Shown here in pieces: positions 1-64,000 of a stretch of 64,000 nt of DNA (the stretch's first letter is position 1; each line of letters starts with the position of its first letter). The position numbers were made by a program, and so were the translations under genes. The stretch is from the NCBI RefSeq assembly GCF_964204865.1, contig NC_135252.1, positions 18,559,383-18,623,382 on the forward strand, given 5' to 3'. This DNA is from Styela clava. Its lineage: Eukaryota > Chordata > Ascidiacea > Stolidobranchia > Styelidae. The notes below the pieces were generated by a model. It made no database searches. It was not told the DNA's origin and was given only the letters and a program-made list of their open reading frames with translations.

Positions 1-1408
1 ACGGTTTGTATGTGATTCACTCTTTCAGGCTAAATCAAGTTTCTTTCCGATCTAACGTCTGACGTAAATGTTCATGTTTAAAATAAGTCACTGTTGAAGA
101 ATTCTAGACCAATTTGAAGATATGAATTATGGTATTCACTAAACCGCTTCAGTTAATTGCAATGACTCAATGAAAAACATTTAAAAAAAATCTAAATTTA
201 CTTGAAACAAAGTTCATTTTTCATCCGCAAAATCCATGGAATTGAAAACGTTTAAAAATTAATTCATGTTAGATACCTCTTCCGTAAGTTTGATTTCAGC
301 AATTATACAAGACGCAAAACAATTTTCCGATAAAAAGAACAGATAATTTGATCGTTTTATAGTCCATAAAAGAGACTTTGGATGCAAAAACAAAAGTAAC
401 AAATGTCCTTTGCCCCATAGCCATCAGCAATCATATAAATTAGCGCAATGTCCTCGTCAAATATTATATTGTCATACAATTTATTCAGAATAAAATATAA
501 AAATACCTTCTTTGTTCTATCCTCATTCCACTTATACAATTCGGTGTATGTTCAATGTCGATGCCCTTTCGATTCGTCTATATTTATCAAGTTCTTTTTC
601 TGAATAAAGATAAAATTTTACTAAACTAGTAAGAACAGCTGCGATTTTTCGACATTGCCTTTTGGCACCGTAGTGAGGGGAAATTTAAAATTATCGTTCT
701 ACGTTTATCTTAAACCACTCCGACGATATTGTTGCTCAGGATATCCTCACTTATGAACTAATCTTTTGTTTACACAACAGTACTTGAGGAAAATGACATG
801 GAAGTATTGTATTTTGTATATCGACCCTAATTAGCAACAACTGTGATTACAACTCAAATCAAAACTGATCCACTTTACTCATTCTTGCGTGTAATCATAT
901 ACCCATTTAAATTTCACTTTATAAATTTGTTACGGAAATTAATACCAAATTAAATCTTAGAAAATAAAATATTTAGTTATAATTTTGTTCGGACATACTA
1001 ATCAGATAAACAAATTGAAATTTATATTGTATCACTATAAATTATTAGCCCATTGCTGTTGGCTATGCCCTGTACATAAACGGGAAATTTATATATTCCG
1101 TTATGAGCTTAGCTAAGCCATCTACTTCTTATGTGTTTCTGATCAAGTCAATTTCTCATATGGACAGGAAAAAGTTTTTTTTATCCGATGTGCGTCAAAT
1201 TATATTATGTTTGTTATAACAAATTTTGGATCCGCAATTGACCAATTTAACCAATTTTTAACTGACACCAAAAATACAACAATCATGCAAATTAATCGTT
1301 TTAATAGTAACCACATTCAGATTTCTATTCTTAAATGTTTTTATAAAATATTTGCATTTTTGCATATGAGAGCAATTTATTTCTAATAAAACATAAAATT
1401 TGTCTTAC
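1..1408. other. AT-rich stretch, no gene seen
   Basis: Only short chance ORFs occur here on either strand. I see no conserved motif, no linked splice-site pairs and no repeat structure beyond simple AT-rich runs. Confidence 0.5.
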
Positions 1409-1570
1409 CTCATTGTTCATAGTATATTCTTGTCGTAATCGCAAGATTTTTTTTGTCTTGTGATTCTCACACCATTCGAAATTACCTTCTGTCGCCTGAT
1501 CTGACGTATGTAAAATAACCCGTTTTATTTTGGGGACGAAACTACAAAATGAACAAGTGCGGTAGACCAT
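1409..1570 (-). other. candidate exon, unidentified
   Basis: On the minus strand 54 codons are open from an ATG at 1570 to a good splice donor (GAG|GTAAGA) at 1409. The peptide contains CSFC early and WCENH later, so a zinc-binding arrangement is conceivable, but I recognise no family. An in-frame stop lies four codons before the ATG. The phase does not match the candidate exon at 2.2 kb, so I could not link them. It may be chance. Confidence 0.15.
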
Positions 1571-2208
1571 ATCTCCCCATTGTTACCGACGCGTAACTGT
1601 GCCTTTATTTTGGACAGAAATAATTGCTCTTTATCATGCATGGGGTATAGAGTAACCTTCTTTTAAATGGTCGTTATTATGTAGCCCACGTATATCGGTT
1701 CTTGAATTACTCACAATAGGTTCGGTTAGAGATTTAAAGTGAGAGAATAATTGTGACCCAAATTTCAGACAGGTAGTTAAGTACTTAGGGATAAATCGAG
1801 TCACAAAAATTGCGCAATCAATTGTAACCGCCAGGTTTATCATACTCGGTTAGATTTTATTGCCCTTTTTGATGTCCATTTTAATTTAGTTTGACTCAAT
1901 ATATATGCACTGTATGTTATCGACAAACGATATATTTATTTAGGCTCTATCTTCTAAAATTATTCTCAAATTTGTGATCATATCAAGATTTAAATTTGAT
2001 ATGCTTGACGTACAAATTAACTCAAATAATCTCTAATTACTTTCAATTATCATCTTAGGAAAATGCATACATAGATTACTTAATTCAGCACTATGTCAAG
2101 TTGCACTTTGTTAGATTCTACCAACGAAATAATATTTCTCCAAATTGCACTCCTGCACTATAGAGACCACACCCTATTTTAAATATAAAAATTGATTTCA
2201 ACACTTAC

Positions 2209-2417
2209 CGAACGAAGATCTTCGCATTCCAGTCAACTTGAAGATCTTCTTTCAAATGACGCAAATGTACGGTTACGTGCCATGTTATATCTCTAAGCAG
2301 ATGCTGTTTGCATTGGTGTTGGGTACTCAATCCGACAGAACACCTGCTGCACCTACTTGTGTCTCGAATTGTTACTTTAGTCGGAATATCGCAACAAATT
2401 TCGGGAGCTAAGTCAAC
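2209..2417 (-). other. candidate Cys/His-rich exon
   Basis: About 69 minus-strand codons are open from just after a TAA (2418-2420) to a donor (TTCG|GTAAGT) at 2209. The stretch is less AT-rich than its surroundings. It encodes EICCD, then SRCSRC, then QHQCKQH. The CxxC...C..H order loosely resembles the cysteine-rich C-terminus of piggyBac transposases, but the first CxxC is not intact and the sequence runs on well past where such proteins end. I cannot identify it, and no partner exon was found. Confidence 0.2.
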
Positions 2418-4303
2418 TTATTCTTCGCTAACATTGTAATCTTTACTGTTTCGTTGCGAAAATAAAACTTGGATCATAGACAATATGATATTAATTATTT
2501 CCAATTTCCCAAAATAACCTTAAAATTATGTGTAATTCAACATATTCATGTAGAACAACACAGATAATATTTACTATTACTATTATTGCAACATATTAAA
2601 TTGAATATAGTTTTACCAGGATTTTGTTCCGTTTTAAATCACGATAAAATCATCAGGTTTCACATTTGTATTATTATTTAAATAAAACAGAAGCAAGATG
2701 TGAATTAGTGCTATCGCTGTTATATTTTATAATTCTTCTCTGGATCTGGGCTATTAACCAGAAAAATGACAAAGACAATCACACTAAGGCTGGATTTAAA
2801 AAATTTTTTATTCAAGACAAATAATAGTATAACTTCTGTATATTTGAAGTTTTCAACAATTGATAATATTAATAAACAAAATGCGTTTTGTTTTTTCAGT
2901 TTATGTGTGTTTAACAATATCGTTTCGAATAAAAATACAATTTTAATACAATATATGTGATTTTCCACATCTGGCGATAGAATATCAACCATGCATCTCC
3001 GTTTTTACCACGTCGAATAAGAAAAAGTTTATTATTTATACAATTGCCACATTCTGGCCACCTGTGACTAATATACTTTGCTTGTTCGAAGGCATTTCAA
3101 TGATCAAGAATTCATCGTGATGCGACATTATATCAACATGCATAGTAATAGTTTGTAACGATATAATAACATTGTTTCGTTTGATGCACCTGTGTTGCTA
3201 CAAACTGATTACTGTTCATGTTTTTCTTGCGTTGTCAAGTAGATAAGTTGAGCGCCAGGCCCAACAAATATAGTTTATGCCAACTTATTAAACTCTTGGA
3301 TATATACCAATACACTCTAATGCTAAACATGGTATGGCCATGCAGGATACAAGCTTGCGTCGAAGTCTATTATTTATTAGTTTCTTCCAATGTACAATGC
3401 TTCATTATGATATATTTTGTCGCAAAAACTCTTAACTTAGAAGAAATAAACCGTTATTCTCTGATTTCCCTTTCTGTAAATCTCGAACTATAAATTATTC
3501 CATGTTTAAAAGTTCACTTCTACAAATACCTGCAATACCTTATTGGCCGAAAAGGGTTTTGAAAAAGGAATCCAATGTAGAATACCTCACATTACCAGTC
3601 GCAATACCATGTTCCTATATAGCAAACAGACTTTCTTCGATGTAGCGAGAGTTTAACCCCATTTGTTACACAACAGAAAACGTTGCAATAACAAAAATGT
3701 TGAGATCTAGTATGTACTTAACGACTCCATATAACATATTTGTGTAGTAGTTAAAAGAGTGAATTATTTTTTTGCAAAATTGAAGACCAATCGATGCAAC
3801 ATTTTTAAGGTATGAATTTACCCGCGTTTAAGATCCCTGCTCTTGAACAGAATGCTGTTTGAGTCAAAAAAGTGGCAATACGATTTCGCGATTGCGCACA
3901 GGAAATGGAATAGTTTATACTTCTACTGATAAAAGTAATTTTTTAGGAGGCGCATTTTAAAGAAATAATAAATATATGCAATGTAAATAAATTATTTATA
4001 ATAAACTTGCTTCTTTTATAAGATTTTTATTCCCGGGACAAATTGTTATAGTCAAGTAGTCAACAGAACGTACGAAATTTCATATGTTGAAATGTTGAAA
4101 AACTCATTGAACAATCACAAATCATAATTAAATAAAAAATAAATGACATCAAGGACACTGATAATGTTTTATTGAGTCCATCTAACATTATCCATAAAAT
4201 TGATATCGTTTATGTTATATTTTTCAGGGCTTCAGCTTTATCATAATAGTCTCTTTTTCAGGCATTCCGGAAGATGACGCTAACAAGCAACTGGAATTCG
4301 GTC
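2418..4303. other. AT-rich stretch, no gene seen
   Basis: Overlapping short ORFs near 2.7-3.5 kb lie in AT-rich sequence, with no recognisable protein and no consistent splice phases. No repeat was recognised apart from the short sequence at 4261-4303, which is similar to 5391-5430. Confidence 0.5.
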
Positions 4304-5272
4304 TTACTACTTTTCTGAATAGAGCGCGAAGAGCGCAGAAGAGCGCGAAACAGCACAGAGGAGAGGGAAACAGCGCAGAAGAAATGGAATCATTTTTCTT
4401 TCATTATTTATTAGCGTCCGCAATTTGATGGAAAACAGCATGCAGTAGTAGAGAATGATCACGAGTTCATATCAGTAATCTTCAACATCTTTAAATAACT
4501 CAACATGACGTAATATGAGCACACCCAAAGTGACTATAGTGATTTATAGTCACTTTGAACCCACCAATCAAAGAAATTTTGGAACTCCAGAAGTATGTGC
4601 ACCAAGATGGCACACAGCCTGAACACAGTATGTGTACCAGGTTAGAGTGCGTCATGAAGTATGTGCACCAAGATGGCGCACAACCTTAACACAGTATGTG
4701 TACCAGGTTAGAGTGCGTCATGAAGTATGTGCACCAAGATGGCGCACAACCTGAACACAGTATGTGTACCAGGTTAGGGTGCCTCATGAAGTATGTGCAC
4801 CAAGATGGCGCACAACCTGAACACAGTATGTGTACCAGGTTAGAGTGCGTCATGAAGTATGTGCACCAAGATGGCGCACAACCTGAAAACAGTATGTGTA
4901 CCAGGTTAGGGTGCGTCATGAAGTATGTGCACCAAGATGACGCTCAACCTGAACACAGTATGTGTACCAGATTAGAGTGCGTCATGAAGTATGTGCACCA
5001 AGATGACGCTCAACCTGAACACAGTATGTGTACCAGGTTAGGGTGCGTCATGTTTGGATATTTAAAGATGTTGAAGATTACTGATATAAACTCGTGATCA
5101 TTCCCTACCACTGTATACTGTTTCCCATCAAGTTGTTTAAAATTTAACGGACGCTAATAAATAATGAAAGAAAAATGTCCATCTCTTCTACGCTGTATCG
5201 CGCTCTTTCCCTCTCTTCTGCGCTCTTCTGCGCTCCACTGCGCTCTTCTGCGCTCTATTCAGTAGGTAGTAA
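4304..5272. mobile_element. foldback-type element with ~200-bp inverted ends
   Basis: Two long inverted repeats bracket a tandem array. The left arm is about 4304-4510 and the right arm about 5046-5272. Outward ends read TTACTAC..CTGAATAGAGCGC on the left, and the reverse complement of the right end reads the same with small changes. Each arm begins with a purine/GC-rich zone of GCGCAGAAGA-like units. It then carries a matching segment around GATCACGAGTT and AACATCTTTAAAT. This resembles Foldback-type elements: long internally repetitive ends, no transposase. No clean target duplication was seen. It is non-autonomous. Confidence 0.75.
4590..5050 (+). repeat. 66-bp tandem array, about 7 units
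   Basis: GTGCACCAAGATGG recurs at 4597, 4663, 4729 and onward every 66 bp, followed each time by a block ending near ACCAGGTTAGRGTGCGTCATG. Units differ at a few bases. As 66 is divisible by three, 22-codon repeat ORFs stay open on both strands; these look like by-products rather than genes. The same core occurs in the dispersed family seen at 25.9, 53.9 and 54.9 kb. Confidence 0.9.
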
Positions 5273-5390
5273 AACCCACTGGAATTTGCTCTTTCTCTCA
5301 ACGTTTTTCGGTATCAATCATTTTACTTTTGTTGTTAATAAAATTGTATTATGGGCAGTCGTCATGTTTTTGATACCTGAATTTCTTTTT

Positions 5391-5600
5391 TGGACCATTC
5401 CGCCAGATGTCGCTGACAATCAGCCTGAATTTCATTTTAATTTCAGTTTGAGGGCAAATCTTTGCAAATGCTTCCGATTAGGATATGATTTCCATATTTA
5501 TTCCGGAGAGGCAGAAACCGATAAGAAGACTTGGTTAAATAGTTTCAACGGCCTCTCGTTTGGTCGTCTATCAGAATTATTTGTTTTTCGTGTATGGTGA
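5391..5600 (+). pseudogene. possible piggyBac-transposase relic
   Basis: Within a longer ORF that begins inside the foldback arm, the last ~68 codons look protein-like. They include LGYDFHIYSGEAE, then NGLSFGRLSEL, then a stop at 5598-5600. The GY.(D/N)F.(I/V)Y(S/T)G pattern followed by a GLS block is reminiscent of the piggyBac transposase core. It is short, isolated and truncated, so at best a relic. The assignment rests on motif memory only. Confidence 0.25.
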
Positions 5601-6970
5601 AAAAAGCCTTAACCGACCATTGGTTATTGATTTTATATTTGATAATATTACTATTGAGTTTTTGAATTACTTGTACATATGAGCAGAAATTAAGGTTATG
5701 CTGGGAAACAGAGGAAATGGTAAATGTCCCTCATACTGGCCTCGCATCATCAGACATATAACTCTTGCAAGCATTGAAAACCCCCATTTTGCAACAAGTC
5801 ATGCACATCTGAACGATTACCTTATTATGTAGCGCCGAACAGGAATTTTCAAACTATTCAAAGTTATGCTGAGTCATGGAACCTTGTCGAAATAAATATC
5901 CCCAACAGCACATATAAATAAGTATAAGGTATATCCTATTTCACTGCCTAACAAAGAGACTATTTGTTAAGGTGGCCAAATACTATGTGAACTTTAGCAA
6001 CGGTTCATGAAATCACCTTTGAAGGTAAAATGTGTTTCAACAAAAATTGACCAGTTTGATTAAAATATTCATTCGGTTCATTTCATTGGATTGTTACGGG
6101 TGTCACTAAATTCGAAGACCTTAAAGCGCCGCGTAAAATTCAGTTCATTAAGTCAGCATAGCCATAGACAGTTCATATTTCACTTTTAAAAATAGTCGTT
6201 ACATTGATTACAAATTATTCACAATTTCTTTATTATAAATGCGCCTTCAATCTTCAAATTACATAAGATAAATAACAACTTTTAAACTTCATTCCAATTT
6301 CTTTTTAACTGCAATTTGATTGTTGCACGGTCCATGCGTATCGGGGAAGTGAATATTCTACTTCAGGAGTTAACACGTATAAGAATTAATGAATACGATA
6401 AGTAGTGTCATACTAAAACGTTAGGTCCCTTATTAGAATGGCGACTTGCTTCACACAATCGTTTATACTTTTCCTGTTAGTATTGTCTTATTAACCCGGA
6501 ATTCCATTTAACTACCGATTACCCGTTTTAGGCGAATTACTTTATAAGATGAATAATCACCTTGTAGTAATATCTTACATGAACCATTAAAGGCCCGAAA
6601 TAGCCATGCACTTTATCATTGGCACAAACTCGTTCACTTTTGGTTGGGCAATGATCAGATAACTCGGATGCAATAGCAGGGTTTCAAGAGAGATACCTCC
6701 GTTAAAAATAGGAATAAATTTGTGGGCTTTTTTAGACTTTCAGATTTCAAATATTTATTTAAAAGTAACTAAAATGCCGTATATTTGCATATTTTATTTT
6801 TAAGAATACCTAAATCGTTTATAAATTATTATTGTTATCTGCTGTCTGTTTAAATAAAGGCTGCTGGGTCATCAGTATATATTATTATTATACGAATCGT
6901 AGTTGGAAATTCATTTCCAGACAATGGTTTATGACCTCATTCAACTTAAATAGCAAAGGAAATTATACGA
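5601..6970. other. AT-rich stretch, no gene seen
   Basis: No ORF of interest, no linked splice sites and no repeat recognised. Confidence 0.5.
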
Positions 6971-7596
6971 CTCCAGACTAGAGATGTACCGATGTATCGG
7001 TATCGGGTATCGGTATCGGCAATATCGGTCATTATTTCGGTATCGGCCATGTATCGGTATCGGTTAGATTAAGGCCGATATTTCCGATATATTTACCTTT
7101 TTGATTTGGTCCAGAATGTTTTGAAAGATAAGTTGGAATACTACTTTTCAATTTATTTTTTGTCTGGAGAGATCGTGAGCTATGAGCCATACTTGTCCCC
7201 ATCCCCGCGAGGGAATAGGATTCACCTGTTTTTAGTGGACAGTGGACATCCCGGCTCAGGATTTTTCTAATTGAACACCGAGATTACTAGCGTGTATCTT
7301 AATCAGTTAAAGCATCTGGATGCCAAACATCAATTTCATATTATGTGATAGATCTCTTTTTCGATCTGAAATAATGTGTGCTATGAACAACGCTCAAAGA
7401 CCATTGTTTTAACCCGTCTGCCCTACACAGCACACCTAATTAGGTAATATTTACATAGTATCGGTATCGGAATATCGGTAGTATCGGCCTTTTTGTAGTA
7501 TCGGCGTATCGGTATCGGTATCGGCGTTTTTAGCTGGTATCGGATCGGTATCGGTATCGGCGAAAAAAGTGGTATCGGTACATCTCTACTCCAGAC
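6971..7596. mobile_element. hAT-type MITE with 8-bp target duplication
   Basis: A 610-bp element (6979-7588) starts TAGAGATGTACCGAT and ends with the inverted counterpart ATCGGTACATCTCTA. It is flanked by a perfect 8-bp direct repeat CTCCAGAC at 6971-6978 and 7589-7596. Eight-bp duplications are the mark of hAT-superfamily insertion. Both terminal zones are filled with many GGTATCG-type units, partly inverted relative to each other. The middle (about 7100-7440) is unique and shows no transposase. The exact duplication suggests a fairly recent insertion. Confidence 0.9.
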
Positions 7597-8526
7597 CCGT
7601 GATTGAATATTATCAATCTAAAATTAAAGAACCCAGACAAAGGTCGGTCGCAATTATAACGCAATTTTGTATGGGGAACTCAGGCGCGCCGTCCCATACA
7701 AATCTCGTGAAGAATTATGACGCTGGCGAAACTGGAAACTTACACAATGGGTACCCAACCATCGTACGTGTCTCATTATGACAATTATAAAGCAAAAAAT
7801 TTTTGGCGGAATTTATGAACGCGCTTCATTCGTGTCGGGTGAAGAATCGTTCTTCATGTGACACACGACTAAAAGCCCAATGATGGACTACGATTTCACA
7901 ATCTTAAATGGGATATTTCATACATATTGCCCAACGTTACGAATACCAGCGGTATTTTCCATCTTTAGCGACGAGTAACTATATCTTTACAATACCAAAC
8001 TTCTTCATACCCACTATCTAGAATACACAGTTAAATTATGAAGAATTGAAAGGTCATTTGAAGACACAGAACTTATTTTGGTCGTGATAACGTTTGGATA
8101 TTGCATAGTTATTGCGTACAAAATAGTTTTCAGAATTTCGGGGAATTTAAAATTTGTGTTAAAATGTTTTTGTAAAATTACAACTGTTTTCTAAGGGACG
8201 CAATATCATTTTACGGAACTGTGAAATTGCCAAATTGTTAACTGGTATCTTTCGCTTCAATACAAACATTTCCACCACCAGATATTACGCATCTTCAAAG
8301 TCAGTAGTGCGTGCTTGTTTGCGGTAAATGAAGTACATCAATGAATAAAATATGTTATAATTATTATATTAGAAAAGACAATGTACTCAAACCCTCTACA
8401 CAGGGATATAAAATAAGTTTCATTATGTTTCGAAATATTAATTGAGTTTGGTCATTTTTTGTGTCAAATGACAAATGTTAAATGAAAGGAAATTTTTTGA
8501 GGGACATTGTAGTATACCTTACTTAG
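7597..8526. other. no gene seen
   Basis: A patch at about 7600-7780 is less AT-rich and contains a short hairpin (GTATGGGG...CCCATAC), with an open frame of 70 codons but no recognisable protein. The rest is AT-rich and featureless. Confidence 0.4.
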
Positions 8527-8850
8527 ACCAAGGGTTCTGAAACATTTGGTGTTATATTGCCCTGAACAGGTAAACCATTATTTTAAAGCCCCACAATAAA
8601 TTTATAAAAATGAAAATAATCTATTGGAATTTATTGATAATGTCATATTTGAATCACCGCACTGTATCCACATTTCGAAGCTACCATTGCCTAATTTTGT
8701 TAATGCTGTTATTGCTCCTTTGGACAGTTACAAAATTAGCCAAGGCGGTATTCTAATAAGTAAACGAATAGCTATTAGAGTCCCTAGGTTTCTCTCGTGG
8801 GGCCCTGGGGCTCCGCATGGAGCACTTGAAAAACCTATGCCTTAGAGATA
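8527..8850. mobile_element. probable hAT-derived MITE remnant
   Basis: The left end reads CCAAGGGTTCTGAAACATTTG with a nearby AAAGCCCCAC. The right end, reverse complemented, reads like CAAGTGCTCCATGCGGAGCC followed by a run of CCC. This 'ggttct-aaac ... gcccc' wording is typical of terminal regions of hAT-derived repeats. No target duplication was resolved. The 73-codon ORF inside it has no recognisable product. Confidence 0.4.
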
Positions 8851-10980
8851 AAGGATGCAATTTCCACATATTTACGTCACACCTTGTGGCAAACAAAAGA
8901 ACCTTGGGACAGACGCATTAAAATGTACGGAGCCATTACCTAATCACTTTATCAAGTTCCCTAAATGTAACTTATTAAATTCTATTTATATAGATTACGC
9001 AAGTAATTTGCGTTTTAATTTTGGTAAATGAATTTAATTTTAGCAATTCCCAGACCTAAAAATAAACCATTCTGATTGCTCACCGCTATACAAATGTGTT
9101 CTTACCAAATAAATAGTCGAATGTGTGGTTAGAAAAATACAGAATTTTTGCAATCTATTTTGATTTTTTTTTATTTCCTGGTATTATAATATTGATGAAA
9201 GTGGTATATTTCCATATCCTTTTACAACAAAAATACATTTCACTGAGGTTGCGCGAGGTCATTGACGAACGTGATGACGTCACTTGCGCTATTATTATCA
9301 CGCTAAAAAGTGAAACAAATATCTGATCAGGATTTCATAGTTGTTACCAAGGGTACTAACTTATAATGAAAACTCATTTAAACCTTTTTATGTTTGTTTG
9401 CTAAATTTTATCTACCAGTTTATCCATGGACCAAATTACGTACGCGATTTATCTTTCTGATGAAGCGATTTTACATCTTCACTCCAAAGAATGCTTGTGT
9501 AAGTCACCGATACGCACAAAGATATATTTTATAAAAATGTTTTGAATATTCCAATCATCATTTTCCTAACTATGGGCGTTTGTAAAGAGCCTTGTAAGAA
9601 GACATAGAGTGAAATTGTATTGCATCTTCCTCACCGACTGACTATAATTATTTTGGTGATTTCCATATTTGTCTATAAACTGAGTTACGCGGAGGCCAAG
9701 CAAATCTAATAATGTTGATTTTCAAATATGTATATTGAAAAATGTCCTTAAAGTAACACACTATTGTACCAACGTCGGTATCCAAAAAATCAGTGAGTAT
9801 AAATGCATTGTGTCACCCACAAATAACAATTTAAAAAAAAAATGTAACACATAAATGAGTTATGGCATTGTGTCGAATGTTTTTTATTTTCTACCCGTAA
9901 TTTTTTTTTTATCATAATTAGTATATTTGAGGTTGCGTGTCGTGTTGGCAAATCTAAATGTTTTGTGAAAATGAACTACAACTCGGGAAATTTCATCGCC
10001 GTTTCACTCATGCGCGGCAACGCGAATTTTATCAAAATATGAGATCTCTTTTCGGTACTTTTTATGCCCCCATTTGATCGATGCAAGTTTGCAAAATGCA
10101 AATATCTTTGACTTTCCCAATTTTAAACAACTGGTCATTGTATCTGTTCGGCATGTCCCAACTTCTATCGTGCTCAACATTTTCACGTTTCTAATATACT
10201 TGCTTTCCAAAACGATTTCAAAATTTTTGCATTTAAAAAATTATTCGATTTTGTGGTATTATGTAGCATTTTTTATCCATAACGGTAACAAATAATAAGT
10301 AAATCAAAGATTCAGCTTGGATATAACACAAATACAAACTTAATTGTTATCAAAATGATTTAATAGATTCTTCATCTTAAAACGTTGAAGTCGAAAGTTG
10401 CCGGGTTAAACTGTAAACACATAATCAGAAAGATTACGTTTTTCATAAATAGTACTTGATTCTTGTGTATATCGATTGCTTTTTCTAATTGGCATATTTT
10501 GGATTGAATATGCGTAACCATAACATAACAAATATTGGAATTATAAATGACGAAAGCCATGCATGTCCTCAGCGATATTTTATAGCTTTCGGATTATTTT
10601 CCTTTTTTTACATTGAAGTTTACAATTTATATACTTCACGCACTGCAAAATAGCATTTGATAAAACATGTCTTCATTGTCGAAAGTATAGTTATGGCTAC
10701 ATGTTCGAGGTGAATGAGAACTATAGACAGTGTTCTCAAATCCAAAATCCTGTAGAGTTATGTCGTTTTGTTATCACAATATTTGCAGTTGTGTAACCGC
10801 CTGTCTCTACAATTAAATAACCATTTATATATATTAAATACAGTAAAATTTCAAAAAAATAATATACCATGTTAGCACTTCTAATCTATATGAGCAACGT
10901 CTTTTTTTGCGTGAAACATTCGATTTTTTTCTACAAACATAAAAACGTACAATTATAATTTATGGAAAAAAAAAAGTAAT
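8851..10980. other. AT-rich stretch, no gene seen
   Basis: Several 60-75-codon ORFs (for example near 9.1 and 10.1 kb) lack recognisable motifs and consistent splice junctions. Nothing else supported. Confidence 0.5.
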
Positions 10981-10984
10981 AAAT

Positions 10985-11505
10985 GAATATCAATTGACTT
11001 TTTGTTGAGTTGTTGTATACAGGTGTATGCTAAAAAAATCGTCACGAGATAAAACTTATTTGAGCGCTTATCGGGGGCATTATGGGGGCTTTCGGCTAGA
11101 TTTTGGGTATATATTAACGGCGAAAGAATACTCATTGGAACATTCGAATGCAATATCAATAGACTGACTATTCGTTGATAGGTTGTATACAGGTTTGTTA
11201 TACATCCTTGATAAAAAAAATAGTCACGAGATAGAATCTATTTGAGCGCATATCGGGGGCAATTTGGGGACTTCCGGCAATATGTTGAGTATATATATAA
11301 CAGCGAAAGTATACTCATTCGAACATTCTCATGCATTATCAATAGACTATTCGTTGATAGGTTGTATACAGTTATATTATACATTCCTTGATCAAACATA
11401 GTTACGAGAGAGAATCTATTTGAGCGCTTATCGGGATTATTTTGGGGGCTTTCGACAATATTTTGGGTATATATAATGGCGAAAGTACGCATCATTCGAA
11501 TATTT
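10985..11505. repeat. ~180-bp tandem repeat, three copies
   Basis: The block beginning GTCACGAGATA recurs at 11041, 11223 and 11401 (periods 182 and 178). Each copy continues through TTTGAGCGC.TATCGGG, a GGGG-CTTTCGG-like zone, then a GCGAAAGTA-like motif, ATTCGAACATT and CGTTGATAGGTTGTATACAG. Copies have diverged by substitutions and small indels. A partial unit precedes the first. Minus-strand ORFs of 68 and 102 codons across the array share TQN(L/I)(A/V)ESP-like wording because of the repeat and are not evidence of genes. Confidence 0.85.
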
Positions 11506-13075
11506 TGCAGAGCAACTTGACTTTTCGAAAAACTAGCAAATTTCAATATATGTGCAGTAACACCGCGAAATAATAAGCTTTTGTACTAGGATTAACTGGA
11601 TATGAAAGTTAGAACGTAAACTACTTAGTTTTATAATTCTGACAAACAAGCGTATTTTTCGTCTTAGTTATCGGATACTTTCGCCGCGAAATGAGAATGG
11701 GTAACATAACACAATGATTGCATATGTACATCGAAATTGGTAATCCTAAAATTAAGAAACCTAATTCTCAAATAAAAACCGTTGCTAGTTTTGTGAGTAA
11801 TAATAACTGAAAGTAATAAAAGTTTCGAAAGTATTTAATGTCATTTAGCAACGGACCCTTATTTATTTGTTTTCAAATTTCCATGCTCAACCAAGCGAGA
11901 TAAATCAGGGACTGAAAATATGAAATTACGTGCCAAACCCATTGAGTAACTAACAATTATTTGTAGCTTGGATTGGCAGTTAGCCCGATGTTTGTATGTA
12001 CAATTAAAGCGACTAATATTTGTTACATCATCAATTGAATTTTACAGTTTTCGGGATTGGATACCGCGCAATTGTGTAACATATAGTCAACGACTTGGTT
12101 TCTATTGAACTGTTATACAGTTCATTTTTATACCAAGAAAAGAAATTGTTTATATTTCCAGCTAAAATATTCAATCTCATAATATTTATACGAAAGTTTC
12201 GACAAAACATAAATAAATCTGTTCCGAAAGTAACGACCTTTAGCGAATATATATCAGGTGACTAACTGATGTTTTCGGTAAATCATAAGCTCGACAAAGA
12301 TGAGATCACGTGACAAAACAAGTCGACCATAAAATTAGAACAAAAGTCAAAAGCGGATTTACGCAATGGTTTGGAAAATTGACATAACGTACACATAATA
12401 TGGTCTTATAGAATTCGTTCTGCTAGAATAAACAGTTACATTCAATAATTGTGAAATATTGATTCTATTTACTATGTATTGATAATATATATAAATTATT
12501 AACCCTACATTATTGGAAAATTGTTAGTAATATCGCTATGTTAAATATAGACGTTAGGATGATACAGAAAGTATATTCAGCGCTTGTGTTTGACATTTAT
12601 TTGATGTAACCTTATTATAACCATTCTAACATTTGTGATTAGATTATCACTTTGATGTCAGAATGGAAAAATACTGTTACGCCATTACGTTTTTGGTAAT
12701 CTCAGCTTCATTCGCCATTTTGTTCTTCAAGCAATAATCCGTTGAAGATCCTGAGTTGCGCAATGTCACGTAACGAAAAAAATTCGTTGTTCATCCGATA
12801 AGCGCTTCAAGTTTTCCTTCGCTATTCTACTTTATAGTAAGTTGTGTTGTAAATTGTATTTAGGGCTGCTGTATTTGATGTAGAGTACCAATTATAAACA
12901 AAAAAATAGCATTTATATTCAAAACTAGTTATAAATACCGATACTCGCAATTGTAAAATTCAATTCAATTTTATGATTATTTGAAACTATTTCTACTTCA
13001 AAATGATTTTTTTAACCAAAAAATAATATTCGTTCTCATTTTTAGAGATAATCTAATTATAAAAAATCAGACAAA
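11506..13075. other. intergenic, upstream of the first peptide gene
   Basis: AT-rich sequence with no supported coding content. The promoter of the downstream peptide gene should lie in the last few hundred bases, but I see no convincing TATA or initiator at a sensible distance. Confidence 0.4.
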
Positions 13076-14628
13076 ATGGTTTTTGAAGTACAAACTGGAA
13101 AAGTTATTTTTCTGGCAGTATTGCTCGCTTTGTTAGGACAATTCTGTACGGTGAGAGGCAATGTATATGATGAAAATTATGAAAGTTTAACAAATGGAGG
13201 TGAACAAGGTCTGTATAATATTCTTATAAATAAAGTTTGTTCATTGTTATTATATTGCATAGACGTATATGTATATATATCATATGTAGACACTTTTTTG
13301 CAAATTCTGACTTCTTACATTTGTTACTGAATGAGAGAAAATTTTGAAATATCATATATATGAAAGCAAAATAATTATATTAATTTTAACTTGATATATT
13401 GGTTAGTATATGTGAATATAGCTAAAATATATTTCTATAATTTCAGTGATTAACGAAAAAAAAGATTTTGCATTTGAGGAAGAAATATATCCTGAAGACG
13501 AAACCGAGCAATATTTTGTCATTGATCGAATGTCGAACTTTGCTGAAAAGGTAAGTTGTTTTTAAATGAGTTGCAAATCTCCATTTTTATTTTTTCTATT
13601 TATCCTCCCAATTTAAATATATTAAAATAATATAAAACGTCATTCAGGACATATAATATTTCAAGTAGATCATGTTAAATTTTGCAACATTTCCACAAAT
13701 TCAAACTTTAAATCAGATTAAATTTAAAATCCACCACGTCCTAATTTTAAAGGCACCTCTTAGGCAAATCTATGACTAGTATAGTTGATCTAAATGTTAA
13801 TGTTTAGGCATGATATAAATTGTTTAAGGACATTTGTAGAAAACTTCTTAGCTTAAAATTTTCAATCTGAATAGAAAAAAATATCAATTAAAAAAAAACA
13901 TTTGTACGATCTGACTTTGAAAAATAGTATCAGTTTTGAAAATTTCTATTATAAAATGCTAAACTTTGCTAACAGCATCCACATACAACGCATTGCAAAG
14001 AAGTTTATTGAAACCTTACTTCTAATTCCGGGCGGTTATTTAACTTATAACTTCAATGAAATGAATAGAAAATATGAAATATATCCAGTACTGCTGTAAG
14101 ATAAAAAATTCGAGTTCCTTTTTTATAGTATAAATGTACCAAAAATAAAATTTCTCTAAAATTCTACCTTAATAAAAAACCACGTGTTTGACGAAAATTT
14201 TCACATTCTTTTTTCAGCTGGAAAACCCCGAAAAAACTTACATCGAAAATGATGATAGTTCAACAAGACAAAGGAGAAGTTTGCCTAGGAAAAGACAAGC
14301 ATATCCTAAATGGTTCAGACATGCTTGTCGCAAACATTTTTGTGGATCTTACGACTGCAGTACTTTCCTGTATGCAAAAGGTAGGAAATTTTCTGTCGTA
14401 TTAGTTCGAGATAATTATTTCCTGTATATTTCGATTTGTAAGTAGACTGGAACTTGTAGAGTAGTAGTTCATGCAAGACTTTCCGGTTAGACTTGTGCTA
14501 GGATCATTTTTGGTTTATAATTATTTTACATTATTTCTAAAATACTTTCAGGAAAGATCTTGTGCAAACATTGTAGAGTTGCAGCATGTAGAAGAGGAAC
14601 TAAAATACTCAAAATAAGTTCAAAATAG
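13076..14628 (+). CDS. secreted cationic six-cysteine peptide precursor 1
   Basis: Four exons join in frame: 13076-13199, 13447-13550, 14218-14380 and 14552-14628 (155 aa). Residues 1-28 form a signal peptide (core VIFLAVLLALLG). Residues 29 to about 92 are an acidic pro-region. RQRR (93-96) is a furin-type site, leaving a mature part of about 59 residues with roughly 16 Lys/Arg and one Asp. A second basic site (RKR) lies six residues in. Mature cysteines follow C-x4-C-x4-C-x11-C-x2-C-x4-C; the last intron separates the first three from the last three. Signal, acidic pro-piece and cationic disulfide-rich core is the classic layout of antimicrobial peptide precursors, so secretion and membrane- or microbe-directed action are inferred. 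The spacing matches no defensin or ShK class I know. Exon 1 could instead end at 13208 (same phase, two more residues). Confidence 0.75.
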
Positions 14629-15933
14629 AACTGATGTGTTTCCAACATGTTTTCCTACAAAGACTACCACAAAAAAGAGATATATTTAGGGACCTGTCAA
14701 TAACTGTCGAACTTCAAAGAAATGTAAAAAGTCGTTTTCGTGACTTTTGTTTTTTAAATGTAAAATTATCAACACGATATTACATTTTATTTAAGTGACA
14801 CCAAAGTCAAATAATCTAATATGCGATAATCACTTTTTTTATACCTTAACATAAATTTGCAAAAAAATATTCTATTTTGACACATTTACTGAGAAGTATG
14901 ACTTGATTCTTCTGAATGGAGAAAGATTTATATCAGGCAAATATACAGCAATATTTAGTAAAAGGATTTTTATACTAGATAAATTTCATGGTAAGGCGAT
15001 GACGCTAAATGAAGTTTTCATCAAGCAAAATGGCGCCTGAATTGTTCTGCCAAGTGTTTTCCAGGGAAAATATATTTTTTACACACCTGTATTTCGAAAT
15101 TCATATCCTTTTATCAAAAGAAGCAACGGGTAATTTATGTATATAGCAATATTTTTTTTATACCTAGTCTTTATTCTGCAGTAGATTATAATAGCTGAGT
15201 CATTAAATTGTTTCCTTTATAATGATAGTTAATATATAATTCGTTTTATGTTGAGCTTTTGTAGTGTATATAGATAACATTTTCAATGAATAAGGAAGTT
15301 GCATCATTTTATTTATTGTATCACGTAAGGTTGAATAAACAGATTTACACTGATCAACTTTGTATAAGTCAATAAAGCATGGAATTATATTAGATAAAAT
15401 TGTTTCACGAATTTATATTTCCAACAAACAAATTTTAGAAAAATGTTAAAATATTGGGAATGCGACGTATATCTTTTTTATCATTGATTAATACCTATTA
15501 TATGTATGTAATATTTCTTGTTCAATGACAAATAAAGTTCTAACACATAAAATACTTTGTTTGATATTTAGTAGTAAATGTTTACATATTCCAATACATG
15601 ACAGTAGCTCTTAAGCAAAAATTTAAACGCTACATCGAACCTGAATTTTTTTCACTGTGCATCAACTTACTTGTCTCATGTTTGAAAAATATTCGACTGT
15701 TTTCAACAATTGGAAAAATTAATTTAATTTCTCTACTTCATGGAGTATATGCAAAAGAACATAAAATATTATAGAAACAGCATATTCAGGCGTAAGCAAT
15801 TAGAAAATATAATCAAGTCTTTAATTTAAAAGTGTTTCCTGATTTCTGACATACCCCATTACCTTATACGTACTCTTCTTCGAGTTGAGTTCATCTCATT
15901 TATAAGATGAATTCATTCAATAGTCATCTATTC
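14629..15933. other. 3' flank of the peptide gene, no further gene
   Basis: AT-rich. An AATAAA at about 15334 is one possible distal polyadenylation signal for the preceding gene; others occur at about 15.37 and 15.53 kb. No coding sequence seen. Confidence 0.35.
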
Positions 15934-16250
15934 TAGTGATTCCCAATGTGGGCAATATCGCGCCCCGGTGGGTGAAAACGATACAGAGGGGGGGCGAAAA
16001 GGCGATAGGGGGGCGATTTTGCGAAACCTGTTTTTGTTCAGCGCATCGTGAACTTGATTACTGTATACTCAGCGTGCTTTCCTTGGTTTGAATCACGTGG
16101 GTGATTATCACACGCAAAAGGGTTGTGTATCCCAGTGGTCGGCAAAATACGGCCGGAGTAAAATAATCTGGCCAGAACGCTTCACTGGATGGACCTTTCC
16201 CCAACCTTTGACCCCGGAAAATTGTTCCTATACTTTACTATTTTAAAATT
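15934..16250. mobile_element. two hAT-like repeat fragments
   Basis: AGTGATTCCCAATGTGGGC at about 15935, followed by a GC-rich run of GGGGCG-type motifs, resembles the left end of a hAT-derived repeat. At about 16131 a second typical terminus, CAGTGGTCGGCAAAATACGG, begins. This contrasts sharply with the AT-rich surroundings. The matching opposite ends and target duplications were not found, so both are probably truncated. Confidence 0.45.
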
Positions 16251-18480
16251 TTCGGTGCTTATTTTATGAGCGGTTTTGCGAGTTGTTGCCTGTAAAATGG
16301 GGTATTTGTTTCAAACTAATATTCTAATTCATACCATTCAACAATCTGTTTTTTTAAAGTACCGGTAAAGAATTTTAGCCTAGTCTACCACATTTATTTC
16401 TACACTAATTCTTGATTACTGTAATTAAACCAAAACTCATAGGAAGACAAAGTGATCATTGACTTATATTTAAATTTCCGAAAAACAACTAAAAACTAAC
16501 GAATATAATTCAAAAACGCGAAAATCCAAAGATCACCAACGCATTTATTCCCAAACACCTCATTGCTTTGAATTTCCTACATGGCATAATTTTTTTTTTG
16601 ATATCTTCCACTAAGGTGGGCAACAAAATTCTAACTGATAGTGCTGTTATTACATTGAAGTTCGAGAATGTTTCGTAATTTCAAGTCTGTGTGAAAGATT
16701 TGTTATTAAACAAGATACTTTGAAATAAAATATTTTAAGTTTATTCATGAACATTCTGAAAACTTTATATACAACATAGACTACGTACTACAATATAACT
16801 ATTTTTGTTGACGAAAACTTTATTCATGTCAATTTTGGTGAGCATTATTGAATAATTTAGGTCCAAAACAAACACCAATTATTATTGAAACTGCGGAATT
16901 ATGTTAAAATATTTTTATTGCATTTCGCAAGTGCTTAGTATTTATAAAAGAAAAAACATTAAAGTGCACAGATAATTATAAATATAAAAAAATAAGTAAT
17001 AAGTGATATAAATAAGTAATGAAATACTAGAATTCCAATGAAATTATATTCTAATATATATCGATGTAACAGCGAAGTAGAAACCAAAACTGCTCAACAG
17101 CATCTCAATTTTTCACTACAAACGGTTTTCCAATTTTTTGCCCTTAGCACCCGTTTATCTTCAAAATCTTCTAATTTTTAAAATCTTCAAAGATATAAAT
17201 GAATAGTATTTTTAAATTATCAAAAAAATTCTAAATTTAGATTAGTTTTGAAAAATTTTAGTCACAACAAATAAATATTTCTAGCTCGTGTTCCTAATAT
17301 TTTTAGTCCAGTTTCGAATAACTTTGGTCTCGCATATACCTGCACGACATTCGTTGTACTAACTAGCCATTTATATCTGCTCTTGATAATATGCCAAATT
17401 TTCTTCATATGCAAATTCAATAAATTTAAATTTAAGTTACTTTCCTTTCATTATTCAACTCAACTAGGTAAATCCCATTTGAAACTTCAATGATTATGAA
17501 TTAAAAAGTAAAAGAAAGTAATTCATTTTTATTCAAACAAAAAAATAAAAAAAAATAAAAATAAAAATACGTTACACGCAATTTTAGTGTGGCTTGATGT
17601 AACATTAAAAAAGTGCTTGATATGTTTTAATTAAAGGAAATCACGACCAACACTGTATAATGGTTATCTATTGGTGGTATCATCAAACTTGGCTTATTTT
17701 TGATAATTGACTGAAAAATTGGAGTTGCGCACAAAGCTCATGTGCTATTATGAGCATTTCATTTTAGTTTGTTTGGTAAAAATATAATTGAATATCGAAC
17801 TGACGAAGGAAGCTCACTTTCCCGTGCTGTTGAATTTCCCAAGTATGTCAGCACTCGGCTTTTAAACAATAATAGGGGCTTTCAAGGTATTAACCGCAAT
17901 TCGTGGAAGCTTTTTGAAATAGGCAATCCTCTTTACTGTATAAACATGAGTTATTTTTCAAGTATTATTTAGAATGGCAATCACGCACAAATGTCATTGG
18001 GAAGTTCTCTGTTTAGCATATGAATGCAAATAAAAACTGGAAAACTCTGGAAAATTCCATAACGTTGTTTTGATTTTTATATTCAATTTTTTTTTTGAAT
18101 TTTTTTTTTAACCATCAAGTGCTGGGATTACGGTAATATAACCGAATCTATTGCTATATGTATTGTCACTGCTCTCTATTATTTGTTTCTTTGTTTATTT
18201 ATTTTTTCTTTTTACTCACCTAAAGACCCGATGACGGAGCAATTTGTCCTTAAAAACCCCAGTCATTCCTGTATTACTTATTATTGAAACTTTTTGATTA
18301 CTCAAGTGAAAAATAAAATAAATCTGAAATTGCTTATAAAGTTCTATAATTTCTGTGCCATTTTTTCTAGACAGTGGAAGATTATTTCAAACTAATTCAA
18401 TCAAGAAATTGGATGGAAAAGTGCACCAATTTAGTTCGCAACACTGGAAATTCTTATGAATTTAAATGACAATCAAACCC
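16251..18480. other. AT-rich stretch, no gene seen
   Basis: Dominated by A/T runs, for example a poly-A-rich block near 17.53-17.57 kb. No supported coding sequence or repeat. Confidence 0.5.
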
Positions 18481-18484
18481 CAAT

Positions 18485-18805
18485 AACAAAACGAGAATAT
18501 CGGTCGGAGATCGAAGACTTATCGATCGAAACTGCGGTTTCGATTCATGACTGTATAGTGACACCGCGTGTCCCATCACTAATTAATTATTTAATAACTT
18601 GCTAATTATACGACATAAATCATCCAAAATCAATTGACTTCTGGTCCGAGATCTGATGAATGCACATGCAAAATTTGGAGCAAATTCAACTAAGCCTTCG
18701 TGAGATATCGCGTGCATCTAACAGACAAGCAGACAGACAAACGGACAAACAGACAAATACCTATCAACATACTTACCGATCTAAAAGATCGATAAGTAAC
18801 AATGA
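18485..18805. repeat. dispersed repeat, copy 1 of the ATCGATAAG family
   Basis: This shares most of its length with 48062-48372. Common blocks include GAGAATATCGGTC, GAAGACTTATCGATCG, GTGACACC.YGTGTCC, TCATCCAAAATCAAT and TTCGTGAGATATCGCGTGCAT. The segment is bounded by inverted ACTTATCGATC (about 18517) and GATCGATAAGT (about 18789). A short-period ACAGACAAG-like patch lies inside. It behaves as a non-autonomous transposon or SINE-like repeat; class undetermined. Confidence 0.65.
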
Positions 18806-21800
18806 TATTCCACTCAATCGGTTTTTAAGGACAGTAAATTGAAATAATAAAGGTCAATGTTACGGATTTATTTTTAAAATAGAAAAAATTCTTCAGTTTA
18901 TTAAACACTTCAACGATAACTTAATTCATTCAATATCTGTTATATATATATCTGATAAAGATTCCGGATTATATACAATTTGCTAGTGTTCCGTAATATC
19001 ATCCTCGTGTTAATAATATATTTATGAGTATTAATTGTCAATAGAGAGTGCCAATGAGACTTTTCTTCTGATTAATGCTTGGTCGTGTTCTATGCTCTTC
19101 AGAAGTTCAAGTGTACTTTGTTTACCTAAGTATATAATGGTAAGTAACGCTTGACTAAAGTTCAACGAGTACTATTTAGAAATTTTAAAACTCATTCAGT
19201 CGTTTTGAATTTCCCAATATATAAATAATGCGCGTATTTATCTATATGTGTTTATCCAACTGGTAAGGTAAACAACGTGGAATCTGAGTTCAATTATTCA
19301 TCTTTTAATTCCATGTTCTATACGTTTCAATTCAAGCTTTATCTATGACCGATAACAATGTTAGTATAATGAAATTTTTTCATGACATACAATGTATCAA
19401 TAAAATGTATTTCTCTCGTGGGTTGGATGATAACTAGTCACCATCGTGTCCATGTTTAAAGTTTTTTGTAATAGTATGACATGCCACAACAAAATTATAC
19501 TCTTCTTAAAGATCAAGTATTTTGATAAATTATAGCCTAACGATCCCATTTCTAGAAATATATAAATTGCTTTGGTAGGATTTTCGTAACGATGTTTGTG
19601 CAATCATCGTGGCCTCAAGTTAAACATAACTTAAGTTTATATATGATTCTTGTAGTCATAGATTTTTGGTAATGAATAACTGGGTACTCAATAAATTTAT
19701 ATACAGCCATTTAATGATGTGCATACTAGATTAAATTTCATTTGCATATGCAGCTAAAAATATTGGTATACAACTAATTTAGTGTAGTTTATGAATATTC
19801 TAATTGTAAGATTCTTAAAATTTGATTAAATTAGGAGAGCAATGGGATTTAGAGATTCCTACTTCCTATATTCCCAATACAATTCGTGTTGATTTTATCA
19901 TATGTCGTACACGGTTTTATCATATAAAAATCATATAAACATATTAAAACTATGAATAATTAATATGTACATTTATTCATACCATCAATAATAATCTAAT
20001 TACTTTATAGTAATAAGCTTTATAGTTTTGGATACATATTTCAAAACAAGAAGTTTTATTGTTTGCGGGGAAAAAAGGTAAAAAAATAACATTAAAGGTT
20101 TAAGAGTAAAAACAAGTTCGCAAAATAGCAAATTACTATTCTTTTAAAATTTAAAACATATTTTTACGATTTTTCCACAATATTCGGGTTATTGTCTTTG
20201 ATTAAATACCTATTCAATTTCAAATCAAGTTTTCTAAAAACAGTTATTCAGGAAAACTCATTTGTATGGTAATTTTTCCCGCTCGAAAACTGATATGCAT
20301 GTAAAAAAAATTGCCAGTTAAACAATAGGAAGGTAATTGAACCTCTTAACATTAACAAATTTACGGAAAATCACCTTCGTATTTTAAACGCGCTGGACGG
20401 TTTTGAATAAATAGTTCTTTTTTGACTTATAGGAAGTGGCAATACAGCAAACAACGGATACTCAATAGCTGAGAACTTAAATTATGTTTTGTGCTGGTAA
20501 GGAATAGATATTTGACACCCATGACTTTATTGTTTTTTAAAAAGAACTAGGATTGCGCATAGGAAATTAACAATATAAATTATTTTTCAGCGAAATTGTG
20601 TCACCAAATTTTTTTTTATATAAATTCCAAAACACTCATAATATGAATGCAAATATTACACTGATCAACAATGGCCGCCGATGGGGATATCACCATTTGG
20701 TGGTATTGTTGTTCAGTAAATACGCCAAAAAATTCACCGTTTTGTATTGAATATTTGTACAAGAAACCTCAATGAAAAACATTATATTTTGGGATTTTAA
20801 CGAACGATGGCCCATAGAAAAATGGCGCTTCGTAACCCTGGAAGATGCCAGGTCCTAATTGCGTAAACAAATTGAAATGTAATAACACGTGAAAAATTCA
20901 AGTAAATTTAAGGTAAAATTAAATTGTTTTCATTGAAAATTAAGAATTTGTTTCAGATAAGCATTTCTAATAGAATTATTTGAATATCCTTAGAAAGAAG
21001 AATTACAAGAATATTTAAAAATGAATATCATTGAAACTCATGATACTTGCTAAGTACAAGTTAAACTTACAATGTTTTCTGATCTATTGTGGACCAGAAC
21101 ATCCCCAGTACGGCCCTCTATTGAAATAAGATTTTAAGCCTTTTGTTCAATTGAAATAAGGCAAACATTGGCAACCCAGTGTATTGTACATTCATGCTTG
21201 AAAATAAATAAATTATTTCATCATGTTTTTGAATTTCCCCATTTTATATAAAGATCGTCAATCTTTTATACTTTTTTGTCTAATATTTTTTACAAAATAG
21301 CATTCTAGTTAATGTGGAGCCGACAAAACCAATCGAAAACGATTATAAATATGACTGCTCTATATTTGTTCGTCAGTCGTAAAACAGGGTTGTTGCGTGC
21401 TGTTCAAAGCAAAGCAAGCCGAACTTAGGTAGAGTTGGTAGATTCTAATATTTTCTGCTGTGAAACAGTATGTGCTTTAATATTTTAGGTATTTCGAGTT
21501 TGCTTTTCTAAATGTAAGTATATTGAATAATTAATTGAATGATAAGCAGTTACTACGCCTTTCCTTTAGACTCATTCTATTTATTCATCCAATATTTCTA
21601 TTCCTTTTCGACTGGGGGATGATGTATTTTATATTTTTAAGATGTAAGAATGCAAGAGAAAAGCTATACTTTTAGAGGCAGAAAATATTTTTTGATTGAA
21701 TTTTCTGTAATACCCAGAAAATGGTAATAATAGTGAATCCATGCTGAAGCATGCAATGGTATTTATTCCGACAAAGCAATATTTAAAGACAAGTAATGAG

Positions 21801-22839
21801 AAATATTTATTATTACTTAATTCGTTTGCTAGAATAATAGATTGCGAATAAAGGAATATCTATCTAACAATCTAAAATATGTAGAATTTGGGGTCTGAAT
21901 ATGATTGTCTTATGCGGCAGGAAATGCTTTATAATGTCCAAAGAATGAGAAATATATGCTGCTTAACATTCATTGACACAATTTTATTGGTTATTTGGAT
22001 AAGATGAGGTGTTTCGACTCCTATCATGTTCCATAACAATAAGGAATCAAAAATAGCTGTTAAAGTTACACTTTATTGTACTATATGATGTTGTTATCAT
22101 AAACTTATGTTCAAGATAATTATAAAGATAATTGAGTAAAAATAACAATTTTGCATACAAGGATTATGATCTTACTTACATCCTCGCCCACCGTATTCTT
22201 AGTCTTTCTAATAACATTTTTCCTAAAAGTAACGCTTTTCGTATATAAAATTTTTTGTCTGTTGCGTTTTTTGAGCTGTAAAACACTTTATGACTCTAAA
22301 AACTTTAATTTCTGGGTCATTCATTGACACACGTAAAATTTTAATTCAATTCCTCTTCTATTTTTGTGCTAATTATGCATATATTGAGATGCAGAAAAGT
22401 TCAAAACTTAATAAATATCAATTTCCAACATAATTTTCTTATTGCAAATTGAATATTAACAGAAAGGGGAAAAGGGGGATCGGTTTATGGATAGAAATTT
22501 TTTCATAGTTGTACTCAGACAATCTATATAGCTTCTAAAAAGATAAGTTAACGGGTAGCAATAACAATGGGCTGCAATTCAAATAAAAATGAATGAAAAG
22601 TTCAAACTGTGAGGTTGTACTTCCGTGAGAAACAGTGAAAGTTGCTTTTGTTTTCAAATTTGAGATGTTTTGTCTTGTTGTGCAATTTACAGTAAATTCT
22701 AACGCAATCTTTTTGATGAAATTTGTGATTTTAAAGGTCAAAGAAAATAAATTCCCAAGAGTCTACATTTCATTTAGTAAATTCTAATGAAGTTTTGTTG
22801 ATTTTTGATTCATCTAACGGAGTGTTTCCGACTGGGAAA
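18806..22839. other. AT-rich stretch, no gene seen
   Basis: No ORF with a recognisable product and no linked splice junctions. A slightly GC-richer patch at 20.65-20.86 kb has no identifiable structure. Confidence 0.45.
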
Positions 22840-25091
22840 ATGTTGAAATCGTGCAAAGCGATAAACCGAGAGCGTGGGTAAGCAATTTCTTTCATCCTAT
22901 TCTTAAACGATATTGTGGAGAAGTAGTAGTTTTTACTTGTTGATGAACAAAATCTTCTATGTTTGTATGAACAGTCACATTAAAAAAAATAATTTTTATA
23001 TGAGTGTTTAATACAACGTACCCCAACCGGTGAACAGTTCCTCCGAGGAAGGAGTTTTGTCGTGTTTGTGGAAAATTTTGCTTTGTAATTGTTTATTTAT
23101 TATTATTAATATTATTATACGTGTTCATGGACATATTTTAAAGTACCTAAACTGTACAAAAACTGGTTAACAGTTCGATGCCGACGCAATATTTGAAACT
23201 GTAGAGTGAGCATACTTTTGTGAAAAATGGACGAATAATTCTCAAATTAGGTTGTTGTCAGCAAAGCTTTATTGTCATCTTATCATTCCAAGAATGAACC
23301 TATTTATAAGTTTGTAGAATGATTTTTACTAAAATAAGAACATTGGCCACATTTGTGAACCTCAGTACGGCACACATGCGGCTGTTAATTGAATACATGC
23401 ATACAAAATTTTACCAAATTTGGAGTGAAACAAGCCCCACCGACCGCTAAATGTGGGAAATTGAGATATGAGTAAATTATCTCCCATATAGGCACGTCCA
23501 TCTTAAACAACCGTTAATTTGACTGTAATTTGACATTATGCGCAATAGCCTGTTCTTTCGCCGATCATCTTGTTGAAACGTTTCCTTCGACACGACTACT
23601 GACACATTTTCATGTCACGAATAAATATACCATTGCAATAATTTTATAGGAATTTTAAAATTTAGAGACCATTATAGTAATATTGTATTTACAAAGAGTT
23701 TGAATGTTTCTACCGCCGAGTCAGTTGCATGGCAGTCGGATCAGGCCACGATGCTAAAGTATTTGTAAAATTACATATATTTTTTACAGTATTACCAAGT
23801 GCAAGTTGTTGTCTATTGCGAGCAAATTGAATACTGGGTTAAGGTGAGCTTGAATTATCACGTTTATAAACAAACCAGTAAAAGATAAATATTGAAGCGT
23901 CTCAAAGAATAAATCATTCTTGTCTAATCCCACGCTATAGATCATTTTGCAGAACAAAAAAAAATTGTACGATTACTGACAGATCTCTTTTGTGACTGAA
24001 ACCACTAAACTAAAAAATAATAAATATTTTGTCTGACCAAAATCATAGTCTTGGGCGCGTAGACGTCGCAAGTTGAAAATTTAGGTTTAAAATTTCATAC
24101 TCACAACCTCACTTACGTTATTTCAAGTTATTTCAGGTTAGCAATGACGAAACGGAAAGTTATCTAAAAAATAGTATATTATTGTGATTCGATGGCTGTT
24201 TGTCTATAGAAGTGTTTGAGGTGAAGACATGAAAACGCCTTGTACAAAAAATAGCCGGTAATTGTCGTTGCGTGATTCCAATATGGTACTAATATTCAAA
24301 TGAAGTAATTAAGTTTACGGTGTTCACTTGTAAATGCGATACGTCAATATTAATTTAATTATACCTGGCACGATTCCTTCTGTATGAACAATTTTAAATA
24401 TTTCCTTCTGTTCAATTTGTAGCGACTATGTTTCACATATCGTGCTTGACTAACCATGAACAAACATTAAAAAGTTGGGCTAGTTTATGAAAATAATTCT
24501 GAAAATCTTATAATAGCAAATATAACCTGCTTATTAGATAGATATTAGGATTACGTTTGGAGCCGTTGTGAATAAAATCGAAAGCCGGTTAGATATCCCA
24601 AACATTTTAATTAGTGTTCCGATATACAATAACATCGACACATAATGGCCGGAATGTTTTCAGTCTAAATATTGTTGGGCCGCTTAAGAAAGGTCTACTG
24701 TATTCTTTGGACCTTACTTTCCCCTAAACCTCAGCGGCATCTAATTCAAATTTCGTAACCTATTCTTGGAGGCAAAACATTCACGAGAATTGAGGTTTTG
24801 CGGGCAGCAGGGCTCGACTTTAAGAGTTTGGTTACGCGATTGAGCAAGAGTTACCTCGCCCACGTTTTTTCACCTTCACTTTTAATTCGTATTATCTATC
24901 ATAGGTTGTGTCGTATGTAAGCCAAATGAAATTTTGGTTTTTTAGCAACAGTGAAGTGCAGTTGCGAGAAAAATGGTAATGTGAGTGAAAATGTGGTATT
25001 GGCATGACTTAGTTTTTATTTTGCTATTCATTGCAGAAAGGGGGAATTCAAATATATCCGGGAAGGTTATGCTCAGTCATTTTGCATGCAG
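22840..25091 (+). other. weak candidate gene of three short exons
   Basis: Three segments with good splice signals join in phase: 22840-22877 (ATG...CGTGG|GTAAGC), 23790-23843 (TTTTTACAG|...AAG|GTGAGC) and 25037-25091 (CATTGCAG|...CAG|GTAAAT). Together they give 49 codons ending open at phase 0, the last piece reading KGEFKYIREGYAQSF. I recognise no family. The second and third segments are also open in another frame, which weakens the case. No terminal exon was found. Confidence 0.18.
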
Positions 25092-25930
25092 GTAAATGGA
25101 TTTGCCAAAGAATTTGCTAATTATAAAGGATTGCATTCGACACAAGCGATCTATAATTATTTAACAATGTGTATTCTGCAATTACGAGTCGTGTATCAGA
25201 AAGAATGTATTTAAACCTTGTATAGTTGTGAAAAGCAAAGACAATTTTGAAGTATCTGAAAATGTTAATGTGAAATATTTAATCATACTAACATTTAGAA
25301 TTTAGTATAATCATTATATCACCTGAAAATATTTTTTAACATCAATAACGCACGTTTGACTGTAAAGACTATTTCTCAATAATATTTTCATTGCGACATC
25401 ACACCCAGGTATGCGTTATGCATTTCAGTCACGCAATAAATAAAGTTACCGGTTTATGGAAATGCGAACTGAGAAATAAGCGACGTGTCGTGTGTGACTG
25501 GCGATTGACAAAGATTAGGTTCTGTTGAGAACGTTGCAGCCACACACGACCCTGTTGTACCTTGTTTACTTTACTACAAGATATAAAAATTAATATCATG
25601 TTCCCATGGAGCTTCATAGGGACTGAACAGTTTAATTCAGTTCTATTTTAAATTGTATAACATTGAATCTTGCTTGCTTTTTTCCATCATAATCTGACCA
25701 TAACAATAATGACAGGAGGAATTTTATGATCTAACTATCGACTTCAGAAATTCTGTATTTTAATTTTAACCTTTTAGAATTTTTAAGATTGCGATTGTTC
25801 TGCCTCGCTACAGATGGTGAACAAGTTTCCCGAAATTTTAGTTTGTTGGCTGGAAAACAACACATTTTTTGGTTAGGTTGTAATCTTGTGCGGTATCCTG
25901 TAATAACTATTTAGGTTTTTACTAAAAAGT
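25092..25930. other. no gene seen
   Basis: A minus-strand 62-codon ORF at 25.43-25.62 kb has no recognisable product. GTCGTGTGTG near 25.49 kb is mirrored by CACACACGAC near 25.54 kb, a small hairpin of unknown meaning. Confidence 0.4.
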
Positions 25931-26060
25931 GGCCGCTCCCGTAGTATGTGAACCAAGATGGCGGACACCGGAACATAGTATGTGTAGCAGGTTAAAGTTA
26001 GGCCATTATTTCAATTCCAATTTTCGGAGTTCGGAGACTAGCCAAGTGACTCCTGTAACA
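25931..26060 (+). repeat. dispersed CTCCCGTAGTATGTG family, copy
   Basis: It begins GCTCCCGTAGTATGTGAACC, continues with AAGATGGCGGACACCGGAACA, then GTATGTGTAGCAGGTTA, and ends near GACTAGCCAAGTGACTCC. The same block order recurs at 53.9 kb. The AAGATGGCG...GTATGTGTACCAGGTTAG core also forms the 66-bp tandem unit at 4.6-5.05 kb. Confidence 0.75.
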
Positions 26061-27435
26061 TTTGTGCCTGAAATTGAGGCCTAACCTGAATCTTTTGCTT
26101 TCCATATTATTGACCTTGAAAAATAGGATTTCAATTAAAATAAAATATAAGAATATTGGAAACTATCTCATTGTATTTAAGTTCATTCCCCTTTGTAAAT
26201 TTACCGGTTATCGATGTGCATTGTCAGAGGCGGGAATATCTTTTTAATAAGCTTTGTATTACCTTTGTATTGTGGCGCCGAATTGTTCCAGGAGTCAGTC
26301 CTTGTAAATTTCGATTTGAACAAAAAAACATCAAAAATTTGTCGTGAGGTGCTCAGTATTGAGGAATTCAGCATATTATAATTTATAATATTTGTTCAAT
26401 AAGTAAATATGCTTTTGTAGTGATACCAAGTATGAGATTTAAAATGCCCAGCATGAGTGACAGTGATTAAATCGTTTGATTTGTTATATAGGAATGTACA
26501 GAATCACGCGTTTAGGAAGTCCTAAATGTGATAATATCATTCATCAAGTAAATCACAAGGTAACAAGAGAAACGTTTCAAATCATAACTTCGAATTTATT
26601 GGACATAAAATGTACATATTAATCGTTTTCTTATTATGTCGTTGTTGTTATTGTTAGTATTTTTCTTTTCCATTTACTTCTGACTGTGAAAAAAACGGAC
26701 CTCACAATTGCTTTGAAATTTTTAGTGGTTAAAAATCGTATTTTTCGCTAGGCTATTATACTTTTATTTCAAAAATTTTTGTGGGCTCTATTGGTTTTGT
26801 TTTGTTTTGTGTGCGATAGCGTCATCTAAATTAAAAATGCGCACCTTGTATTGTTTTCGCGTTTGCGTTAGCAGTCAGGCGAAGTCGAGAAGAGTCTGGT
26901 ACCGGTATAGTCTACTGTGACAGATTGCATACCCGAACTACTTTGTTTTGGTTTTTGTGTTCATATATTTAAGCATCGTTCTCTTGTGTTCATTTCATCA
27001 TTCAATTTTTTATCTGAATTTTTGGTTCCTCTTATCAATTAGTTTTTTGGAATGTTTGAATAAACCTGAATACTCAAAATTATTTTAACATGATAAATTA
27101 TTTTAATATGGTAAATTAAATATTCTAGAATTTGATGACCGCAGTATAGAAGTAATAAATGAAAATGATAGAAATAAATACTAAGGGAGGTAAATAATAA
27201 AAGACGACGTAAAAATACAATTTTTTTATAAAAGACCACCAGCTTAAAAATTGAGACAGAAAAAAAGGTTGTTAATTCTATAGTGTTAGAGAATAATACA
27301 TTACACTGAATTAGGGTACATTGGGTCGCCATTGTGAGCGTATGACTCGGAGAAACACTGCCCAATATCAAACTTTTGTCGCCAATAGATTGTCTGGATA
27401 AGTCTATATTAATCCAAATTAAAATATTTTATGTT
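26061..27435. other. no gene seen
   Basis: The patch 26815-26945 is less AT-rich and contains several CpG but shows no ORF, tRNA-like box or repeat partner in this window. The remaining sequence is AT-rich with chance ORFs. Confidence 0.4.
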
Positions 27436-27439
27436 AATA

Positions 27440-27713
27440 TATATAGGGTGTCCATAAAGTTGCAAAAGAAAGTTGCAATAAAATTGCAAAGGGAATTTAT
27501 CGACACCATAAAATATTTTGACCTTTACAGATGTATTGAATGTAAAATAAATACCAAATAATTAATATTAAATAAATAAATAAAACATAATATTTGAATA
27601 TTTAAAATATTTTTATTAATTAAAAAACAACAAACCTGGTCAAAATTTATTGAGGTCTGACTTTATAACAAAATTGAAACTGTAAAGGGACTCCATGGAC
27701 ACCCTGTATATAT
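27440..27713. mobile_element. mariner-like MITE, copy 1
   Basis: The left end reads TATATAGGGTGTCCATAAAGT. The right end is its inverted counterpart, with CATGGACACCCTGTATATA. The ends abut TA dinucleotides, as expected for Tc1/mariner insertion, and GGGTGTCCATAAAGT resembles known mariner termini. It is about 270 bp with no transposase. Its body is related in inverse orientation to 53003-53200: both carry CAATTTTGTTAT.AA.TCAG, AGGTTTGTTGTTTTTTAAT and CGATAAATTCC.TTTGCAATTT. Confidence 0.75.
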
Positions 27714-29721
27714 GTACAAAGATAATTTGTATGCGCATATGCAATGGCTGAAATTTGTTATATTCAATCTACGAGGAAACGTACTGTTTTGACAAGGTTC
27801 ATTACTAATGGTACAAATATTTACAATAGTTGTCAGCCATTTAAAAACCATATTTATGAATTTAAAATTATTGAAATATTTGCCAATTTTGGTAAATATA
27901 CAATAAATAAGGTCATGGTAAGTACAAATATAAGCAATTTCACGAAGGCAATAATATTCGAGTCTGGAAAAGACCTAAAAAATAACGGTTTTAAACAAAG
28001 TTTGACCCATCTCGAACACTCTTGCGCTCGTTGATTATATATTTTTGAATGTAATTCTTAATTAGTATTTTATTACTACGTGTTAGATTAGCTTTTATGA
28101 ATTAGAATTTCATAAGTATTTGAGACTGAAAGAAAGTCAACAGCTTCAGCAGAACGTAGGCACTTGAGTCAAGTTCAAGATATTGTTTTCGCAAAACCAA
28201 GATTATGAATTCGAAAGGTTTTGGTAAAACTTTTGAACGGATTTAGATGAAACTGACTCTCTTGTAGTGGTTCAAATAGTATGGCATTTCAACTTCAAAA
28301 CTCAAAATTGATACGTACGTTCTATTTATCCGAACTTTTTGACAGCAGCACAGAATTTTTAACTTTTTTTGTTTTTGAATTCCACATTATAATTTCTATT
28401 ATTTTCAAATTTTCAAAATGAAGAATTACAAATTCTTTTTCTCGGTCTATGTTATTCACCTATTTTGCGTTGAAACAAGGCAGACTCAAATTGGATTATT
28501 AAATGATATTGAAATATCAGATGATCATTAAAATAGGATGTGTACAGCTGTGTAGAATTGAAGATTCCCCTTTTCTTTGGTGTATTAGAATGTACGTCTC
28601 TTAAAACTGTTTAACCGTTTTGCTTTACTGGCTTAAAATCCAGATAATCGACTTTACATAGGTTTTAAAACCCATTATACGGATTCCAACTTGAATAGCA
28701 ATGAATAGCATTTAACAAATGTGTAAATATTTGCTGTCTGACAAAGATTGTTCTTAAATTCTAGTCTACAACGCATAATAATTGTTCGGATCCAATGTGT
28801 AAGAATTTAATTTGGTGTTTTGCATGTATAGCGTTAAACGCAATGTATAGTGTAGTTGATGCGTTACTTTTTTTTCGCTGACCAAATAATTTATCTATCA
28901 GTCATTCTAGGCGCTACGCTTAACTGAGTATAGATTTTCATTAACATCCAGTGTTATTATTATTGCTTTTTTTAATGTTATTTATAATTTTGTAGGCATA
29001 CGAAATTTCCAGTTCCCCGGTTTGAATCTAAGAGCTTCAGCCAGTGGCGCCAAAATAGTAAGATAGAGCTGTCTAACTACTAGGCAATCACACTAAGAGG
29101 TTTTAAAAAAAATGTCAACATGTAGATATGACGCTAATAGCCTTATCAACAGATGCATGTTATAATACTGTGAAAAACTTATAAAAAATGGATTCAGAAA
29201 TATAAGTATGGGATCATGTTATATAATATATATTTCTTTTTATAGTTTTAGTGTTTGAGAGAATATTAAAATTGAAAAAAAGTGTTTAATCATGAATTGA
29301 TATAACACTACTTTTTTCAGGCAATAATAAAATATACACTACTGTCACTCAATTATTTAATCACTATAGCCACCATGTATCAATGGAAAGTGTTATACCA
29401 AAGCAGGCTCTAGTTTGGTTTATATATTTGCCCGCTTTAACGTGAAGTAATCCTTTATTTTAAAGACGAAAACAATCCAAATTAATTGTAGATAAGAGAA
29501 TGTTAATGTTGTAAGAATGGGCCATATTAGATAGTAATTTGCTTGTATTCAACTCAAATAACCTAACCCTATTTGCCCATAATGAACTGCCAAAGTTTAA
29601 CTCAGCCCTCTTTCTTCTTCCCGTCATTCTCAAGTATTTCAACAACAAATTTTATTTAAATAACTTAATGAATTAAAACATTATCTTTTCTTAGTGTAAC
29701 ATTAATTTTAAACTAAACAAT
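27714..29721. other. intergenic, upstream of the second peptide gene
   Basis: AT-rich with chance ORFs such as 27744-28034 (+), which has no recognisable product. No repeat or RNA gene seen. Confidence 0.45.
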
Positions 29722-32700
29722 ATGAAGACCACAAGCGTGATGACTCAATTTCTTGTTTGTATGTTGCTATACGGTCTTATTCTGCAGTGCCAATCTTCAA
29801 AAATATCAAAAGGTAGGTGATTTCATATATGCAAAATAACATTTTTCAAAAAAAAATTTGAGAAAGAAAACTCAAAATACTACAACTACAGAGGTAGTAA
29901 AATGAAATGTTTAAAAATATATATTGACGTTTACCAAATATGATTCACTCAGGCAGTGGTGCAAGTGAATATCGATTTCAGTTGTTTACGTATTTTGACC
30001 AAACAACTCAGTGCTTGTTTTCTTGCTGAAGCAAAGTACGTACACATTTGTGGTATTAAAAACATGGCTGAATATTTATAACTAAAATAATGAGAAGTAA
30101 AAATATTAAAACCAAGTTGATTTTTTATTTAAATTGAACAATTTTTGTTTTATTATTTTATTTATATATAATATTATCATTGAATAATGAATTGAAAGTA
30201 AATTACAGAAAATTTTTCACATTATAATACAATTGACTTGTTCAAGTTTTGTAATGCCTAGCTGATTTTTAATTTTCAATTTCACTGTATAATCTTTCAC
30301 TAAAACCATAAAATGCTCACTCGAAAGCTAAAAAACGATTGCTATTTTAGTATATCAAAATAACAATAAACAATGAAAAATTGAAGACTAGCTAAGATTG
30401 CTACTATAAAAATATTCCATTGTAACTAAATGGTTGTTGTCAAATGCATTTGTGATATATTACATAATTTGAACTTGCGTATTTTTTGCAGAACAAATCA
30501 AGCTGGAGCAGTTCAAAAACGAAGATAACACGTTTCACTTGATGGAGGTAATTTGATAATGTTTGAGATAAACTTAAAACCAAAAATGTTAATGCTTTCG
30601 TACTTGCATCAACCGCTTTTAAGTCGTAGGGGCTATCCAAGTAATTATCAATATATGCCTAACGATTTGTTAGTGTAAAACGATTTTCTGAGAAAATACA
30701 AAATCGCGTCAACAACACTCATATAGAAGCATATAGTGTTCCCCAAATTCGCAAATTTTCATACATAATTTTATTTAAATTTTCTTTAGATCATTCAGGT
30801 CTGAATAACCGAAAATTACTCATGTGAATATATTATTTTGCACCTATATCAAATTAAACCCTTTAAGACATCTAATAATACGTTAGAAATAATTGTTTCG
30901 ACTAAAAATTATTGTGCAAATTTACGATAATATCCAACTATGCTTGCGGTATGTTTTGCGTATATTTCTTGATTCAATACATATCCTTGAAATTCAATTT
31001 TTGGAATTATTTGATATACGACTTATACTGTTCCCGGTATTACACTTTATTGCATATTAGCAACTTCATATTGGACCAGGGTATGAAATTTCCCTATACT
31101 CTGTAATATAATATTTATTATTAAATGAGCCGCATGGTTCTTGTTCAAAATACCACAAAAATCATCAAAGTGCATACCGATATGTTTTAACGAAAGGGAA
31201 GCAATTAAACGTAATAAACATGTGCAAATATGAGCCTGTGTTTTATGAGTAAGTTTTAAATATATATCAGAATACCCGTGTATAAGTGATATCGTTAAAT
31301 TCGTATTATGTGGTTACTAAGCTATCAATACTTATGGCATCCATAAAAACATCGATTTATTGGCATTTCTGAGGAGGGGAGGGATATATTGTTGTTGCAA
31401 TTCTCCTGAATACACGTTGGGTAATCATCTTTAACATTAAATTATTGAATCTAATCCTAGTTTTGCCACACTGTAATAATTAGAGTCGTTACCTTACAAT
31501 GTACATATTCATTCAATACAGGCCGTTTCCAAAGAAAGTATAAGCAAACAATTACAGGCTTGAAACAAATTTGTCAATTGGTTGATTTAAAACCCTCAAC
31601 AGGATTATACAATAGTTTTACAGTTCTCCGTTAGGTTCTATTAAAAAAAACTTGAAATTAAAAATAGTTGAACAATATTAAAAATTATCATTTCTTCTTT
31701 GCTCAAAATAAGATATGCTCAACAACATTCACCATGCAATTTTTTGAATATCTTAAGTAGACGTGGTAACGGAGATAATTTTTCATTAATAGCAAAAGGT
31801 TCTGCTTTTATGTATACAAAACATTCTGAACTATTTTCGGTTTTGTATTTTATGGGGATGAGAGTTTTGGTTATCGGAATTAGAATATGCAGACAACCAT
31901 AAACCATAATAAGTTAAGAGCCAATTACCTAAATATGTTTATCTTTAAAAAAAATTGGGTTTTCCCTGAATTAGAAAATTATTGTTTTCGAAAAGTGGAG
32001 TATAATTCTTATAAATTTCAAAGTTGGTGTATTGGATTTGACAACATTTCATTTTGAAACACAAAGTTGTGAGCGAGTTCGCGAAAACGGGTTTCCAGAG
32101 TTGACTTCGTCCACAAGAAAACATCCGTTTTCAAAAGTCAAATTATTTTTTAAGAACACCTAGATTGAAAGTCTGAATTAAATTATTAAATTATCACATT
32201 ATTGTATACATAAGACCTACGGGAATATATTTAAACCTGATGTAAATTTTTATATTAGAAACGATCAACAAATTCAGATATTGAAACGTTGGAAGATTCA
32301 GAAGAACACAGAACGAAAAGGAGCCTCAACTCGTTTTGGCGATACATTTGTTCCAAAAAGCCTTGCTTGAGAAAATGTCGAGAATATCGTCGACCCTTAG
32401 CACGTAAGTTTACTAATTGCCTAATCAATAATCATTATTATTAGGTAAAATTAAGTATATAAACAGGAAATACTTAAATTCGGAAGATTTTGAAAAATTG
32501 CACTAAAGATCTCACCTATGTTTTAATTACGATCACTCCATTACACATTAGTTCTGGTTACAATAATTTGCTGAAATAATATACGTTGAGCATAGACCGG
32601 CTATCCCATTGAACACCAACTATTAACAGAGTCGTAGTTTAATAAAGGTATTTCTTGCTAACAAAGGTATTTTTTTCAAACATGTTATAACTAATTAGTA

Positions 32701-32811
32701 ATTACCATCTCATTAACAGGTCCTTATCGTGGGAAAAACCGTCTGGTGAAATGCTGCAAACGAGGTATTCTGCAAATGAATTATTGCAGACTGTATGAAA
32801 TGGTGATGTGA
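29722..32811 (+). CDS. secreted cationic six-cysteine peptide precursor 2
   Basis: Four exons join in frame: 29722-29812, 30492-30547, 32259-32403 and 32720-32811 (127 aa). Residues 1-26 are a signal peptide (core FLVCMLLYGLIL). A short Glu/Asp-rich pro-region follows, with KRST early and RTKR at 67-70 as the likely final cleavage site. The mature part is about 57 residues, rich in Lys/Arg, beginning SL and containing SFWRYIC. Cysteines follow C-x4-C-x3-C-x19-CC-x9-C. Intron phases (1, 0, 1) and exon contents match those of the gene at 13.1 kb: signal; acidic pro-piece; cleavage site plus Cys 1-3; Cys 4-6. The two are therefore likely ancient paralogues despite low sequence identity. An antimicrobial or other secreted-peptide role is inferred, not shown. 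The adjacent CC recalls beta-defensins, but the other spacings differ. Confidence 0.72.
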
Positions 32812-35548
32812 AAGAAGCTCCTCAACAAAATATGTAAATGAAACTGACTTCGCTCTCGCTTAGTTTTGCAGACCATGTTATAAGACTTTACTTGATGACG
32901 ACAATTTACATAGATATAAACTTACTTCAAACATGTCGAAATCAATGTTTTTTACACGCCTATATATTCTTCAACATTTTAATGTTTTGTCGATATATTA
33001 TTATTTAAAATTTAGGGCAGAGATGATTGTAAATATTAAATCCCTTTCACGTTCAGATTCTTCCGGTCCAATTTTCAACAAAGTACAAGTCTATGCAGCA
33101 TTTAGTATATACGTTTTAATTCAGAATTTCGGCTTTTAATTAATCTAAATCTAAAAGTTCATATCTATAAATGATTACATTAAATGTTATTTTTTTCACC
33201 AATCACATCCTTTTGTCTGTCTGGACATCGTATTGCATTTATTCGATGAATAGTTCAATATTCTTCTACTTTTTGTAAAATATCTACAATGACTAGTGTA
33301 ACTTAGATCATAATTAGAAGCGGCACTGAAGTGATAATCCGTCATAACATGACGTCACACTTTAAGATGGCGTGAGTACGGAGTCCTTGTCCAACGACAA
33401 AGTCACCCATAACCAACCTTGCCCCGACCTATGATCGACCTATGATAATCTGAATATGGAAGTTTTCAGTCCCCAAGAAATCACTTTGTTGTTGGCCACA
33501 TTAGATTCATTTTACATTGCTGATGCGTGGCTTCTGATTCTTATAAATTTTCCTATTATTTTTATTTTATTTGAAAACAACCTCGCCAAAATACGATTGC
33601 ATATTAAGATGCTAAAATTCCGATAGCATAAATGAACCAAATGTAGGTTCTTTGTAAAGACCTTTGTAAAAAGCCTATTTAACAATATACGTTCTGTTAT
33701 GACAAATATTGGCAGCATGGATCGTAGATAAAAATGTGAATTTAATATTGCTTTTTTTTTTTTTTTAAATTGTTATCTTGCAGCGTGAGTGGTCGTAATT
33801 TTGTTTATATTTGAATTTACTTTAAACTCGTATTGATTCAAAAATTACTTTTTTTTTCTACATTGTATTGCTACCCTGTAATAATATTTTTACTGTTGAT
33901 ACCCAATAAATGTTGAGATCTCAGACAGGAAAATGTTAGGACCAACTACGTGCGGTGATTTTATAAACCCTGATTTCTTTAGCTTCTTTAATTTTGGAAT
34001 TTTTTGTGTTCATTTTTGCAAATAAACTTGTTATATTATATTTTGAATTTTACAAATTATGAATGTGTTATTACAAGAAAATCCAATAGTTTTTACGTTG
34101 ATCCAACCCGCACCCCCTCTACCGTATCTACCCTTGTCTGAGAAAGTACTTGCCAATGCATTTTTGATCAGAATTATATGGAGTCGTGTGAATTATGTAT
34201 ATTTTTGTATATGTGTGTTGCTGTAATTACTCTTTATTAAATGCGTGAGATTGGAATTAATTGGAATTTGTTGCAGGAATGGTAGTATTTAACTACCAAT
34301 TGCTTCTATTTAGCTTATTTGTTGCAGGATAGTTATAGAAAAGAATGGCATACGTTAGAATAAATATTGCGCTATATTATGAAACCTGTCCAAACGAACG
34401 GAATGAGAAAAATTTACCAAGCTAATAAGTTGTGTGAATGATCTAAAACGAGTAATGTTTACTCAACAATCGTTTCGTAGAACTGTTAAAATGAGAATAG
34501 AAGGTAACAATAGCAGTTTGAAATGAGTTGGAATTTTTTCCCGACGAAACGTTTAAATCTATTTTAGGAAAAATAGAATCAATTTGGCGGTTATGATAGG
34601 TAAATAATAACTATGAGTCAGGGAATATTCACCCATTTAAAAAAAAAATTACTTTCAATACCTTTCGAATAACGTTGCCAAGTTTGTGCATTATACGATA
34701 TTCATTTTCCTGTTGCCATAGGTTCAGAATCTTCTAAAATCAGATTTAGTGTCGAATTAGGCTTGTCTCGTCCTACATTAGCGTACATTATGTCCATAGC
34801 ATATATGTAGAGAAAAGGCAAATGCATGGCATACCTAATCAAACACATTAGTGTACAGAATGCGCATCTGCAAATTGTCCGGCGAGCCTCACATAACATT
34901 TTCTCGTTCAAGATTTATCACAGAAATGTTGAAACTAAACAAAATTAACTTTGTTCAGCTTTTCCTGATAGTGGAGTTATTAATTGATAAAGTCCTCCGA
35001 TATTTGCGGGAACATATGTGGCAACGTTGAGTACATGTAACACTTGATGAGTCAGTGGTGCTTGGAACTCTACACACAGTCAAGGGTTCGGTTTCAGATG
35101 ATGGATCCTGATGTCTGAACCGTCTTATATAAAACAGTCAATTTATTCTATTCAGTCTGATTTATTTAATCATATAATTTATTAATAAATAATATAGAAA
35201 GTATGTGGCGGCATGCTACTGCCATTTATATCAGTTATTTGTCACTTTTCATGTACAAAAAAATTAATTTTACATGACTTCTAAATATATATGTGGACAT
35301 AGTGATTACGCACTCGCACGGTCTCTCTATAGAAATAGAAGCGAATACACTGAGCATACAATACACTCAACGGGATTTGGTTTCCTCTGTGAACTTGTCA
35401 GAAGTGAAGTAAATTTGAAACAAATTACCAGAAAATATGAACAATTCATTACCACGACAATTTAATTACGATACATTGACATGCAGTTCATGGCCTGGGT
35501 TCAATTGTGGATAATAGGCATAAAGTGGGTTTAACGATTGAAAAAAGA
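32812..35548. other. intergenic between the second peptide gene and the protease
   Basis: AT-rich. A GC-richer patch at 33.34-33.48 kb includes AAGATGGCG but is not otherwise alignable to the dispersed family. A near-palindrome around GATGGATCCTGATG lies at about 35092-35123. No supported coding sequence. Confidence 0.4.
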
Positions 35549-35554
35549 TTTATT
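35549..35554 (-). terminator. polyadenylation signal of the protease gene
   Basis: AATAAA on the minus strand, about 127 nt past the protease stop codon. This is a sensible 3' UTR length, and it is the nearest canonical signal. Confidence 0.5.
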
Positions 35555-35680
35555 TTTCAATACTAGCACTTGTAGGCAAAATTAATGTCATTACGACTTG
35601 AAATATTCATGAGTTGACGGGTTCACAACAAACTGTTGTAGAGACAGCATGATCTATCGTTTCCTGTGGCAAATTGTACG

Positions 35681-38600
35681 TCACTGTTTTCTCCAGTTTT
35701 CGCAGTTTTTATCCATCACGCCATAAATCCAAAATAGATAATACGAGACCTGCAATGGTAAGACGTTTATTTTGTAAAATGATTTATTTCACTTTTCTAT
35801 TTCGGTGCTGTTATTATATGCGAAAAGTTCAGACGCGTCGTCTGCCGTTAGGTGGAGAAAAAGCCTTCCGTGAAGTGCCAATGGGTAGGTGGATTTATTG
35901 AGATATTTCAAAGAAATAAATAGGAAAAAAAGTGATTCGCATAATTTATTCAAGGACGTAATATGAATCTAGGTAATAACATAATAAGGATTATAATTAA
36001 ATGGATTTAACATTATGAAATCATTCCATGACCATGAGTATAGTAATTCCATATTACGCCATTTAAACGTCTTACCTGCGTGTATATACCCGGTAGCTTT
36101 TCTGTCCCACACTTTGCGGCGCCAAAACTTATGATACCTTGTAACTGCCACTGTCCTGGCGCGGTGGGTGACTCGCATATTAAAGGACCGCCTGAATCAC
36201 CCTGAAATAAAGTATACGTAGTTAAACAAAGTTTTAGATTTCGCCGGGAAAAATTTTGTGTGTAAAACTTTTATTATTAGTTTCAAACTTTGGCGTTTTT
36301 CGGTTTATAAATTTCAATCTTTTTAATAATCCTCTTTATCAGCATCTGGTGATAGGCAAAAGCTACCATTTTTACCTCAGTTTTTTCGATTAATTGATTC
36401 GAAATGCTGTGTTTTTATCGTCATTTGTGCAGAACAGCATATAGTAGAAACAAAACTTCAAAACAATGTATTACCAAAAGTTTCTAACATTGCAGCGTCA
36501 CGATTACATATGAAAAGTAAAAAAAAAGTATAAAAATCCAAAAACGTACCGTGCACGTATCTTGTCCCAGTTCTCCTCCCGCACACAAAATCATTTGAGT
36601 TTGTGAAAAAAAATAAGCAAACTTACAAATGTTTGGCGAGACTATTGGAACTGTTGCTTCTTTTAATCTGTAGTTAGTTGGGCCCATGCCTGTTTAAAAT
36701 TTCAGGAAATATTTGTTCCTTTGACACATAAACAGATTTTCAGTATAGTTTTTATTTGCAAGTAATTAGGACATATGTTCATTAATTAAAAATGTAGAAT
36801 AAACTAAAGGTAAATTTTTATTCACATTTCAAGAATTTTTTAGAGAAAGTTTAGGTCTGATATTTTAAAATTTTTATTGACTCTGAATTATTTCTTCATT
36901 TACAAGTTCAGAAGGCAAATCGCAATTTTTCATACAGGTTTGTTTTTAGTTAACAACGTTATCCTCAATTCACCTTTCTGTCTTTCTGATAAGAAAACTA
37001 CACTGTCACTTTTGAACAATGTTGCTTTCCATCTGAAATTTTACACCTATTAAATAACCATATGCTATAATTGTAGCCAACATCAAAATTAGAGTTTGAT
37101 GGGGAACTTTTCATAAAGCATTTACGGCGCTCCAGAAGTGTATGTATCAGTATAGAGATAACTAATTTTGTTCGCCTACTGTACATCACGTTGTATAAAG
37201 GAACTGAAGCCTATGGTTATATTTACTTGGCAAACACAGACAGTCCCCAAACTCGTAATAGAACTAAAATAAGGAAAATCAGAATAAAATTATGGCCTAA
37301 CCCTAACCTGGTAGTCCATATACACTACAGGAGTTACCACATTTACAAAATTAACAATTTCGAAAAAGCGCTTCACCAATATTTTAGCTGGATTATGATT
37401 TACTATGTAAGTGTACTAATATAACTTACCCACAGTGTCTCCCCAACCGGCTACTCGGCATTTTGTTCCTGGTTTTGGTGCACTTACCCCAAACTGTGGT
37501 AGACATATAGGTCGAATCTTTGGTGTTAGTTTCATTGGTTTTGGAAGTTTTATAAGTGCAATGTCATTCGTTCGTCTCTAGAATATACAAATACATATAA
37601 TTTTCAATTATCAAGATTTTTCAAGATTTCTCTTCCTATTTTTTTTTCTTCGAATTATTGGATCATTGCATGCTTCAATGAACTGTTTTGGGTTACAGAA
37701 GGTTCGTAATGTATTAATTCATGAAACATCACTAATAAATACTCTAATTTAGAAAATAAGTACGTAGTGAGAAAACAGTATACAACTTTCACTTCATTTT
37801 GGGGGCATACTGTTAAAAATGATATAAAGTAACTTGAGTGCAAATTTAAATTACCTATCTCTGCAAACATATTATAAAACTGTTCTATATTTGAAGCTTC
37901 AATCGTTGGTTTCACGAAAGTCGCAGACATCACAATCGATTTGTTTGATGAAATCAAACAACAACAGCTTCAGGTTTCAAACCACGTGTACTTTCATTAT
38001 ATTGTTTATATAGGAAATATTTAATTTACCTTCAAGTGATAATCTTCGTGTATTGTGACCATGCTGTCATTGAGTGCAAATATCCGAACTGTTTTGTGGT
38101 ATCCCGTTTTCACATATCTTCCTATGAATAAGGTTCTTGCGATTGAAAGACTAAACACAATTATGTTAATATGTGTGAGAAGAAAAAAATAAATAATGAA
38201 ATCTTTTATTAACTTTATATAAGATTTTGTTTTCTGTTTGTTGATTTATAAAAGTTGATTATGCAGTTAAATGACAAATGTTTTTTATTATCCCGACATT
38301 GGCAAAAGCGTAATATGGAAACTTACTCAATTGCAGTGTTGTTCGTATTAAGAAAACAATGCGCTGCTGTAAGAACCCATGATCGGCAGATGAGAGTTGC
38401 TCCGCATTGAAGCTTTCCTCCCGACCATATCGCTGCCTAGAAATAATATAAAAATTTATTGATATAAATCAATATATTGAAAAATTACAAAATATTTACC
38501 CTGAATAAATAAAACCAGGTTCGGTTTTCAATTGTTACAACAAACTATTTGAAGTCATTTTTATTTTGTTGCAAAACAGTGTGCAATAAATGCATGTGGA

Positions 38601-40189
38601 CATTAAACAATAAGAGATCTAATCTAAGCATTACAGAATTTATTTACATTTCGTAGGTTTGTTAAAAGTGAGTGAGTCATAAAAACCTTCGACTAATGTA
38701 TATCGATCCCCATATTTTGCGATCGGACACATACACACACATTATCATATTTTATCGAGTTTCTTTTATCGCTATTACGACTTAGACAAAATTACTTTTT
38801 CCCAAACTAGAAATGAAATATTCACAAAGTTTGTGACATAATATACAATTGTTGGAATAGCGTCAGTGTACCTATCATACAAAGAATTCCATGCCAATAG
38901 TTTTCGATGTAAAATTTATAACGTCATAACTACCTTCTGCATTGACCTATACTTCTTCAGGTCTAGAATCAATCAGTATTTATTAGCGTGTAATTGTTAT
39001 AATCTTTTATATTTCAAGTATCTTTAGACATTTATTTCGGTGGTCGCTCTTACTTCAACTCAGAAATCAGTCTACTTTGAATCCGAGTGAGTACGCGTGA
39101 CATTTGAGAAAATTATTATAGAAAATGTGTTGGCCAAATTAAAAGACTGATTTGCTTTAAAATAAGATATATAATCACTGTCTCACCATCCATGGCCAAG
39201 AGTTTCTTTCAACTTGCTTTCCACCAGCAATCTTTTTAACGGGTTTCCACGTTCCTCCGCAAGATGACGCTGAAGAGGTTACTTCACATGACCAAGGACA
39301 AGTGGCAGGCTTGTAGTGATTTTGTTTCAAAATTTTAAAATATATATTCAAATAATGTTTTTCATGAATTTTTAATTTCATATTATTGGCATAATAAAAT
39401 CCAATTTTCTTCGTCACAATTTGTATTATGTAAATGTCGCGCCTTTTTAAACAATTGGTCACAGCCGATTACACCAGAACTGTAGAATTCAACATTAAGA
39501 CAATTTTCAGTAATAGGTGTTTGAAATCAAAAAAAATTTCGCAAATACCAAACTCAAGTTTTGGCGTTTTGCTGAAACTCAAATTATAGAGAAACGCAGT
39601 GATATACAAAATCTACTACAAAATAATTCTATTGCAAATTTTATTGCTTTCAAGAATACAACACGAGAAAATGTGATTTGAAACTGCTGAAAAAATATTG
39701 GCCACTCACAGCTGATGTCGTTGTTTTCATCGTAATTGGTAAAGATGTGGTATTCACTGAACATTAATTGTTAATATGTTAACTCGTCTAATGCCCAAGC
39801 ATTCACAAATATCACTTCTTCTTTTCAATTAAAATGAAAAATGTGACATATTAAAATAAAACGACGTTGTCAATATAAACAAATCTTATCTATAAGCGAA
39901 CAATATTATATTGAACTAAAACTCACCGAAATTTTTTGAACTTTGTGAGTGGACGTAATGTCTAAAAATACACAAGATGAATAAGCGAATTATTCACTAA
40001 TAAATTTGGTAAATGTATCGAATACAAATAAAGTTTTGATAAATATGATAAGATTTATATCTGAAGATGTAAATAAATTCTCTTGATCTAATTCTGACAG
40101 TTTTAAAACAAAAAAAATTAAAAATTTGATTCTCACCTGTTCAATACCACGATCAATAAAACAATAGGATAAAGTATCCATTTATCCAT
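35681..40189 (-). CDS. secreted trypsin-like serine protease (S1A)
   Basis: Ten exons join in frame on the minus strand: 40189-40137, 39961-39927, 39756-39710, 39309-39187, 38436-38327, 38150-38030, 37577-37430, 36689-36550, 36201-36076 and 35749-35681 (323 aa). A signal peptide (core [12 protein letters not shown]) is followed by a short Thr/Ser-rich pro-region. Three cysteines (49, 53, 62) precede the activation site VKK|IAGG (Ile72). The catalytic triad is intact: His112 in TAAHC, Asp168 in NDIALIKL, Ser262 in GDSGGP. The residue six before Ser262 is Asp (S1 position 189) and the pocket glycines are present, so cleavage after Lys/Arg is expected. Trp215 of the usual SWG is Phe (SFG), and an extra Cys103 sits where Ser is common. 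Cys62 probably tethers the pro-chain to Cys188. Substrate unknown; digestive, immune or propeptide-processing roles are possible. Single-domain with a short pro-region; no CLIP or CUB domain seen. Confidence 0.95.
37120..37337 (-). repeat. dispersed CTCCCGTAG family, long form, in a protease intron
   Basis: Reverse-oriented copy of the element also seen at 42792-43003 and 47168-47390. Shared blocks, read on the minus strand, include CAGGTTAGGGTTAGGCCAT, GACTGTCTGTGTT, GTAGGCGAACAAAATTAGTTA and a CCAGAAGTGTA..-type terminus with GGCGC. It sits in the intron between protease exons 7 and 8. The 77-codon ORF across it is a by-product. Confidence 0.75.
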
Positions 40190-40238
40190 TTTATTTTCAG
40201 CTGACAGTGCAAAAAAATAAACAGACAAATGTATCAGG

Positions 40239-40244
40239 TATATA
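40239..40244 (-). promoter_or_regulatory. possible TATA box of the protease gene
   Basis: A TATATA lies about 50 nt upstream of the protease ATG on the minus strand, compatible with a start site roughly 20 nt before the ATG. In such AT-rich sequence this could be chance. Confidence 0.25.
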
Positions 40245-42791
40245 GGCTAACAGCTCCTAATATTTTAAACACACTACCACAATAAATATTGTTCGAATGT
40301 CCTCAAATAAAAATAAAAATTCATGCGATTTTACGTTCAAGGATATAGTCTGCTTTAAAATAGTATGATAAGTTCAATTAAATATCCCCAGGGCCTATAT
40401 CGATTATGACCGATATAATCGAAATTTAATGATTTGTAATGATTATGAACTTTTAAAACAAAAAGTAATTCGGCTCCGACAAGGATCTTTTGTTAAAATT
40501 ACCCCGTCGACACATTATGTTCCTTCATTCATGTTAACTCACATATTATATTGTCAGTATACGAAACCTAAATTTCTTGTAGACGCGTGTGATCTCAAGC
40601 AAGCAATACTGTCATAAAAAAAAAAACTATATATATAAAATTGATAAGGTAATTATGAATCTTTAGTGTATCATCGACCAAATTTGAAAAATATAATTAC
40701 ACAAACAAAGTTAACTTTTAATGAAGCGACTTTCAGATACAAACGCGACTGTCTTCGATGCGTCTTGTCAAATATAATTAATTACAAACTCATCAGGCAC
40801 ACAAGACTAACTGCTACTACTGCTTGTTATTTCCTCAATCTCCCGATCTCAAAATACCTGAGACCGGTCAATAAAAAAATGGCCGATAAATCGTCGAACA
40901 TTCAACAATTGATCATCTAAATATTTTATTCAACGCATAAACTAGATCAAAATGACTGTTTAACCCCACACCGTGTGCTATTTTACAACTTCCAACAAAA
41001 CTCTTGACCCATAACCACAATCTTTTTCAATTTTGTCTTGATTTAAAATACAAATATTCAAAATTGACTATGTTGTTTTTAATATTTTTGTACGGTCCTA
41101 ACGATTCGGCGAATTGAAAATCCGAAAAAATGAAATGAACAAAATTTACATCATTTTCGAATATTGGATATACCTAGAAATCCCTGCTTTTTCTTTCAAA
41201 AATAGTCATTTTGGTTTCTTCTGTTTGTTTTTAATTCAGAATATGACTTCATTGTTAGTCTACTAAATATAAATATAAAGGGGACGTTCAGCTTGAAAAC
41301 GCCTACGTAGCAAGTTTCTTAGATCTCGATAATAGCGTAAATTCACATAAACGGCGCCCCCACATCAATTTATATTCGTTGTCAAATGTTAAATGTTTCC
41401 TTGCACGACATATGCACCATACAGAAACAAATATATATTCTTGAATGTAACATAGGCATTCATATACAGATGTATATTGGCCTTTCTACGATTGGTAAAA
41501 ATTATATAAAGATCAGGTTGCTGCTGTTGCCTTGATGGTCGTTGTCTAATATCTGATATATATTTGTGTCAGCTCTTGTATAAGTGGCATTGTATTTTTC
41601 AAATCAAATTGTTTTTGTTTTGTTGTGTGTTTCGAGGTTGAGTTTGATATAAGATTGCAAATTATCTTGTTAGTTCAGCTTGATTGTTTGAAATGTAGGT
41701 GATGAATGTTATTCAACCAGATATACTGTGCTGCAAAGGCACACGGCGTAAAAACTAACTGCTAGAGATGTAAAGACTACTTTGACTGAAGCACTTCTGG
41801 TCAAAATTGACAGTGAAATTGTGTGAGCAACCACGCAAAGTACGGATTGATTGACAGTAATGCCTGTCGTAGGTTCATTGGTAAATTGTACATTGATACA
41901 ATTTCATGAGAAATTCTAATTTCTTGTTTTGAACGATCGACTGAAAGCCGAAGATAATATCAATTTAACACGATTGTTCCCTTGTGCCTTTCAAACTCAT
42001 TTGATTATCAAAGATCGACGTCATTATCTTACTTTTTATAACATCATTATTAAGATAAATATAACATTAACAATTATTAATCAATTAAACAATCAAAGCA
42101 TCGATGACTCGCAATACTTGCAATTGCTAATGTAATAGTCAGCAAAACATAAAACCGTATGGTAAAGTTGGCACTTTCCTTTTTGTTTTATGTGGCAAAC
42201 TTGGTGATTAAATGCTATTTTTGCGATTTAATTGTAGAAGACTCGTGAGTTTGATTTGAGCAAACTTGTTCGACAGAAACCTTTATTCGTGCTAGACTGG
42301 AATAGATTTTGACTGTACGATCTGAAATATACGTATATGACCTGACTCAAGTGTTGACGTAACTTAGGCATTTATGAAAGAGTATAAAATAGTCTGAAAC
42401 TAGATTTATTTTGATTTTAAATTTATTAATGTGTTTCCAAATAAATGTATATACATTTCTTTCAAATCCGAGCAATTTTAAATTTCAAAAATATAAGTAT
42501 ATTTCTGACACGGCGCGTTGTCTCATACCCAATTGTCTCAGGACGAAGGGAAAAGTTTATCAAATTTACTAATTCCCGAATGATTATCAGCACAGATTCA
42601 TATCAGATCAGACAAAACCTGAAATAAATGTGGCTATAACTGCACTTAACATACACTCTCTTACTTGAATAGTAGTCCACCGAATGCAATTTCGTACTAG
42701 TAGGTCACATTGACAGGAGATGCATTTTAACGTTATCATTATAAATAATGTCACGGTATTCTCTTCCATAACATTCCAATATTTTTATTCA
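40245..42791. other. intergenic, no gene seen
   Basis: Chance ORFs of 62-84 codons at 40.4-40.9 kb and 41.9 kb have no recognisable product or conserved motif. No repeat identified. Confidence 0.45.
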
Positions 42792-43003
42792 CAGTAATCC
42801 GTAGTATATGTAGCAGGTTAGAGTTAGGCCATAAGTTTATTTCGATTTTTCCTATTTTAGTTCTATTGCGGAGTTCGGCGACTGTCTGTGTTAGCCAATG
42901 AATATACCCTATTCCCAGTCCCTTTACACAACTTGATGTAAAGTAGGCGAACAAAATTAGTTACCTACATATTGGTACGTACACTTCGAAGCGTCGTTAA
43001 ATG
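42792..43003 (+). repeat. dispersed CTCCCGTAG family, long form
   Basis: Begins near CCGTAGTATATGTAGCAGG and continues through GTTAGGCCATA, GAGTTCGGCGACTGTCTGTG, CACAACTTGATGTAAAGTAG and GCGAACAAAATTAGTTACCT. It ends near ACTTCGAAGCGTCG. Collinear with 37120-37337 (inverted) and 47168-47390. Confidence 0.75.
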
Positions 43004-46000
43004 CTTAAAAACTTTACTAATGCCCACGGTATTCAAGCATATGTATCAGAACTCAGCAAATAGGTTTTTGTATAAGTCAAACCCGAAGTAAATATAGCAT
43101 GAACGGCCGTTACCCAAATAGTAAGTAGTCTTTTAAGTGCATTTGTGCGATCATTTTGCACTGGTAAGTAACTATGAAATAACAGTGAAACAAGCTGCGT
43201 TTTGTTAAAATTAGGGAGTTGGATCAATTTTTTTGTTTCGGTTTCAGTTTCTTGAGACGTTGCAATGTTTATGTTCAGGAAACTGCATGCATGTCTCAGC
43301 GGTGCAAGTACACCGATGTGAAAGTTTATTTGAATACTGCAGATTAGCAAAAGGTATATATAAAACGGAATTCATGGGCGTCTAGTTGATCAAAGGTAAA
43401 TTATTGTCATTTCACACATGGTAGGACCAATAAGTGAGTGAACTTATTCGTATATATTATGTTTAGAAAGTATTTTTGCCATCATATATAAATGTGAAAG
43501 TTTTTTGGCCTTAAGTTGCGAAATATGGCGATATAGCTATATGCAAACAATGAGGATTTGTGCCAGTTATTATATTAGACAAATTTTATTAGAAAATGCT
43601 GATGTTGAGAGATAAATAAAATGTAAGAGTATGATGAGCACAGCATCATGGCATACTACTGCTTCTTGCTTTAAAACCTGGATAAGAGACGCATTGAGCA
43701 CGTTTCACCTCTTTCATTGGCTATGGATTACTCATTTCTTCAGAGGTATATTTGTTCAAATATAAAAAATTCGTTGTTGAACCAAAAAGCCGTATGTAAA
43801 TTAGCAAAAATAGCCGGAGCATACCGGAAATACCTTTGAGTAACGTACAAACTAAGAAGCAATACTTATACCGGACATTGCATCTCTATATTTAGACATA
43901 AGTCATAGATTTTTTGAATGGGAATGTGACTTGTCATCAAAGGAAACGTATTTTGGCGGGATTATGCAAAGATATGACTCAGCTGTATGAGTTACGTGGG
44001 CAACGATGATGCTAAAGCAAGAAATTTTCCCATGCGTGGGTTCGCGGTGTGCGATTTATTTTCTATTTGTTTTTTGTTCTTTTTGAATTATCAATAAAAA
44101 TGAATAAATTCAAAAATAGATAAAGGCTGGATTAAATATCAAGATATGTTGACTAAGAGATTTTGCTAATCCGATCTTATAATATACCTATTCTTAATTT
44201 CTTATACGTTTTATTGTGGTTTCTCTGATCAATTGTCAAATACCTATGATATGAAGTGGCCAAAATGCATAGCCGTTGGCATAAACCTGGTGACAATTGA
44301 TAGCATTGTTGACAAATGGCATGGATTGCAAGGCGCTATATTTGTGACAAAACACACTAGTTTGTTTTCAAGTCGCAAATGTTGATGACTGTGCTTTTCT
44401 CAGGTCAAAAAGCAGGTTTACGTCACAAAAGTCTGGTTTCAGTTTTATTTTTTGTTTGTTTGATCTAGAACACTCGTACTTGCACGTAATACTGAAAAAG
44501 CTGCTAAATAAGTATGTTTCTCATTATAATTAATTGCATCTTAGATTCTGGAAAATAACTAAAAAATACGTAATCGAGTGATATCAGGTTAGGAGGCATC
44601 AGGTTATTAAGAGAGTTGTGACTAATAATCACATAAAAAAACTAATAGTATTTATACAATTTGCTAAATGTTACTAATTTTTAATATTTTTTTTTTGAAA
44701 TATTATTCACAACTAATTAAGATGCAAATTTATTTGGCTTACATCAGATATGCACATGATTAGTCATCGCTTGACCGCTTATACTGAGTTGGATTTGATG
44801 TATCTTTTCAATCTTTGGTAAATATGTACAATCAAACAAATTTTGTACTTTTGTACAGATTAAATTTAACGAATATGAATTTCATTTCCAAAAATAGGCC
44901 AACTGCTGTTGTATAGTCGAAATCACAGTAAAATTTCTATCGCCAGAGGTGAAAGTTGAGGTTAACCACCTGAACTATTAATATAAAGTAATATACGCAA
45001 CCGTGACGTTGACATCACAGCGTTTGTAGTATGTTTATAGAGGATTACAACGTAATCGATACCGTTCAGGATATGCTATAAAAGAGGATGTCGTAATGTG
45101 ACACCAATGATTAAGTTACCCAATAATTTGAAAAATGACGTAATAGAAAATTGCATTAAAAATTATGTGGTTAAATTTCATTTAAAAAAAAGTTGGTGTG
45201 TAGTATGTGCCCGTTTTGAACATTCATGAAAAATTGCAACGCTGTGGAAATTCAAGCGTATCTCATTCAATTTATTTTGATTTTTTCAATTTGTTGACCA
45301 GTCTTGGCGCTATATATATAAAATAGGCTTTACGATAAAAAAATAACCTGTGTTTGATTTATAGAATAGTATGAAGTAAAATTTAAAAAAGCAATAATAT
45401 TTGCAAATTTTCAGAAATTCTCATTTATTTACTCAATTTACTGAATTTTAAATCTGAATTTGAATGTTTTTGAATTTTGTACAATCTTCTATGGAATCTA
45501 CAATCTTATATCGATATAATACCACTCATATAGAATAGGCCCACGTTGCAATCAATAATATTCAATGTATATGTCCATTCAAAATAAATTCAATTGGCGA
45601 GGATATAGTACTAGTTAGTAATGAAAGAAAAAGAAAAATCCGTGAAGCAAAGAATTCTGAATATGCTTGTTTATGTGAATATACTACGACTCGGGAATCC
45701 AGAAGCGAAGTGGGATTGAAAATGATGTGGTTATGACGCAACTCATTTTGTTTTCAACTATGAAATGCCCGTCGGCATTTTTAAAATGAACAAGTTATCG
45801 AATATTCATCTATAACTATACTACATTAAGAGTTATGAACTTAAGTTTTTCCTTTTATATATCGGAATCCGTCATGATATGACGCATATTCTTCAACAGC
45901 ATGTTGTGTCATTCAAATATAAATATTTTACGTTATTGTTGACAGCGTAGTTGGGCTATATATATTTTGATGAATTCTATAAATGTTTTAAAATTAATAA

Positions 46001-46735
46001 AGGTATTCGAGCGAAGCATGCAGTGACTAGAACTTGGATTAGTTTGGACCTCAGCATAAACGCTTATCTGTTTTGAACGTATTTGTTAATTATTCTTTTT
46101 CAAATCAGTGTGATACAGACATATGGGCAATTTCTTGTTGTGTATACCAGAATCTAAAGGCAGGTTGTTCACGCGTTGTTTAGACTTGGTATTGTGATAT
46201 TATATGTTATGATCATGATTGACGTGTATATTATTTGCGTTGAAATTCGTAGGTTACCCGTATAAGGGAATATAAGTTTCTTCCATATTAGGATGAAGCA
46301 CAAATCATATTTAAATGATTACTATATATAATGTAGCTTCAATTTATCAAATTTGTGGTTGAAAGAGTTGAAATTTTATGTTAGTTGGCGTTGGATTATC
46401 ATTTTTTTAATTTTGGTAATTTTATAAAATTTTTACATTCATTGGTGTTTATCGAACTCTATCGTAAACGCCGCAAATTTTTGTTTAGTAAAATCAGATG
46501 TCACGTGAATCATGACGTACCCTACCAAATAATTAGCGGAGGATCCTTCTCATAGTTTTATTCTATTGATACTAATTAATCACCCAGCATAATAAACTAA
46601 AAGATTTTACCTTTTGTGTAAAAGCTCTATAGCATTTGCTTTACTTTTGTTTGCCTAAAGATTCGAGTTACTTGTAAATTTTATTTATTTCACAGTTCTT
46701 ATAAATATAGAAATCAAATTATACGAAACTACAAG
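43004..46735. other. intergenic, upstream of the ShK gene
   Basis: AT-rich; a 105-codon minus-strand ORF at 43.03-43.35 kb has no recognisable product. No repeats, RNA genes or clear promoter elements seen. Confidence 0.45.
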
Positions 46736-49700
46736 ATGAGAATACTTTTCGTTTTGAGTTGCAGCTTGTTCTTCGCGGTGATAAATGTGAAAGGTAAGTT
46801 TAAATTTTCTGTTGCAAAACCAAACACCGAAAAAACCAACTGGTTCGAGAAGTTCCTCAACCAAGCTCTAGTGTTTTCAAATGATCAGTTTTCCATGAAT
46901 TTTACAACTCCCCCATTTCGTGAACAAGATTAACCTTTCATTGTAAAAACGTCTTTTCATGGCATTCCAAATTATTTGCATAGATGTGATGTTTACAAAA
47001 TTTTAATTTTTTTTTTATTTTCAAGTGAAACAACAACAAATATAATCGATGGTCATATCTAAGCAATATTTTAATATTTTCTACTTTTTTCATGAAACCT
47101 TTGTTATTAGATACATTAAAGATTAGAATAGTCGTTACTTTTTTTCTGTAATGAAAAATACAAAAAATGGTACTCCCGTAGTCTGTATACCAGGTTAGGG
47201 TTAGATCATACTTTTATTCCGATTTTCCTTATGTCAGTTCTATTACCAGTTTTGGGACTGTCTGTGTTAGCTAAGTGAATATTCCCCCTGCCCATAGGCT
47301 TCCGTCCTTTCACACAACTTGATGTAAAGTAGGCGAACAAAATTAGTTACTTTCATATTGGTACACGCACTTCAGGTGCGCCCAAAAATTTTAATTCTAT
47401 GTTTTTTTTATTTGACCTCATACAATCAGTTGCAATATATTAAAACATAAATCAGCAAATAGCATATAAATAAATAAATATTTATTAAATTATTCTAGGA
47501 ATACATGTTCCTATTGGCTCTCCCGAAGAAATAGTTTTGGATGCAGGCCCAGACATTCTTCTTCCTGAAGCAGAAATACATCACGAGCCCAACGAGGTAT
47601 GTAATTTAAATTCATGAAAAGTCAAACATAACAAGAGTTGTGGGTGCATACATTTTCTACATATATGTGTTCTCAGAAAATAGACACCAGATTTTCAATA
47701 TTTTTCATAGGGAATTTGTCTAAAGCAAGATCAGTTGCACTAACTCTGAAATATAGGAGATTGGTCGGCGCAATTTAGGATTACGATCTCAGCTTCATAA
47801 AACTACTTTTGGTCTCACTTGCTTAGCGTGGTCTAAATCGCATAAGGACATTCTCATAGAAATCAGTTTTTAACCCTAACTCTGTAATCTTCGAGTTAGG
47901 GTTAGGTAGGTACTAAAATCATTGAGATCACATACCAAAGTGAGACCGATTGATCTACGAGCGAAGTAACCGGTGAATGTGCCAAGAGCTACCAAGGCTA
48001 TAAATCAGAGAGTCAATAATATATATATATATATAATATAAATAATCAATAATATAGAATTACGAGAATATCGGTCAGAGACCGAAGACTTATCGATCGG
48101 AAGTTAGGGGAAACCCCAAAACAGCGCTCTCACTCCATAGTGACACCTTGTGTCCTATCACTAATTAAATAATAACTCGCTAATTATACGACATATTTCA
48201 TCCAAAATCAATAAGCTTCTGGTCCGACATATGATGAATGCACATGCAAAATCTGGAACAGATTCAATCTCGCTTTCGTGAGATATCGCGTGCATATACC
48301 TATCAACATACTTAATAAAATCGATAAATACCTATCAACATACCGATTAAAATCGATAAGTAATAATGTAGAATTGCGCGTTAGTAAATACCTAATGACG
48401 CGAGATTTAGATTAGTTCCCGAGAAAACGATTGAGGTGCATTTCAGTGAAAACTATATCGAAAACGGTTATGAAATAATGCATTTCAAATAATTATTGCA
48501 AGCAGATGAATTTTACTTCCACATTACGGTAATTATTAGAACTTGAACATTAGTGTGCTATTACAATAAAATTGGATATAAAACTACATTCTGAATAAAA
48601 GACGGTATAGACATTTAAGGATTTGATAAGATGAGTATTTAAATGTACGAATCCGAAACTATCTATCTCATTATTCTTAGTGACCTGTGTTGCGTTCGTT
48701 TTACTGCAATCAAATATATATAAACTTGGTTTAACCTGTAGATTATAACTAAGTGTAATTCATTTTTATGTGACTTGATGTTGATTTTTCCACGAATCGA
48801 TTAAGTTTCGACTTCTTTCAGATTTTATGTCTTAAAATATTTAAGATAAATTTGTATTTTCGAGTGCGTGTGAATGACGGTGTTTGATACGACCTTTCAT
48901 TAATTAACGTTATTGAAATTGGTTATTTTAATCGAGACCCTTCTAATATATCAGATTATTTTTTGATCAGGATCTAAAGATTTAATTTATTTTTCGATCT
49001 TCGCTTTATCATACTTGAGTTTATTTTTCAATATAAGATGCAGATATAATTCCCCATAAAGTTGTTGTAAGGAATACTCGCAAGCAGTGGAATAACACAT
49101 TTGTATGTTTTAAATAGAGATTATTTGTGCATTTTGCTCTGATTTGCATATCGGTGTTTTGGTGTTTATATCGGTGTTTCATGAATCATTTATCTTTTAA
49201 ATTAAAAAACAAAGACGCCAAATCTCCTAACAAAAATTCCCTGCTGCGGCATAACGCATGAGCAATAAACGACGGAAATGAAACGTTACGGTTTAGATAA
49301 ACCATTCGAAAACTTTCCAATGACTCTTCAAAAACCATCAAAATGATTAAAACATACTTTCTGCAACAGTCTTAACTTTTATAAAATTCAAATAACAGCC
49401 ATTTTTAAACTAAATTATCAATTTTTAGGTGATTTGAGAGTTTTGATATAAACTAAAACAAATATATTTCGATAACATTTTCATTTGGCCCAAGTCATAC
49501 TTTCCCAAACAAACATAAATCAACTATCTAACTAGCTGAGTTCAACGATCTAATTATGTGTCTCTGTTGAAATCTGACTTTAGTCAGAAGAAATTCTGTG
49601 TTACCGTGCAACAAGACTCTTTGAATCATAGAATAGAATATTTTACCCTTGCGGCATCATTCTTACTTTCCATACAGAATCACCAGGGTAAAAAAATAAA

Positions 49701-52700
49701 GAAAGAGATTGTCAAATATATGGACACGAAATCCGAACCGCCATAGTACGGTTAAGTAATCTGTCACAACAGACTATTGGTACCAGCCGTCAAGATGTCA
49801 TAAAACATGGAAGACAGCCATCACGATATCATAAAAGCGTGTTCCCATAATTAAAAATCTTAGATAAAATATCAGATCTCACAAAAAAATTAGGAATAAA
49901 TAAAAGTAATAGTCTTCTAGCGAAACATAACAATTACCAACCACTGAAAATTTCAAAGCAATTGGTCCATTAATGAATGAGAGAAAAAACATAATAACAA
50001 AACGATTCATATGCCTATTTCGTGTCCCATAATAGAAAGTGATAAATGATTGGTCCTACAGAAAACCACTTACTATTGATGTGTTTTATTTATTTCTAGA
50101 AATATATAATAATATATACTTCAATAAATAGAATAATAAATCAGTATTTGATTTCCGATATCTGCTCAAAATTTTTTTTTTTTTATAAATTTGAAATTTA
50201 ATTTTCACTTCGAGACTTTTTCATAATAATTCAAAATATATATATCCTGTTTAGCCTCTAGGACATCCCGAGTATGGTTATGGTACGTATGGCGGCTATG
50301 GGGGTTACGGTGGGTACGGAGGAAAAGAAGAGTGCCAAGATAAGAAAAGTGAAGGATTTTGTGGATGGGTCGTCAGTACTAAGAAATGCCACAAGAAGAG
50401 GAACAGAAGAAACTGCATGAAGAGTTGTGGAGTTTGCCAAGATGGTAATCAATTTTCATAAAAAAAGAACTTCTCTAGATTGCAGCAATGTGCAAATGTA
50501 TATGACTATAAGTTAAAATTCCTATACCGTACAACAAGTTTTAGGTATGATTCAAAATGGAATCACTTCTTTCCTTGTGAATAGAACTTGTACTGTGAAC
50601 TAGCATCATCATTGTTAAATTTTTATACATATGGCACTTATAGTTAACGCATTTTATTTATATTATTTGTTAATTAAATATAATTAGTTCTATTATCAGA
50701 CTCTGAACTATATTCAAGCCATCATTTATCCCAGCATTCGAGTTCCCGAAGGAGATTTAATCAAGAATTTGTGCTTCAAATATATTTTCTAATAATCAAA
50801 TATTTTTATTCATTGCAGAATGCATGGACACCAGCTACAATTGCTATTTGGCTAATCCATTCCGCTGCGCCAGTTACCTTTTCGCGTATGGCTGCAAGAA
50901 ATCTTGTCATTTATGTTCAGTCGAGGTGATTGCTTCATTACTTTATTAATTTTATATGTATTTGATTATTTTAAACAGAATTATCTTCCCAATATGAAAA
51001 CTATAAATAGAATTCAAATGAGTTCATATGTTAAATATATTTTTATTTCATGAATATTGCATAAATAAAGCATAATATTTTGCAATTATAAAATATACTT
51101 TTTTGCAGGTGACTACTGCTACACCAGAAGAAGGTGAGAAAAACTAATAATGAACAATTTTATATTGGACTGGACTTAATAGTTGTTGATGTTAGGTTTT
51201 ATGCTGGGATCGTTGTTACTTTTGTGAAAAATCGATTTTCTCCTAAAATAATGCACTTCGACTAAGATACTTAAAAATGTTTGAAACCGCTAGAAGGCGC
51301 TGTGACTTCTAAAATATCCACCAAATCCTATTGAGCCCATATTTGAATAAATGTTTTCTATTTTATCTTATTTAATTGGACAATGTTCGTAAGAAATGTG
51401 AGGAAATTTAATTCCCTCACACTTGTACGCCTTCGTCAAGAACACCCATTGATTTTTTTTAGCAAACTGTGTGCTATCGGGCCTTTCTTATACTGGTAAT
51501 ATTTGAATCCATATATTTAAACATTGCTCTGTCGTTATGTTCATTATTATCAGCACTAATTCTTTCTTCAAAATAATTTCCCATCTTAGTCAAGTTTTTA
51601 ATCAGAAAACACCACGCAATCATTTAGCGTCTTTACCTTATCGTTTACAGAATGCAAAGACATAATGTTCAACTGTGAAACCGCGACCTCATTCAGGTGT
51701 GCAGTATATTGGTTCAAGATGGGATGCAAGAAGACGTGTGGCTTATGTGAAGCTACTACGGTAAGTTGCGATATTTCAGTTAATAATAGTAAGTAAATAA
51801 GATTTTATACCGCGAGAATAAATCCGGCCAGATGGTCGTGTATACTGTGATTATGAATGATGATGACACGGCTGGCGTTGGTTACAAAAATTAATTCAAT
51901 AACTTACGGGATTCAATAAATGAACTTGATAAACAGAAAGGTAATCAGAGGTGCATTTGGTCGTGTCCGTTAAGAAATATAAGAATTATATAAGATTATA
52001 AGAAAACATATAGAAATTATTCCGAATATTTCGGTACTTTCACTGCTATAAGTACTGGAATCGTTTTCTCGATATATTAGGATTGACACATTTTGTCTTT
52101 TGGTTCACCAATTACTATGAAAATATGAATATAGTGAAATCAATAACAATTTATTCATTTTTAAGACAAATTCACCCTCAACAACAACAACAACAACAAC
52201 CACAACAACTCCAGAACCCACAACCATACCCGAAGAAACCACATCTGGTAATCATTTTTGATAGTTTTTACTCAGTTTTTTGTTTATTTTCAACTGTTTG
52301 CCGTGATATATGGAACTGAAGCCATGAACTAATATCTAAAAATAAAGTATTTTGTTATTCAAACTAGCGTCCATAACGTGTCCGTAAAATTTGCCGTAGG
52401 AAATCTCGCCGCGGGAAATTTCGACGCCTAGGAAAAATCGCAAGAGCATTTTGCTGTAAAACAAGTATTTGTGATCAAAACAGTTAGGTTTATGAGGTTA
52501 GAGTATGCTCTTGAATAACGACTCTTTTTAAAATAAGACGATTTTTCCTATGCGGCGAAATTTCCTGCGGCGAATTTTCCTGGAACCGTTCACAAACATT
52601 GTTTTACTTTATACGATTTAAATTGATAAAAGCAGTGGTTGCAAATATTCACTGAATTAAAAAGCTGCTCATCTAATTATTTATTCGTGAGAAAATGATT

Positions 52701-54780
52701 TACATTACCGAGTTTTCTCAACAACAACAACTCATTACGCCAAATATTCGATAATGCAAATAACGAATTGATGGTCAATTGCCAATTTTCTCTATTCTTA
52801 TAAGCTGTGGTTATCAGTAACCAGAAAAATGAGTTAAATTACAGCAGGTTGCTACAATCAGCGAGACGATTGTGACGACTTTTTTGATTGGTATTGTGAA
52901 ATATCTATCATAAAAGAAGAATGTCAAAAGTTCTGCGGAGTGTGTGGCACCAATCAGGTGAGATATTATGAATAACGTCATGCTACGATACGTATTGCAT
53001 CAGGGTGTCCATAAAGTCTCTTCACATTTTCAATTTTGTTATGAAATCAGTTCTCAATATATCTTAACAAGGTTTGTTGTTTTTTAATCAGTAATTGTTA
53101 AGTATTTTTACCTCATTTAATACAAATGTAAGGGACAAAACAATTATATGGTATCGATAAATTCCATTTGCAATTTTAAATTTTTTTAGGACACCATAGT
53201 CTATACTTTTCATAAACTCTGATCGTCTGTAAATTAGTACAAATGGTTGAGAATTTAATTTTTTCAGCATATAGATAAGTACAGAAATTAATTCCCAACA
53301 AACTAACACTCGACCGACGCTCAACAAATTGGCAATGCTGTAATTACAACATTGCCAACCTGCAATAAATGACCATATTAGGGTAGGTCACTGTTTTAAG
53401 TAAGCGCTACAAACATTTTCTGACGAGAATAAATGTAATGTGCTTCTATTCTGCCTTGCATTAGCCTGCTTAGTTGTGTTCTAATGTAAATGTTGATGAA
53501 TGCCTTACGTACATCAGGATACTAGTGAGTATTGGCAGGCAATCAATCCGCCACTCAATCTCACACTCGAGGCAAATTATCATGTATAATGACATATGCA
53601 ACTATTTCAGACAGCGACAACCACGAAGACGACAAAACAAAACAGCACAACTTCTTCAACTCAGATTCCCACAACTTTCACACAGACAGAAATCCCGATG
53701 ACAGCAAACACTACGTTGACAACGAAGTTGATTGCCAGATGCTTTACAACTGGTATACCTTGAGCATCCCCACAACCGGATCAAACCAATCAAATCATCG
53801 TTTAATTTTTTTTCTTCATTTTATCTATATTTTTTAAAATTGGCAATTGACCTTCAATGAATGTTTCGCATGTTATAATGATCGATATGTTCTGATTATT
53901 ATAAATTTATTGATGCTCATGTAAAATGTGAATCAAGATGACGGACACGAAAAGTAGTATGTGTACCAGATTAGGGTTAGGTCATAATTTTAGGTACAAA
54001 TTAGGTACTACGGGAGTCACTTGGCTAGTCCCCGACCTTGTAATAGAAATAAAATAAGGAAAATTGGAATGAACATATGTCTTGACCCTAACCTGACACA
54101 CATACTACGTTCCGGTGTCCGCCGTCTTGGTGCACAATCCACGGGAGCGCCAACTTATTAGTATTGCTACATACCGTGCAAATATTGTATGTTTTCCCTT
54201 TCAATTTTAGAACCTACGACCACGGAATACGTACCTCCAAAAACTACTGAATCTTCTGTGGAAAAAGAAACCACGCCAGAACCGGAGCCAACTGAACCTA
54301 CACCAACTCCACGTAGGTTATTTCTACGCTTTCTCTGGCATTCAACATACCTTTTACATTTAGTGTTCATGTCGTATGGTTTGACATTAGATTTGACTCT
54401 AACGACTCAATTTGGCCGTGCCTTATTAGACGAATATTTCTCAAATATTGTGCTGATGCGCCATGAAAATGGCCTAATCGAATAATTAAATCATACTACT
54501 GATTGTGCAGTTTTTTTTTATCAATTGTTAGAAGATTAGTAAAATCAAAATATTCTATATATTTCAATCGCACCAAAGGTGAACTGAAAGCTTATTTATC
54601 ACAAAAAGTCAAAATGCACGATTACTAAAGTGATTCACCAGTAAAAAATTTCTTATTTCAGTATGTATCGATCATGATCCAAAGAACTGTCATACTTGGG
54701 AAAGTCTTGGACTTTGCTATAATCCGAAATTCAAAAAAGACATGGAGGAAATCTGTCCCCTTTCCTGTCAACTTTGCTAA
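46736..54780 (+). CDS. secreted five-ShK-domain protein with Tyr-Gly segment
   Basis: Eleven exons join in frame: 46736-46793, 47499-47596, 50255-50444, 50819-50925, 51109-51133, 51651-51760, 52166-52247, 52848-52957, 53611-53752, 54211-54312 and 54662-54780 (380 aa). A signal peptide (1-20) is followed by an acidic segment, then a Tyr-Gly repeat (58-74). ShK domains, each with six cysteines, are at about 79-113, 117-148, 161-192, 225-256 and 343-380. ShK is a disulfide fold named from a sea-anemone peptide and common in extracellular animal proteins. Domains 2-3, 3-4 and 4-5 are separated by linkers from separate exons, the later ones Thr/Pro-rich and mucin-like, so O-glycosylation is likely. 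Exon 5 is only 25 nt. Domains 2 and 3 are most alike (both ...FRCA...GCKK.C..C). No enzyme domain is attached, suggesting an extracellular structural, mucus, tunic or matrix role, or modulation of channels or cells; the function is open. Exon 9 contains one unpaired Cys and a GTATAC donor, so its 3' end is the least certain. Confidence 0.88.
47168..47390 (+). repeat. dispersed CTCCCGTAG family, long form, in ShK intron 1
   Basis: Starts ACTCCCGTAGTCTGTATACC, continues CAGGTTAGGGTTAGATCATA, GGGACTGTCTGTGTTAGC and CACAACTTGATGTAAAGTAG, and ends near CACTTCAGGTGCGCC. Best preserved of the three long copies in the window. Confidence 0.8.
47597..50254 (+). other. large intron 2 of the ShK gene
   Basis: The largest intron of the gene. 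It carries the ATCGATAAG-family repeat and an AT microsatellite just before it (about 48020-48045). The 62-codon ORF at 49558-49746 has no recognisable product. No extra ShK exon was found here. Confidence 0.5.
48062..48372. repeat. dispersed repeat, copy 2 of the ATCGATAAG family
   Basis: Collinear with 18485-18805 and in the same orientation. Near its end a 33-bp unit with ATACCTATCAACATAC and AAAATCGATAA is duplicated in tandem, where copy 1 instead has the ACAGACAAG-type patch. It again begins near ACTTATCGATCG and ends ATCGATAAGTAA. Confidence 0.65.
52375..52600. mobile_element. MITE with ~60-bp inverted ends in ShK intron 7
   Basis: The left arm (about 52380-52443) and the reverse complement of the right arm (about 52541-52600) share CGCCGC.GGAAATTTCG, a short variable stretch, and TAGGAAAAATCG. 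The ~100-bp middle is unique. There is no ORF. The GC-rich arms stand out from the intron. No clean target duplication resolved. Confidence 0.7.
53003..53200. mobile_element. mariner-like MITE, copy 2, degraded
   Basis: Begins CAGGGTGTCCATAAAGTC and matches the reverse complement of 27440-27713 through its body. The right end is shortened to AGGACACC followed by unrelated sequence. It lies in the ShK intron between exons 8 and 9. Confidence 0.65.
53920..54152. mobile_element. dispersed CTCCCGTAG family as an inverted-repeat MITE
   Basis: The left arm contains GTGAATCAAGATGACGGACAC, GTAGTATGTGTACCAG and TTAGGGTTAGGTCAT. The right arm, reverse complemented, contains GTGCACCAAGACGGCGGACAC, CGTAGTATGTGTGTCAGG and GGGCGCTCCCG-like end sequence. 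Arms are about 75 bp; the middle includes GGGAGTCACTTGGCTAGTCC. It lies in the ShK intron between exons 9 and 10. It shows that the family can exist as a two-armed element. Confidence 0.75.
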
Positions 54781-54849
54781 ACATTTTGAAGGGAAATGAC
54801 ACTGTCTCGTACAATGTACATAAACATATTCGTCTGCCTATTTGAAAAA

Positions 54850-54958
54850 GGGAGCTCCCGAAGTATGTTTTCCAAGATGGCACACAACCTGAACATAGTG
54901 TGTGTACCGGGTTAGGGTTCAGGTTGTGCGCCATCTTGGAGAACATACACGGGAGCGC
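54850..54958. mobile_element. hairpin form of the CTCCCGTAG family
   Basis: Two arms of about 45 bp (GCTCCCGAAGTATGTTTTCC followed by AAGATGGCACACAACCTGAAC, and its inverted counterpart ending TACACGGGAGCGCC) flank a loop of about 20 bp containing TGTGTACCGGGTTAGGG. It lies 70 nt past the ShK stop, inside the probable 3' UTR, so the transcript would fold into a long hairpin there. Confidence 0.85.
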
Positions 54959-55026
54959 CTGCAAAAGTTTGTTAGAATTATTGTTTATCCAAGTAAAAAT
55001 TTGACTTCTATTCTCTTTCATTCGTT

Positions 55027-55032
55027 GAATAA
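55027..55032 (+). terminator. polyadenylation signal of the ShK gene
   Basis: AATAAA about 247 nt past the stop codon, the first canonical signal downstream. A transcript ending here would include the hairpin repeat. Confidence 0.5.
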
Positions 55033-56185
55033 AGTTTAACTACAATATTGTTTTTACAATTTCTGCTCAAAGTATTGGAAAGATTTCTTCATATCCATGT
55101 ATTTTTTGTTATTAATCCGTGTATTTATGTAACAAAAATCAAATGAATATATTTGATCCTTCAATAAAAATTACATATTGATTTCAAGTCATCCAAACGC
55201 CCTAAAGGGAAGAGGTGGATATTAATAATTGCCAAATATAGATTATAGAAATAGTTATATGCATTTAACACATACTTTTAAATACTATACATTTAAGATT
55301 CAAATGTATAAAAATTGAACAATTTGTTTTTCACAATATGTCTGAAATTTTTGGGTCAAGATTTTTAGTGAAGTCATGCAGGTTACTGCTAAAAATATAT
55401 TTCATTTGGTAAGAGTAAAACACACCCCATGACGCCAGTTCACATCACAAATTTTTTGTTTACGAATTTTAATTTTGCGTTTTGGTTTGAATAAAAGTTA
55501 AGTTTATCTTCGAACGTAATGTACTGTAATATCTACATTGACAAAAACTTTTTTCAAATAATGATTGATCCGACGCACATCGTTACGCTTACCTGTTGCC
55601 AGAGCTTTTCATGATGTAAATCTATTGATTCAGATTTAAAACTATTGGGTTCAGATCACATCACAATTTGTACACTGTCAGTTGATGTTGTATATCGTGC
55701 AATCGGCCTTCCTTTTAGGATTTACAACTTAATCTGCAGTCATGTATTCTCCACATACATAAGACAGTTGACCAGACACAGTGTGTTTTAACATTACTTG
55801 TTTTGTGGTCTCCACAGGGACAAGTATTTTAGAAGATTGAGAATCGAATTAGATTTCAGTGAATTTGTCTGACTTTGCCAAAATAAGTCAATTCAGCGCT
55901 TGTAAGTGGACGAGTTAGACGAATCAAGTGCAATGTACAAGAATATGTTTTGTAAGCAACTGTGGGCGCCATGGCCTACAATTATTCAAAAAAGTACATA
56001 TTGGCATAAATTTTCAATTTTTACTAACAACATGTGAAGAATGCTTTTTTCCGACGAATAAAAAAGTTACATCTAATTGATCATTGAGTTTTTGTCAGAT
56101 TACGTTACGTTTGTCATGCAGTTTAATAAAGTTAAAAACTCTTTAGGTGTTTTGCGCTATCGTTTGGTTAAAAATACCTCATAAA
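55033..56185. other. intergenic, no gene seen
   Basis: AT-rich, no ORF or repeat recognised. Confidence 0.45.
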
Positions 56186-56189
56186 CCTT

Positions 56190-56300
56190 AAATCAAAGTG
56201 CAGGATGTACATAATGAATTTATGTATGTAATAACAACGAACCCCAAATCAAAGTGCAGGATGTACGTAATGAATTTATGTATGTAATAACAACGATACA
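56190..56300. repeat. 56-bp tandem duplication
   Basis: AAATCAAAGTGCAGGATGTAC and the following TAATGAATTTATGTATGTAA..CAACGA block occur twice in a row (starting about 56190 and 56246), differing at only a few bases. Confidence 0.85.
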
Positions 56301-56389
56301 CACAATAAACATCCAGCATTCGAACAGAAAACAATAACTCAAAGGGGCGTCTGCGCCTATTCAATGAAAGGTGCAGCTCATCTAATTCT

Positions 56390-57345
56390 AAACCACCGGT
56401 CGGTCCGCGAAGCGGGTCCGCGGGAAATTTTGTTGTTTTGATGTTTTTATGACGTCTCAATCGCTTTACCGTAGACAAAGTTGCGTTGGCTCATTACGCA
56501 ATTCTCATCCGCCGTCATATTGCGACGTCTTTCGCGGCATCTTGACGCCGTCTTACGCGACATCTTGGCGCCGAGCATTCACACTTTTCGCCTCCGATTC
56601 ATCGCGAATGCGCATCAAATCTCGCAAAATTGAGAAGCCTCAAAATCGGCACGCGTGCTTTTTCTGTTCTGCTTGATTAAAATGGAATTCTACTTTACAG
56701 TCCGGATTAAAAAAGACTTACTTATCACAATTTTAGATATCTCTTGATAACGAATACCCATCGCCAAGTAATCGAGCAATCAAACTGTTGTCCGTCTCTT
56801 CAGCCAGGTATTGCGTTATGCGAAAAAACATTTCCATCACTAGATTCAATTAGGACGAAGCAAAGAAATCGGCTGCACGCGACTGCAGAGCTACGTGTTG
56901 CAAAATATTCCTTGAGGCCTCGTTTACAATCTTATATTGGAAACGAAACTGCAGAAAAATTCTCAGAAGAGTTAATTGTGTTTGTACATGATTTGGCATG
57001 TACCTGGTTTTAATGTGAGATATTTTATGCGTGCCTTTCTTACGCATAATGGGTGCCCAGCACTGCATTTCATTACGCTAATATAAGGTATTGTTTTATG
57101 TTTCACCCATTTTTAATTTTTGGTCGGCACATTATTTGATAGTTTTTCTCCGTGTGAAATGTTTTTAAGTGTGCTTGTTTTTGTCTAGAAGCATATTGAG
57201 TGCCCGACATTGCATTATATTACGCAAATATATGTTATTCTTTTCTGTTCCAGCCATTTTAATTTTTTTGCCGGTCCGCGACTAGGCTACACTTAATCCA
57301 ATTTTACCGGTCCGCCAGGGTAGAAAGGTTGGGAACCGCTGATCT
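56390..57345 (+). pseudogene. hAT transposon remnant with decayed transposase C-terminus
   Basis: The right edge reads AGGTTGGGAACCGCTG, the reverse of the CAGCGGTTCCCAACCT terminus typical of many hAT elements, preceded by repeated CCGGTCCGC motifs. The left edge starts among similar CGGTCCGCG motifs but is truncated. At 56744-57013 an open frame includes LCEKTFPSLDSIRTKQRNRL, then HATAELRVAKYSLRPRLQSY. This matches the conserved end of ZBED/SCAND3-like hAT transposases (CE..FS.L..IKTK.RNRL....LR.AL....PR). The catalytic core upstream is missing or unreadable. Base composition is much less AT-rich than the neighbours. Confidence 0.75.
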
Positions 57346-58293
57346 AAACCAAAATGTGCGTAACGTTAAATTATCAAATAACACAATCACTTACTTTTGA
57401 AAATTAGTTTTACTCAGTCAAAACAAAGGTGAAATCATTTATATTCATCGCAACCAACGATTTGCTTCAGCAGTCTTTGGCCAGTCATTGGAAATCAGGT
57501 TGTGCATCTCAGTCAAGTTTTATCCTAACTTGTATTAGAGCACTGAAGATTGTTCGCTTGGGTGGTTTCACAATAGTAACGCAGCAAAGCGTTACCTATA
57601 ATAATAAACATCGTCCCTCGTTTTCACAGGAGCTTTGTACGCGAAACATGATCGAGCCAGTCATGTTTCTAAGACGATATAATCAGACAATTACAATAAC
57701 TCATATGGGGTGGTGCAAAAAAAAAAGATATAATCACGCAACTCAAAAATAAGCACTTTTCTTAGAAATAAGCACATCGTTACATTAAAAGACATCGGTT
57801 TGGAAATTAGGCACAAATCTTAGAAATAAGCACGATATGGTAACCCTACATATAGATTAAAATGGACGAGTCTTTATTTACAGCGTAGATTTTATGAAAA
57901 ACAAAAGGAAATGTATATTTCTACGTGCGCCTTGCCTACTCGCTTGTTTCAGATCTCCCTCTACAATTTCCTGCATATTGTTTTTTCGCGTTGTGGAAGT
58001 TGAGTTACGAAATGTAGAAACACGCCTACGAAACGCCCCATTGCTTCTGGTGAATAACAAGGCATGTGGCCGACATTAGCTTATTTGTTCAGTAGCGGTA
58101 GACGATAAGGATGCCTTCTAGATCCGTACATCGGCCTTGTATTCAAGGTTAATCTCAGACAGTTAGATCTGGTATCACCAGGCCGTCAGACAGAGGGATT
58201 AATGTTTCTTTTTTGATTACCAGTATAGAATAATTGAATTGAAAATACAATATAAATATAATTCGTTGTATATTCTCTTCAACGCCTTATCTC
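57346..58293. other. intergenic, upstream of the choline kinase gene
   Basis: Chance ORFs at 57.43-57.75 kb and an overlapping pair at 57.88-58.08 kb show no known protein. The word TTAGAAATAAGCAC recurs at about 57.76 and 57.82 kb, suggesting a degenerate short repeat. Confidence 0.4.

Positions 58294-64000
<5,707 letters not shown>

Follow-up and report, generated by a model that had tools for sequence, protein, structure and literature searches.

Two small genes with predicted signal peptides lie on the same strand of a 64,000-nucleotide stretch of the Styela clava genome (NC_135252.1, positions 18,559,383 to 18,623,382; this whole stretch is the window below), and they pair a common exon plan with two different cysteine spacings. 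This raises the question of whether they descend from one ancestral gene and, if so, what kind of peptide such a gene plan has been carrying. The conceptual proteins of both match NCBI predicted proteins from Styela clava residue for residue (gene 1, LOC120342022, 158/158 residues; gene 2, LOC120342024, 127/127 residues), both of them annotated as "uncharacterized." Each gene has four exons, with intron phases 1, 0, and 1 in both and GT-AG borders at 6/6 introns. An initial annotation made from the DNA letters had placed the genes on the same strand, 15 kb apart, and this was borne out (plus strand, separated by 15,093 bases); the starts, ends, phases, and exon contents that it proposed also match the exons delimited here and the full-length NCBI models. 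Among the papers listed by searches of the open-license literature, none has a title or abstract opening that describes the pair, and LOC120342021 to LOC120342025 are named in no paper found there.

Exon by exon, both genes run from a signal peptide through a pro-piece to a cleavage site followed by SL and three cysteines, and then to three further cysteines. Exon 1 of gene 1 (13076..13208, plus strand; splicing and translation, NCBI identity, hydrophobicity) carries the start codon, the signal peptide, and the first ∼16 pro-piece residues and ends in phase 1. Exon 2 (13447..13550, plus; splicing and translation) encodes acidic pro-piece and is entered in phase 1 and left in phase 0. Exon 3 (14218..14380, plus; phase 0 in, phase 1 out) completes the pro-piece and then carries the furin-type motif RQRR (14266-14277, plus), the SL predicted to start the mature part (14278), an aromatic-Trp-Arg motif, and Cys1 to Cys3, and exon 4 (14552..14628, plus; splicing and translation, NCBI identity) supplies Cys4 to Cys6 and the stop codon. 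In gene 2, the signal peptide occupies exon 1 (29722..29812, plus; NCBI identity, hydrophobicity), which ends in phase 1, and a short, mildly acidic pro-piece occupies exon 2 (30492..30547, plus), again phase 1 in and phase 0 out. Its exon 3 (32259..32403, plus; phase 0 to 1) opens with an extra KR in the first two codons and continues with the pro-piece end, the furin-type motif RTKR (32310-32321, plus), the predicted mature start SL (32322), the aromatic-Trp-Arg motif, and Cys1 to Cys3; exon 4 (32720..32811, plus) encodes the adjacent Cys4 and Cys5, Cys6, and the stop codon. The signal peptides of both genes are predictions judged by hydrophobicity, with signal cleavage placed by eye.

We scanned both strands of the window for this plan, defined as a signal exon, a phase 1-to-0 exon, a phase 0-to-1 exon that includes [KR]R and at least three Cys, and a terminal phase-1 exon with at least three Cys, at thresholds chosen so that gene 1 and gene 2 both pass. 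Those two genes were the two loci recovered, and the same scan gave 0 loci in each of 20 dinucleotide-shuffled windows. As gene structures, therefore, they are no accident of chance.

The predicted precursors agree in layout more than in detail. Both pro-pieces had been described as acidic; with charge counted as K+R minus D+E and the basic cleavage site included, the description fits gene 1 well (net −12 over 71 residues), while that of gene 2 is only mildly acidic (net −2 over 45 residues). The predicted mature parts are strongly basic in both cases (gene 1, 59 residues, net +15; gene 2, 57 residues, net +14), each with a pI of 10.3 and six Cys. Both would start with SL, as first proposed, if cleavage occurs at RQRR and RTKR; the gene 1 start is an assumed one, and the sequence QAYPKWF, six residues further on, is itself preceded by another basic run, PRKR. 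Gene 2, for its part, has the further KR inside its pro-piece. Six-frame translation of the window contains 44 R-X-[KR]-R strings; SL follows at two, and these are the sites of gene 1 and gene 2. Judged by sequence features, each gene encodes a small, strongly cationic, Cys-rich peptide within a secreted precursor.

The initial annotation had called the cysteines scrambled, and this is true of one half of the mature part. With Cys loops of 4-4-11-2-4 in gene 1 (array C-C-C-C-C-C) and 4-3-19-0-9 in gene 2 (array C-C-C-CC-C), the exon-4 half is rearranged, whereas the exon-3 half is nearly kept (4,4 versus 4,3, a closeness equaled by 5,080 of 200,000 random spacings). A phase-1 intron splits the six cysteines 3+3 in both genes. 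The Trp-aromatic cluster reported just before Cys1 is present in both as an aromatic pair that includes Trp, followed by Arg, spanning −5 to −3 relative to Cys1. When the two mature parts are shuffled with Cys fixed, an aromatic/Trp pair plus Arg turns up at these positions at rates of 0.064% and 0.116%, a test that is post hoc, as is that of cleavage site plus SL. The pattern would suit a styelid-specific family of defense peptides in which diversification proceeds half by half: exon 3, with the cleavage site, SL, the aromatic-Arg motif, and Cys1 to Cys3, would be kept, exon 4, with Cys4 to Cys6, would be rebuilt, and the disulfide framework would thereby alter between paralogues around a fixed phase-1 intron. 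This is an extension of the data that we put forward only tentatively.

That the two genes share ancestry is, in our judgment, likely, on grounds of plan and position more than of alignment. Alignments of the mature parts are not significant, with 0.11 to 0.36 of shuffles as good (a range that varies with alignment mode, with the length of N terminus used, and with Cys held fixed or left free), and neither is an exon-by-exon comparison taken as an exon-anchored sum (0.11 of shuffles as good when free, 0.30 with Cys fixed). The full-length alignment is marginal (0.012 to 0.060 of shuffles as good), and its score appears mostly to mirror the order of signal, pro-piece, and basic part; for the pre- and pro-parts aligned together, the fraction of free shuffles doing as well is 0.10 in global and 0.42 in local mode. 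BLASTP of one protein against the other gives 18.1 bits (E, 0.07 to 0.09), and DNA comparison of both loci returned only AT-rich matches at background level (best E, 5e−4). A MAFFT alignment of both proteins (28% identity) was set aside because it misplaced the cleavage sites. The intron phases alone are weak evidence too, since agreement of all three has a probability of ∼0.04 under assumed phase frequencies and phase-1 introns are common after signal peptides.

Figures of this kind, along with the different Cys frameworks, are compatible with the pair being unrelated genes for small secreted peptides, simply neighbors that share their plan by chance or through the phase-1 bias of secreted peptides. 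We consider this unlikely in view of the joint match in exon number, phases, exon content, six Cys divided 3+3, charge, strand, and neighborhood, to which the scarcity of R-X-[KR]-R-SL in the window and of the aromatic-Arg motif among shuffles can be added. Paralogy is the best reading of the four-exon plan, the phases, the strand, the neighborhood, the cleavage-plus-SL string, and the aromatic-Arg motif taken together; the paralogous pair of the initial annotation stands on its architecture, position, and motif, while alignment does not make a convincing case for it.

The broader proposal of a fast-diverging effector family is unsupported beyond the pair. In protein searches for relatives, the query was the only protein recovered each time, out of 49, 4, and 2 candidates; these searches detect a relative only where exact 5-residue words are shared and therefore would miss relatives as distant as gene 1 is from gene 2. 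Within the window, neither a paired-exon scan nor a four-exon chain scan, with a signal exon required, gave a third locus of the plan. A stricter signal-exon scan of the window missed gene 1, and looser lists of exon candidates, which include one trypsin exon and several ShK matches, were set aside by eye.

What the window does hold is one doubtful decayed fragment (17097-17258, minus strand; tblastn, Smith-Waterman), situated between the genes and resembling gene 2 residues 27 to 89 with in-frame stops (38% identity, 28.5 bits). Its Smith-Waterman score of 62 compares with at most 59 for gene 2 shuffles (n = 100), and the best gene 1 shuffle also scores 62, equal to the fragment match. The resemblance crosses two gene 2 exon junctions without introns, and tblastn reports it at an E cutoff of 20 and not at a cutoff of 1. 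Queried with gene 1, the window yielded no comparable fragment (77/100 shuffles as good). Because of the stops, the run-through of exon junctions, and the equal score of a gene 1 shuffle, the fragment may be what is left of an additional copy or may be chance, and we did not count it as a family member.

The proteins have no Pfam match at E ≤ 10, so that the mature peptides are not assigned to ShK, and a PDB sequence search gave no meaningful relative. The predicted structure of gene 1 (pLDDT, 57.6 overall) has no Foldseek match with E ≤ 0.001, and that of gene 2 (pLDDT, 43) is unusable. Rfam and tRNA scans of the window found none.

Several other features of the neighborhood are recorded here in their own right. 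LOC120342023 is unaccounted for and, going only by NCBI numbering, might lie between 14628 and 29722. Exons of a trypsin-like serine protease adjoin gene 2 on the minus strand (36016-39468), with Pfam Trypsin matches on that strand at 36016-36270 (E, 4.1e−11) and 38329-38436 (E, 2.1e−07); an open reading frame at 39178-39468, also minus, has an IAGG-type activation start by eye and is without a Pfam match when searched alone. Cys-rich exons lie at 50821-54777 on the plus strand, where ShK matches 54664-54777 (E, 9.2e−09) and, weakly and below the cutoff, 51653-51760 (E, 0.012), with none at 50821-50925; these exons, a Thr/Pro/Glu-rich stretch at ∼54200, and an exon at 46736 that resembles a signal may all belong to a single secreted protein with multiple ShK domains. 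A minisatellite at 4590-5052 comprises 7 copies of a 66-base unit with an open frame on both strands, and the unit recurs in diverged form at ∼25940 and ∼54860. Dispersed repeats of 77 to 82% identity link 18491-18804 with 48062-48368 and, as a second set, 37116-37344, 42799-43006, and 47163-47387; these are perhaps mobile-element remnants.

As to function, we lean toward an old tandem duplicate pair encoding furin-activated, secreted, cationic six-Cys host-defense peptides, since a small, basic, six-Cys product preceded by a signal, a pro-piece, and a furin-type site has the anatomy of such peptides. The gene structure, the charge, the cleavage motif, the Cys count, and the identity with NCBI models are observed for both genes; the common origin, the cleavage, the disulfides, the expression site, and the antimicrobial action are what we infer. 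In outline, the signal peptide would bring the precursor into the secretory path, and the pro-piece, which is acidic in gene 1 and mildly acidic in gene 2, would silence the cationic portion in storage until a furin-type protease cut after R-X-[KR]-R and released the 57- to 59-residue peptide with its net charge of +14 or +15. Three disulfides would hold the mature peptide, which, made in blood cells or epithelia, would most likely bind and damage microbial membranes. The idea of a neutralizing pro-piece meets an obstacle in gene 2, whose pro-piece hardly neutralizes the charge. Ascidian precedents are at hand: turgencins are cationic six-Cys peptides that inhibit bacteria (PMC7024374), and the propeptide of botryllin, from the styelid Botryllus, is stored in morula-cell granules, where its authors say furin is found too (PMC9966394). 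An NF-κB-type consensus has 6 matches in the window, and the 1.8 kb preceding each start codon contain none of them, which speaks against the defense reading; an AP-1 consensus has 13, compared with 7.0 on average in shuffles, 5 of 100 of which attain that number.

The main functional rival takes the two paralogues as secreted signals, that is, hormone- or growth-factor-like ligands whose basic sites would serve prohormone convertases. A peptide hormone would be built in just the same way, from a signal, a pro-piece, a convertase site, and a mature part rich in disulfides, and the additional KR in the gene 2 pro-piece and the second basic site of gene 1 would suit one; yet the proteins lack a Pfam match at the E ≤ 10 threshold, hormones do not usually carry a charge of +14 or +15 in fewer than 60 residues, and ligands that have a fixed receptor are not usually so poorly conserved from copy to copy. 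We judge this reading improbable. Lineage-restricted Cys-rich secreted peptides also occur as tunic or egg-coat, gamete-recognition, and deterrent peptides, and the paralogues might have a role of that sort (tunic or egg-coat structure, gamete recognition, or deterrence); we rate this as quite unlikely, as it comes without positive evidence and the strong positive charge favors a membrane-active role.

Read as host-defense peptides, the two products can be set beside several known systems. Alpha-defensins share the layout of signal, anionic pro-piece, and cationic six-Cys mature part with three expected disulfides, and differ from the Styela pair in Cys order and spacing. Gene 2 stands apart from the turgencins, with its adjacent Cys4-Cys5, its 4-3-19-0-9 loops, and no residue similarity (0.57 to 0.87 of shuffles as good). 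Gene 1 comes closer: turgencins A and B of Synoicum turgens are, like it, cationic, with six Cys and none adjacent, and their loops (3-4-8-2-3 and 3-4-7-2-3; PMC7024374) resemble its own to a degree matched by 1,077 of 200,000 random spacings. However, turgencins A and B share CXMAC and KKXGG, both absent from gene 1 and gene 2, and are shorter than the gene 1 mature peptide; they have disulfides 1-6, 2-5, and 3-4 and an amidated C terminus (PMC7024374). Residue similarity of gene 1 is nil to turgencin A (shuffles as good: 0.27 when free, 0.55 with Cys fixed) and marginal to turgencin B (0.03 and 0.11), and because of this and the missing motifs we do not file gene 1 with the turgencins.

The CRP-I peptides of Mytilus serve as an analogue in that they diverge while the gene plan stays fixed. 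They have a signal, a propeptide, a dibasic site, and a six-Cys mature part, as in the Styela pair, and likewise one gene architecture with variable Cys loops, in gene clusters (PMC10138031). They differ in having a highly conserved signal and propeptide, whereas the pre- and pro-parts of the Styela pair have diverged, and in placing the mature peptide always in the fourth, final exon with the array C-C-CC-C-C, whereas in the pair exons 3 and 4 each encode part of it (PMC10138031). Within Styelidae itself, styelins and botryllin are cationic host-defense peptides made from a prepropeptide; the propeptide of botryllin lies beyond the mature C terminus, whereas the pro-piece of the pair precedes the mature part (PMC9966394). 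A second ascidian type, the St-CRPs (18 to 19 residues; PMC13208793), differs from the pair in size, charge, and Cys order, and the sea-urchin strongylocins offer a further instance of a signal-prosequence-six-Cys layout, with Trp at the mature start (PMC4805251).

Going by its sequence, the pair is an ordinary kind of object, namely, secreted cysteine-rich peptides that probably have an antimicrobial role, and it is mildly unusual in one respect, in that the disulfide framework seems to vary by half-domain. To our knowledge, the known defense peptides of Styela clava, the styelins and clavanins, lack a six-Cys core. If the reading is real, it would add two unstudied cationic six-Cys precursors to this species and would offer a simple case of gene architecture outliving sequence similarity; homology searches would therefore miss such peptides, and finding them would call for searches based on the arrangement of exons and on motifs at the cleavage site.
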